A DNA stretch of 64,000 nucleotides, from NCBI GenBank assembly GCA_030762935.1, contig CM060899.1:57338501-57402500 (forward strand), read 5' to 3'. The position numbers were made by a program, and so were the translations under genes. Source of the stretch: Hymenopus coronatus. Taxonomy: Eukaryota; Arthropoda; Insecta; Mantodea; Hymenopodidae. The notes below the pieces were generated by a model. That model had not been told where the DNA came from, searched no databases, and worked only from the letters and a program-made list of their open reading frames with translations. Shown piece after piece: positions 1 through 64,000 of the stretch; the first letter of the stretch is position 1, and the number at the start of each line of letters is the position of its first letter.

Positions 1-352
1 CTGCACGTATTGAAATCCGAATCCGAGGAACACACCCTCTATTCTCATGGTTTTGGTATCATAAGCAATAATTTGATAGTAATTATTTCTGACGATAACT
101 GCTAAATGGGCGAATTAGCAATTGGTTTCAAATAAACCAGAGTATATTGTCATTGCGAATTGTTTGAATTTCCCTTTCCTTGTTTTTGTTGCTTCTGCTA
201 TTCGAAAAACTACAACCAATCACCACACAAGTATTGACCATTATACTGGTTTAAAATTTACACTCTAATTTTACTGCTTAATTGAACATTTAACGCCACA
301 ACATCACTTAAATAAGTACGCCAACTTATGTATTGAAACATTTCTTTTTTCC

Positions 353-1091
353 TTATTACTTTCTCTACACGTACTATGTACATAGTGCATAGAGAAGGTA
401 TTGTAATGCCGAGATTTCACCGGAAATAACGTTTTGAGACCCCCTGAATCCGAAAAATGTATTTTTAGAAAAATTTCCTTGTGTGTGTGAGTGTGGGCAG
501 CATAGCTCAAAAACGAAAAGTCCGCTAAAAACCAAACTTGGTATCTTCCAAGGATGCCACATGAAGATTTTCAAGATTATGGTATATTAAACATATTTAC
601 CTAACAAATAGAATGTATATCTTGAATTTTCTGGGAATACCCTCTGAAGACTACTTGACTCTGGATGAATTTTATGGAATTTTGCATTACTGCTAAACCG
701 TAAGAGATGGACAAAAACTTACGACACAAAAATGTAGAGCACGTTAAAACACACAATTTATGTAATATACATTTTTTCGTGGAGTTGGTCGTTTTTGAGA
801 TATTCCTTGTTTTTGGTTTCAGCTTTGAGAACGTATACTTTCTTCGTTCAGGAATTTGTCAACTCCTTCATATAAGCAAAGGAACTTCAGTCCATAGCAA
901 CCAGCTTTTGACTGTCACTTTAACCTATGGTACTCCCTTATTTCGCTTCTTCTTACAAGAAAGCAAGTAATACAACTATTTCTGCTAATTGTTTCCCGGT
1001 TAGCATCAAGTAAACAAAGCATAAGCTTTTTAGTAATTTTTTGCAGAGATGTAGAGAAAGTCATGTGAATGGAATACATCAGATCTTTTTT
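353..1091 (-). mobile_element. H element copy (HINE-like)
   Basis: Palindromic end at left (353-400), other end ATACATCAGAT then T-rich at 1091. Internal conserved blocks include AATTTTCTGGGAATA, TAAGAGATGGACAAAAACTTA and TAGCAACCAGCTTTTGACT. Strand is given as running from the TCTGATGTG end to the palindrome. Confidence 0.75.
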
Positions 1092-1841
1092 TCTGCTATA
1101 CGACAACCAAACACCATACACGTATTCACCATTAAACTGGTTTAAAACTTACAGTCTAAATGTACTGCTTAATTGACATTTTAACACCACAAAGTCTTAT
1201 TTTTGGGTGCATTTAACCCACAAAAGCCGTACTCATCTCAAAAGTGTAGTATATAAATATGGCGGCTTGACAAAAACGTCCTTCACCAACCACAATGCAT
1301 AGGGATAGGACATTTCCTATCTACTCTCTCTATATATGTGTAGTGGGATGTAGGTTCGGTGTCGGATCGCCTCCTATTCTATCCTATTCTGAGCTATTAA
1401 CATAACAAGAAAGGAAATTTTCCACTTTAGTTCCTCTTTTATGTCTTTCAAAGCTAATGCATTTTTTGTCAGTGTAAGTGTGCTATAAAATGACTTTTCC
1501 AGTACCTGAGCGTTCTTCATAATTCCTTTGCCTATAGCTTCATACATGTTGCTTTTAGTTTCCCATAGATAATGCACCATCTGCTACGTTCTTTTGTCTT
1601 CCTCGGCAAGCTCTTGCAATCTTTTATTCCTCTACTACCCAAGGTTTCATTTAAGCATTAAAGTCACAAAATACTGTTAAAATATTTACTCTTACAGGAT
1701 TAGGGAGGATTAAAACCCTAAGTACCGCTGTGTTTCAAAGTTCACATTATTTCTCTGCAATTTATATTTTGTATGCCATCCAGAAATTTAGTAATATCAT
1801 ACTTCATCAGAAATACACATTTTGAGACACACTGAACTTTA

Positions 1842-2693
1842 AAAAATCGGATATATTCCATTTACATGACTTTCTCTGCATCTCTGTAACAAGTTATTGT
1901 TAAAAAGCTTATTATTCTTTATATTTCACGCTAATCGAGATCAAATTATTAGCAATGGTCTTACTAGTTGCTTCTTTGTTAGTAGAAGGGAAAATAAGGG
2001 AAGGCCAAATCTTTTAAAAGTTCGTTGCCATGTAATAGAAATCCATTACTTTGTGTTGTCAGGAGTTGACATATTCCCGAATGAGAAAAGTTCAAGTATT
2101 TTAAAACTGAAACCAATAACAAGGAATATCTCAAAAATATCGAAAACGATGTACCTGTATGACATAAATTATGTGTTTTAATGAGGTCTGCATTTTTCCT
2201 GTTATATGATTTTGTCTATCTCTTACAGTTTACCAGTTGTGTAAAATTCAGCAAAATTCATCCAGAATAAAGATGACTTCAGAGGCTATCCCCAGAAAAT
2301 TCAAGATATACATTTTATTTGTAATGTAAATATCTTGAATGTATGGCATTTTAATCAAAAAAATTTAGCCATTTCTTTAAAAATAAACAAAATGTTCTAA
2401 ATTGTTTCCATGTAAAGTGCAGTTAAGGATGGGAATTTCCTCAAAATCTTTGTGTTGCACACTTGGAAGATAATGAAATTAAATGTCAAGTTTGGTATTT
2501 AACAACTTTCCGTTTTTGAGCTAAGCTGCTCCCCCACACATACACATGGACATTTTTCTAAAAACCCTTTTTTTTTAATTCAGGGTTATCAAAAAATTGT
2601 ATTTCCGGTGAAACCTCGATATCGAGGTTTTGGGTGAAATACAGCGCTTCCCCTATACACTATGTGCATAGTATGTGAAGAGAAAGTAAAAAG
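1842..2693 (+). mobile_element. H element copy
   Basis: Starts AAAAATCGGATATATTCC with subterminal GACTTTCTCTGC and ends in a degraded palindrome GTGAAGAGAAAGT. It is followed at once by a SINE (2707-2945). Confidence 0.7.
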
Positions 2694-2706
2694 ACCTTAT
2701 TATGTT

Positions 2707-2945
2707 TTTTTTTGGTAGTGTTTAACGCCCGCTTTAACTACTAATGGCACCGCAGGCGGTGACACTGATGATACATGAATGATGATGGAGCACCGGTGGA
2801 ATGTGATGGCGGGGGAAACCGGAGTACCCGGAGAAAACCCGCCCCAGCGCCGTTTTGTCCACCACAAATCTCACATGCTTGGGATCGAACCCCGGGCGTC
2901 TAGGTGAGAGTCGAGTGGTCTAACCACTCGGCCACGGCGTGGCCA
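2707..2945 (-). mobile_element. tRNA-derived SINE, family A
   Basis: On the minus strand it opens with a tRNA-like promoter: A box TGGCCGAGTGGTTAGA, B box GGTTCGATCCC. A GC-rich body and a GTTTAACGCCCGC-like end follow, with a terminal T run on the plus strand. The head looks like a Ser/Leu-type tRNA. Other copies in this window: 27972, 36748, 41409 and 52422. Confidence 0.75.
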
Positions 2946-3000
2946 CCTTATTATGCATGATTCACATGTCTTGCTCTGTCCTCTATAATTTACTAATCTT

Positions 3001-3925
3001 ACGAACATTTATTTTTCTTTCTATTTCATTTCAATTGAGAAAAACTGATGGAGAAATAGCTAATTGACACATGTCGTTATAGATACAAAAAGAATAGCGA
3101 TAGTCAAATATTTAAGAACATGGTGCTGTAGTACTTAAATTCCATAAACTTTCCATGTGATCTCGAGAAACAAACAAATAAATAAAAATATGTAATATCA
3201 TACCCTGACACCTAATCACTTAAACTGGAACATGTATTCAAAATTCCTACATTTTTTCTTGCTTCATAAAATAATGTCTCATTATATTTCAGATAATTTT
3301 AAAATAAATATTACACTACTAATATTAAACTATAATTTCCAAAATTACATATTAATAACCATTTAAATATGTTTTTAAAATAATCGTTATATAATGTATC
3401 TCTCTTTAAATTACTCTGACATTTTGCGCATTTTAATTATTAATTTATAGCTTCATTTTACACGCAATTTAACATTATTTAAATTATCATTTATAATTTC
3501 ACTTATAAAAAGTAAAGTATATGTACATTATTTTATTTGTTTTTGTATCTTATCTTCTCTTCATCTTTATTCCTTCCTATATCTTTATTTTCCTTTTATA
3601 TACCTACTTTATAGGTATTTATCATTTTTATTTAGTATTGATATGATTTATATTTATTACTAATTTAATTCCTTTTATTATCATTATGATAACTATTAAT
3701 AACTTTTATTTAATTATTCAGTTAAAATTAATTTATATTCTTAACATTAATTATGATTTTCACAATAACTTTTATATCTTTTATTTTAAATACTCACTTC
3801 TTTATATTCATAAATTATGAACTTCACAAATTATTTAATTTTCAGAAACAATTTTAATTTGAATTCTAATATTTCAATTATTTTTATTTATAATAAACTA
3901 TTATTTATTTCTTATTTTTATTATT
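3001..3925. other. AT-rich intergenic stretch
   Basis: Over 80% A+T by eye, without open frames or recognisable repeats, ending where the next H copy starts. Confidence 0.6.
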
Positions 3926-4771
3926 TTTACTTTCTCTATACGTACTATGTACATAGTGTATAGAGAAGGTATTGCACTCCACCAAAAATTCGATACCGAG
4001 ATTTCACCGGAAATATGTTTGAGGGTCCCCTATATCCAAGAAGGTATTTTCAGAAAAAGGTCCGTGTGTGTGTCCGTGTGTCAGTGTGTCTGTGAACACG
4101 ATAACTCAAAAATGAAAAGTCGGTAAAATACCAAACTAGGTATTTAAGTTTAGTATCTTACCGGGATGCGACACGAAGATTTTGAGAAAAATCCCCCACC
4201 GCAAACTACCCTTTACATGGAACATTTTTCGAAAATTTTGATTTTCTCAAAAATGGCTCTAACGATTTTGATTAAAATATCGTATATTTAAGATATTTAC
4301 CTGACAAATAAAATGTATATTTTGAATTTTCTGGGAATAGTCTCTGAAGACTACACTATTCTGGGTCAATTTTACGGAATTTTGCATAACTGCTAAACAG
4401 TAAGAGATGGACAAAAACTTACCACACAACAAATGTAGAGCACCTTAAAACAGACAATATATGTTATATATATACTTTTTCGTGGAGCAGATTGTTTTTC
4501 AGATATTCCTTGTTTTTGGTTTCAGCTATAAAAAACTTATACTTTTCTCATACAGGACTTTGTGAACTCGTGTCCATACAAACAAAGGAACTTCATTCAC
4601 ATAGCAACAAGCTTTAACCTATGGTACCCCCTTATTTCGCTTCTACTAACAAAGAAGCAATTAATAAGACTATTTCTGCTAATTTTTCCTCGATTGGATG
4701 AAGTAAATAGAACAATTTGTTGCAGAGATGTAGAGAAAGTCATGTGAATGGAACACATCATATTTTTCATT
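3926..4771 (-). mobile_element. H element copy
   Basis: Near-complete: palindromic end at 3926-3975, GTGT-rich microsatellite patch ~4065-4100, ending AACACATCATATTTTTC. Confidence 0.8.
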
Positions 4772-5283
4772 TCTATAATTGCATTATATGAATTCACATA
4801 CATTACTAGCCTTTATTAAATATATACTTATAATAAAACTTACTGACATCCATTAATAAAATAACGAGAAACAAATGAACATCGAAAAGACTTTGAAAGA
4901 ATGACCTAGAGATGAACAACTTCAACCACTGATAAACGAATATATCGAGCATGGCTTGTGCCACAAAAAAGGCATTGATAATAAATTGTGTGCTTTAAAG
5001 ATATCTACACCTTTTGTGCAGTACGTTTTCATTTATCGTTTTAAGATTTACCAGTTTTAAAGGTATATTCATTTATTTGGAATGAATAACATTTCACAGG
5101 CTATTCCTAAAAATTCAAGATTACGCTACAGTTTATTTGTTCCATTGATATTTAGTATGACAGTTTTTTTCAAAATCACATACAGTGATTTTTTTGAAAA
5201 TCGAGCACTTAGGAAATTTTTATGTAAAGAATAGTTTTGGGTGGGGGTATATTCTACAAAATATTTATATCGCATCTTTGGAA

Positions 5284-6320
5284 GGTACTTATTGTTAAAA
5301 AGCTTATGTTTCTATTTACTTTATGCTAATCGAGAAAAAATTAGTAGAATTAGTCTTATTACTTGCTTCCTTGTAAGTAGAAGCGAAGTTGGGGAGTACC
5401 ATAGGTTAAAGTGATAGTAAAAACCTGGTTGCTATGTGACTGAAGTTCCTTTGTTTGTATGGACAGGAGTTGACAAATTCCTGTATGAGAAAAGTATGTT
5501 TTTAAACGCTGAAACCAAAAATAAGGAATATTTAAAACAAGATCAACTCCATGAAAAAAAAAATATATATAACATAAATTGTGTGTTTTAATAAGCTCTA
5601 CATTTTTTGTACAGTAAATTTTTGTCTATTTCTTACGGTTTACTGGTTACACAAGATTCCGTAAAATTCAACCAGAATAAATATGTCGTCACAGGCTATT
5701 CCCAGAAAATTCAAGATATACATTTTGTCTATAGTATCTTAAATATATGATATTTTAATCAAAATCGTTAGAGCCATTTTGAAAAAATCAACATTCTCGA
5801 AAACTTTTCCATCTAAAGATAGATAGTTGGCGATGGGGAGTGCTTCTTGAAAATCTTCCTGTCGCATCCTTGGAAGATGCTGAACTAAAATATCAAATTT
5901 GGTATTTAACGGACTTTTCTTTTTTAAGCTATGCAGCCCACAGACACATACACATACACACATTTGGATTCAAGGGGTCTCAAAACATGTAATTCCGGTG
6001 AAATCTCGGTATCGAATTTTTGGGTGCAATACAATACCTTTGCAGATCCTCTGGTTTCCACCGTCACTCAATTGCTCAATCATCAATTTCGCCTATATTT
6101 CATATTATCCACTTCCTCATGTTTAGCCTGGCTACGTCTCGACCCTTCGTAACAGGTTCTCCATTCTGTGGTTTCGGACGTTAGACTCCCTAACCCCTAG
6201 GCACTGGCTTGTAAGTCCTAGGGGATGGCAGTCCTATATATACGAGGAGCGTAAGCCGATTGCGAAACGAAACAATACCTTCTCTATATACTATGTACAT
6301 AGTACGTGCAGAGAAAGTAA
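5284..6320 (+). mobile_element. H element copy, interrupted
   Basis: Starts within the element (TTATTGTTAAAAAGCTTATG) and ends in the palindrome at 6282-6320. A 231-bp insert (6041-6271) splits it just before the palindrome. Confidence 0.7.
6041..6271. mobile_element. 231-bp insertion with a 10-bp flanking duplication
   Basis: ACAATACCTT occurs on both sides (6031-6040, 6272-6281) but once in other H copies, so it is a target duplication. The insert is less AT-rich than its host, with CCCTAGGCACTGG and CTAGGGGATGGC blocks. It has no clear tRNA boxes, so its class is unknown; a retroposed RNA is possible. Confidence 0.55.
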
Positions 6321-6947
6321 AACCACACACAACCTAGAGAAGAAGAAAAGTTTATCATCGTTGAAATGAACCATCTAGCAAGCCAGAACATGTTCTTAGC
6401 AACCCCACAAAGAACGTCTAAATTTATAGCACTAGAAGCGAAACGTTGAATAAACGCTCCGAGGTATCTGGTAACGTTCTTTTACACCAAATCTCTCCGA
6501 CGGAACACAGTAAGGGGCAATTTTATCTCCCACACGAATTAAGGCGACCTCATTCGCACTTTATCTTCAACACTACATAATCAATTTGAAATTCGCTTCT
6601 ACTCTCTTCCAAGTTACAAAATTGACTCCGGCGGCGCCATGCTCAGATAAAAACTTTCATTTTCTCCCAAATGGCTATGAGAAGGGAGGTTTTATCTTTT
6701 GGCAATTTATGTGAGAGGATGTGGGGGATGGAGGATGCGAGGGACTGTTTCTTTTCGCGTCATTTGCGTTTTTCCTCGACTTAATTTAAAATAACTGCTC
6801 CTTCCTCTTAACATTGGAACAAATGGCAGCCCTCTGACAGAGGTTTATTCTTTTATCTTGTTAGGACTCATTTTGCAGCGTTGCAGTTTCTGGCTCAGAA
6901 TCACTCAGAGAGCTGTGCATTCGACAGTCGAATGCCTCTTCATTTTT

Positions 6948-7216
6948 ACTTTCTCTACACGTACTATGTACATAGTGTATAGAGAAGGTATTTTAATGCA
7001 CCCAAAAATTCGAAATACGTGTTTTGAGAACCCCTGGATCCAAAAGAAAAACATTTTTAGAAAAATGTCCGTGTGTCTGTCTGTCTGAGTATGTGTGTGT
7101 GTGTTTGTGAGACTCAAATCATGTATTTCCTGTGAAATATCGGTATCGAATTTTGGGGTGGAATACAATACCCTCTCTATACACTATGTACATAGTCGTG
7201 TAGAAAAAATAAAAAT
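6948..7216. mobile_element. Mini H element with two palindromic ends
   Basis: Palindromes lie at both ends, facing each other. The left ~150 bp are in one orientation and the right ~110 bp in the other, joined at a TGTGTGTG patch. All the usual middle and TCTGATG end are missing. Confidence 0.65.
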
Positions 7217-8272
7217 AGTGTGTTCCTCTCTACTTCTTGCTAATCGAGAAAAATATTAACAGAAATGGTCTTATTCCTTAACTTCTTTTAAGTAAAAGGG
7301 AATAAGGGAATATACTAGGCTAAAGTGATAGTCAAATCATTGAATTGATATTCATTCTCTTATGCAAACAGGATGCCAAACATGCCAGGATTTGACAAAT
7401 TCCGTATGAGAAAAGTTGAATTCTTTTAAATTTAATACCAATAATAGAAATCGCCTGAAAATCTCTACAGCTCTGTAATAAATTATTGTTTATAAGCTTA
7501 TTCTTCTGTTTCGTGCTAATCGAGTAAACATTAGCAGAAACTGTTTTATTACTTAGTTCCTTATAAGTAGAAGGGAAATAAGGGAATACTCTAGAATAAA
7601 CCCACAGACAAATGTTTTAAAATGTGGTCGCTATGGGATTGAAATCCGTTTCTTTGCCTGCCAGAAGTTGACAAGATCCCGTATGAGAAAATTATTAGTA
7701 CTTTAAAGCTGACACCAATAACAAGGAATATCTCATAAACGGTCAACTGCATGGAAAAATGTGTATGAATATATTGTGTGTTTTAACGAGATCCACATTT
7801 TTGTAGTAAGTGATCTCTTACTATTTATACAAAATTATGCAAAACTCATCCAGAATAAACAGGTTTTCAAAAGCTATTCCCAGAAAATTCAAGTTATGCA
7901 TTTTATTTGTGATTGAAATGGCTCTAACATGTGATATTTTGATTAAAATAGATCCAATTTTGAAAATATCAAAATTTTCGAAAAATTTTCCAGGTAAAGG
8001 GTAGTTTGGGGTGGGGAGATTTTCTTGAAAATCTTCGTGTCACATCCTTCGAAGTTACCAAACTTAAGAACCAAGATTGCCATTTAACGTCTTTTCGTTT
8101 TTAAGCTATGCTGCCCACAGATAGACACACAGGACCTTTTTCTACAAATGCTTTTTTGGATTCAAGGGGCCATAAAACATGTATTTTCGGCAAAATAGTG
8201 GTATCGAATTTTTACTGCAATACAATACTTCCTGTATACACATGTATATAGTACGTGTAGAGAAAATAATAA
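7217..8272 (+). mobile_element. H element, two joined segments
   Basis: A partial copy (7217-7450) is followed by a nearly full one that restarts at AAATCTCTACAGCTCTG (~7467) and ends in GTGTAGAGAAAATAATA. It has decayed, with a short open frame of no meaning at 7810-8004. Confidence 0.6.
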
Positions 8273-8315
8273 ATAAATTGTATATGATATGAATTGCGTG
8301 GTTTAACGAGCTCTA

Positions 8316-9110
8316 CATTTTTACTTTCTCTAGCATGTATGTTTATATATCAATATACCTACATAGTAGCTAGAGAAGGTATTGTATTTCACCAAAAAAT
8401 GCGATATTGAGATTTCACCGGAAATATTTGTTTTGAGGTCCCATGAGTCTGAAAAAATTAGAAAAAGGTCTTTTGTGTGTATTTGTGTGTGCTCGAAAAT
8501 GAAAAGACCTTAAAAACCAAACTTGTTATTTATATTTTATGTCTTCCAAGGGCGCAATAGGAATGTTTTTAAAAAAAAAATCCTACACCACAAACCACCT
8601 TTTATATGGAAATATTTTTTAAAATTTGGTTTTTCACAAAAATGGCTCAAACGATTTTGATTAAAATGCCGTATATTAAAGCTATTTATTTAAGAATAAA
8701 ATGTGTACCTTGGGAATAACCCTTGAAGACCTCTTTATTCTGGATGAGTTTTGCTAACTTTGTATAACGGTCAAACCATAAGAGATAGACAGAATGTAGA
8801 TCTCTATTTTATGTTATATATGTTTTTATACGTTTTTCTTGTAGAGTTGATCGAGGTATTCCTTGTTATTAGTTTCAGTTTTAAACTACAAAACGTTTCT
8901 CAAATGGCACCAATAAAAGCTAACCGAACTTCAATCGTTTTACATAGCGACGAGCTTTTAAAGGATTTGACTATTGCTTTAGCATGATATATTCCCTTGT
9001 TTCCCTTCTACTTACAAGAAAGCAAGTACCAAGTCCGATTCTGTTATGTTTATCTCGATTGTATTTTGAACAGCTACAGAAAGTTATGTGAATGAAACAC
9101 ATCGGTTTTT
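8316..9110 (-). mobile_element. H element copy
   Basis: The palindromic end at 8318-8370 has an enlarged loop. It ends ATGAAACACATCGGTTTTT. Diverged. Confidence 0.65.
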
Positions 9111-9341
9111 TGTGTAGTAAGGATTTCCATGTAAGCTTGCGTAAAGTGCACACAGTATATAAGAGGTTTAATAAGTGCAATTTTGACATTTTCTCACCAT
9201 TATGAGATAAGTCACTAAATTCGGGTGATATTTCGTTTGATAAGTTCCATTTATAATCAGAAACTCCCTCGCAAATAAGCATTTGTTGCATGTATTGGGA
9301 AGGTTAGTTATGTTGCATCTGTTACGTTGGTGTCCTGGTTT

Positions 9342-10050
9342 ACTTTCTCTACACGTACTATGACTATAGTAGGTAAGAAGATATTCTATTTGATACCGAG
9401 ATTTCTCCGGAAATACATGTTTTTAGGTCTTCTGGGTCCAAGAAAGTATTTTTAGAAAAAGGTCAGTATGTGTCCGCGCGCGTATGTAGGTATGTGTCTG
9501 AACATCATAACTCAAAAATGAAAAGTCCTTAAAATAGATACCAAACTTGACATTTAAGTTAAGTATCTTTCAAGGTTACGACACGAGTATTTCAAGGAAC
9601 TGCCCTTTGTATGCAACTTTTTTTGAAAGTTATGATTTTTCTCAAAACAGCTCTAATAATTTGGATAAAAATCCCATACAGCTATTAAAAATATTGACAT
9701 GAGAAATAAAATGTACATCTTGAATTTTCTGGGAATAGCCTCTGAAGACCTCTTTATTCTGGAGGACTTTAGCATAACCGGTAAATCATAATAGATAGAG
9801 CTCGTTAAAATATACAATTTATGTCATATACATTTTTTTTTGTAAAATTAACAATTTCCGAGATATTCCTTGTTGTTGGTTTCATTTTTAAAATGCTTAA
9901 TCTTTTCTCAGACAGAAAGACGTCATTCGTTTCATATATATTTTGTTTTAATCCCGGCCATGATTTTAATGTTTCTTTAGCCTAGAGTATTTCCTTATTT
10001 TCTATTTAGAATAAAAGAATTGCTAAGATTATTTCTGCTAATGTTTAACT
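9342..10050 (-). mobile_element. H element copy, truncated
   Basis: Palindromic end at 9342-9385. The TCTGATG end is lost after CTGCTAATGTTTAACTCGAT. Confidence 0.65.
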
Positions 10051-10414
10051 CGATAGATCGACAGACAGATATTTTATTATCTATTGCACAAACACACTTT
10101 GTTGTAGGATTTGTAAAACAGCAAACAAGTGTTACACTCGCTGATAATTAAAATGTTCTTTCAAGCCATAAAAACACTTTTCAGTTAAAATTGTCCTCGG
10201 AACATTTTTAAATTTAAAAACATTTTTCAGGCAAGATGGTAATTTGTTGTATAGGTTTAAACTGTTATAGGGATGGTTACTCTGGGTCTTGGTCTACATG
10301 ACGATATTAATAATTTCCTACATGATCGTGTATAATGACCATGTGCATCATTATGTAAAATATAATCATTAAAATCATCATGATAAAACACAATATAGCT
10401 AAAAATATATATTA
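10051..10414. other. Intergenic, nothing recognised
   Basis: AT-rich sequence between two H copies, with no frame or repeat I can name. Confidence 0.4.
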
Positions 10415-11006
10415 ATGTAGGTTTACATGGAACTTTTTTCGAAAATGTTGATTTTCTTAAAAATGGCTCTAATGATTTTGATTAAAATGTCGTATATTAA
10501 AGCTATTTACCTGACAAAAAATATGTGTATCTTAAATTTTCTGGGTATAGCCTCTGAAGACTACTTTATTCTGGATGAATTTTACGAAATTTTGCATTAC
10601 TACTAAACCGTAAGACATGTACAAAAACTTACCACACAAAAAATGTAGAGCACATTAAAACGCACAATTTATGTTATATAATTTTTTTCGTGAATTTGGT
10701 TGTTTTTGAGATATTGTTTTTTGGTTTCAGTTTTAAAAAACCTATACTTTTCTCATACAGGAATTTTTCAACTTGTGTCCATACAAACAAAGAAACTTCA
10801 GTCACATAGCAACCAGCTTTTGACTATCACTTTAAGCTATGGTAATCCCTTATTTCCCTTCTACTTACAAGGAAGCAAGTAATGACTGTATTTCTGCTAA
10901 TTTTCTCTCGATTAGCATGAAGTATATAGAAGCATTAGCTTTTTAACAATAATTTGTTGCAGAGATGTAGAGAAAGTCATGTGAATGGAACACATCAGAT
11001 ATTTTT
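10415..11006 (-). mobile_element. H element copy lacking its palindromic end
   Basis: Begins inside the element at TTACATGGAACTTTTTTCG and ends AACACATCAGATATTTTTTT. Confidence 0.7.
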
Positions 11007-11122
11007 TTTCATTGTTTTATTTATATAGCCATCTTTAAAATCTAAGGTCATATTGGTAGTTTTGCATTAAAAACAACTCGCCTGTAGGTTCTTCACGTTG
11101 GGTTTAAATAGTTTTATTTTCA

Positions 11123-11133
11123 TTATACAGACA

Positions 11134-11172
<39 letters not shown>
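11123..11172. repeat. (AC)n microsatellite
   Basis: A run of AC/CA dinucleotides of about 45 bp, immediately 5' of a SINE D fragment. Confidence 0.9.
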
Positions 11173-11194
11173 TCACTCTTACATACATACTTCC

Positions 11195-11312
11195 AGACTC
11201 TGTGGGGGATAGGAAATAATTCTGGCTAAGAAAACTTCCCCGCCAAGCCGGGAATCGAACTCGGGACCTCCGGATGAGAAGTCAGCTCGTTGACCACTCG
11301 ACGATGGAGTTA
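11195..11312 (-). mobile_element. tRNA-derived SINE, family D
   Basis: The minus strand reads from a tRNA-like head with a B box GAGTTCGATTCCC toward TCCCCCACAGAGTCTGGAAG. Same family as 37474-37600, which has a clearer head. Confidence 0.6.
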
Positions 11313-11805
11313 GCTTATTTACTTTATAGCTTACAGAACTAGCTTTTTTCCCCAAAAATTAGTTCTAGATCTACGAGATCCGTGACTTATGATTTTCTTC
11401 AGATGCCTGTCGTTAAAAGTAGTATTATTTCAGCAGGCACAACGGTTTTCAGCCCTATAAATAAATATGATTTCTGTTCTCTCGTGAATGGAACGTCATT
11501 TACAAACATTTATAACACAAGAAATTTTCAAAATGGTCTTCCACAATAACAACAATCTGGGTAGCTAGGTAACGATTCATAACAAACGATGCAAAATAAA
11601 TGAATGTGATAAATAAACAATTGAATATTCTTGCATATTTAAGAATAAAAATATAAGCGAGCGATTTGAAATTTCAAAGAAGTGAAACCTAAAATTCAAT
11701 TAATACCAGTTTTAAACTTCCCCCTTCAATATCTAAGCACGGGAGACTTTTGATTAAATCAAATTAAATTTAAATAAATTGTAATTTAATCTGGGAAGTT
11801 TTGAA

Positions 11806-12191
11806 ATGAAATCCCCCTATATCTTAGTTACCCGCTCTGACCTGCAGGATCAGCCATCTTTGTTTTTATTAACTTCTCATGCACGTGACCCCAATATTAT
11901 CGCACGTAAAGTATGTTGGACTGTCACACATAAGTTCGGAGTATGCATCTATTTGTGTATTACTTTAACTTTAATTCGTACCTCATATGCCTTTAACTTC
12001 ACTCTATCGCTAAAGGAATGAGAATGAATGGGAATTTCTTAGTCCAGCCGATGAGTGATAGCTCATTGAAGAGGCGCCCATGAGATTAGGAAGCTTTTTG
12101 ATAAGTTATTCTTAAATTTTGTTTTAAATAGTGTTTTTTTCTTCAGAATTTATGCTATAAGATAAGATAACAGCATTTTTAGACAGCATCA
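11806..12191. other. 3' flank/UTR of the Gly/Asp-rich gene
   Basis: Holds no supported gene. A minus-strand AATAAA (plus 11870-11865) ~320 bp past the stop is a possible polyadenylation signal. A small plus-strand frame here (11806-12021) has no supporting feature. Confidence 0.3.
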
Positions 12192-14383
12192 TCAGTCTGT
12201 ATTCGCACTTGAATTATTATTATTATTATTCCGACGTCGATGACGGCCTCGGCGACGTGAAGGATTTTTGCGTTGCTGAGAGCGCTCACTGGAAGTCTTG
12301 AGAACTTGATCTTGCATTTTGACCGGATTTCCAGAGTTGTTGCCTCCAGCGTTACCATCTCCTATTCCATCTCCTCCAGCTGCATTTGCACCTCCAGGAA
12401 TACCATCACCATCTCCACCTCCATTAGCATCGCCACCAGGAAGACCACCATCACCATCCCCACCTCCATTAGCATCGCCACCAGGAAGACCACCATCGCC
12501 ATCTCCACCTCCATTAGCATCGCCACCAGGCAGACCACCATCACCATCCCCACCTCCATTAGCATCGCCACCAGGAAGACCACCATCGCCATCCCCACCT
12601 CCATTAGCATCGCCTCCAGGAAGACCACCATCGCCATCTCCACCTCCATTAGCATCGCCACCAGGAAGACCACCATCACCATCTCCACCTCCATTAGCAT
12701 CGCCTCCAGGAAGACCACCATCGCCATCTCCACCTCCATTAGCATCGCCACCAGGAAGACCACCATCACCATCTCCACCTCCATTAGCATCGCCTCCAGG
12801 AAGACCACCAAGGCCATCTCCACCTCCATTAGCATCGCCACCAGGAAGACCACCATCACCATCCCCACCTCCATTAGCATCGCCACCAGGAAGACTACCA
12901 TCGCCATCTCCACCTCCATTAGCATCGCCTCCAGGAAGACCACCATCGCCATCTCCACCTCCATTAGCATCGCCTCCAGGAAGACCACCATCGCCATCTC
13001 CACCTCCATTAGCATCGCCTCCAGGAAGACCACCATCGCCATCTCCACCTCCATTAGCATCGCCACCAGGAAGACCACCATCACCATCCCCACCTCCATT
13101 AGCATCGCCACCAGGAAGACCACCATCGCCATCTCCAACTCCGCCTCCAGGAACACCGCCATCACCATCTCCACCTCCATTAGCGTCGCCACCAGGAAGA
13201 CCACCATCGCCATCTCCATCAGCATCGGCTCCAGGTACACCACCATCTCCACCTACGTTAGCATCGCCTCCAGGAACACCTCCATCACCATCTCCACCTA
13301 CGTTAGCATCGTCTCCAGGTAAACCACCATCACCATCTCCATCAGCATCGCCTCCAGGTACACCACCATTACCGTCTCCACCTACGTTGGAATCGCCTCC
13401 AGGTACACTACCATCACCATCTCCACCTACATTAGCATCGCCTCCAGGGATACCACCATCACCTTCTCCACCTACGTTAGAATCGTCTCCGGGTATACTA
13501 CCATCTCCATCTATGTTAGAATCGCCTCCGGGAATACTACCTTCCGCACCTCCATCTCCCGGGCCAACATTTCCGTCACCATCGCCTTCAGCTCCGGCAT
13601 TAACATCTCCGTCATCATCGCCGTCGGCTCCACTACCTCCAGAACCATCCGCTCCAGAGCCACCGCTGCTTCCAGTTCCGGAGCCACTACCTTCGGAGCC
13701 ACTACCTCCAGAACCACCATTTCCAGAGCCACTTCCTCCAGAACCACCACCACCGGAGCCACTTCCTCCAGAACCACCACCGGAGTCACTTCCTCCAGAA
13801 CCACCAGCTCCGGAGCCACTTCCTCCAGAACCACCACCACCGGAGCCACTTCCTCCAGGACCACCACCTCCGAAGCCACTTCCTCCCGAACCACCAGATC
13901 CGGAGCCACTCCCTCCCGAACCACCTCCTCCGGAACCACTTCCTCCAGAACCACCTCCTCCGGAGCCATTTCCTCCCAAACCACCACCTCCGGAGCCACT
14001 TCCTCCCGAACCACCTCCTCCGGAGCCACTTCCTCCCGAACCACCTCCCCCGGATGCACTACCCCCCAAATTACCATCTCCAGAACCACCTCCTCCAGTA
14101 GTGCCACCTCCAGAGCCGCCGGCTCCAGTATTTCCACTTCCAGAACCACCGGCTCCATTAGTACCACCTGCAGAACCGCCAGCACCATTAGTGCCACTTC
14201 CAGAAGCGCCGCCTCCACCAGTTCCACCTCCAGAACCGCCGCTTCCATTATTTCCACCTCCCGAACCACCCCCTTTGCGGCGCCGGCGACGGCGATTTCT
14301 CTGTCTTTTGGGAAACATCCAATTCCAGAAACAGCCCGCGTGGTGGCCATGCCGTTGGGGTGGCCAGGAAAATCCATTAGGCC
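12192..14383 (-). CDS. Exon 4 (terminal, repetitive) of the Gly/Asp-rich protein gene
   Basis: Begins after the acceptor CCACACTAG in phase 1, continuing exon 3 as GPNGFSWPPQ, and runs open for 730 codons to TGA at 12194-12192. Order: PQRHGHHAGCFWNW, an Arg-rich block, GGGSGG/GSGG repeats, irregular GDGD repeats, ~16 near-identical 45-bp units (about 13140-12420), a less regular end, then SERSQQRKN with Arg clusters and six Asn. Differences between units fall mostly at wobble positions, so the protein repeat appears conserved. The opposite strand is also open (Pro-rich, 692 codons), a by-product of the same composition. Confidence 0.82.
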
Positions 14384-17300
14384 CTAGTGTGGAATAACAC
14401 AATACATAAAATGTTAGGAGTGAGTTTAACTCAATGAGATAATGGAATACACTAAAATATTTTAAAAGCTGGTTGCTATGTGGATGAAATCCGTTTCAAT
14501 GCACTAACCAGGAGATTACAGTTTTCCGTGTGAGAAAAGTTTAAATATTTTAAATCTGAAACAAGTAACAAGGAATATCACAGAAATGGCTAATTCCACG
14601 AAAAATGTATATAACATAAATTGTGTGTTTCAACAAGATCTACATATTTTGTGTGGTAAGATTTTCTCTGCCTCTTATGGTTTAATAGTTATACAAAATC
14701 CAGCAAAATTCATCCAGAATAGACGTATTCGGAGACTGTTTTCAAAGAATTCAAGATATACATTATATTTAAATATACGGTATTTTAATCAAAATCGTTG
14801 GAACCATTTTTGGGAAAATTAAAATTTTTCCATGTAAAGGGTGTTTGGGATGGGGGTATTTTCCTCAAAATCTTCACGTCGCATCCTTGGGAGATACTAA
14901 ACTTATAAACCAACTTTGGTATTTTACGCTTTTCGGCAAACAAACCTTTAATTCAAAATATTACTCTGCTATCTATATCATGCTAATCAAGATAGACATA
15001 AGCAGAATTAGTCTTATTACTCCTTGTAAGTAGAAAGGAAATAAAATGCACAGGCTAAAGCGATAGGCAAGTCCTTTAAAAGCCGGTCGCTAAGTGCAGC
15101 AATTGAAGTTCCAATTTCTTTGATTGCCAGGAGTAAACAAACGAGAAGAAAGATGTCTTCCCGTTTGAGAAAAGTTTAAGTGGCTAAAATTGAAACAAAT
15201 AATTCGGAATATCTCGGAATATATGAAACATATATAAACTGTGTGTTTTTAATGAGATTTACATTTTTTGTATAGTAATTTTTTGTCTATCTCTTACGGT
15301 TTGCCAGTTATACAAAAGTCATCCAGAATGAAGAGGTCTTCAGAGGCTATTCCCAGAAAATCCAAGATATACATTTCGTTTGTCAAAAAATATATTAAAC
15401 ATAAGGTATATTAGTCAAAGTCGTTAGAGCCACTTTTAAGAAAATCAAAATTTTCGAAAAATGTTCCATGTAAAGGATAGATGGGTGTGGGGAGATTTTC
15501 TTGAAAATCTTCGTGTTGCATCCTTGAAAGATACCAAACTTAAATACCAAGTTTTTGAGCTATGCTGCTCACATACACACACCACACACACACAGAGATT
15601 TTTCTAAAATTGCTCTTTTTTGATTCAGCGGTCTCAAAACGTGCATTTCCGGTGAAATTTCGGCATCAAAATTGTGAATGCCTTACAATACCTTCTCTAT
15701 ACACTATGTACAGTATGTGTAGAGAAAGTAATAGTAGTATTTATTAAGTTCATAATAATTAGGAGTGGTGATTTTTAGCCTTTTGAAATCAGAAAATTGT
15801 CTCACAGATATTGTCTCATAAAAAAGCTTTAATGTGACAATATCACAACAATAGTAAACGGGAACTAAACTCTCAACAATAACAATAACACTGATACTCA
15901 CAACAATGACAAACTAATAACATATTAATTCAAAATCTTCTCGGGCTTCTAGCCAGGTAAAAACTTGGCTTGACACCAACGTTTCGAAGATTCTGAATTA
16001 ACACGTCGCCAGGAAAGCTTCAGTTCTTATTTTAATAACATATTGTTGACATAAACAGTAAGCATATGAGACAAAAATCATGTGTCAATAGTGTATACAT
16101 AAGCCCAGTGACATGATTTTTATTTCCATTTTTACTTTTTCTACACGTACTATGTACATAGTGTATAGAGAAGGTATTGCACTCCACCCAAAAATTCGAT
16201 GCCGAGATTTCACCGGAAATATATGTTTTAGGGTCCCCTGAATCCAAAAAAAAAAAGCATTTTCAGAAAAAGGTCCGTGTGTCTGTGAACAAGATAACTC
16301 AAAAACGAAAAGTCAGTAAAATACCAAACCTGGCATTTAAGTTTAGTATCTTCCAGGAATGCGACACGAATATTTTGAGAAAAATCTCCCCACACCAAAC
16401 TACCCTTTACATGGAACTTTTTCGAAAATTTTGATTCTCTCAAAAATGGCTTTAACGATTTTGATTAAAATATCATATATTAAACATATTTACCTGACCA
16501 ATAAAATGTGTATTTTGAATTTTCTGGGAATAGCCTCTGAAGACTACTTTATTCTGGGTGAATTTTGTATAACTGCTAAACCGTAAGAGATGGACAAAAA
16601 CTTACCGCACAAAAAATGTAGAGCACTTTAAAACACAAGTTATGTTATATACATTTTTTTTCTTGGAGTAGATCGTTTTTTAAATATTCTTTGTTTTTCG
16701 TTTCAGCTTTAAAAAACTTATACTTTTCTCACACAGGAATTTGTCAACTCGTGTCCATACAAACAAAGGAACTTCAGTCACATAGCAACCAGCTTTTGAT
16801 TATCACTTTAACCTATAGTACTCCCTTATTTCACTTCTACTTACAAGGAAGCAAATAAATAGTTTATTTCTACTAATTTACTCTCGATTAGCATGAAGTA
16901 AATAGAAGCATAAGCTTTTTAACAATAATTTGTTGCAGACATGTAGAGAAAGTCATGTGAATGGGACACATCAGATTTTTTATATTCAAATTTATGCACA
17001 AAGTCTTGCAAATAGAGTCCCTTTCTTTAATATTTAAAAAGAAAATATTATTGTTATTTAAATTTGATATCTATGGCATTGGTTTATTTCTGTATGCCAA
17101 GTTCAGATTTTTAATATGTATTTTACAAACAGATGAGGGAATTAGTTCCTCATTCCATATCAGTACGGTGGACAAGTGTGTCAGAATCAAATCTCACATG
17201 CCATGCAGGTGTTTTAATACATGGCAATTTAATCAAAATCGTTAGAGCCAGTTTTGTAGAAAGTTGAACTTTTCGAAATATGAAAAGGTAGTTTGGGGTG

Positions 17301-20300
17301 AGGGACTTTTCTGAAAATCTTCGTGCCGCATCCTTAGAAGACACTAAATTTGAACACCGAGTTTGTAATTTGACCAATTTTTTGTTTGAGCTTTGCCGGG
17401 CACATACACACATATACACACACAGAACTTTTTCTAAAAATGCGTTTTTAGATTCAAGGGGTCTCAAAACATGTTACCCCATTGAAATCTTGGTATCCAA
17501 TTATCTGGTGGAATGCAATACCTTCTCTATCTACTATGTATACAGTACATACGTGCTAGAGAAAGAAAGAGAAAAAAACAACCTACCTGGAGGACCTCTA
17601 TTTGGAATTTCCGGTGATCCTGATGATTTTGGTCGACCTGGTGCTCCTCCATGTGATGAAGAATCATCAGAATCATAATAATAATCCGAATAATCGTTGT
17701 TCTCAATTGCAGTACTGAGGTCTTGTTTTCCAGCAAATTTTCCATGAATATGACTTCTGATTCGAGCTTGAATCCTGTGACCTTGACCTACAAATAAAAA
17801 AAAACTGATGTGCTCCATTCACATGACTTTCTCTACATCTCCGTAACAAATTATTGTTAAAAAACTTATTGTTGTATCTATTTAATGCTAACGCACTAGC
17901 AAAATTGGTCTTATTATTTGGTTCCCTTACAAGCAGAAGGGTAATAAGAGAATACACTAGGCTAGACCGACAATCACATGTTTTAAAATGTGGTTGCTAT
18001 GGAATTGAAATCCGTTTCTTTGCATGGCCAGGAGTTGACAAGTTCCCGTATGAGAAAAGTATTTTAAAGCTGAAATCAATAACAAGGAATATCTCTAAAA
18101 CGGCAAACTCCACGAAAAATATGTATATGACATAACTTGTGTGTTTTGTCGTGATCTAAATTGTTTGTGTAATAAGTTTTTGTCTATCTCTTACAGTTTA
18201 CCAGTTATGCAAAATTTTGCAAAATTCACCAAGAATAAACATGTCTTCAGAGGCTATTCCCAGAAAATTCAAGATATAAAGTTTATTTGTCGTGTAAATA
18301 TCTTAGATATAAGAGATATTAATCAAAATATTTTTGAGAATATCAAAATTTCCGAATCTTTTTCCATGTAAGGGGTAGTTGGGGATGGGGAATTTTCTTG
18401 AAAATCTTCGTGTCGCATCCTTGGAAGGTACCAAACTTAAATACCAAGTTTGGTATTTAATGATCTTTTCGTTTCTGAGATATGCTGCCCACAGATACAC
18501 AGACAGACACATGGATATTTTCTAAAAATACTTTTTTGGAATCAGGGAGTTTCAAAACATGTATTTCCGGCGAAATCTCAGTATCGAATTTTTGGGTGCA
18601 ATACAATACCTTCTCTATGCCTATGTGCATAGCATGTATAGAGGAAGTAAAAAAATATATAATGTATATAGTTTATATCAATAACGCATTGCCTTAACGG
18701 TATTTAAAGCTTTAAAATGTATCTGTGAAATTTGGAAATTCCACAGTAGGTAAGATATTTTTTTTTTTTTTTTTTTTGTAGTTTAACGTCCTTTAACCTG
18801 GTTTGGTCATATTATTCTGTAAGGATTTTTTGTCTATCTCTTACGGTTTACTAGTTAGGCAAAATCCAGCAAAATTCATCGAGAATAAAGTAGTCTTCAT
18901 TAGCTATTCCCAAAAACTTCAAGATATAAGTATGTTTTATTTGCCGCGTAAATGACTTTAATAAAATATATTTTAATCAAAATCGTTAGAGCCATTTTTG
19001 AGAAAATCAATTTTTTTTTAAATTGTTCCATGTAAAGGATAGTTTGTGGTGGGGGGATTTTTTTTTAAATATTCGTGTCGCATTCTTGGAAGATACTAAA
19101 CCTAAATACCAAGTTTGTTTCTGAGCTATGCTGTTCACAGACACACACAGACAGACACACACGGACCTTTTTCTAAAAATTCTTTTTTCGGACTCAGGGG
19201 GCCCCAAAACATATATTTCCGGTGAAATCTCACATCGAATTTTTGGATGGAATACAATACCTTCTCTATCCGCTATGTGCATTGTACATGCGGGCTAGAG
19301 AAGGTAAAAAGTAAATTAATGTGCAAAAGCTGAGAGCCCTAGCTCAAATATTTGTTCAGATAATGTAATAAAATATTTTTAACTGGCGAAAACAATGCAT
19401 TTTTTCTAAAACTGTCTTGCAAATACTTTATATTCCTTTTTTGGTTTAAATTTCCCAATACTTGTACGTTCTCAAATGATAAGTTGTCATTCGTTTCTCT
19501 TTCTTTCATCCTAGTCATGCAAAACGAACGAAATTTCAACACATCACATAACGACCTGCTCTTAAAATATTTGGCTGTAACTTTAGCATGGTGTAGCCTG
19601 TTATTTCCCTTGAACCTATAAGAAAATATGAAATGAAACCATATCTGCTAACGTTTAACTTGGTTAAATAGATAGAAGAATAAGCTTTTGTAAGAATATT
19701 TTGTTACAGATTATGTGGATGTGAATGTAGTACACCAGATTTTATTCTTCCTTGTATAAAAACTGACATCTTAAATTTTGGAGTTGTTTTATTATTCCTG
19801 CAGTTTGTTCTCTGCCTAAAAGAAAAAGAAACTTCATTAAACTTACCTCCAATCTGTAGGTGTGTCCATCTTCGGTTGAGTGCTACTCCATTTGTTGCCT
19901 GAAACTTAAGGATCACATCCTTTGATTTTAAAATTAATCCGAGGAAAAATGAAGCACATTCCAACACATTAATTTATACTATAAATACCTTTGCATAACG
20001 GGTAAAAATGAATTCTTCCTTTGCTTTAAAATCCCGTGTACAAGTGAAACCATTAATTTTGTAGGACTAAACCAAATTCAAATTTAGCTGAGGTTTTCCT
20101 GCTGGAAATAACACAGTTAACTAAGCTGTATTTCTGGAACCCTTACAGCGTTCTATTCAAACATTTAGAACGAGGATATCCCCGAAATATCCTTTTTGGG
20201 GCACAAAATGTATAAATGGGTGAATGGGTCAGCGCTTTCTTGAGTGAGGGGATGAATGAGTGAGCGGTGAGTGAGCGGGGTGAGTGAAAAAAATAAGGGA

Positions 20301-23300
20301 AAGAGTGAGAAAGGAGAAGAGTGACTGAGGGAATGAGTAAATGAGGGGTGGTGGGTAAATGACTGAGTGAGCGATGTGTAAGGGGATGAGTGAGTGAAGG
20401 AGTGAATGAAAACTTAATGAGTTGAGTGAGCAGGATGATGATCAAGTGAGGGGTGAGTGGGTGGGTAAATAAGTGAAGGGTGATGAGTGAGGGATGTGTG
20501 GGGAAGAGTAAGAGACAGGTGAGCTAGCGAGAGGTGAGTGAGTAAGGTGAGAGAGTGCGAGAGAAACGACAGTGAATGAGGGGCGAGTAAGTGAGCGAGT
20601 CAGTGAGTGGCTGTGCGAGGGAATTAATGAATCAGTGATTTAGTGAGTGACGGGGTGAATGAGTAAGTGAGGGGATGCGCGAGTGAATGAATAAGTGAGG
20701 GTATGAGTTAGTGAGTGAGTAAGTGAAGAGATGAGTTAGTGAATGAATTAGTGAGGGGATGAGTTAGTGAGAGAATAAGTGAGGAGGTGAGTGAATAAGT
20801 GAGGGGATGAGTTAGTGAGTAAATAAGTGAGGAGATGAGTTAGTGAGTGAATAAGTGAGGGGATGAGTTAGTGAGTGATTAAGTGAGGGGATGAGTTAGT
20901 GAGTGAATAAGTGAGGGGATGAGTTAGTGAGTGAATAAGTGAGGAGATATGTTAGTGAGAGAATAAGTGAGGGGATGAGTTAGTGAATGAATAAGTGAGG
21001 GGATGAGTTAGTGAGTGAATAAGTGAGGAGATATGTTAGTGAGAGAATAAGTGAGGGGATGAGTTAGTGAATGAATAAGTAAAGGGATGAGTTAGTGAGT
21101 GAATAAGTGAGGGGATGAGTTAGTGAGTGAATAAGTGAGGAGATATGTTAGTGAGAGAATAAGTGAGGGGATGAGTTAGTGAATGAATAAGTGAGGAGAT
21201 GAGTTAGTGAGTGAATAAGTGAGGAGATATGTTAGTGAGAGAATAAGTGAGGGGATGAGTTAGTGAATGAATAAGTAAAGGGATGAGTTAGTGAGTGAAT
21301 AAGTGATGGGATGAGTTAGTGAGTGAATAGGTGAGGAGATGAGTGAATGAGTAAGTGAGGCTATGAGTGGGTGAGATTTTGAGTGAGTGTGGGAGTGAGT
21401 AAGTACCTAAGGGGATGAGTCCGGTGTGAATGAATGAATCAGAATAGGGATGACGGTCAAATGAATGAGGTGAGTAAGTGAGAGGGACTGAGTGAGGAGT
21501 GAGTGAGGGATGATTGAGTGAGGAGTGAGTGAGCAATGAGATGATTGAGTCAGGGGTGAGTGACTGAGGGGTAAGCGAGTGATGGGGTGAGTTTTTGCTG
21601 AGTGAGGGAATGATTGAATGAGGCGGTTTGAGGTAATTGAGTGAGGGGGTGAGTGAGAAAGGGATAAGGGTTTGTGAGAGAGCGAGGTGTGACTGAGTGA
21701 GGGTTAAATGAGTGAGGGGTGAGTGAGTGAATGAATGAGTGAGGGATGAATGAGTGGTAAGTGAGTGAGGGGTGAGTGAGTCTATAGTGAGTGAGGGAGT
21801 GATTGAATGAGAGTTAGAGGTAATTGAGTGAGGGGGTGAGTGAGTAAGGGATGAGGGTTCGTGAGAGAGCGAGGTGTGACTGAGTGAGGGATAAATGAGT
21901 GAGGGGTAAGTGAGTGAGTAGTGAGTGAGTGAATGAATGATTGAGGGGTGAGTGGGTGATAAATGAGTGAGGGGTGAGTGAATGAATGAGTGAGAGGTGA
22001 GTGGGTGAATGGATGAGCAAGGGGTGAGTGGTGAGTGGGTGAATGAATGAGTGAGGGATGAGTGAGTGAATGAATGAATATGTGAGGGGTGAGTGAGTGA
22101 ATGAATGAGTGAAGGGTGAGTGAATGAATTAATGAGTGAGAAGTGAGTGAGTGAATGAGTTAGGGGTGAGTGAGTGAATGAGTGAGTGGTGTGTGCTTGA
22201 ATTGGGCAGTGAGTGAGTTAGTGAGTGGTTGAGTGAGTGAGGTCGTGTGAGTGAGTGATTGGATGTTTGAGCATGTATGTGAGTGAATGAGGGTCTAAGT
22301 GAAGGAACGAGATAGAGGAGGTGTGATTGAATAAGAGGGAGTGAATGTGTTATGAACAACATAATTCAAATCAAGAGAATGAAAGCACTTCACTACTAAC
22401 CACGGAGCGAGATGGGGTAATGTGTTATACTCGCAATCGGGAGGACCCGAATTCGATTTCCATTAAACCGTCTACTCTAATTTTCCCGGGTCAGAGGGCA
22501 ATTGAGGGGGAGTTTCCCTTCTACCGCAAACTTCGCGTCCCATCGTGTCTTTTATCTTTTTCACCTTATCTGTTTAATGGTTGTAGGTCCTGGCCACGGC
22601 GCCTAGTGCGCTGCTACAGGACGGTGAAATTTTTGCTATGAAAAGGCTTCTCCCTGGCACCCTCTCCTAAGTGTCTCGTCTATTACCCGGACGTTGGGCT
22701 AAGGCAGCGCTGACTTGCATTTTTATTTTCTCAAAAATGTTTTTAACGATTTTGAGTTAAATGCCATATGTTTAATAATTTTCATGACAAATGAAGATAA
22801 GAATTTCTTTGAACTATTTTCGAATAGTCAGTCTCATAATCTCTGCATACTCATAACTGGCAAACCGTAAGAGATAGACAAAATCTTACTGCATAAAAAG
22901 ACACCTCGTTAAACCACATAGTTTATGCCAAATGCTTATTTGAAGGGGGGAGGGGGCGAATTAAGCTATTAAGTTTTTTTTGTTTTTTTTTCCACCTGCT
23001 GGTCGAGCAAAGAGTATGGAATTTCAATGACATCACATTTGCAAGAAAATTCCCCCAGCCCAACTACCCTGTACATGGATGTTTTTTCGAAAATGTTTAT
23101 TTTTTCAAAAATGGCTCTAACGATTTTGATTAAAATATCGCATGTTAAAACTATTTACATCACAAATAAAAAGTATATCTTTAATTTTCTGGGAATAGCA
23201 TCTGAAGACCAGTTCATTCAGGATGAATTTTGCTGAATTTTGCAGAACTAGTAAACCATAAGAGACAGACAAAAGTTTACTACACACAGTTTATATTGTA

Positions 23301-24221
23301 TACATTTTTTTCGTGGGTCGTCTCCTTAGCTTGGTGGCAGCGCAGCTGCTTGCCAAGCGGGAGACCTGGGTTCGATTCCCGGTACCGGCCGGGGTGCACT
23401 CGGCCTCGTGAGGTCCCTGGGGGGCCAATTGAGGAGCTACTTGATGGGGAAGTAGCGGCTCCAGGTCAAGAGGACCGCATTAACCGGCTGGGGGGATTCG
23501 AGGCGCTGACAACGTCTCACTCTCCAAAACTGCACCCCATCCATGACGTCTGTCCTGGACGAGATAGGGGACGCAGCGGCCGGGCGGTAGGCCAAGGTTC
23601 CTGATGGTACTCAAATGATCTCGATGTCCATAAAACTTTAAGTTACTCAACATTCATCTTCTCAAACCCTTAAAAGCGAGATCCGAACTCGTGGCTTCTT
23701 GAATTCGCAGTCTCGCTACCTCCACACTATCGAGGCGGGCTTCCGCTGTGTTGCTAGCCAAAGAAAGTTTCTTTCTTTGAGGCTCTCAAAGGTTATCTAA
23801 GTTACCGCTAACTAGCTGAGTTATTGTATCACCCTCCAGCACTGCACCCCATTCATAACGCCTTCGAGCCGAGACGGGGGATGCAGCGGCTGGGCGGTAG
23901 TCTTTGGTCCCTTGTGGACCGTTGTGCCATGGAGTTAAGTTAAGCTGAATTATTAAATGAAACACAGCGCTCTGGGATCTATAGACAGAATGAAACCTTA
24001 GCCTTGAAGCCATTTGTTTAGGGTGTATAGCGTACTTCGTGTCTCAATGTTGACGCTCCGTACAGCTTCAGAAATTGCGCGCAATTTAACAAATGAAGGC
24101 TACGTATAGGTGTGTGTATTGGGAATAACAAAAGCAATAATTATGTGTACACTAAGACAAACATTGCCGGTGGTGAACTTACCAGCAGGAGCGTACTCAC
24201 TAACACAATAGCATACGCCAT
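12192..24221 (-). CDS. Secreted Gly/Asp-rich repeat protein, 4 exons (silk/glue/matrix-like)
   Basis: Rebuilt as four minus-strand exons: 24221-24183, 19898-19847, 17787-17587 and 14383-12192. All junctions are AG/GT with matching phases (0, 1, 1), giving 2,484 nt and 827 aa. Residues 1-19 form a signal peptide (MAYAIVLVSTLLLATNGVA, likely cleaved before LNRR). Residues 20-130 include an acidic Tyr cluster (NNDYSDYYYDSDD), a Gly/Pro stretch, one Cys, a WPP/HGHH patch and an Arg run. Residues ~132-345 are GGSGS-type repeats, ~345-512 irregular Gly/Asp repeats, and ~512-752 about 16 units of 15 aa with core LPGGDANGGGDGD. The tail is basic, then poly-Asn. The composition suggests an extracellular structural or adhesive protein; the Asp ladder might bind calcium (inference). 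No family was recognised. Confidence is high that it is a gene, low on function. Confidence 0.82.
14436..15731 (+). mobile_element. Two adjoining H element copies in intron 3
   Basis: A copy truncated at both ends (14436-14940) is followed by a second (14941-15731) that ends in the palindrome at 15690-15731. Both lie in intron 3 of the Gly/Asp-rich gene, the first only ~50 bp from the exon 4 acceptor. Confidence 0.65.
16128..16984 (-). mobile_element. H element copy in intron 3
   Basis: Near-complete: palindrome 16133-16178, ending GGGACACATCAGATTTTTT. Confidence 0.8.
17213..17568 (+). mobile_element. H element 3'-part, ends next to exon 3
   Basis: Only the palindrome-proximal part is present. 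The palindrome (17520-17568) stops ~18 bp from the exon 3 donor. Confidence 0.7.
17587..17787 (-). CDS. Exon 3 of the Gly/Asp-rich protein gene
   Basis: A 201-nt exon, phase 1 to phase 1, with acceptor TTTATTTGTAG and donor CCAG then GTAGGT. It encodes a basic segment (GQGHRIQARIRSHIHG), an acidic Tyr cluster and a Pro/Gly-rich end (GGAPGRP, NRGPPG). It sits tightly between two H repeats: one palindromic end lies ~20 bp past the donor, and the T-rich end of another copy forms the polypyrimidine tract of its acceptor. Confidence 0.85.
17798..18655 (+). mobile_element. H element copy, starts next to exon 3
   Basis: Near-complete. Its A-rich start (AAAAAAACTGATGTGCTCC) lies ~10 bp from the exon 3 acceptor and supplies the T run of that acceptor on the minus strand. 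Ends in a degraded palindrome at ~18650. Confidence 0.8.
18777..19309 (+). mobile_element. SINE C tail joined to a truncated H copy
   Basis: GTTTAACGTCCTTTAACCTGG (18781-18801), the end of SINE family C, leads into an H copy (18813-19309) that ends in the palindrome CATGCGGGCTAGAGAAGGTA. Confidence 0.6.
19430..19745 (-). mobile_element. Old, diverged H element fragment
   Basis: Recognisable by the ordered blocks ACATAACGACCTGCT, ACTTTAGCATGGTGTAGCC and GTACACCAGATTTT, but strongly diverged. It lies ~100 bp from exon 2. Confidence 0.45.
19847..19898 (-). CDS. Exon 2 of the Gly/Asp-rich protein gene
   Basis: A 52-nt exon. Its acceptor reads AAGTTTCAG and its donor GGAG then GTAAGT. It begins in phase 0 and ends in phase 1, fitting exons 1 and 3. 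It encodes ATNGVALNRRWTHLQIG, which completes the signal peptide and starts the mature N-terminus. Confidence 0.82.
20205..22350. repeat. GTGA-type satellite (2.1 kb) in intron 1
   Basis: Purine-rich tandem sequence built on GTGA/GTGAGTGA steps. Between ~20700 and 21350 it forms a regular ~28-bp unit (GTGAATGAATAAGTGAGGGG then ATGAGTTA). Its frames on the minus strand (Ser/His/Thr/Leu-rich) are low complexity and not genes. Confidence 0.9.
22380..22712 (+). mobile_element. tRNA-derived SINE, family F
   Basis: GC-richer block with a tRNA-like region (GGGGTAATGTGTTATACTCG, then B-box-like GAATTCGATTTCC) and a long body ending TGGGCTAAGGCAGCGCTGAC. Single copy in this window. Confidence 0.45.
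22716..23316 (-). mobile_element. H element fragments
   Basis: A diverged piece (22716-22930) and a better one (23044-23316) share the CTCTAACGATTTTGATTAAA and CTGGGAATAGC blocks. The second is cut at TTTTTCGTGG by a SINE B insertion. Confidence 0.6.
23318..23610 (+). mobile_element. tRNA-derived SINE, family B, full length
   Basis: Head with A box TAGCTTGGTGGCAGCG and B box GGTTCGATTCCC, then a GC-rich body (GTGCACTCGGCCTCGTGAGG). Copies also at 38060 and 40033; a tail-only copy at 23830-23935. Confidence 0.75.
23612..23748 (-). mobile_element. SINE family C, partial
   Basis: Minus strand contains the tRNA-like head with B box GAGTTCGGATCTCGC, then the body found at 61052-61285. Confidence 0.55.
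23830..23935 (+). mobile_element. SINE family B, tail fragment
   Basis: Repeats the body end of the 23318 copy (CACTGCACCCCATTCATAAC and GCAGCGGCTGGGCGGTAG). Confidence 0.55.
24183..24221 (-). CDS. Exon 1 (coding) of the Gly/Asp-rich protein gene
   Basis: Thirteen codons from ATG, MAYAIVLVSTLLL, ending in CTG followed by a consensus donor GTAAGT (phase 0). This is most of a hydrophobic signal sequence; the last residues (ATNGVA) come from exon 2. The start was chosen because a TATA box lies ~50 bp upstream and no other ATG falls between them. Confidence 0.82.
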
Positions 24222-24290
24222 GTTGACTCTCAGACTGTTACAATATCGCTTGATTAAAACTACGTTAGCTTTTATAGCAAGGATTTGTGT
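24222..24290 (-). promoter_or_regulatory. TATA-box promoter of the Gly/Asp-rich protein gene
   Basis: On the minus strand TATAAAA (plus 24276-24270) lies ~50 bp upstream of the ATG, within GCTATAAAAGC. That places transcription start near 24245-24240 and leaves a 5' UTR of ~20-25 nt. The spacing is normal for a TATA-driven, highly expressed secreted-protein gene. Confidence 0.6.
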
Positions 24291-24537
24291 GCAGGAAATA
24301 AGCAGCAAAAAAGATAGGAGGAAGTTCACAGATCCACGTACCTGGATAAAACTCTACAGTATCTGAAAGAGACGATCCCCCCACCCCTCACGCTCTATGT
24401 GTAGTTTTTTTTTTTTTTTTTTTTTTTTTTCCAGATATTTCGCTCCTTTTCTTAATACTTTTCATAACTGATATTTGGTCCAAAAAAAAAAAAACTAAAA
24501 TATGTTACATTTACATGATTTCCAACAAAATATTCGT

Positions 24538-25126
24538 AAAAAATCTGATGTGTTCCATTCACATAACTTTCTCTACATCTCTGCAACAAATTATTGTTAA
24601 AAAGCTTATGCAGAAAATAGCAGAAATAGTCTTACTACTTGCTTCCTTTTAAGTAGAAGCGAAATACGGGAGTAGTATAGGTTAAAGTGATAGTCAAAAG
24701 CTGGTTGCTATGTGACTGAAGTTCCTTCGTTGCGATGGGCAGGAGTTGACAAATTCCTGTAGAATAAATCGAACAAAAGCTGAAACCAATAACAAAGAAT
24801 ATCTCAAAAACGATCAACTCCACGAAAAAAAAGTATAGGACATAAATTGTGTGTTTTAACGTGATCTAAATTTATGTATAGTAAGTTTTTGTCTATCTCT
24901 TATGGTTTACCAGTTATGCAAAATTCAATAAAAATCATCCAGAATAAAGAGGTCTTTAGAAGCTATTCCCAAAAAGTTCAAGATATACATTTTATTTGTC
25001 ATGTAAATATCTTAAATATAAGAGATTTTAATTAAAATCGTTAGAACCATTTTTGGGAAAATCAAATTTTTTGAAATTGTTTTCATGTAAAGGATAGTTT
25101 GGGGTAGGGAGATTTTCTTGAAGAGA
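24538..25126 (+). mobile_element. H element copy, truncated at 3' side
   Basis: Starts AAAAAATCTGATGTGTTCC and stops at GGGAGATTTTCTTGAAG, without the palindrome. It lies just upstream of the Gly/Asp-rich gene promoter. Confidence 0.75.
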
Positions 25127-25309
25127 AGTTGAAAGCTCAGTAAAACAGTTTTTAAGTTACAAGTTTTAAAATGTTATTAGTTATGTATTTTACCATGTTA
25201 TCAGTTATGTATTTTACTGTGTTTTTCTTATTATACTGACGTGTAAATCCATGTACTATTGGCATGTTAGACATAAATTACAATTCAATTCAATTAATGC
25301 TGATAAAAA

Positions 25310-26179
25310 AATGTGATGTGTTCCATTCACATGACTTTCTCTACATCCCTGCAACAAATTATTGTTAAAAAGTTTGTTTCATTTTACTTCATACGTATCG
25401 AGAAAAAAATAGCACAATAGTCTTATTATTTACTTCCATGCAAGTAGAAGGGAAATAAGCGAGTAGCATAAGCCAAAGTATTAGTCAAAAGCTGGTTGTT
25501 ATGTGATTGACGTTCCTTTGTTTGTATGGACAGGAGTTGACAAATTCCTGTATGAGAAAAGTATCTTTTTGAAAGCTGAAACTAATAACAAGGAATATCT
25601 AAAAAACGATCCATTCCACGAAAAAAATGATATGGCATAAATTGTGTGTTTTATCGAGATCAACGTATTTTGTGCAATAAGTTTTTGCCTATCTCTTACG
25701 GTTTATGCAAAATTCCGTAAAATTCATCCAAAATAAAGCAGTCTTCAGAGGCTGTTCCCAAAAATTCAAGATATACATTTTATTTGTCAGGTAAATATCT
25801 TTAATATACGACATTTTAATCAAAATCTCTACAGCATTTTTGAGAAAATCAAAATTTTCTAATATTTTTCCATGTAAAGGGATTGGGGGTGGGAGATTTT
25901 CTTGAAAATTTTCGTATCACATACCTTGGAATATACTGAACTTAAATACCAGGTTTTGTATTTAACCGTCTTTTCGTTTTTGAGTTATGCTGTTCACACA
26001 TACACGCGCGCGCGCGCGCATACACACATGGACCTTTGTCTGAAAATGCTTTTTTTGGATTTAGGGGGTCTTAAAAACATGTATTTCCGGTGAAATCTTG
26101 GTATGGAATTTTTGGGTAGAATACAATACTTTCTCTAACCACTATGTGCATAGTACATACGGGGCTAGAGAAAGTAAAA
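25310..26179 (+). mobile_element. H element copy, complete
   Basis: Starts AAAAAAATGTGATGTGTTCC and ends in the palindrome with ACGGGGCTAGAGAAAGT. It carries a CGCGCG/CACA microsatellite patch at 26000-26030. Confidence 0.8.
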
Positions 26180-26182
26180 GTT

Positions 26183-26412
26183 AAGAAAAACCGGAGTTTC
26201 ACTTTGGACTTGAATTTTTGGATGGAAAAGATGTCCCAACCGATGACCTCAAAGTGACAGTGACATCTTGGTTCATATCTTTAGCGATGGAAGAGTATAA
26301 CATCTGCGTAGAAAAACCGGTACCACGTGACAATAAATACCTTGATAGCAATGACGATTACGTTGAGAAATATAGTAGGTACTGTAATTTTGTAAATAAA
26401 GTTAAGTGTTGA
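26183..26412 (+). pseudogene. Mariner transposase C-terminal fragment
   Basis: The frame reads DDLKVTVTSWFISLAMEEYN, then VPRDNKYLDSNDDYVEKYSR and a final VNKVKC. This matches the mariner C-terminal pattern W...FY..GI.KLV.R.DKCL...GDYVEK, with the usual Cys replaced. The DDD catalytic region is absent. It sits directly after the palindromic end of one H copy and ~210 bp before another palindrome-proximal H piece. Confidence 0.7.
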
Positions 26413-26621
26413 TAACTTTCGTTATTGTTTAGTTATGCCAAATCGTCTGTCACTTTCTGGATGGCCCTTCTCCAATTAAGGTAATTTATAGACGTCATGG
26501 TCTTTCAATCTTTGCATACCAAGTAGCCGTATTTCGTGCGTTTAAATGATTGCAGAGCTCAACGGGGCAAATCCAAGTAAACACCGGCCGATGTCATATT
26601 AGCGAAACCTACCTGCATTCC
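26413..26621. other. Unique sequence between mariner fragment and H piece
   Basis: About 200 bp of less AT-rich sequence with no recognised repeat. Confidence 0.4.
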
Positions 26622-26985
26622 GTGATATCTTTAAATATCTTTAATATACGATATTTTAATCAAAATCTCTACTGACATTTTTGAGAAAATCAAAATTTTG
26701 GCAAATTGTTTCCATGTAAAGGGATTGGGGTGGGGGGATTTTCTTGAAAATCTTCGTGTCGCATCCTTGAAAGATACTGAACTTAATTACCAAGTTTGGT
26801 ATTTAACCGTCTTTTCGTTTTTGAGCTATGCTGTCCACAGACACACACACATTTTTCTAAAAATGTTTTTTTTTTATTCAGGGGGTCTCAAAACATTTAT
26901 TTCCGGTAAAATCGCGGTATCGAATTTTTAGTGCAATACAATACCTTCTCTATACACTAGTGCATAGTAGATGTAGAGAAAGTAA
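26622..26985 (+). mobile_element. H element, palindrome-proximal part
   Basis: Begins ATCTTTAATATACGATATTTT and ends GTAGATGTAGAGAAAGTAAAA. It closely matches the last part of the 25310 copy. Confidence 0.75.
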
Positions 26986-27780
26986 AAAGTCATAACCCGG
27001 AAATATTCTGCAAATTTATTTTTGGATAAACACAAAGTATTAGAGGAAATCGAACAAATGATATGGCAATCAACTCGTAAAAATTTGGAAAATAGCTGTC
27101 AGATATAAACACATTTCGTTTGTGTTTAGAATCAGGACGCTCTAAAAGTTGTCAGTGTATGCAGAATCATAAAATTACCCAAAAGCTCGTAGTAGTTAAA
27201 ATCATAATAATGTTTTCAGTCTAGCTGTATACGCTTTGGTTTAATTGATTCCTCGTAGTAGACTATTATAGAGCTGTTACATTGAAACTGGGATGGAAAA
27301 TCAATGTCTATGTGGAGCACAATGTGGATAAATTAAGCACTTCTCTTTAGTGGCTGAGCTAGCTGAATTTATCCTGAGTTGGTACTACTGGTATACTGAG
27401 TAGTTACGTTTGTCGCTAGTTAATGATGGCCTACGCTCCTATTAACCACAAATAGAACTACTGTCGATACGCATGCACTAGGGCTTCCGCTTGTCCAGTA
27501 CCAATGTCACCAACTCGCTTGATTTTGTGTCGCAGGATGCAGTGGGTAAACACTGACGCAAAAATCCTTAGCGTGGTTTCTTCGGAAGGGAAGTAAAGTC
27601 GGTGGTCCCACGTAATGTTTATTTGCAGGCTTAAGACCAAGGTGCGAAGAATCCTTTCCCTGCGTTTCAAACAGAAATCTGTGCTATTATTCAATGAATC
27701 CATGAAAATATAAGGAGAAGATACGTTGGTAAACAGATCCTTACAGCCAGGCTGCAGTTAAGACTCTTAGTAATCATAGA
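26986..27780. other. Intergenic; possible SINE-tail sequence
   Basis: No gene supported. Around 27555-27610 (AAAAATCCTTAGCGTGG ... GGTGGTCCC) it resembles 52680-52730, so a repeat fragment is likely. The antisense frame across it (27703-27458) is not convincing. Confidence 0.4.
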
Positions 27781-27789
27781 CTGGTTCAA

Positions 27790-28785
27790 AATTGCCTAAC
27801 AAACTATTTTTACAAAAGATTATTCTTTTATCTACATCATGCTAATCGAGATAAACATTAGCGGAGATGGTCTTGTTACTTGCTTCCTTGTAAGTAGAAG
27901 GAAAATAAGGGAATACACTAGGCTAAAGCCACAGTCAAATCTTCTAAAAGCTGTCACTATGCCTGAGTTCTATCCCAAGCGACCGCATGTGAGATTTGTG
28001 GTGGTCAAAGCGGCGCTGGGGCGAGTTTTCTCCGGGTACTCCGGTTTCCCCCGCCATCTCATTCCACCGGTGCTCCATCATCATTCATGTATCATCAGTG
28101 TCACCGCCTGCGGTGCCATAAGTAGTTAAAGCGGGCGTTAAACACTAGCAAAAAAAATGCGATTGTCATTGAAATACGTTTTCTTTCGTTGGCCAGTAGT
28201 AAAATAAGAGAGAGATAAAACGGATGAGGGCTTCCCACCTGAGAAAAGTTTAAATATTTTAGAATTGAAACCAATAACTGGGAATATATCTGAAATGGTT
28301 AGCACTATAAAAAATAGGTATATATGACATAAATTGCGTGTTTTAACGAAATCTGCATTTTTGTATTTACCTTTGTCTATCTCTTACGCCTTACCAGTTG
28401 TGCAAAATTTCTTCAGAATGAAGATTATTCCCAAGAAATTCAGGATACCCATTTTATTTCCCATGTAAACGTGTTAAATATACGGCATTTTAACCAAAAT
28501 CTTTAGATCCAAGTTTTGGAAAATCGAACACTTTGAAAAAATTTTCCAGGATTTTTCTGAAAATCTTTATGTCGCAGGCTAAACTAAAATACCAATTTTT
28601 TTACTGAAGGAATTTTCTTTTTTTGAGTTATGCTGTACACACACTTACACCTAGACTTTTCTAAAAATGCTTTTATTTTGTATTAAGGATGTATTGTGGT
28701 GAAGTCTCGGTATAACATTTTTGGGTAGAATACAATACCTTCTCTACCTATGTAGTTTGTACATATGTGCCAGAAAAAGCAATTA
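27790..28785 (+). mobile_element. H element copy split by a SINE
   Basis: H sequence on both sides (27790-27963, 28156-28785) of a SINE A body (27972-28153). The end palindrome is degenerate (CTACCTATGTAGTTTGTACA). Confidence 0.65.
27972..28153 (+). mobile_element. SINE family A, head-truncated
   Basis: Lacks most of the tRNA-like head. The body GCATGTGAGATTTGTGGTGG to GCGGGCGTTAAACACTAGC is well preserved. Confidence 0.65.
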
Positions 28786-28977
28786 TATAATTCTTTAATG
28801 ATGTAGGACTGTCCACCGTTTGCGTAAAAATCAGGGTTTTTTTTCATCCGTTATCAGACTTTTTATGTTTTATGTCTATAGCACATAGTGGAAGAAGTAT
28901 GTGTGAAAATTAAGGAAGTCAAATACGGAAAAATTAGGAAAAGAAGTGAGCGATAAAGTTCAGAATGAATGTGTTGG

Positions 28978-29580
28978 GAAAAAATCTTATGTGTTGCATT
29001 CACATGACTTTCTCTAGCTGTTACACCAACAACTTTCCTTACAAAAGAGTATTCTTTTATCTACGACATGCTAATCAAGGTAAACATTAGCAGATTTTTT
29101 TTGTTTTGTTTTATAGTTTAACGTCCTTTAACCTGATGAAATGATGCTCAAATGATCTTGGGGTCCTTGGAGCTTAAAGTGACTCGACATTCGTCTTCTC
29201 AGGATAAGGGAAAACCCCGAAAAAAACCTTATCCGGATAACTCACCCTAAGTGAGATTCAAACTCACGACCTGTTGAATGTGAGACAGACACGCTACCAC
29301 CATACTACCCAGGCGGGCTAAGCAGAAATTGTCTTATTACTTGCTTTCTTGTAAGTAGAAGGGGCATAAGGGAATACACTTGGCTAAATCGACAGTCAAC
29401 TCATAAAAACTGGTCCTATGTGAAATAACTCAAGTTCTGCTTGTTTTGCATGGCCTGCAGTAAAATAAGAGAAATGAAACGCAACGTCACTTCCCGTTTG
29501 AGAAAAGTTATAATAGTTTAAAATTGAAACTAACAAGGAGTATCTCAGAAACGGTCAGTCCTACATAAGGAAGAAAATAT
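28978..29580 (+). mobile_element. H element copy split by a SINE
   Basis: Starts AAAAAATCTTATGTGTTGC. Interrupted by a SINE C copy (29098-29322), resumes GCAGAAATTGTCTTATTAC, and is cut by mariner sequence at ~29580. Confidence 0.65.
29098..29322 (-). mobile_element. SINE family C
   Basis: Minus-strand tRNA-like head with B box GAGTTTGAATCTCAC, then the family C body ending in GGTTAAAGGACGTTAAACT. Inserted in an H copy. Confidence 0.65.
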
Positions 29581-30060
29581 ACATAGTATGGGTGCCAGGT
29601 CAGGACAGTACGGCGGATGATCGAAAATGCCCCATTGAAATTGTTCAAGGGACGATGGGTTGTGCCAGCAGTGTGTGGACGAGCGTTGTCATGGATCAAC
29701 ACAATTCATGAAGTCAGCATTCCTCTTCGTTTGCTTTGAATGGCTCTCCGCAAACGTCGTAAAGTACGAAGATACGAATATATATACCAACGACTTTCAC
29801 CTTTTCCCTGAGCTGAAGAAGTGGCTAGGAGGTCAGCACTTTCAAACCAATGAAGATCTTCAAAACAAGTCAATGCTCATTTGAAATCATTGGCGCAACA
29901 TTTTTGAGGCGGGTATAGCAAAGCTTGAGCACAAGTACTACTATGTCTCAATATTTTCGGTGATTATGTTGAAAAGTAACCATAAGTGTACAAAACTTTT
30001 AGTAATAAAATAATTGTTTTCTATGAACTTGTCTTTTATTTATAGCCTATCGGAGGTTTA
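29581..30060. pseudogene. Mariner remnants in opposite orientations
   Basis: Minus strand (29702-29590) encodes LIHDNARPHTA and LNNFNGAFSI, the region around the second catalytic Asp. Plus strand (29785-29880) encodes DFHLFPELKKWLGGQHFQTN, the region after the third Asp, followed by a decayed C-terminus to ~29985. One transposase has been split and part of it inverted, or two copies are joined. Confidence 0.65.
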
Positions 30061-31035
30061 AAAAAAGAAAAAGAAAAACGGCCCTCGTATATCAGACATT
30101 GACATAATGTATTTATTCATATGCACCTGTTAATTGTTGTGAAGTCGAAAGGAGTTTCTCGCAGTACACTTTTTGTTCAAGTAAGCCTGGTAGAACATTC
30201 TCTCTACGACAATCTCCGCATGTGCCTTATTGTCTACTCCAATGTATTGACTATGTAGTATACATTTTGCCTATACGTAAAATGCAGTGTTCAATAATAG
30301 AATAAACACATTAACAGTCATCAAGTTCAGTATAATGTACGCATTCTATTAATATAACCTTTACGATCACCTCAGGCAGGCAGGTACCGTTGTTGACATC
30401 TGGACCCACCCTTTCCCCTTCAACACACACAGACTACAGTATAAGGTAAGTCAGCCTCACAGAAAACGGTCTCCCGGATCCACCCTCTATATCAGGAATA
30501 GCCGGGAATGTACGAACTTATCTAAACTTATAAGTTGCAACCACAAAAATCGTCTAGATTATTGTACAATAATTTCATAAGGAACAGGAGGGATGAGTTA
30601 AGAAAAAGTAAATCATCATTCGACTTTAAAAAGCTACCCGTGGAAAGTTGGACCAGGCTGTTACTGCATGCTATACGGATATTTAATTCAGGCCAGTTAA
30701 TAATCATGTTTTTCAACGCTGAAATAATGCTTGCAGTTATCACATAACATCTATGAATTATTAGACCCTGAAATTCTAGGTCATGCTAACAAGAGTACGC
30801 ACGCAAGCTGCCTATGTAGAGGTCACCTCGTTAATTGTAGTTCTGCTTTGATTCGTTATAGTCCTGCGTGCCCAGCTGTCCGCATCGGAAGGGCTCGGAT
30901 GCATCGGAAAAATACAGCACTAATGCCGGTATTCCGTACTGCATCAAGCAATTCTTGTTCCTAGAATCGAACTTTAATCCACTCTTATATCGAGTTATAG
31001 CTCGATGTATGATATAAAAGTATTGATATAAACAG
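30061..31035. other. Intergenic, no gene supported
   Basis: Mixed-composition sequence. The overlapping plus and minus frames at 30528-30747 are on opposite strands of the same stretch, and neither has splice or homology support. Confidence 0.4.
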
Positions 31036-31039
31036 AGCA

Positions 31040-31182
31040 CATTTTTACTTCCTTTACACGTACTATGCACATAGATATAGAGAAGGTATATTACACCCAA
31101 AAATTCGATGTCAAAACTTCCACAATATGTTTTGAGATCCCCCAAGTCCAAAAAAAAAACATTTTTAGAAAAAGGCCCTTGT

Positions 31183-31220
<38 letters not shown>

Positions 31221-31749
31221 ACAGCATGGCTCAAAAAGAAACGAAAACTTGATACACAGGTTTGGTATCTACCAAGGATGCGACACTATTTTCAAGAAAA
31301 TCTCCCCACTCCAAACTACTCTTTACATAGAAATGTAATTGAAATTTTTGATTAAAATACCACATGCTTAAGACATTTTTATGAAAAATGAAATGTAGAA
31401 CTTGAATTATATGGGAGTAACCTCTGAAGACCTATTTATTCTGGATGGCCTTTGTAGAACATTTTATAACTGGCAAACCGTTAGAAATAAACAAAATCTT
31501 ACTTCACAAAAAAGATATGGTCTCATTAAAACACACAATTTATGTAATATACTTTTTTTTCTTTTTGTATAGATATCCGTTTCCAAGATATTGTTTCTTT
31601 GGTTTCAATTTTAAGCTACTTAAAATTTTCTCAAACGGCTTTCTTTCCGTCTATATTTTGTTTGCTCCTGGCAAGCAAAGAGAATGGAATTTTAATTGTT
31701 TCACATAACGACAGCTTTTAAAAGATTTGACTATCGCTTTAGCCTAGTG
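31040..31749 (-). mobile_element. H element copy, left half, host of the giant palindrome
   Basis: Palindromic end at 31045-31090, a GA microsatellite (31186-31220), and H blocks up to TTTAGCCTAGTG, where the giant element begins. It continues at 48292-48468. Confidence 0.8.
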
Positions 31750-32075
31750 AGTAGGGGTTAAAGGGGGATTTCGGGACTCAAAGGATGCCGCCCATGTAAA
31801 CATCATGTACATATGTAACACTTAAGATAAACATCAGCCGACAGACCACCCACACAGCGCTGCCTCTTTGCCAAGACAACAGTCTAAAAGCTTCCCCATG
31901 TACCTGTCAATCAAAGTATGTGCTGCCGGCTACTACCCCCTCCCCCTTTGCCAAACCACCTGTCTAAAAGATTTTACTTGCAGGGTTCTTAATCACTTGA
32001 ACAATCGCCTTTCACATTCACAGATCAAATTCAATTTAATCGATTGACCACGCCCACTCGAATTTCTAATTTTGA

Positions 32076-32285
32076 GCTACAAGGCTCATCTGCATATCAA
32101 ATCGATCTAGTTTTTCACGAGGAATCTGAATCTCTGATCATAAATACAAAATTCTTTTGATTTCAATTCGATAGTCTCTTTTAATTAAAAACACGTATGA
32201 TTTCTCTATCTCTGGCAATTCGAGAGCTACAAGGCTCATTTGCATGACAAATCAGTCTAATTTTTCACAAAGAATCTGTATATAC
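32076..32285. repeat. Two imperfect ~150-bp direct repeats near the left palindrome end
   Basis: Each copy contains CTACAAGGCTCAT followed by TGCAT and a TTTTTCAC-AGAATCTG block. Mirrored at about 47756-47965 in the right arm. Their subterminal position suggests a structural or binding role in the element (inference). Confidence 0.5.
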
Positions 32286-32515
32286 AAACCTAGTTCAACT
32301 GTCATGGCGAAAAAACTCGATAAAATTACTGAGTGGAATATTTGATATAAATTATTAGATATCAATTGAACATGCGTTAGCGGTAATATTTTTGCAAGGA
32401 ATTATAACACTCACACGATTGAACATGTTAAAAGCTTTATTATTCAATACCAACATATGAAATGAAAAATAGCAAGAGAGAGAATTGCTTTTATAAAACA
32501 TACTAACTTATCACA

Positions 32516-32885
32516 TCAAAAACCAATATGGCGGCGAAGTGATTGTGTTTCCAACGAGCAGAGGGCACCCAGCAGGGAATTGAACCTGGGACCTCTCGAA
32601 CACTGAGAATGCCAACATCATTCCAACACTAGACATTATAAATCTTAATAACGATTCTTACACGGAGACCTAAAATCAACTTTCAGTGTGGGGGGGACCT
32701 ACTAATTCATCATATCAAAACCAAATTGGCGGTGAAGTGATTGTGTTTCCAACGAGCAGAGGGCACCTCAACTGGGAATTCAACCTGAGACCTCTCGAAC
32801 ACTGAGAATGCCAACATCATTCCAACACTAGACATTATAAATCTTAATAACGGTTCTTACACGGAGACCTACAATGAACTTTCAG
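32516..32885. repeat. Tandem pair of ~190-bp tRNA-SINE-like units, left arm
   Basis: Two copies carry GAAGTGATTGTGTTTCCAAC and, on the complement, a B-box-like GGTTCAATTCCC, then a shared block ending in ACACGGAGACCTA. Mirrored at 47156-47525. Confidence 0.55.
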
Positions 32886-32984
32886 CGGCGGTGCAACCAC
32901 GCGACTTTACTGCTATGTATAATTAAACAACCTCAAAAAGGATTGAATGTAGAATGCAATTATAACACTCGCTATACATAAAAG

Positions 32985-33625
32985 CTGTTCTTATTCCCTT
33001 ATAATCCCCTATCCAGTACAAGAATTAACTTCACGAATAATCAAGAAACTTTAATTACACTAATTAAAATGACAATAACGCTTAAAGAATTGAGGTTACA
33101 ATAAAACGCCATAACACTTTTCTTATTCCTTTATCAGCCCATACCCAGCACAAGTACAAGACACATGATTGGTTAATTTTAAGAAATTTGAATTACAATT
33201 ACGCTAATTAAATGTTATTAACGGTTAAATAATTGAGATTACAATAAAATACTATGAGACTTTTCTTGCTCATTTATCACCCTTCATCCAGTACAAGAAT
33301 GAATTCCAGCTATCCAACACTCGAGAAACTTTAATTACAATTACGCAAATTAAAATGTCAATAACACTTAGAGAATTGAAGCTACAATAAAACGCCGTAA
33401 CACTTTCCTTATTCCTTTATCAGCCCATACCCATTTGTGATTGGCTAATTTAAGAAATTTTAATTACAATTACGCCAGTTAAAATGCCAATAACGCTTTG
33501 AGAATTGAAGTTACAATAAAAGGCTATTAGACTTTTCTCAACCCTTACCATCTCCTATTCAGTACGAGCATTAGATTCTCGGTTAATTCAATAAATTTTA
33601 ATTACAATTATGCCTTTACTTCAAT
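32985..33625. repeat. Four ~160-bp tandem repeats, left arm
   Basis: Units share TTAATTACAATTACGC, then an AATAACGCTT segment, ACAATAAAACGCC and a TTATTCCTTTATCAGCCC-like block. Mirrored at about 46416-47056. Confidence 0.6.
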
Positions 33626-33811
33626 TGAAAAATGTAAATAACAACTCCATTTGCAACGATGTAGCGAAATGGGTGATACAAATTCTTCACGAAATTACAT
33701 CTACATGCTAATTACATACTTGGATTATACGCCCAGTGTATTCAAACATTATTCGTAACTATCACAAGACATAAAATGTTTTTATTTACGCAAATGTCAG
33801 ACCTATACCAA

Positions 33812-34668
33812 AATATGGTGTGTTCCATTCACGTGACCTTCTATACCTCTCTGAAACAAATTATTGTTAAAAAGCTTGTACGTCTTTTTACTTCATGCTA
33901 ATCGAGTAAAAACTAGTAGAAATAGTCTTCATACTTGCTTCCTTGTAAGTAGAAGCTAACTAAGGAAGTACCATAGGTTAAAGTGATAGTCATAGTCAAA
34001 AGTTGGCTGCTATGTCACTCTCCTGTAAGAGAAAGTATATGTTTTTAAAGCTGAAACAAATAACAATGATTATATCGAAAAAAAGGGTTCACTCCACAAA
34101 AATCATGTATTTAACATAAATCGTGTGTTTTAACGTGCCCTACATTTTTGTGTGGTAAGCTTTTATCTATCTCTTATGGTTTACTAGTTATAACAATTTA
34201 TTCAGAATAAAAAAAAGGTCTTCAGAGATTATACTCAGAAAATTCAAGTTATACATTTTATTTGTCCGGTAATTATCTTTAATATGGGATATTCTAATCA
34301 AAATCGTTAGAACCATTTTTAGAAATAACATTTTTCGAAAAAACGTTCCATGTAAAGGGTAGTTTGGGGGTGGGGCTTTTCTCAAAAATCTTCGGGTCGC
34401 ATACCTGGAAGATACTAAACTTAAATACCAAACCGAATTTGCGTTTTTGAGCTATGCTGCCCAGTCACACACATATACACACCAACACACGCAAACACAC
34501 AGACATGCAGACACACACGAATCTTTTTCTAAAATGGATTATTTTGGATACAGGGGACCACAAAAACATATATATTCCCAGTGAAAAATCAGCATCCGAT
34601 TTTGGGTGGAATACAATACCTTCTCTATACACTATGTACAAAGTACGTGTAGAGAAAGTAAAAACAAC
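33812..34668 (+). mobile_element. H element copy inside left palindrome arm
   Basis: Complete: starts AAAATATGGTGTGTTCC and ends at the palindrome with ACGTGTAGAGAAAGT. The mirror copy is 45373-46229. Confidence 0.8.
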
Positions 34669-34670
34669 AG

Positions 34671-35290
34671 CTAACACAATTTGAAATCACTTAGACTGCC
34701 TACAACTAACTGAGCTGTATTCTCTAATTTTCAACACTGTACATTTTCAACAAGGAGATACCATAGTAAAACCGACAGCTAACATGGCTTGAAATCACTT
34801 AGACAGCCTACAACTGACTGAGCTGTATTCTCTAATTTTCAACACTGTACATTTTCAACAAGGGGATACCATAGTAAAACCAACAGCTAACATGGCTTGA
34901 AATCACTTAGACAGCCTACAACTGACTCAGAAGTATTCTCTAATTTCAACACTGTAGTATAAACTATAGCTTGAAGCATCACGTACCTTGACGATTATGC
35001 ATAAATAAATACCTTCAAATGAAATACCATACCAAAATAACAGCTAACATTGCTTGAAATCACTTAGACAGACTACAACTGACACATCAGTATTCTCTAA
35101 TTTTAACACTGAAGTATAAGCTATAACTTGAAGTACTCTCCACATAACTTGACAATTATGCATAAATAGACATCTTCAAAAATAAATACCATACCAAAAC
35201 TAACAGCTAACATTGCTTGAAATCACTTAGACAGCCTACAACTGACACAGCAGTATTCTCTAACTTCAACAGAGAAGTATAATTTATAAC
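34671..35290. repeat. About five tandem repeats of ~110-180 bp, left arm
   Basis: Each unit has ACAGCTAACAT, TTGAAATCACTTAGACAG and TATTCTCTAATTT blocks, often followed by ATACCATA. Mirrored at 44751-45370. The array abuts the H copy at 33812-34668. Confidence 0.65.
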
Positions 35291-35606
35291 TCGAAGCACT
35301 CATCACATAACTTGAGGATTGAGCATAAATAAACATTTTCATAAACACTTATCACAATCGCTATGAAAGAAAGCCGCGCAAGGCTGCTCACCTCTTGGCT
35401 AACATATAACACAAGGGAAAACGGAAACATACTACCTATTACAAAAAGCGAAGCATGATCCGACCAGTTCCAGACGATAAAGAAGGCTGGCGACATTTTG
35501 AACAAAACATCCTAGCTCTCCCCTTCAGAGCTTTCTGTTAGAAAAACATCCTCACTCGGCCCCTCTAGGCTAAGAACAGGCAGATACATGCATTCCCCTT
35601 CCTTAG

Positions 35607-36190
35607 GTATACACTGAAGAAAACATGTTTTTTTTATGTGAGCAACTATATAAGCCTGAGGTCTGCAATATATAGCTACTTATTCAATATAACCGCCGTG
35701 AAAAAGCATTCTTGAAAACAAACGTCAAAGCTTTTGATGATATGAACGAATACAGGAGAGAGTGTGCTGAAGATTCGCATCATTATACATACTTTCACAA
35801 AGAATTCTGCAATGGACGAATGCATACGATTACATGCATATACCCTGCTTACCATAATCAGATACCTTCAAGGAATCCCTGTACCGAAGAGTGCTCTGTC
35901 TACAAGATAGATATATTGCAAGTACAATACATTCACGTCTTTCTACTATTATAAGTACTACAAATGTATTCGAGTAATGATGGTTAATTCCAATACATTT
36001 TTATATATCAAGGGGTCGGAACACACAAGAGCTTCACGATTCAGATACCATAGATGCAACGGATATGTTTAGATCAGCACATGAGATTGAAGATCACTTA
36101 GAATTATGCGACGGTCGCACTCATGTTGTGATTTGTTCAAAACCCGCAGTGCATGATAGAATAACATCATACTTCATCTGCAACTTGACC
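35607..36190 (+). pseudogene. Cys-module gene, left-arm copy (broken)
   Basis: Mirror of the right-arm gene. One substitution at 35673 turns a GAG codon into TAG at codon 17 of exon A. The second module exon is cut at 36190, where a 1,648-bp segment present in the right arm is absent, removing its donor and the downstream exon. Otherwise nearly identical to the right arm. Confidence 0.6.
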
Positions 36191-36747
36191 GAGAAAAAAT
36201 TGCATTACATAAGAACTTCATATATTTCTACAAAAGAGAATTTGTACAAGTAAGTTCGATACAAAAGGTTTTTCACACTGAATACACGATTTGAGGGCAA
36301 CCGAACACTTAAAAAGCAAGTTTTAGACAAAGTATAGTGTGCGAGTGAGTGCATGTGAAGCAGCGTACCTCTAAAAATACACAAATTCGAAGTGACAATT
36401 GAAGTGCTTTGGCACATTAAATTTCTTATTTCTAATGTACAACGGAGTAACATGTAATGAAAACATTCTGCTATTATTTAGAATTATAAGCGTGAATTAT
36501 ATATAAAAGAAAATCTCATCTTAATGATGGGCGATTCGTTCAAGTCATGGATGCAGGAGCACAAGGACACTAATCGGTTGAAAATACCAATTGAGCATTT
36601 TCAGAAAAATATTAGTGTTGTATGTACAGTATAACTTAAACACTCAATTTTTATTGACTTCAGATTTATACTACTTCAACTCTCTTAAACAGGAAGTGAT
36701 GTTTCGTTTCATCTTTATTGGTTTACTCATGTCAATGCAAATCGTGA

Positions 36748-36984
36748 GGCCGCGCCATGGTCGAGTGGTTAGACTACTCTCCTCTCACCAAGGAGGTCCG
36801 GAGTCGACCCCAGGCAACAGCATGGGGGATTTGTTATGGACAAAGCAGCGCAGGGGGCGGGTTTTCTGAGGTTTCCCCCTGCCATCACATTCCACCGATG
36901 CTCCACGTTCATTCCATATATCAGTAGTGTCATCGCCTGCGATGCCACAAGTAGTAAAAGCAGGCGTTAAACACATAAAAAAAG
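36748..36984 (+). mobile_element. SINE family A in left arm
   Basis: Full-length: A box TGGTCGAGTGGTTAGACT, B box-like GGAGTCGACCCC, body ending GGCGTTAAACACATAAAAAA. Mirror at 41409-41645. Confidence 0.75.
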
Positions 36985-37473
36985 TGAACGAATTTCAATG
37001 AGAATCGCAGGGCTAAACATTATAAAAGATCCGACTAACCTAGTAATTTCCGCTAATGTCCCTAATTATATGGGGAACAATTGAATAAGAACATTTTTTT
37101 TCTGGAAAATGTTTATCTTGAATAGCATGAAGTAACAGAAGAATATAATTATTTTAATATTGTCTATCATGAAATCTCAACCCATGTGCACGCTTCTGCT
37201 AAAGAATGTTTCCTTACACCTACATCACGCCGAAAAGAATACTACAGGTGAACTCATGGTTTCATTACAGAATTTCATGTCTAGTTCTTTATTACATTAA
37301 AACTCTTATAAAGTGAAGGAAATGAAAATCCATTTATGTTGATAGAACTAAACCGAACACGCAGTTTTAAATGGTCACTCCTAAAATCACTGCTTCTAAT
37401 CAGATCTGCAATCAATACAAAAACAAGGTTAAACATTCAATGCACTTAGTTATAATATCAGAAAATAAGACTG

Positions 37474-37600
37474 TCTCCGTGGTCATACGGGTAAGTGAGC
37501 TGACTTCTCACCTGCAGATACCGGGTTCGATCCACGGCTAGGACGGAGAATTTTTCTTTAACCGCAATTACTCCCTATCCCAACAGAGTCTGGAAGGTAT
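37474..37600 (+). mobile_element. SINE family D in left arm
   Basis: tRNA-like head GTCTCCGTGGTCATACGGGT, B box GGGTTCGATCCAC, then CCCTATCCCAACAGAGTCTG. The mirror in the right arm is 40793-40919. Confidence 0.65.
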
Positions 37601-37856
37601 AAATGGGCATGTGTTTAGTAATATAAACAATTAATTACCATAAAGTTCTAAACCTACACTAATACGAGTTGCTTCATAAGTCAAAGCCCCTATGTGACCA
37701 TTGTATTGCAACAGGTCCCTAAAGAGATATAATTACACATTCATATATCTCAAGGTTTTTCTCAAGCTCGCTCAACATCCAGGATTCACAAATATTAGTT
37801 TCTTATATGCTCTCTTTATAACATGGAAAATATGTTAGCATCTTCAATTTCTTCTT

Positions 37857-37857
37857 C

Positions 37858-37906
<49 letters not shown>

Positions 37907-37913
37907 ATTATTA
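37857..37913. repeat. (TTA)n microsatellite, left arm
   Basis: A TTA/ATT run. The mirror at about 40498-40536 is 15 bp shorter, i.e. five units, one of the few differences between the arms. Confidence 0.8.
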
Positions 37914-38059
37914 GTTTGTCACCTTTCTGGGAAAAAACACGACTGTAACTCAAGTACAAAATTAAAACTCGGATGCTAGCAGTTTTGGTTTGTATGAGAA
38001 CTGGTAAAATAACTTAAGGATAAACCCATGCGGATTTTATTATATAACGTTACAAACTT

Positions 38060-38375
38060 ATTTGTTGCTTGCCAAGCGGTAGATCTGCGATCGATTCATA
38101 GTACAGGCATAGGAATTTTTCCCCCAGCTAGGATACATGGACTGGGGTGCACTCAGCCTCGCGAGGTCCCTGGAGGGGGCCAATTGAGGAGCTACTTGAT
38201 GGAGAAGTAGCGGCTCCAGGTCATGAGGACAGCATTAACTGGTCAGGGGGGGAGGGAGATCAAAGCGCAGTCCACGTCTCACCTCCTCAATAGTGCACCC
38301 CATCCATGACGTCTGTAACGGAGCGAGATGGGGGACACAGCAGCAGTCCAAGGCTCTTAGCTGTGCAAGGGAGTC
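38060..38375 (+). mobile_element. SINE family B in left arm
   Basis: Diverged head (GCTTGCCAAGCGGTAGATC, GCGATCGATTCATAG) and well-kept body (GGGGTGCACTCAGCCTCGCG). Mirror at 40033-40348. Confidence 0.65.
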
Positions 38376-38576
38376 ACAAGCTTATACTAAAAAGCCTGCG
38401 ATTTTCACAATGCACACAATAATTTTCTTAATAAGTAACATTTAATTAGTTGACCCATCCTAACCTAAATAACCTAAATTAACCTAACCTTCCTAAACTA
38501 ATCTAATATCATAGCCAATAATAAACATCAGACACACCACATTCATTATAGAAATACATTACAACATCATATGACC

Positions 38577-38951
38577 TCATTTGTCAATTTTTCGCTCTAT
38601 TACAGCAGAATCATTCATCTCACGCATATTCAAGAAGATTTCTTTTGACTGCTTCCCTTTGTAAGCTGCTTGCGAGTACATTAGCAATCGTAGCCGATCT
38701 ACCAGAGAATTTACATCATCATAAGAAGATGTTTTATCTACACCGCTGACTTGGTCCAACCACTTCATTGCTGAGACATGTAGCTTCTCTTTAATCTTGA
38801 ATAGTAATAATCATGGCTAACACAAGACTCGTGACTTTGAATTATATACATCATTAAATGATGTTGCCATGCATGTTGCATCAGGAAGGCAAATCACAGC
38901 ACAGGCAAACACAATTGCAATGAGATACTTGCACAGCATTGTGCAAAACAT
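38577..38951 (-). CDS. Small secreted protein candidate, left-arm central copy
   Basis: Mirror image of the copy at 39457-39831. The 63 residues from MKWLDQVSG to the stop are identical and the signal exon and short intron (38849-38796) are conserved, so both copies are equally intact. The two copies diverge from the palindrome centre, about 500 bp apart. Confidence 0.5.
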
Positions 38952-39172
38952 AACATAGAATTCTATCAGAAAATTACAAAAATAGTTGCACAATGCTAAT
39001 TTAACAAATGAATGTATGATACCCTAAGGACAACCTAACCTCAGTCATCATATTCAACATAACGCAAGCAATAACATTATACGTTAAATGAAGAAAATCC
39101 ATTCTGTATATATTAATTATGACAGACAATAGACACATCTTTATCTACCAATACGTTTAATTCTTGGAGAAC

Positions 39173-39235
39173 TCTTCAAATGGGGTATACACTTTCCTAA
39201 AGGAACCGAAGTACATACCACTATCTGACCATTTC
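39173..39235. other. Loop at the centre of the giant palindrome
   Basis: About 63 bp of non-palindromic sequence. The innermost paired bases are 39172/39236, with one mismatch at 39166/39242. The loop has no obvious gene. The central small genes are transcribed outward from here on both sides. Confidence 0.8.
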
Positions 39236-39456
39236 GTTCTCGAAGAATTAAACGTATTGGTAGATAAAGATGTGTCTATTGTCTGTCATAATTAATATAT
39301 ACAGAATGGATTTTCTTCATTTAACGTATAATGTTATTGCTTGCGTTATGTTGAATATGATGACTGAGGTTAGGTTGTCCTTAGGGTATCATACATTCAT
39401 TTGTTAAATTAGCATTGTGCAACTATTTTTGTAATTTTCTGATAGAATTCTATGTT

Positions 39457-39831
39457 ATGTTTTGCACAATGCTGTGCAAGTATCTCATTGCAATTGTGTT
39501 TGCCTGTGCTGTGATTTGCCTTCCTGATGCAACATGCATGGCAACATCATTTAATGATGTATATAATTCAAAGTCACGAGTCTTGTGTTAGCCATGATTA
39601 TTACTATTCAAGATTAAAGAGAAGCTACATGTCTCAGCAATGAAGTGGTTGGACCAAGTCAGCGGTGTAGATAAAACATCTTCTTATGATGATGTAAATT
39701 CTCTGGTAGATCGGCTACGATTGCTAATGTACTCGCAAGCAGCTTACAAAGGGAAGCAGTCAAAAGAAATCTTCTTGAATATGCGTGAGATGAATGATTC
39801 TGCTGTAATAGAGCGAAAAATTGACAAATGA
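39457..39831 (+). CDS. Small secreted protein candidate, right-arm central copy (2 exons)
   Basis: Exon 1 (39457-39558) encodes a signal peptide, MLCKYLIAIVFACAVICLP and onward, from ATG 39469 (or 39457). A donor GTATAT at 39559 and an acceptor ATTCAAG ending at 39612 define a 54-bp intron with matching phase 0. Exon 2 (39613-39831) encodes IKEKLHVSAMKWLDQVSGVD, then an amphipathic helical stretch (VDRLRLLMYSQAAYKGKQSK) and a charged end. Total ~102-106 aa. It has no predicted Cys pairing in the mature part and no family recognised. The mirror copy in the left arm has the same exon 2 protein. A TATATA-like site lies ~160 bp upstream. The splice is inferred; the unspliced frame ends at 39591. 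Confidence 0.5.
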
Positions 39832-40032
39832 GGTCATATGATGTTGTAATGTATTTCTATAATGAATGTGGTGTGTCTGATGTTTATTATTGGCTATGAT
39901 ATTAGATTAGTTTAGGAAGGTTAGGTTAATTTAGGTTATTTAGGTTAGGATGGGTCAACTAATTAAATGTTACTTATTAAGAAAATTATTGTGTGCATTG
40001 TGAAAATCGCAGGCTTTTTAGTATAAGCTTGT

Positions 40033-40348
40033 GACTCCCTTGCACAGCTAAGAGCCTTGGACTGCTGCTGTGTCCCCCATCTCGCTCCGTTACAGACGTC
40101 ATGGATGGGGTGCACTATTGAGGAGGTGAGACGTGGACTGCGCTTTGATCTCCCTCCCCCCCTGACCAGTTAATGCTGTCCTCATGACCTGGAGCCGCTA
40201 CTTCTCCATCAAGTAGCTCCTCAATTGGCCCCCTCCAGGGACCTCGCGAGGCTGAGTGCACCCCAGTCCATGTATCCTAGCTGGGGGAAAAATTCCTATG
40301 CCTGTACTATGAATCGATCGCAGATCTACCGCTTGGCAAGCAACAAAT
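40033..40348 (-). mobile_element. SINE family B in right arm
   Basis: Inverted duplicate of 38060-38375. Confidence 0.65.
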
Positions 40349-40501
40349 AAGTTTGTAACGTTATATAATAAAATCCGCATGGGTTTATCCTTAAGTTATT
40401 TTACCAGTTCTCATACAAACCAAAACTGCTAGCATCCGAGTTTTAATTTTGTACTTGAGTTACAGTCGTGTTTTTTCCCAGAAAGGTGACAAACTAATAA
40501 T

Positions 40502-40535
<34 letters not shown>

Positions 40536-40792
40536 GAAGAAGAAATTGAAGATGCTAACATATTTTCCATGTTATAAAGAGAGCATATAAGAAACTAATA
40601 TTTGTGAATCCTGGATGTTGAGTGAGCTTGAGAAAAACCTTGAGATATATGAATGTGTAATTATATCTCTTTAGGGACCTGTTGCAATACAATGGTCACA
40701 TAGGGGCTTTGACTTATGAAGCAACTCGTATTAGTGTAGGTTTAGAACTTTATGGTAATTAATTGTTTATATTACTAAACACATGCCCATTT

Positions 40793-40919
40793 ATACCTTC
40801 CAGACTCTGTTGGGATAGGGAGTAATTGCGGTTAAAGAAAAATTCTCCGTCCTAGCCGTGGATCGAACCCGGTATCTGCAGGTGAGAAGTCAGCTCACTT
40901 ACCCGTATGACCACGGAGA
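40793..40919 (-). mobile_element. SINE family D in right arm
   Basis: Inverted duplicate of 37474-37600. Confidence 0.65.
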
Positions 40920-41408
40920 CAGTCTTATTTTCTGATATTATAACTAAGTGCATTGAATGTTTAACCTTGTTTTTGTATTGATTGCAGATCTGATTAGAAG
41001 CAGTGATTGTAGGAGTGACCATTTAAAACTGCGTGTTCGGTTTAGTTCTATCAACATAAATGGATTTTCATTTCCTTCACTTTATAAGAGTTTTAATGTA
41101 ATAAAGAACTAGACATGAAATTCTGTAATGAAACCATGAGTTCACCTGTAGTATTCTTTTCGGCGTGATGTAGGTGTAAGGAAACATTCTTTAGCAGAAG
41201 CGTGCACATGGGTTGAGATTTCATGATAGACAATATTAAAATAATTATATTCTTCTGTTACTTCATGCTATTCAAGATAAACATTTTCCAGAAAAAAAAT
41301 GTTCTTATTCAATTGTTCCCCATATAATTAGGGACATTAGCGGAAATTACTAGGTTAGTCGGATCTTTTATAATGTTTAGCCCTGCGATTCTCATTGAAA
41401 TTCGTTCA

Positions 41409-41645
41409 CTTTTTTTATGTGTTTAACGCCTGCTTTTACTACTTGTGGCATCGCAGGCGATGACACTACTGATATATGGAATGAACGTGGAGCATCGGTG
41501 GAATGTGATGGCAGGGGGAAACCTCAGAAAACCCGCCCCCTGCGCTGCTTTGTCCATAACAAATCCCCCATGCTGTTGCCTGGGGTCGACTCCGGACCTC
41601 CTTGGTGAGAGGAGAGTAGTCTAACCACTCGACCATGGCGCGGCC
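41409..41645 (-). mobile_element. SINE family A in right arm
   Basis: Inverted duplicate of 36748-36984. Confidence 0.75.
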
Positions 41646-42202
41646 TCACGATTTGCATTGACATGAGTAAACCAATAAAGATGAAACGAAACATCACTTC
41701 CTGTTTAAGAGAGTTGAAGTAGTATAAATCTGAAGTCAATAAAAATTGAGTGTTTAAGTTATACTGTACATACAACACTAATATTTTTCTGAAAATGCTC
41801 AATTGGTATTTTCAACCGATTAGTGTCCTTGTGCTCCTGCATCCATGACTTGAACGAATCGCCCATCATTAAGATGAGATTTTCTTTTATATATAATTCA
41901 CGCTTATAATTCTAAATAATAGCAGAATGTTTTCATTACATGTTACTCCGTTGTACATTAGAAATAAGAAATTTAATGTGCCAAAGCACTTCAATTGTCA
42001 CTTCGAATTTGTGTATTTTTAGAGGTACGCTGCTTCACATGCACTCACTCGCACACTATACTTTGTCTAAAACTTGCTTTTTAAGTGTTCGGTTGCCCTC
42101 AAATCGTGTATTCAGTGTGAAAAACCTTTTGTATCGAACTTACTTGTACAAATTCTCTTTTGTAGAAATATATGAAGTTCTTATGTAATGCAATTTTTTC
42201 TC

Positions 42203-43850
42203 ATGAAGCTAACCAATCACCTGTAAAGTTTCTGAAAAAGCATTATAAGTAAATTAAGCTGTCGCTGTATATTATACATTTAAGAACAAGGAGAGCGAAT
42301 TTTTTAAAATCCTACCAGCCGTTTCAAGGTTCTTGATTGATTAGGTATCTTCTTTTTTGCGAATTAGCTCGTAGTTTTTCAGATGATTCCTACCAATCAC
42401 TGCGCTGAGACCTTTTCTCTAAATTGATTTATCTGATATCTGCCTGTTCCACTTTTATAGATGGGCTTCTACCGTAAACTTGATTGGGTTTTTAGCATTG
42501 AAACTGTTTTTCATTGGTCGAGCTATGTATTACTTACACTCTTGTTAGAGAAGTGTGTGATAAAAGTAAAGCTGAAGAAACGGATTATTTCCTGTATGAA
42601 TGCTAGTAAACAGAAGTGCCCTCTAGATATTTGCTACTCAGCCTGGTGTTCCTGTTTTGCTGGTGTAAAGGGGTATTTTCGCTCTCAACCTTAAAGCATG
42701 CAGGACGTCTATCACCAGAAATTACAATATTAAATTGTCTGATTATACACAATGAGGTATTTACCTACAAGCCCTTATCACCTGTCATGTAATCGATAAT
42801 TTAAATGCCTAATTATGCAAAGGAATAGGATGTTGAACATTTGTATTTGTTTTTGTGGAATAAAAACATTAGTGGGATTATATGTACATAATAGTTTTAT
42901 TTATAAGTATTTTCATTACATTCCTTCTCCATGTCCGTGCCTCTTCAAAATGTTTTATTTTCATTAGTTAGATTAAATAAATGTTTGCTTATAAATGTGC
43001 CAGCTTCTTTACATCTTCATTTCTTTTTAAATCCTACTCATCCTTTGTTTTATTTTATTAAAAGGGTCTAGCGGCTTCGTTTTTTTTTCATGAATGCAAT
43101 TATATATTATAGCACTATATTTTTCAATATATTCACAATGTGCGCACTTTGTCTTTTGTGCACATGCAGAATTTAGGGAGTCATAGGCGCGCTTTATATA
43201 TGTCATGTATATACAAAGCCATTAGCATCACTGGTGTTGAGAAGCACTGGTAGTTCATAATAAAGCGCTACACTAGAACTATTTGTTTTGGATATGTAGA
43301 ATTGGATGAATACGTTCAGTTGGTCTGCTCTGGGTTTCATATTTCTCTTTGCTTGCCTCTCGTTTACAAATGCTGTGCATGCGGTCTTCCAGCAATCTCA
43401 GCTTCCTGAGATGACTAGCAAAAGGGTCTTTCTCCTCTTATATCTCCTTGGATCTGGAACATTAGAATTATTGAAAATTAGTAAATGTTATTAATTTTCC
43501 TTTGACTCGATCACTGCAATGGAAATAAGGTTAGTTTCTTTCTTGATGTAATAGCAATATATTATACTCACATTGATGCTTGATTCGACGTACTCGTATT
43601 CGGAATGTCATCATAATCTTGTACAGGGCAGGTGTTCCATGGGTTTGAAATGCAGACATCCACCTCGTCAACGTCAGTCCTAGCAGGGTCTATGAGCTCT
43701 GGCGGTATGGGGATTGACTCTCGAACTCTGGAAAGAACAATGAGGGTTATTAACTTTTTCAAGAAATAAATGTGTGATGTGCTGGTCACTCATCGTATTT
43801 TTAGTTTGTAATTACCTTTGTCTCATATGCCTTGACCAATACACGTTACA
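42203..43850. other. 1,648-bp segment present only in the right arm
   Basis: The junction in the left arm is 36190/36191. The segment holds part of exon B and all of exon C of the Cys-module gene and a second secreted-protein candidate (43306-43494). It has no terminal repeats or flanking duplication, so a deletion from the left arm is likelier than an insertion into the right. Confidence 0.75.
43306..43494 (+). CDS. Small secreted protein candidate (or first exon), right arm only
   Basis: The 62-codon frame starts with a good signal peptide, MNTFSWSALGFIFLFACLSF followed by TNAVHA, with likely cleavage before VFQQ. A TTTATATATG box near 43192 precedes it by ~110 bp. The remainder (KRVFLLLYLLGSG) may be read-through into an intron. 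It runs antisense to the probable end of the Cys-module gene, so one of the two models may be wrong there. No homologue recognised. Confidence 0.35.
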   Translation: MNTFSWSALGFIFLFACLSFTNAVHAVFQQSQLPEMTSKRVFLLLYLLGSGTLELLKISKCY

Positions 43851-44434
43851 GGTCAAGTTGCAGATGAAGTATGATGTTATTCTATCATGCACTGCGGGTT
43901 TTGAACAAATCACAACATGAGTGCGACCGTCGCATAATTCTAAGTGATCTTCAATCTCATGTGCTGATCTAAACATATCCGTTGCATCTATGGTATCTGA
44001 ATCGTGAAGCTCTTGTGTGTTCCGACCCCTTGATATATAAAAATGTATTGGAATTAACCATCATTACTCGAATACATTTGTAGTACTTATAATAGTAGAA
44101 AGACGTGAATGTATTGTACTTGCAATATATCTATCTTGTAGACAGAGCACTCTTCGGTACAGGGATTCCTTGAAGGTATCTGATTATGGTAAGCAGGGTA
44201 TATGCATGTAATCGTATGCATTCGTCCATTGCAGAATTCTTTGTGAAAGTATGTATAATGATGCGAATCTTCAGCACACTCTCTCCTGTATTCGTTCATA
44301 TCATCAAAAGCTTTGACGTTTGTTTTCAAGAATGCTTTTTCACGGCGGTTATATTGAATAAGTAGCTCTATATTGCAGACCTCAGGCTTATATAGTTGCT
44401 CACATAAAAAAAACATGTTTTCTTCAGTGTATAC
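43572..44434 (-). CDS. Cys-module gene candidate, right arm (at least 3 exons)
   Basis: Three minus-strand exons are visible. Exon A (44434 to ~44120; ATG at 44416) follows the acceptor TTCCTTAG. Exon B (44028-43816) has donor AAAG then GTAATT. Exon C (43727-43572) has acceptor TTTCCAG and donor GTGAGT. B and C join in phase. The A-B donor is not settled: the best donor (CAA then GTACAA) is in the wrong phase, so a small exon may be missing. Exons A and B encode the same module twice: FCNGRMHTITC..PAYHNQI.S...C...C.VY and LCDGRTHVVIC..PAVHDRI.S...C...C.VY. Exon C is Pro/Asp-rich with two Cys. No family was recognised; an extracellular protein is likely from the Cys pattern. Its end may lie near 43470. 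Confidence 0.5.
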
Positions 44435-44750
44435 CTAAGGAAGGGGAATGCATGTATCTGCCTGTTCTTAGCCTAGAGGGGCCGAGTGAGGATGTTTTTC
44501 TAACAGAAAGCTCTGAAGGGGAGAGCTAGGATGTTTTGTTCAAAATGTCGCCAGCCTTCTTTATCGTCTGGAACTGGTCGGATCATGCTTCGCTTTTTGT
44601 AATAGGTAGTATGTTTCCGTTTTCCCTTGTGTTATATGTTAGCCAAGAGGTGAGCAGCCTTGCGCGGCTTTCTTTCATAGCGATTGTGATAAGTGTTTAT
44701 GAAAATGTTTATTTATGCTCAATCCTCAAGTTATGTGATGAGTGCTTCGA

Positions 44751-47056
44751 GTTATAAATTATACTTCTCTGTTGAAGTTAGAGAATACTGCTGTGTCAGT
44801 TGTAGGCTGTCTAAGTGATTTCAAGCAATGTTAGCTGTTAGTTTTGGTATGGTATTTATTTTTGAAGATGTCTATTTATGCATAATTGTCAAGTTATGTG
44901 GAGAGTACTTCAAGTTATAGCTTATACTTCAGTGTTAAAATTAGAGAATACTGATGTGTCAGTTGTAGTCTGTCTAAGTGATTTCAAGCAATGTTAGCTG
45001 TTATTTTGGTATGGTATTTCATTTGAAGGTATTTATTTATGCATAATCGTCAAGGTACGTGATGCTTCAAGCTATAGTTTATACTACAGTGTTGAAATTA
45101 GAGAATACTTCTGAGTCAGTTGTAGGCTGTCTAAGTGATTTCAAGCCATGTTAGCTGTTGGTTTTACTATGGTATCCCCTTGTTGAAAATGTACAGTGTT
45201 GAAAATTAGAGAATACAGCTCAGTCAGTTGTAGGCTGTCTAAGTGATTTCAAGCCATGTTAGCTGTCGGTTTTACTATGGTATCTCCTTGTTGAAAATGT
45301 ACAGTGTTGAAAATTAGAGAATACAGCTCAGTTAGTTGTAGGCAGTCTAAGTGATTTCAAATTGTGTTAGCTGTTGTTTTTACTTTCTCTACACGTACTT
45401 TGTACATAGTGTATAGAGAAGGTATTGTATTCCACCCAAAATCGGATGCTGATTTTTCACTGGGAATATATATGTTTTTGTGGTCCCCTGTATCCAAAAT
45501 AATCCATTTTAGAAAAAGATTCGTGTGTGTCTGCATGTCTGTGTGTTTGCGTGTGTTGGTGTGTATATGTGTGTGACTGGGCAGCATAGCTCAAAAACGC
45601 AAATTCGGTTTGGTATTTAAGTTTAGTATCTTCCAGGTATGCGACCCGAAGATTTTTGAGAAAAGCCCCACCCCCAAACTACCCTTTACATGGAACGTTT
45701 TTTCGAAAAATGTTATTTCTAAAAATGGTTCTAACGATTTTGATTAGAATATCCCATATTAAAGATAATTACCGGACAAATAAAATGTATAACTTGAATT
45801 TTCTGAGTATAATCTCTGAAGACCTTTTTTTTATTCTGAATAAATTGTTATAACTAGTAAACCATAAGAGATAGATAAAAGCTTACCACACAAAAATGTA
45901 GGGCACGTTAAAACACACGATTTATGTTAAATACATGATTTTTGTGGAGTGAACCCTTTTTTTCGATATAATCATTGTTATTTGTTTCAGCTTTAAAAAC
46001 ATATACTTTCTCTTACAGGAGAGTGACATAGCAGCCAACTTTTGACTATGACTATCACTTTAACCTATGGTACTTCCTTAGTTAGCTTCTACTTACAAGG
46101 AAGCAAGTATGAAGACTATTTCTACTAGTTTTTACTCGATTAGCATGAAGTAAAAAGACGTACAAGCTTTTTAACAATAATTTGTTTCAGAGAGGTATAG
46201 AAGGTCACGTGAATGGAACACACCATATTTTGGTATAGGTCTGACATTTGCGTAAATAAAAACATTTTATGTCTTGTGATAGTTACGAATAATGTTTGAA
46301 TACACTGGGCGTATAATCCAAGTATGTAATTAGCATGTAGATGTAATTTCGTGAAGAATTTGTATCACCCATTTCGCTACATCGTTGCAAATGGAGTTGT
46401 TATTTACATTTTTCAATTGAAGTAAAGGCATAATTGTAATTAAAATTTATTGAATTAACCGAGAATCTAATGCTCGTACTGAATAGGAGATGGTAAGGGT
46501 TGAGAAAAGTCTAATAGCCTTTTATTGTAACTTCAATTCTCAAAGCGTTATTGGCATTTTAACTGGCGTAATTGTAATTAAAATTTCTTAAATTAGCCAA
46601 TCACAAATGGGTATGGGCTGATAAAGGAATAAGGAAAGTGTTACGGCGTTTTATTGTAGCTTCAATTCTCTAAGTGTTATTGACATTTTAATTTGCGTAA
46701 TTGTAATTAAAGTTTCTCGAGTGTTGGATAGCTGGAATTCATTCTTGTACTGGATGAAGGGTGATAAATGAGCAAGAAAAGTCTCATAGTATTTTATTGT
46801 AATCTCAATTATTTAACCGTTAATAACATTTAATTAGCGTAATTGTAATTCAAATTTCTTAAAATTAACCAATCATGTGTCTTGTACTTGTGCTGGGTAT
46901 GGGCTGATAAAGGAATAAGAAAAGTGTTATGGCGTTTTATTGTAACCTCAATTCTTTAAGCGTTATTGTCATTTTAATTAGTGTAATTAAAGTTTCTTGA
47001 TTATTCGTGAAGTTAATTCTTGTACTGGATAGGGGATTATAAGGGAATAAGAACAG
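44751..47056. repeat. Mirror of left-arm tandem arrays and H copy, right arm
   Basis: Contains, in reverse order, the ~110-180-bp array (44751-45370), the H copy (45373-46229) and the ~160-bp array (46416-47056). Confidence 0.6.
45373..46229 (-). mobile_element. H element copy inside right palindrome arm
   Basis: Inverted duplicate of 33812-34668. Present in both arms at the same place, so it was there before the arm was duplicated. Confidence 0.8.
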
Positions 47057-47155
47057 CTTTTATGTATAGCGAGTGTTATAATTGCATTCTACATTCAATC
47101 CTTTTTGAGGTTGTTTAATTATACATAGCAGTAAAGTCGCGTGGTTGCACCGCCG

Positions 47156-47525
47156 CTGAAAGTTCATTGTAGGTCTCCGTGTAAGAACCGTTATTAAGAT
47201 TTATAATGTCTAGTGTTGGAATGATGTTGGCATTCTCAGTGTTCGAGAGGTCTCAGGTTGAATTCCCAGTTGAGGTGCCCTCTGCTCGTTGGAAACACAA
47301 TCACTTCACCGCCAATTTGGTTTTGATATGATGAATTAGTAGGTCCCCCCCACACTGAAAGTTGATTTTAGGTCTCCGTGTAAGAATCGTTATTAAGATT
47401 TATAATGTCTAGTGTTGGAATGATGTTGGCATTCTCAGTGTTCGAGAGGTCCCAGGTTCAATTCCCTGCTGGGTGCCCTCTGCTCGTTGGAAACACAATC
47501 ACTTCGCCGCCATATTGGTTTTTGA
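47156..47525. repeat. Mirror of the tandem SINE-like pair, right arm
   Basis: Inverted copy of 32516-32885 (paired positions sum to 80,041). Confidence 0.6.
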
Positions 47526-48291
47526 TGTGATAAGTTAGTATGTTTTATAAAAGCAATTCTCTCTCTTGCTATTTTTCATTTCATATGTTGGTATTGAATA
47601 ATAAAGCTTTTAACATGTTCAATCGTGTGAGTGTTATAATTCCTTGCAAAAATATTACCGCTAACGCATGTTCAATTGATATCTAATAATTTATATCAAA
47701 TATTCCACTCAGTAATTTTATCGAGTTTTTTCGCCATGACAGTTGAACTAGGTTTGTATATACAGATTCTTTGTGAAAAATTAGACTGATTTGTCATGCA
47801 AATGAGCCTTGTAGCTCTCGAATTGCCAGAGATAGAGAAATCATACGTGTTTTTAATTAAAAGAGACTATCGAATTGAAATCAAAAGAATTTTGTATTTA
47901 TGATCAGAGATTCAGATTCCTCGTGAAAAACTAGATCGATTTGATATGCAGATGAGCCTTGTAGCTCAAAATTAGAAATTCGAGTGGGCGTGGTCAATCG
48001 ATTAAATTGAATTTGATCTGTGAATGTGAAAGGCGATTGTTCAAGTGATTAAGAACCCTGCAAGTAAAATCTTTTAGACAGGTGGTTTGGCAAAGGGGGA
48101 GGGGGTAGTAGCCGGCAGCACATACTTTGATTGACAGGTACATGGGGAAGCTTTTAGACTGTTGTCTTGGCAAAGAGGCAGCGCTGTGTGGGTGGTCTGT
48201 CGGCTGATGTTTATCTTAAGTGTTACATATGTACATGATGTTTACATGGGCGGCATCCTTTGAGTCCCGAAATCCCCCTTTAACCCCTACT

Positions 48292-48468
48292 CCTAGTGCA
48301 TTCCCTTATTTCCCTCTACTTACAAAGCAGCAAATAGTGAGACCATTTCTGCTAATGTCCCTCTGAATTAGCACGATGTACATAAAAGAATAATCTTTTG
48401 TAAGAAAAATTTGTTTGTTTGTGGTATAGCAAGAGAAAGTCGTGTGAATCGAACACATCAAACTTTTA
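48292..48468 (-). mobile_element. H element copy, right half
   Basis: Resumes with CCTAGTGCATTCCCTTATTT and ends GAACACATCAAACTTTT. With 31040-31749 it makes one ordinary H copy if one CCTAGTG is removed. Confidence 0.8.
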
Positions 48469-48936
48469 GAAAAAGGTGAGCGCTCGCGCATGTATGAGAG
48501 TCTGTGAACAGCACAGCTAAAAAGCGAAAAGTCGGTTAAATGCCAAACTTATTTAAGTTCAGCATCTTCCAAGGATCGATCCGAAGGTTTTCAAGAAAAT
48601 CCCCCACACCAAACTACCCTTTACATAGAAAACTTTTTCGAAAATGGCTCCAACGATTTTGATTAAAATATCATGTATTAAAGATATGCATATGACAAGT
48701 AAAATGTATATCTTGAATTTTCTGGGAATAGCCTCTGAAGACATCTTCATTCTGGATGACTTTTGTATAATTGGCAATTCGTAAGACATTGACAAAAATT
48801 TACCGCCCAGAAAAGGTAAATCTCGTTAAAACACAGTTTATGCCATCCATTTTTCGTGGAGTTAGCCGTTTCCGAGATATTCTTTGATATTGGTTTCAAT
48901 TTTTAAATACCTAAACTTCTCTCAAACTGTTTTTCT
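48469..48936 (-). mobile_element. H element fragment beside the satellite
   Basis: Starts inside the element (TTAGAAAAAGGTGAGCG) and runs to AATACCTAAACTTCTCTC, where the TCAC satellite begins. Confidence 0.65.
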
Positions 48937-48946
48937 TTTTTTATTT

Positions 48947-51900
48947 CTTCTTCTCACTCACACATCTCTTCATTCACTCACCCCACCACTTTCTCAGTCA
49001 CTCACTGATCCCCTCACTTACTCTTATACGAACCATCATGTGGATTCCACTCACTCCCAGACACTCATTCACTTACTCATCCAAACCCTCTCACTCCATC
49101 ATTAACAAACATTCTACCCCTTCGATGACTTACTCATTCTATCAATTACTCAGTCACCCCCTCACTTTCTCACCTCCCCACTTGCTCATAGACCTCTCAA
49201 ACACTTACTCGCCCTCTCATGCACTCAATTACTCAGCCAGTCACTCACTCACCCCTTACGTATTCATTCAGTCCTTTCTCATTCATTCTCACCTGTCAAT
49301 CACTCTACCCTACACTCAGACATCCAAAACCTCACTTATTCATTCACACCCTCACATAGTCACACCCAAAACCATCTCACTTACCCTCTCATTCATTCAC
49401 TCACTCCCTCACCAATTCATGATTTCACTCATTTATCCATTCACCCCCTCATTACTCACCCCTTCACTTATCACACCCCCTCCCTTAATTATTTTGCTCA
49501 ACCCCACAGAGTTACTTAACCCTTAAATCATTCAACTACTCAGTAACACACTTCCTCAGTTGTCTCTCACTCACCCCCTCACTTATTCACTCCTTCGGGC
49601 ACTTACCCCATTACACGATCACCACACGATCATTCTCACCCTCTTCATCGCATACTCCATCACTTACTCACTCACTTAATCTCTCAAATCTTATTTCATT
49701 CACTCATCCCTCCTCTAATTTACTTAGCCCACACACAATGCTAACCACACTTACTTATCCCCTCACTCACTAGCACATTCCCCACTAACCCTCTCTTACT
49801 TATTAACACCCTCAGTCAGCTACTCATTATTCACTCCTTCACTCACTCATTTCCTCATCACTCACCAACTCCTTTACCCCTTACTTACAACTCACCACCC
49901 CTCACTTCTTTACCCCCTCATTCACACTCATCACTCAGCCCTCATTTATTCACTAACTCACCCTTCCACTCACTTTCTCCTCGCTCATCCGCACGCTTTC
50001 TCACTCACACTATAACCCTCACTCAATAACCTCTCATCACTCTCTTTCTCACCCACTACCCCTCACTTTTCACACATTCAGCCTCTCACACTCACCCCTA
50101 TCTCATTCACTAACTCACAGAATTCACGTACTCATCCCCAAGTCACTCATTCATGCCCTCTGTAACACTCATTTACTCAATTCACCCTCCCATTCACTCC
50201 CTCATTTTCTCTATCTTACAGCTTCACTCCTTCACTGCCTTACTTTCTCACTCACTAAACCCCTCAATTACACACTTAGCCCCTTACATTCTCACATGCA
50301 CCCCTTCATTTACTAAACCCCCATTCTCTCACTTCCTTACTTACGCTTCACCCCCTGTCACATTTTGTCACTCATTCACCTCCTCACTTATAATCTCATT
50401 CATAATGTCAATAACCCTTTCACTCTAAGATACTCACTTACTCATCTTTTCACTTCATCCTCCCACTCTCTCCCCTTCATTCACTTCTTAACTTACTCAC
50501 CCTCGCACATATTCACCCCCTATTTACACACACTCTGTGACTCACCCCTTACATACTCACTCACTCCCTCTCTCCATCACTTATTCTCTCAACAACCCAC
50601 TCACTAACTCAGCCACTTATTACACGTTCATCGCCTAACTCACTTATTCTCTTACTCCCGCTCACTTATCCACACTCACCCCCTCACTCCCCATTCCATC
50701 GCTTATGCATACTTTCACTCACTCACTACTTCATGCAACCCGTCACTTAGCACTCATTCTATTATTCACTCACTCGTTCAGCACTTTGGTTACTCAGCAA
50801 CTCTCTCACTCACTCATCTACCCCTCACTTGCCCTCTCACGCACAACTATTCTCTTACTCAACCCCCATTTACTCGCTCACTTCATTTTAATAAGTCATC
50901 ATTTCATCCTCATTCACTACCACACCCACTCTCTTACTAAATGCTCACCCCCTCATTTACAAACGCACTCTCTCAATCACTTACCCCATTACACGTGCAC
51001 TCACTCACCCCCTCACCTAATCACTCATTCACACCCTCACAAGGCTCACCCACCAATATATTCACTTACCCCATTTCTCACTAACGTCTCACTCTTCACA
51101 CCTTCTACATACTTACATTCATCCACTAGCTCGTTCTCTCAACCATTATACCTCCCATCCCTCTCCAATTCACCGAACCATTCACTTGCTGCTTCACCCT
51201 ACCCCTCATCTCAATCGCCTCTTCAATGGCCCACTAACCTCCTCAGTTACCCCCCCTTTCTCACTAACTCCTACTCATTATCTCACTTTCCCCTTCACAT
51301 CCTAATGACTACTTCACTCACCAACTCGCCACACACCCCCTCTCACCTCTTCAGTCATTCAAATCTGTTACCCACTCATTCCTCACTCCACACATCACTT
51401 ATCCTTATTCCACCCAACGCATATTCACTCACTCACCCCCACTCACTCATAAATTTACTCATTTACTCCCTCAATCACTCATCCCCTCACTCGTTCCTCA
51501 CTTACTGATTCATCCTTTTGATTACTTACTCACCCTCTCAATTACTCAATTTTTAACCCTCACTTTCTCCCTCCACATTTAATCACAGACCCCCTCAAAC
51601 ACTCACCATCTCAATTATCGTCACTCACCCCCTCACTTGTTCACTCACCCTTACTCATTCATTTACTAACCTCCATTATTAATTTCTCACCAAGCTCGCA
51701 AGCTTGCTCTCTCTCACACACTCAACCCCAAAACCCTCACTCACACTTTCACCTACTCATGGTTTTTTACCGTTCACTCATTTGCTCTCTTACTCACCCC
51801 CTCATTAGCTCAACCTTTCACCTACCCACCCCTCCCTTACTTACTAACCCAATATTCACTTACACTTTACTTCTTCAACCATTCACACTTACTCACTCAC

Positions 51901-52345
51901 CTTCTAACTCAACGTCATCACTCACTCTCACCCCCTCACTCATATATTACACAATCACCCACTCTCAATCACATACTACATTCTAACCCACTCACCCCCA
52001 CTCTCAATCACTTAATACCTCACTAACATCCACTCAAGCCCTCATGCATACACCCCACTTATCTTTCACTCGCCCCTCATTCCTTCTCACTAAACTACAC
52101 TTCATCTGCACACCCCATAATTAACATATTCATCCCCTCATTCACTCTCACCCTTTTAGTTACTTGCTCCATCACTTAAACAGCTTAACCCTCAATTACT
52201 CACTCAGTACACACTTACTTGCCCACATTCATTCTCCCTATTCATGCATCCACTATTTCCTTCACTTACCTATATCCTATTCTATCCCTCACACATGCCC
52301 CCACTCACTCTACCCCTATTTACTTACATCTTCACTCAGCTAGTT
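48947..52345. repeat. TCAC-type satellite, first block (3.4 kb)
   Basis: Pyrimidine/CA-rich tandem sequence made of TCACTCA, CCCCCTCACT and CATTCACT steps; the unit length is irregular. It is the reverse-strand counterpart of the GTGA satellite at 20205-22350. Its long His/Ser/Thr/Leu/Pro frames (e.g. 50705-51508) reflect composition only. Confidence 0.9.
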
Positions 52346-52421
52346 GCCTTCCATGTTCTAGGGGTAACGTGCTCCCCAATTGTTCCCAAGGTTGCAGTAT
52401 CAAACCCGACAGAGAATAATT

Positions 52422-52645
52422 TTTTTTATAGAGTTTAATGCCCGCTTTTACTACCATGCACCACAGGCATTGACACTGATGATACATGGAATGAAGATGG
52501 AGCACTGGTGGAATGTGATGGCGGGGGAAACCGGAGAAAACCTCCCCCTGAACCATTTTATCCACCACAAATTCACATGCGGTCACTTGGGATCGAACCC
52601 GGCCTGTCTAGATGAGAGTTCTAACCACTGGGCCATGGTGCGGCC
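52422..52645 (-). mobile_element. SINE family A inside the satellite
   Basis: Minus strand: A box-like TGGCCCAGTGGTTAGAA, B box GGTTCGATCCCAAG, body ending GCGGGCATTAAACTC. Inserted into, or between blocks of, the TCAC satellite. Confidence 0.7.
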
Positions 52646-52880
52646 CATAGCGGACAAATGGATTTCTTTCATTCGGACGTAAAAATCCTTAGCATGACTT
52701 CCTTCAGAAAGTAATTCAAGTCGTTGGTCCCGTGTTGTAGATTTACGGCACTAAAAGAACCTCAAGCCTCACCCTTGAGGCAAAAGAGGCCTCTGAGCAA
52801 AATTAAGCGGTCTTTCACACCCAATATAGAATGGGTTGCTGAGAACCGCAGCAGTTAAAGAGCGTCCTTAAATAAAACTC
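52646..52880. repeat. Second repeat fragment inside the satellite
   Basis: GTAAAAATCCTTAGCATGAC, a GTTGGTCCC block and GAGCAAAATTAAGCGGTC look like a SINE tail; part is shared with 27555-27610. No tRNA-like head seen. Confidence 0.45.
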
Positions 52881-52884
52881 AATT

Positions 52885-55372
52885 TCAATTTTACTCAGCT
52901 ACTCACTCTTTAATTCACTATACCATTTACTTTCACACTCAGCCCTTACTCTCACACCTGTTCCCTTGAACCTTCATTTACTTATCTAATCATAGGATAC
53001 CCCCTCACACATTCTCTTCCTCATTCAGTTAACCCCACAACTCACTCTCTTAATCACTTTTTCCTTCACCCTCCTGTTCACTAACTCACCCCCCACCAAC
53101 TCGTTCACTCATCTACTCCCCCTCCATCCCACCCCTTCGATTACTTACTCACCCTATCACTCACCTATGCTTTTACCCACTTACTACTCACCCAACACTT
53201 CTAACACCCACACCTCCATGCTACTCAGCCATTTGCTCAATCTCCCATGCCCTCACTAACTCACACCTAACTCTGACCCTCTTTCATTCACCCTTCACAA
53301 ACTTCCTCATTCAATATCTCTCATCCTCTCCCTTCACCCACTCAACCTAACAGACTCACCTCTCATTTAATCACACACTTCCTCACTCATTCACTCCTCA
53401 TACACTCATATCATCTACTTGTTCACTCACCAAGCCACAGAAACACCCCCTCACTCAACACCTCACTTATTCACTCACCCCTCAGTTACTCCTTCGCCCT
53501 CTGAATTAGTTCTCTCACCCTCTCAATTCCTCACCTTCTGACTTACCAAATTACCCCCTAATTCACCACTTGACCTTTCTCACATTCGCCAAATCACTTA
53601 CTCACCGACTCACCACATCAATCACATAACCTACTTAATATTCAGTCACTCAAATCCTCACCCTTTCTCATACCCTCAAAATCTCTCTCATGCTAATGAC
53701 CCAGTAGTTGAACACCCTTAAGTACCAACCAACTTTATTACTCTCACCCCTTCACTTACAATTTCACTCAATCATTGACTCACCATCTTAATCACCACCT
53801 CACTCATTCAACCCTTCACTTAGTTGTACATCCCCTCATTAACTCCTCACCCCTTCTCTTACTCACCCCCTAACTTATTACTAGATGCACACTCTCTCCC
53901 TCTTACTTGCACTCTCACCGCCTTACACCTCACTCATTCACACATCCACTCAATCATTCACTCGCTGCCTCAATCAATCACTCCCTTATCCTCACTCACC
54001 CCCTCACTTACTATTAATTAATTAATTAGTTGCCCAATCACTTACTCAAAGCCACTCATCCCATCACCTCCTCACTGTTTCAGTCACTTATCCCCTTAAA
54101 CATTCACCCCCTCATTGATACAATCTAATCCTCTTAATCATCCACTCCATCACCCCACACTTAATCACTCAAACTCTCTTTTAGTCACTCATTATCATCA
54201 CTAACCCAATCAATCTCTCACTCCCTCTTTTATTTACCTTCACTCACTAATTCACCCCTTTGATTACTCAATGACCCTCTTATTCACCCATACCCTTAAC
54301 CAATTATCACACCCTCCATTACTCACCTACTCACTAATTCCAGCACTCACTCATAACTTGCACCTTACTCACCATCCCAATTCAGCATTCATCCCCTCAC
54401 TAACTCCCTCACACCCTAACTACCCTCTTATATGCTCAGCTATTCATTCACCATGCTATTCGCTCTTACCCCCCCACACTAACACATAACTCTTTACTCA
54501 TCTACTCACCCCTAACTCAATCATCCCCCATTCACGGATCCCCTCACTAGCCTAATCACTCCCTCATCCCCTAACTCATTCATGCACCTCCTCACTTGTT
54601 CACTTCCTCAATCACCTCACTCAACCTCGCATTTACTCATCTACATTCCTTGCTCACTTCCACAATCACTCATATGCCTAACTCTTTTGATTACTAAATC
54701 GTCCACTCAATTATTCACTCACTTACACCCTCATTTTCTCACCCACACCCTCAATCACTCGCCCCCTTACTTTCTCACTCAACACTCATATCTCACTAAC
54801 TCTCATACTCACCATCTCAAGCTCTCATACTTATACTCATTTTCCCTTTCAACCACTCTACCTCTTACTCAGCACCTCAATGCCTAACTTACTAAACTCA
54901 TCCTTTATCTCACTCATTAACTCTCATAAATACCCCCTCATTTACTCACTCCACTCATTCACCCTCACCCACCCAGGCCCTCATTTACCCCTCACACAAT
55001 ATCACCCCCCCACCACTCCTTCACTTACTCTCATCCAATAATCTCACCCGTCACATACTAAGTGATCCTCTCACCTTCAGTAATTCTTGCATTCACTCAT
55101 GCTCTTACCTACTGACACATCCTCTCTCTCTCACCCAATACTAGGTACTTACCCATCGCCTCATTTATTCAATGACTCACTCTGCCCTCCATTATTCACT
55201 CACACCCTCTCACTTTAACTTATTCATCTCCTCTCTTATTCACCACCTCATTTATCCCATCTTTGACTCACTCATGCTTCACTCACTGACCCACTCATTC
55301 ACTAACCCCCCTTCAACACCTCACACACTATTGCCATACTTACTGACCCCCCCCTCAATTATTGTCATGATG
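52885..55372. repeat. TCAC-type satellite, second block (2.5 kb)
   Basis: Continues the same TCACTCA/CCCCTCACT pattern after the SINE interruption and ends at ~55372. No convincing coding frame. Confidence 0.9.
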
Positions 55373-56844
55373 CAACATAATTCCCCTTAGTCCTACATTT
55401 CTTGGAATTTTTTAAACACTTTCAGAAGGCAGTCTTCTGTATACCATTTTGCACTAAAAATTTTCCAATTTTCAAGCACAATGTTGACAAGTTACCACTT
55501 GTGAAGAAAAAAAAAGCACTCACTCTCATGACGAGTGGTTGGTCATCTAGGAACACTCAAATGGAGTATTGACATTTCTGGGTCAAACTGATATATCCAT
55601 ATTTCCTTACATATAGCAATATCTGAAACATGGCAAGACTTTCCACACTTAAATCTTTGTACCATTCCACCCTACCCCTTTCTGTGCTTCAGCTAAATAA
55701 TGACATACATCTTGATTTTTTTTTTACATGAAGGCATCAAGCTAAGTGTCCTTGAATCTTCCCTAATCATTGTTTCCACAGTGGTGATTCTTTTCTCATT
55801 CACTATTGTTGATCTGCCACTCTTCTCTTCATCTCTAAGAGTTTGCTACCCCTCTTGAATTCTACAATCCAGCAGAACACAGTGATACATGATAAAGACA
55901 AACTGACGTGGAGTCAGTTGAGGAATTTAGTGGCATGTTAGCATGGTGCATGGTGCCATGGTAGCTCAGAGGTTGGAGCAACCAACAAGACCAGGAGATC
56001 CATGGTTCAAATCCTAGGCATGGCATTGAGTTTTTCAGTATGACTCTACCTATCCAACTTGATCAGCGTGCTACATATTGCAGAACTGCTCAAGATGACT
56101 AGTTCTGAAGAGGGAGCTATGGTCTTCAATTATCAGAGCAGCTGCCAACTGAAGTAATGGCCAGATGGAGCCAAAAGAAAAGTAGATGGAGTAACACAAT
56201 CACCCATCTGGTGAATTAACCAGATTTTGCAGGAGGCATCTTCCTGCCTCCCAAAAACACTCTAGAGCGTTCTCAAAAACTTCAGTGGTTGTATATACGC
56301 CAGCCTTGCCCCACAAGTGAACCAGTTAATGAATTAGTGATAGAGGGGAGATAGAATATTGGGGTTAATAGTATTTACAGTTTTTGGAGGAAGCATATTA
56401 AATTGAATAATTTTTTTTACCTCAGGTTAGTTGTTTACCATTAATTATAAAGATTATACTAATTTTGGTTATTTATTCTTGATGTGATGTGCCGGCTCTA
56501 ACAAGTGGATACTGCTGCTGTGAGAGATCTTGTGTTTGATGCCCCAGTAAGCAAGAGGAGAAGAGTGTGAGTAAAAGTGAAAATTGAACTAAAACATATT
56601 AATAAAATGATGATGAAGGCTTAACACAGTCATATTATTTGAAAGAGGAAAATTAAAGCTGTAATGCCATGTATATCTCAATTTTGTGTTAACTTTTAAA
56701 AATTAAAATGTGAAATATCATAAAATCCAAAGCAGTTTAAGAAAAATTATTGCAAAAATAACCCACAAAAAATTCAGAAATTATTTGAATCATTTTTAAT
56801 TTACCCAAAACATAGTTTCCAAAAACGAATTATACTTTCATCAA
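55373..56844. other. Intergenic, with one SINE
   Basis: Apart from a tRNA-like SINE (55955-56120), no gene or named repeat is visible. Confidence 0.4.
55955..56120 (+). mobile_element. tRNA-derived SINE, family G
   Basis: Head ATGGTAGCTCAGAGGTTGGA (A box) and B box GGTTCAAATCCT, then a short body. Only copy in the window. Confidence 0.55.
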
Positions 56845-58005
56845 TAAGAGCTGTCCCAGAAATACCTGACCTGACATATAGATAGCGGTTGTTGTATTAA
56901 AACAATGGTAAAAAATACCAACCTTAGAAAGTTTAAGTTTGACGATTTTACATTGTTTTGCAACCATTATTAGTGTATGCACTCAGCGAATTTTTAAACA
57001 TGGATAAAACTGGTCATCGTTATGATACATTACTTTCATTACACTAACATTATAAAGCTGAGTTAGATTCTACTTTGGGGAGTCTGTTCCTTCATTTATA
57101 ACAGTGAAATATTGGGTGGCAGAGTTTAAGAAATTGTAAAGAAAATCCACAAAATGGTATTGGATGACCATTGACTAAAAGTGCGCAAGCTAGCAGACAT
57201 TGCAAGCATTTAAAGTTCTGTACATGACATACTGACTGAAATGAGAAAGTTGTGTGCAAGGTGAGTACCAAGTTTGCTCACAATAAAACAAAAACAGCAT
57301 CGTGAGGATGTTTCAGTCAAGTGTTTGGCAATGTTTTGCTGCAATAAAGCTAAGTGTTTAAATCGATTTATAACAATGGATGAAACCTGGGTCCATCACT
57401 TCACACCTGAGATGAAGGAACAATCAAAACAGTGGTTTGGAAGGGGAGAATCAGCTCCAAAGAAGGCAAATACAGTTCCATCTGCAGGCAAGGTCATGGC
57501 GCCAGTTTTCTGGGACGCACGCAGGATAATTTTCACTGATTATCTCAAAAAAGGAAAAGCGATCAAAGGCAATATTATATGAACTTGTTACAGAGTTTGA
57601 GTGATGAAATTGAGCAAAAACAGCCACAATTAGGAAAAAGAAAAGTTTTGTTTCATCAAGATAATGCACCATTAGCGCCATGGCCAATATCAATGAGTTC
57701 AAGTTTGAATTGCTTCCTCATGTCCTATTTGCCAGATTTATCCCCTTCTGATTATGATTTGTTTCCAAACTTGAAGAAATGGCTTGGTGGTGGAAGATTT
57801 GTCAACAATAAAGAGGTGGAGTCTACAGTTGATGGCTATTTTGCAGACCTCAATAGTTCTCACTGTAAACAGGGTATCGAAGCATTGAACATCGCTGAGA
57901 AAAGTGTATCGAGCTGAAAGGAGACTATGTAGAGAAATAAAAATGTTTTTCCCCAAAATGTTTGTGCTTTCTTTGTTAGGTCGGGTACTTCTGGGACAGC
58001 CCTCA
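56845..58005 (+). mobile_element. Mariner transposon with both terminal inverted repeats
   Basis: About 1.16 kb. The left end AGCTGTCCCAGAAATACC matches the inverted right end GGCTGTCCCAGAAGTACC over ~25 bp with few mismatches. TA lies at or next to both ends as expected of mariner. The transposase inside is broken, so it is non-autonomous. It lies ~650 bp downstream of the SAP130 stop. Confidence 0.85.
57166..57917 (+). pseudogene. Mariner transposase pseudogene
   Basis: Readable in pieces. The N-terminal part has stops (a TAA and a TGA before VPSLLTIKQKQH). The first catalytic motif is TMDETWVHHF. A frame break near 57580 follows KGNII, then come HQDNAP and LSPSDYDLFPNLKKWLGGG. All three catalytic Asp residues are still visible. 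The second to third spacing looks a few residues short of the usual 34. Confidence 0.85.
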
Positions 58006-58661
58006 TAACTAATTTAATGTCAAAATATTTATCTACTGCTTTTCCTTAACCCAAAATTTCTTTTAGAAATTAAAATATACATAAATGAAAGGATGCTAAA
58101 TTTCCCAAAAACTCCTTGTTTCCTGAAACGACACCCTATAGAGATACCTTTGATTTTTGAATGCTATGGTGCAAGAAGCCAGTTCAGTTTACATGTATAT
58201 ATCATGAATTAATTACAAATTATTTTTACAAATTATGAAATTATTAGGAAACAGATGGTACATGCTATGGAGAGGATAGTTTTTGATTCAGGAACTCATA
58301 CAGAACACATTCAAAAAATTCCATATTTGTTATTCATAGCCCTCTTTTGTACACCAAGTGTTACTCCTACACTCATTCACAGAATGAAAGATAATAGTAA
58401 TCCCTGTAATGTGAATTTCTCGCAGGAATCTTCAGCTATTTGATTTACTTCAATTAGAAAAGATCCTTTTGACAAGGATAAGTAAAAGGATCTAACAGGT
58501 TGCATCAGTGAAGCATGGCTATGAAGAACAGGGTATCAAACAAAATGATCTCTACTTGTGCTAAGTATATAATTACAATAATATTTCAAATTTGCACCTC
58601 TCAGACATAAAACACATATAAACTATACAACATAAAGCACTTTGTGTAATCTATGTACGGT
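58006..58661. other. 3' flank of SAP130
   Basis: AT-rich sequence; probably includes the SAP130 3' UTR near 58661. The small frame at 58255-58443 is unsupported. Confidence 0.4.
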
Positions 58662-58811
58662 TCACGATTTATCTCGCTTCTTCAGAGAACGCTTGTTAGC
58701 ACAGCGACCGATGATATCGGTAACGTGCCCTTTATGATCAAATATCTTCATCACTTGGGCCTTTGCCTCCTGCATCTGATCCTTTATCACTTTACTCCTT
58801 TGCATATTCCC
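58662..58811 (-). CDS. SAP130: SAP130 terminal exon
   Basis: Acceptor TTTCTACAG, then GNMQRSKVIKDQMQEAKAQV, an IFDHKGHV segment and a basic end KKRDKS before TGA. It has the same length and pattern as the vertebrate C-terminus. The 49 codons plus stop are followed by AT-rich 3' UTR; I saw no clear AATAAA close by. Confidence 0.88.
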   Translation of the reverse strand, partial: GNMQRSKVIKDQMQEAKAQVMKIFDHKGHVTDIIGRCANKRSLKKRDKS

Positions 58812-61800
58812 CTGTAGAAAAATAAATGCAATTATATAATTTTCAATTACAATTAATTATTAAAACAAATTTTATTGATTTTTAAATAGTTTAAGCATCT
58901 AACAGAGAATTTTATTTTATTGAATCCACAATTCCCCTCCTCCTACTACATGTATACTGGTAGATTTCCATTTTTCTTTCTGCCTCTATTGCCTCCAAGG
59001 TGAATTTACATGCAAATTTGAATTAGGCAAGACATTTTCCGGTATGTTGTCTTAATAGAAAACAGCATTTGTAACAGTTACACTGCCGCCACTACTGCTG
59101 TCATCACAAGCTACCATTGCACATATTCCATACATCTTGTATTCTCCCGCTCAAAACATGAATTTATGTGTAAATTCAAAATAGATGAAACGTTTTATGA
59201 TATATTATATTAAGTGTGTTTTCTGAATTGAAAATCATATCCAAAATCATCATTACTGCTACCATCACTACTAAACACAGACATATCAGTGCATTTCCGT
59301 TCTTCCTTCTCTTCCACTTACAATTTCTGCATAAATTCAAATCAGGTAAAATAATTTACATTGTGCCAAAATAAATTTGTTGTCTAAATACAAAATTATA
59401 TAAATCATCATTACAGTTGTGTTGCTGCCACTGTCATGTTCTACCATTCCATACATTTCCATACTCTCCTTTCCGTCTCCTACCCAAAATGTGAATTTCC
59501 ATGCAAATTCAAATTAAGTAAAAAAAAAGGGACTTAATCAGCTTTAAGTGACCCTTAATTTGTTCAAAATATAAGGCAAACATTTAAATTTTATTTAAAA
59601 ATTAAGTTGTCTTCCTAAATTCCAAAATTAAGTTCTGAAAAATGGGATCATCTTACACTCGTGGTTGTCTTGTTTTTTTGGAAAAATATGGTACTTTAAA
59701 GAAAGAAGAAAATGTTATTAACAGGGCTCGGAAGTTGAAGACCTATAAAAGTACTTAAGAATATACTAAAAATATCCAAATGACCTAATAGCTTGAATAA
59801 AGAATGTAAAACCTAAGTTTTAATAATTTTATTTTAATTGCACATCCTCAAGAGAGATAAATATCTGCAAAACTTCTAATATTAATTCCTTACCTTAATA
59901 AGCTCATTTACTCTATTTATATCTTTATCCAGTTCTTTCCCAGTCTTCTTCTCCATAACTTTCAGCATTGCTGACAGTCTCTCAAAAACCTGCATCTCCA
60001 ATTCCGACTGCAAGATTAAAGATAATATTTGCTTAAAATATTTAAAACTGTACACAACAAAGCTTTAAAGTCCCTTTGATGTAAGTATCAGCATGTACAA
60101 TTTGAGAAGATTGTACAGCAATCAAATATACTTATAGATACTACTTGCATTGAAACGTTTAACAGTGAATGAAAATGAACAGATGTGTTGGCTTTAGAAT
60201 TTGAAATGCAAATACTGTGAGTAGTTCTAGATTATTATGGCAGTCTGTTTCTGCCAATTTTTTTCTCAGCCAATTAAGAAGATTTCTGTGAGAAACTACT
60301 TGAAACTCATGAATGTAGTGAAACCATTCTTAAGGGGACTGCCAAGTAAAAATCCTAAATTCCATATTTTTAAAGAGAACTATAATTATATTTCTGCAGA
60401 ATTTCACATGTACTCCGAATAGTTTCCATTTCATTCATTTTTAATTAAGAATTGTTCAAATTAAAAAGCTGTTTGCAGAACAGATTTCATGTTTCATATT
60501 TGATAAGCATGCTTTTGTGCACAATTTGGCCTGGATTTTGCTAAAATGAAAGCCAAATATACAGAAATATCTTTATATCTACAGTGTTTATTTTTAATTA
60601 ATTTTTAATATTTATTGTACATAAATGCTCAAATAGCTAACTCTCAATAAAAACCTGGACCAAATTATAGAACAAAGAATATAAACCCCAAAAGAGCTTC
60701 TGGTCAAAATCTCTCTAAAAGGGACTTCTTATGCAATGAAAAATGTAGTTCTGAGAAATGAGGAAAATAACATTTTTTGGGATGCATTCACCACTAGAAA
60801 TGGCTGGCACTCTCATCTTTAAATACCATTTAGTCATTTAAAAATGGCGCACAGTAACTATAATACTTTTAAATAGAGAAAGAAACAAAAAATTTTAGGA
60901 ATAAAAACAATATATCACAAATTTGGTCCAAAAACTTTGGATTTTCAGTTGACTGTCCACTCATATAAGATGTTTTATCCAGCTTAACATGGCTGTATTT
61001 TCATCTTTGTAATAGGCTGTTTTAAAATGTGACAAAAGTTTGTTGCCCACCAGGTAATGTGGTGGTAGTGTGTCACCTCACATTCAACAAGGTTGTGAGT
61101 TCAAATCTCGCTTAGGGCGAGTTATCTGGATAAGGATTTCTTGGGGGTTTTTCCTTTATCCTGAGAAGATGAATGTCAAGTAACTTTACGCTTCATGGAT
61201 CCCGAGATCATTTGAGCATCATTTCACCAATTTCATTCATCACCTGATATAACCAGCCAGGTAAAGGACGTTAAGCTACCATTCACATAAGTTATATGGT
61301 ACTGATTTGTATGTCAAGTGATGTCCGAACTTGAAAACCGTGAGACCATCATCCAAGAGGGAATCTTACAGTGCTGTCTTATTGGTTCCTGCTAGTAGTA
61401 TATGGTGTGCGTCAAGCGAGTCTGTCTCTAATAAGGACCACTTAAGACAGGTCCAAGTATTTTAATGTTATAAAAATTAATCCACAAGAAAGATACAGGG
61501 TAATGCTTATAACACAACCGTGAAAATCACATAATTTTAGCTAAAATAGTTTTATAATACAAATTAATAAACTCACTCATATATTTGACCAAAGTCACGT
61601 AGGCACTGAAATGGTATTATTTGTATGTAATACTTACTTGTAAATAATTACTGTTAAATAGTGCTGTAACTCAAAACTATTGCTAGGCTGATAGTAAAGA
61701 AATTACATTGAACAAGACCAGGAACATATTTCCTCTTTGTTGTTGAAGATGAGAAGCAACAAGTTTCTTATGGTAAGCAGAATGCGGCTTCTGGAGAATG

Positions 61801-63956
61801 TCAGCAGTGATATGTAAGCAGGCCTTTTGTTTATCCTTCAGAGTTCAAATTTGTCATGTCAGTAATCAGTTTTTGCTTTATGTAACAGTAAAACATGCAT
61901 GAATTCATGCAATGCACTTAAGCAGTGAATTTAGTGGCTAGTCGAAATATTGCAAAGTCAAGCTTGAAATATTATTTTTAGGGTATACAGATTTTTTAAA
62001 AAGATACAACAAAGACAGAGAAATCAACTCAATTTCAAAAATGTGCAGTGAATTATTGCTAAAGTATGTGGTGTTTGACAAAGCAAGTGTCTCTTATGAG
62101 GTATTTACCTCACCTTGCATTAGACAGTGTGTGAGTAAGAAGGAAAGTATGCAAAGAGTGGAGGAAATGAAGTGGCAACCATATTTATAACTATGTCTGA
62201 TTCACTGGAAAGCAAACTCTCCCATTTGAAAGGTAGTGTATGTGATTAAAAATATGATGTCATGGCTTTCTCTAGTTGATCAGCAAACAACTTTTCTTAC
62301 AAAAGATTATTCTTTTATCATGCTAATAATCAAGTTAAACATTGATGTTATTACTTGATTCTTTGTAAGCAGAAGCGAAATAAGGGAATGAGGCTAAAGC
62401 AATAGTCAATTCCATTAAAAGCCGGTCGCTATGTGAAACGATTCAAATTCTGTTCCCTTTGCTTACAAGGAGTAAAAAAAAATTGATGTGTTCCATTCAC
62501 ATGACTTTCTCTAGCTGTTCTGCAAACAAAGCTTTTATTCAAAAGATTAATCTTTTATCTACATCATGCTAATTAAGATAAACATAAGCAGAAATAGTCT
62601 TACTCTTTGCTTCCTTGTAACTAGAAGGGAAATAAGAAAATGCACAGGCTAAAGCAATAGTCAAGTCCTTTAAAAGCTGGTCGATATGTGGTATTTAACC
62701 AACTTTTCGTTTTTGAGCTATGCTGTCGGCAAGGACAGACACACATGGACCTTTTCTGAAAATGTTTTTTTTTTTTTTTTTTTTTTGGACTCAGAGCATC
62801 TCAAAACATATCTCCGGTGAAATCATGGTATCAAATTTTTGGGTAGAATATAATACCTTGTCTACTCACTATGTATATTGTGCATGCGGGCTAGAGAAAA
62901 TATGAAGACAGACAAAAGAAAGATAATCTACCGTTAGAGAAAAGTTTAAGCAACTTAAAATTAAAACCATGCAATAGGAGAAAGTGGGTAGTTACTCAAG
63001 CAATGAGTAGATGGCCTCTGAAGATGCCAACAGAGAGATGGGTAAAACATTAGGAGCTTCAGCATGTATTATACCATGGCCAAAAAGCCTGGAAAATTCA
63101 TTCTATTGGAAAATATCTTTTTGCTGTCAAAATACTCTAAAATGAATAAGTTATGTGTTTACATTATTCATTCTCTTGGAAGCTGAAATTGATGAAGTGA
63201 CAGGACCCAAATATTACACTTAAAAGTAAAACAATTGTAGAATTGTGGTTATCATTTCCTTTTACCAGCAACCATGAAACAACATAATTGGTGGGAGATC
63301 TGACATGGTTGGAAGGGAAGCTGAAAATGGCAAAAAAGTGACAGGACCCAGATAGTGCAAGGTTAACCCACTGTGCAGATTAATTATTTTATAATATTTG
63401 AGGTTATGTGGTACATGAACTACCTAAAGGTGATCCCATCATTGCAGCGCTGTTAATATGTTTGGTCAACTGATATTTTGGGTTAAACAGAGACTTGCAC
63501 ATTTTTGCATTTTCCTGCCTTCCTATTGGATGATATAGTTCAACACTATATGCTGCTTAACGCAGTTCATACCTGTTGCAGCATATGTTTTTGCAACGGT
63601 TGCCTGCCTGACATTTCATAGCAAACACACCATTTTGCAGCAACATTATCCATGTACACATTCTCTCTTAAAACATACATGTCACATACATATTTTGGTA
63701 CAGTTTAGTTCCTTTATAATGTAATTACTCACCAAATCCTCCATTTGTGTGCTAAGATGATACACCTTCCAGCCATTCAGTTTTTGCAGCAGTTGTTTTT
63801 GATTGGCAAGGTCAGCAACTGTAGGTCGCCGTTCATCCTTGGGCTTAACATCATTATAGCGAAGGTAATGGTTGTGTCGAGACTTCCAAGTATGTCTGTA
63901 GCTATTGATTAGTGAGATATTTGGTCTTTTGGGAATGAAGACTTTTTCCTCTGGAA
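58662..63956 (-). CDS. SAP130: SAP130 (Sin3A-associated protein 130), C-terminal three exons; gene continues past the window
   Basis: Three minus-strand exons, 63956-63733, 60007-59894 and 58811-58662, join in frame (phase 0 at both visible junctions) and end at TGA. The product matches the remembered C-terminal region of animal SAP130: an RPNISLINSYRHTWK segment (vertebrate RPPITLLRHYRNPWK), an ANQK...GWKVYHL block, a coiled-coil-like segment with FERLSAM, then the signature INELI-GNMQR-K...DQ..EA and a Lys/Arg-rich end. SAP130 is a nuclear scaffold subunit of the Sin3-HDAC corepressor complex, and its C-terminus binds Sin3. Introns of 3.7 and 1.1 kb carry SINE and H insertions. The upstream exons lie beyond 64000. 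Confidence 0.88.
59894..60007 (-). CDS. SAP130: SAP130 exon (penultimate)
   Basis: A 114-nt exon (38 codons, phase 0-0) with acceptor TTGCAG and donor AAG then GTAAGG. It encodes SELEMQVFERLSAMLKVMEK through to VNELIK, a charged amphipathic, probably coiled-coil segment that leads into the GNMQR motif of the next exon. Confidence 0.88.
61052..61285 (+). mobile_element. SINE family C in SAP130 intron
   Basis: Best copy of the family: head GGTGGTAGTGTGTCACC, B box GAGTTCAAATCTCGC, body to GGTAAAGGACGTTAAGC. Confidence 0.65.
62255..62975 (+). mobile_element. H element with a second H inserted, SAP130 intron
   Basis: The outer copy's halves (62255-62478, 62905-62975) are separated by an inner copy (62479-62902) that has both ends: TTGATGTGTTCCATTCAC at one side and the palindrome with GCGGGCTAGAGAAAAT at the other. 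The nesting defines the termini of the family. Confidence 0.7.
63733..63956 (-). CDS. SAP130: SAP130 exon (third from last)
   Basis: Acceptor GGTATTTTAG, donor TTG then GTGAGT. The 224-nt exon needs one nucleotide from the previous exon and ends in phase 0. It encodes PEEKVFIPKRPNISLINSYR and, further on, ANQKQLLQKLNGWKVYHL, the conserved first part of the SAP130 C-terminal domain. Confidence 0.85.
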
Positions 63957-64000
63957 CTAAAATACCATTTTTATTTGTAGATAGCTTTGAAATATTTTAT

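Follow-up and report, generated by a model that had tools for sequence, protein, structure and literature searches.

Polintons (Mavericks) are regarded as integrated viruses whose replication, initiated by a protein primer, is known mostly by inference. Virophages and other satellite viruses depend on the machinery of another element, and symmetric defective genomes of adenoviruses exist. Galileo and the Drosophila FB elements are non-autonomous, with very long inverted repeats and internal tandem arrays, and target-site duplications (TSDs) of 7-10 bp are known from foldback, MULE and Galileo elements other than Tetris. One published account gives (AGT)2//(ACT)2 as the end motif of vertebrate Mavericks (PMC8097293), and another suggests panhandle- or racquet-shaped intermediates as the source of the long mitochondrial inverted repeats that surround invertron plasmids after integration (PMC1864894); for giant transposons in general, a review gives background (PMC6431247). 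A literature search through titles and the openings of abstracts, with subscription journals mostly outside its scope, turned up no description of a Polinton that is non-autonomous or palindromic. A search on symmetric defective adenovirus genomes likewise gave no paper.

The element described here lies in a 64,000-nucleotide stretch of the Hymenopus coronatus genome (the window). It resembles a Polinton/Maverick in its terminal sequence, 6-bp TSD, AGT/ACT ends and occasional extra terminal unit (compare PMC8097293), in its size class and in having an accessory gene that adjoins the TIR. It differs from one in that no PolB, integrase, ATPase, protease or intact capsid gene was recognised in the palindrome, in that both termini come from one end, and in being palindromic over nearly its whole length. 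Like defective protein-primed linear DNAs (adenovirus, invertron plasmids), it has kept a terminal replication sequence, lost essential genes and duplicated one end in inverted form; unlike these and the invertron repeats, the palindrome is the element itself, and is chromosomal, multi-copy and flanked by TSDs. Its very long inverted repeats, internal tandem arrays and non-autonomous state recall the foldback element Tetris (PMC4079207), whereas it departs from foldback elements in its termini, in the length of its TSD and in the enzyme presumed to mobilise it, and its arms, which contain a spliced accessory gene, extend as far as the centre. A presumed dependence on the machinery of another element likens it to virophages and other satellite viruses, from which it differs in being chromosomal and palindromic and in lacking an intact capsid gene.

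The palindrome and its insertion site

Comparison of the window with itself bore out the original prediction of a near-perfect 16.5-kb palindrome, with arms of ~7.4 and 9.1 kb and a central loop of 60-75 bp. The predicted span (31743..48298) takes in the target duplications, while the element proper occupies 31750-48291. The outer inverted arms (31744-36190 / 43851-48296) are 99.955% identical, and the inner ones (36191-39166 / 39242-42202) lie on either side of the loop. In total, the left and right arms differ by 4 substitutions, one length difference at a TTA microsatellite and one 1.65-kb difference, sequence 42203-43850 being confined to the right arm. Because an exon that is cut off in the left arm is complete in the right, we take the 1.65-kb difference to be a left-arm deletion. 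No RNA or tRNA genes were found in the window. The features are as follows.

31040-31742, plus strand: target H copy, left part
31743-31749, unstranded: left TSD, CCTAGTG; 7 bp as read, against a family rule of 6 bp
31750-39166, plus strand: left arm, ~7.4 kb; 1.65-kb deletion at 36190/36191
31750-32691, plus strand: left terminal segment, 97% identity to the TIR of full Polintons
32501-32885, plus strand: 199-bp tandem array, left arm (mirror 47156-47540)
33053-33433, plus strand: 143-bp tandem array, left arm
33810-34664, unstranded: H repeat copy within the left arm (mirror 45377-46231)
34657-35345, plus strand: 108/163-bp tandem array, left arm (mirror 44696-45384)
39167-39241, unstranded: central loop and innermost stem (loop word at 39200-39235)
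39242-48291, minus strand: right arm, ~9.1 kb; keeps the sequence deleted from the left arm
40064-41645, unstranded: inner arm; three dispersed SINE-like repeats, each with a mirror copy in the left arm
41392-41645, 40797-40933 and 40064-40264: the SINE-like repeats, assigned by eye and by recurrence within the window
42203-43850, minus strand: right-arm-only sequence
47350-48291, minus strand: right terminal segment, 97% identity to the TIR of full Polintons
48292-48298, unstranded: right TSD, CCTAGTG
48299-48467, plus strand: target H copy, right part

Insertion into an ordinary repeat copy with a short duplication, as had been proposed, was confirmed: the element sits in a copy of host repeat H between CCTAGTG flanks. 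Once joined, the flanks align unbroken to other H copies (16127-16980 and others), and the aligned copies at ~27.9 and ~17.9 kb carry a single CCTAGTG at the insertion site. Near-perfect palindromes with a small loop, of which the window element is one, are a known artefact class arising in assembly. A missed adapter or chimeric join is nevertheless scarcely credible here, given that, in the assembled sequence, the target repeat runs on across the insertion and that many loci have a common loop, copy-specific variants, flush ends at duplications and centred loops.

Among 36 complete elements of the genome, the TSD was found to be 6 bp in 33, lying adjacent to the element in 27 and with an extra AGT/ACT unit in 6; it is 7 bp in the window and absent in 2. 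A 7-bp rule, drawn from the window alone, was replaced by 6 bp as the rule across the family. The ends read AGTAGG...CCTACT and so have the AGT...ACT motif of Polinton/Maverick; the second terminal unit is AGG, and the match consists of one AGT plus an occasional extra AGT. Palindromes and full Polintons are alike in their 6-bp duplications, their AGT/ACT ends and, sometimes, one extra AGT unit.

The original description as a giant foldback element needs a correction: this is not a classical foldback, and its termini are those of a Polinton. A classical foldback, MULE or P-type element (Galileo, Tetris) whose TIRs had become very long, and which a cut-and-paste transposase moved, would explain why the inverted arms are long and contain tandem arrays, as in Tetris (PMC4079207). 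It is very improbable in view of the 6-bp TSD in 33/36 elements compared with the 8-10 bp given for Tetris (PMC4079207), the termini common to full Polintons and the capsid-gene remnant in the arm. This candidate was dropped on the 6-bp TSDs; the 7 bp of the window alone would not exclude a foldback.

Polinton content of the arms and a full-length partner

The order along the arm is that of a Polinton left end, with insertions added: TIR, accessory gene, capsid-gene tail and a scrap of a further gene. The homologous parts of arm and Polinton have the same order and the same orientation. Genes had been predicted in the arms; each window arm was found to hold one recognisable spliced gene only, the accessory gene. 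The coding remains, with the right-arm coordinates, are listed below.

44135-44344, minus strand: accessory gene exon e1, Cys/His-rich domain; left copy 35697-35906, plus strand; outer border uncertain
43816-44028, minus strand: accessory gene exon e2; cut short by the deletion in the left arm; splice sites by eye
43572-43727, minus strand: accessory gene exon e3; absent from the left arm; splice sites by eye
42715-42801, plus strand: remnant of the Polinton major capsid gene, last 29 residues; 65.5% identity; contains a stop
41799-41860, minus strand: Polinton gene p496, remnant of its end; 77% over 65 bp

The full Polinton carries a homologue of the accessory gene at the corresponding position, with 53, 56 and 55% identity between the exons. 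Host-gene cargo, considered as its origin, was rejected on account of this homologue. No relative of the arm gene was found in a protein database at E <= 1 (18 candidates), in viral contigs, in the PDB, or with an exon-level profile at E <= 0.01 (11 candidates), in searches that depend on shared words and similar length and that distant relatives could escape. The element terminus had no match in viral contigs.

Of the ten ORFs in the presumed helper, two matched the arm at E <= 0.01: the capsid gene, by 29 residues of its tail, and a 180-aa ORF, by a trace. The ORF adjoining the accessory gene is represented in the arm by a weak trace with 33% identity and an internal stop. Five arms were compared with the helper; all of them have the capsid-tail sequence and four have the p496 scrap. 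Translated in six frames and scanned with Pfam, the right arm gave no family above its cut-off, and the PolB, rve integrase, capsid and packaging ATPase genes that mark an autonomous Polinton were not found in the arm. What the arm does have is a TIR common with the full Polinton and a Polinton-derived interior, as in a non-autonomous derivative.

The ends of three full Polinton/Mavericks match the palindrome ends with 97% identity over 943 bp (TIR range 97-98%), and their TIRs nest within the TIR tree of the palindromes. One of them, C18:49.89, was examined gene by gene; the other two fetched are 99.3-99.7% alike. It encodes capsid, ATPase, integrase and, going by motifs, PolB, with matches to a DJR major capsid (E 1.5e-106) and an rve integrase (E 1.1e-10), and with PLA2-like and Pox_A32-like matches that exceed their cut-offs. 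The putative PolB is a 1213-aa ORF assigned by its motifs D..NLY, NS.YGK and Y.DTDS; Pfam did not recognise a DNA polymerase B domain there, and a PDB search returned no match. On these sequence grounds, the helper of the palindromes is probably a full Polinton/Maverick of the same genome with near-identical termini, and the palindromes were most likely copied and inserted by Polinton machinery. The prediction that the element must move in trans stands insofar as no replication or integration gene was recognised in the arm; trans movement itself is inferred. Since the arms follow the left end of a Polinton from the TIR through the accessory gene to the capsid-gene tail, we regard the element as very probably a non-autonomous, inverted-duplicated Polinton/Maverick derivative, in satellite or defective-genome form, that would be copied through a hairpin and integrated by a helper.

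The palindrome family and the matching of arms

The same 3.13-Gb genome was searched with exact words. A genome-wide search for the terminus had been proposed; a 26-bp terminal word occurs 83 times and a 36-bp loop word 75 times, with 0 occurrences of either reversed control, excluding chance or a local artefact. An exact terminal word lies within 12 kb of only 21/75 loop words. Terminal-word pairs that contain the loop word (n=15) measure 16.5-18.5 kb, and the loop word lies within 16 bp of the midpoint in 14 of these 15 complete pairs. The exception is the window, where it is 802 bp off because of the left-arm deletion. A further nine pairs measure 19.1-19.6 kb; both halves were seen in 3 of these, both ends in 1 and one end in 3, and the remaining 2 are candidate Polintons by their size. 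Ten elements were fetched: 7 palindromes and 3 Polinton/Mavericks of 19.3-19.6 kb. In a loop-centred sample, 6/20 copies had no second arm beside the loop within the 781 bp fetched for each. With its many copies, target duplications and symmetric structure, the whole palindrome is one mobile unit, as had been thought, and the family is large and apparently recently active.

A short derivative of 9.26 kb (C18:135.09) bears the right end of the Polinton at each terminus, is without a TSD and may have formed after insertion. Such an origin could be imagined for each palindrome independently, through break repair copying one Polinton arm into the other, as this derivative might illustrate. We find it highly implausible, since the same loop word occurs at 75 places and the arms compared with the helper share the capsid-tail sequence (5/5) and the p496 scrap (4/5).

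Arms of the same copy are far more alike than copies are. The within-copy difference is 0.09% (63 substitutions in 68,449 sites, 8 palindromes), compared with a between-copy mean of 2.18% (28 pairs), and arm identity in the fetched palindromes is 99.45-99.96%. The TIR tree and the interior tree conflict (AU p 0.0002 and 0.003, for groups picked after the trees had been seen), yet in 7/8 palindromes both arms have the same TIR and the same interior, implying that the arms of each copy were re-matched to each other after the copies had diverged and recombined. In C13, the arms disagree in one 1.28-kb tract, which holds 35/40 of its differences.

Close to the loop the arms differ more. In the loop neighbourhood of 16 copies, 29/640 sites differ within 40 nt and 9/4,695 farther out; this count added C4 and the window, and left out C21 and C17 (no exact loop word), C13 (whose locus ends there) and the 6/20 copies without a second-arm match. 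In the loop-centred sample, stem included, the raw within-copy difference was 0.73% (35/4,819) compared with a between-copy mean of 1.20%. This raw value seemed to speak against arm matching; in the later count, 29/38 substitutions lie within 40 nt of the loop.

Re-matching is most simply explained by passage through a hairpin, and self-priming from the loop would leave differences persisting mainly beside it, as observed. Alternatively, a Polinton-derived palindrome could have been inserted as a duplex, its arms being kept alike by gene conversion on the chromosome in the manner of Y-chromosome palindromes. Conversion could produce the 99.45-99.96% arm identity, it or recombination would leave a tract such as that of C13, and it may weaken near the loop, where differences persist. 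We consider it unlikely, however: in the window, 4 substitutions, the 1.65-kb deletion and the length difference at the microsatellite have stayed unconverted, the pile-up beside the loop is steep (29/640 vs 9/4,695), and intact TSDs in 34/36 elements (the window's 7 bp counted) suggest young copies with little time for conversion.

Proposed hairpin copying and its implications

In the hairpin model, the protein-primed PolB of the helper would start at the TIR, and the displaced strand would fold back, forming a hairpin of 9 kb. Synthesis primed at the 3' side of the loop would then copy one arm into the other, unless the folded duplex were repaired instead; either way a perfect palindrome would result, for the helper integrase to insert. 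The sizes of palindromes (16.5-18.5 kb) and helpers (19.1-19.6 kb) hint at possible packaging in the helper capsid. More tentatively, the element could be a chromosomal palindromic satellite virus with a hairpin genome and a heritable, self-priming loop-and-stem origin, which the helper Polinton would replicate, package at close to full capsid length and insert.

Palindromic derivatives beside full-length partners would offer a natural record of Polinton replication, including fold-back, template switching and end jumping, and the two forms make up a probable helper-satellite pair within an animal chromosome. If the satellite reading is true, the divergence between arms would serve to date the insertion of each copy, much as that between LTRs dates retroviruses.

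Structure and insertion site of the window palindrome

The window was predicted to hold a near-perfect palindrome, and this was upheld by aligning the window to its own reverse complement and one arm to the other. The arms of the element (31750-48291; ~7.4 and ~9.1 kb) differ at a single base in their outer 4.4 kb and at three bases and one microsatellite in their inner 3 kb. A 1.65-kb stretch (42203-43850) is present in the right arm only; because it supplies the rest of exon e2 (splice donor identified by eye) and all of exon e3, the left arm was taken to carry a deletion. The element was also said to be inserted in an ordinary repeat with a short target duplication. Consistent with this, the joined flanks align unbroken with further copies of the host repeat, H, and CCTAGTG, found at each junction, occurs a single time at the matching site of the aligned H copies at ~27.9 and ~17.9 kb. 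Other features of the window lie outside the element:
12192-14495, minus strand: 767-aa open frame of repeats rich in Gly/Asp/Ser, lying across tandem arrays with 45- and 30-bp units
20143-22350 and 48915-55050: extended, degenerate arrays of GTGAGTGA type, whose strong GC skews have opposite signs
57540-57917, plus strand: ORF resembling a mariner transposase fragment (recognised by eye)

Palindromes and full-length Polintons in the genome

The window lies on contig C20 of the 3.13-Gb assembly. Searching the genome with the terminus gave ends of 99-100% identity, many of them in facing pairs: the best 40 of 707 candidates, a sample biased toward close relatives, comprised 14 pairs (window included) and 12 single ends, nine of the palindrome kind and three of the full kind. 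Ten of the 14 pairs were fetched, each as separate halves. Seven were palindromes (aligned arms of 8.1-9.05 kb, 99.45-99.96% identity), and three were elements of 19.3-19.6 kb that are not palindromic and carry 1,082-bp terminal inverted repeats (TIRs) of 99.9% identity; over the first 943 bp, these TIRs are 97% identical to the window arm. By both end sequences, the C12 pair is of the palindrome kind and the C21:103 pair of the full kind. The 9.26-kb L030 pair (G000:C18:135092799-135102061) has the Polinton right end on both termini and is a second kind of end duplication among Polinton derivatives; its 1,215-bp inverted repeat extends ~130 bp beyond the TIR.

The view of the palindrome as a mobile element agreed with the genome-wide count of its terminus: a 26-bp terminal word has 83 exact occurrences (reversed control, 0), forming 36 facing pairs and 11 singles. 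A 36-bp loop word has 75 (reversed control, 0). The loop word lies inside 15 of the 36 pairs, which span 16.5-18.5 kb, and in 14 of these it sits no more than 16 bp from the midpoint; in the window it is 802 bp off because of the left-arm deletion. The 21 pairs with no exact loop word measure 19.1-19.6 kb (nine), 16.7-18.05 kb (ten, four of them already among the seven fetched palindromes), and 9.3 and 10.9 kb (the latter, G000:C1:28986565-28997443, with a 6-bp target-site duplication, TSD). An exact terminal word lies no more than 12 kb away for only 21 of the 75 loop words, and many copies therefore have altered or lost ends.

Gene content was read in one of the three full elements, C18:49.89; the other two are 99.3-99.7% like it over compared stretches, and the C3 copy has the same ORF lengths. 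Pfam identified a double-jelly-roll capsid protein (E 1.5e-106), and PLA2-like and Pox_A32-like proteins (both above cut-offs); hits to adenovirus core-protein and protease fell below theirs. A retroviral-type integrase occupies an ORF of its own, and a 1213-aa ORF has PolB motifs, in which Pfam called no polymerase domain and a PDB search was also empty. At E <= 1e-10, 703 relatives of the capsid protein were found, from insects wherever an organism was named among the 120 listed. The full 19.3-19.6-kb elements are Polinton/Mavericks, and their host is probably an insect. Inside the full Polinton (L010 4825-5402), an H-like repeat fragment is 92% identical to part of the palindrome-arm H copy (arm positions 2349-2918).

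Among the 36 complete elements, 33 have a 6-bp TSD, directly adjacent in 27 and with an extra AGT/ACT unit at one or both ends in six (two of these read by eye, where the script output was 7 and 8 bp plus two extra bases). The window TSD is 7 bp, and none was found for C3:63.82 and C18:135.09 (L030). Shuffled partners gave a mean of 0.84 exact adjacent matches per 36. Vertebrate Mavericks are described as having 6-bp TSDs and (AGT)2//(ACT)2 ends, the ends being attributed to jumping back in protein-primed replication (PMC8097293). Foldback elements such as Tetris (PMC4079207) look like the window palindrome, but their TSD and termini differ, and the palindrome's ends are Polinton-type.

Origin of the arms

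From its outer end inward, the arm is collinear with the left end of the full element. The TIR is 97% identical and the next stretch 83%, and three accessory exons share 53, 56 and 55% amino-acid identity. The ORF after the accessory gene persists as a trace (33% identity, stop within), and the capsid gene as its last 29 residues (65.5%, stop within), with a scrap of the end of the p496 gene ~0.9 kb further inward (77% over 65 bp). When four other palindromes were compared with the full Polinton (L009), the capsid-tail stretch was found in all four and the p496 scrap in three. The core genes are missing from the arm, which has gained tandem arrays, one H copy and SINE-like repeats. Across the eight palindromes, the matched accessory exons showed no stops (a deletion truncates the copy in the window left arm, and C21 is one codon short), and pairwise dN/dS was ~0.54 (right arms; 28 non-independent pairs), which weakly suggests constraint on the accessory gene. 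The palindromic element groups with Polintons by its ends and is non-autonomous by its genes. A literature search judged by titles and abstract starts found no published description of palindromic or non-autonomous Polintons.

Re-matching of the arms and differences beside the loop

Had the palindrome formed once and moved only as a duplex, the arms within a copy should differ no less than two copies do from each other. Across the eight palindromes, within-copy difference was 63 substitutions in 68,449 sites (0.09%), versus 1.1-4.0% (mean 2.18%) between copies (28 pairs). C13 accounts for 40 of the 63, with 35 of these inside one 1.28-kb tract (L023/L024, its two arms; arm positions ~824-2104), a pattern that would result if one arm had exchanged sequence with another copy. 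Trees of the TIR and of the interior disagree: the former places the window with C4 and C16, the latter with C18b. Each grouping was rejected on the other data by the AU test (p 0.0002 and 0.003, for groupings picked once the trees were known). Both arms agree in TIR and interior in seven of eight copies, the C13 TIRs differing at five sites. This conflict, together with the agreement of the arms, argues that some copies at least recombined, after which one arm was used to rewrite or correct its partner. A hairpin intermediate would be a simple route to such re-matching.

Twenty loop-centred 781-bp pieces were taken from the 75 loci, a non-random choice by the analyst of roughly every third listed. 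Both arms were present beside the loop in 14, where raw within-copy difference was 35/4,819 (0.73%) versus a mean of 1.20% between copies. With C4 and the window added, the arms differ at 29/640 sites up to 40 nt from the loop and at 9/4,695 (0.19%) beyond. Fifteen copies (all but the window, where the centre is altered) share an A/G difference 6 nt from the inner alignment end. Under fold-back copying, the 3' side of the loop would prime synthesis, and the primer stem would be the only part left unrewritten. As an alternative, such loop-side differences could stem from gene conversion that weakens where homology ends. The nearest precedent seen is for integrated invertron plasmids, where panhandle intermediates have been suggested to explain the surrounding long inverted repeats (PMC1864894). 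From these sequence patterns we infer that the palindromes may arise by a chain of steps in which the polymerase of a helper, probably the full-length Polinton/Maverick, would be followed by fold-back, copying and integration.
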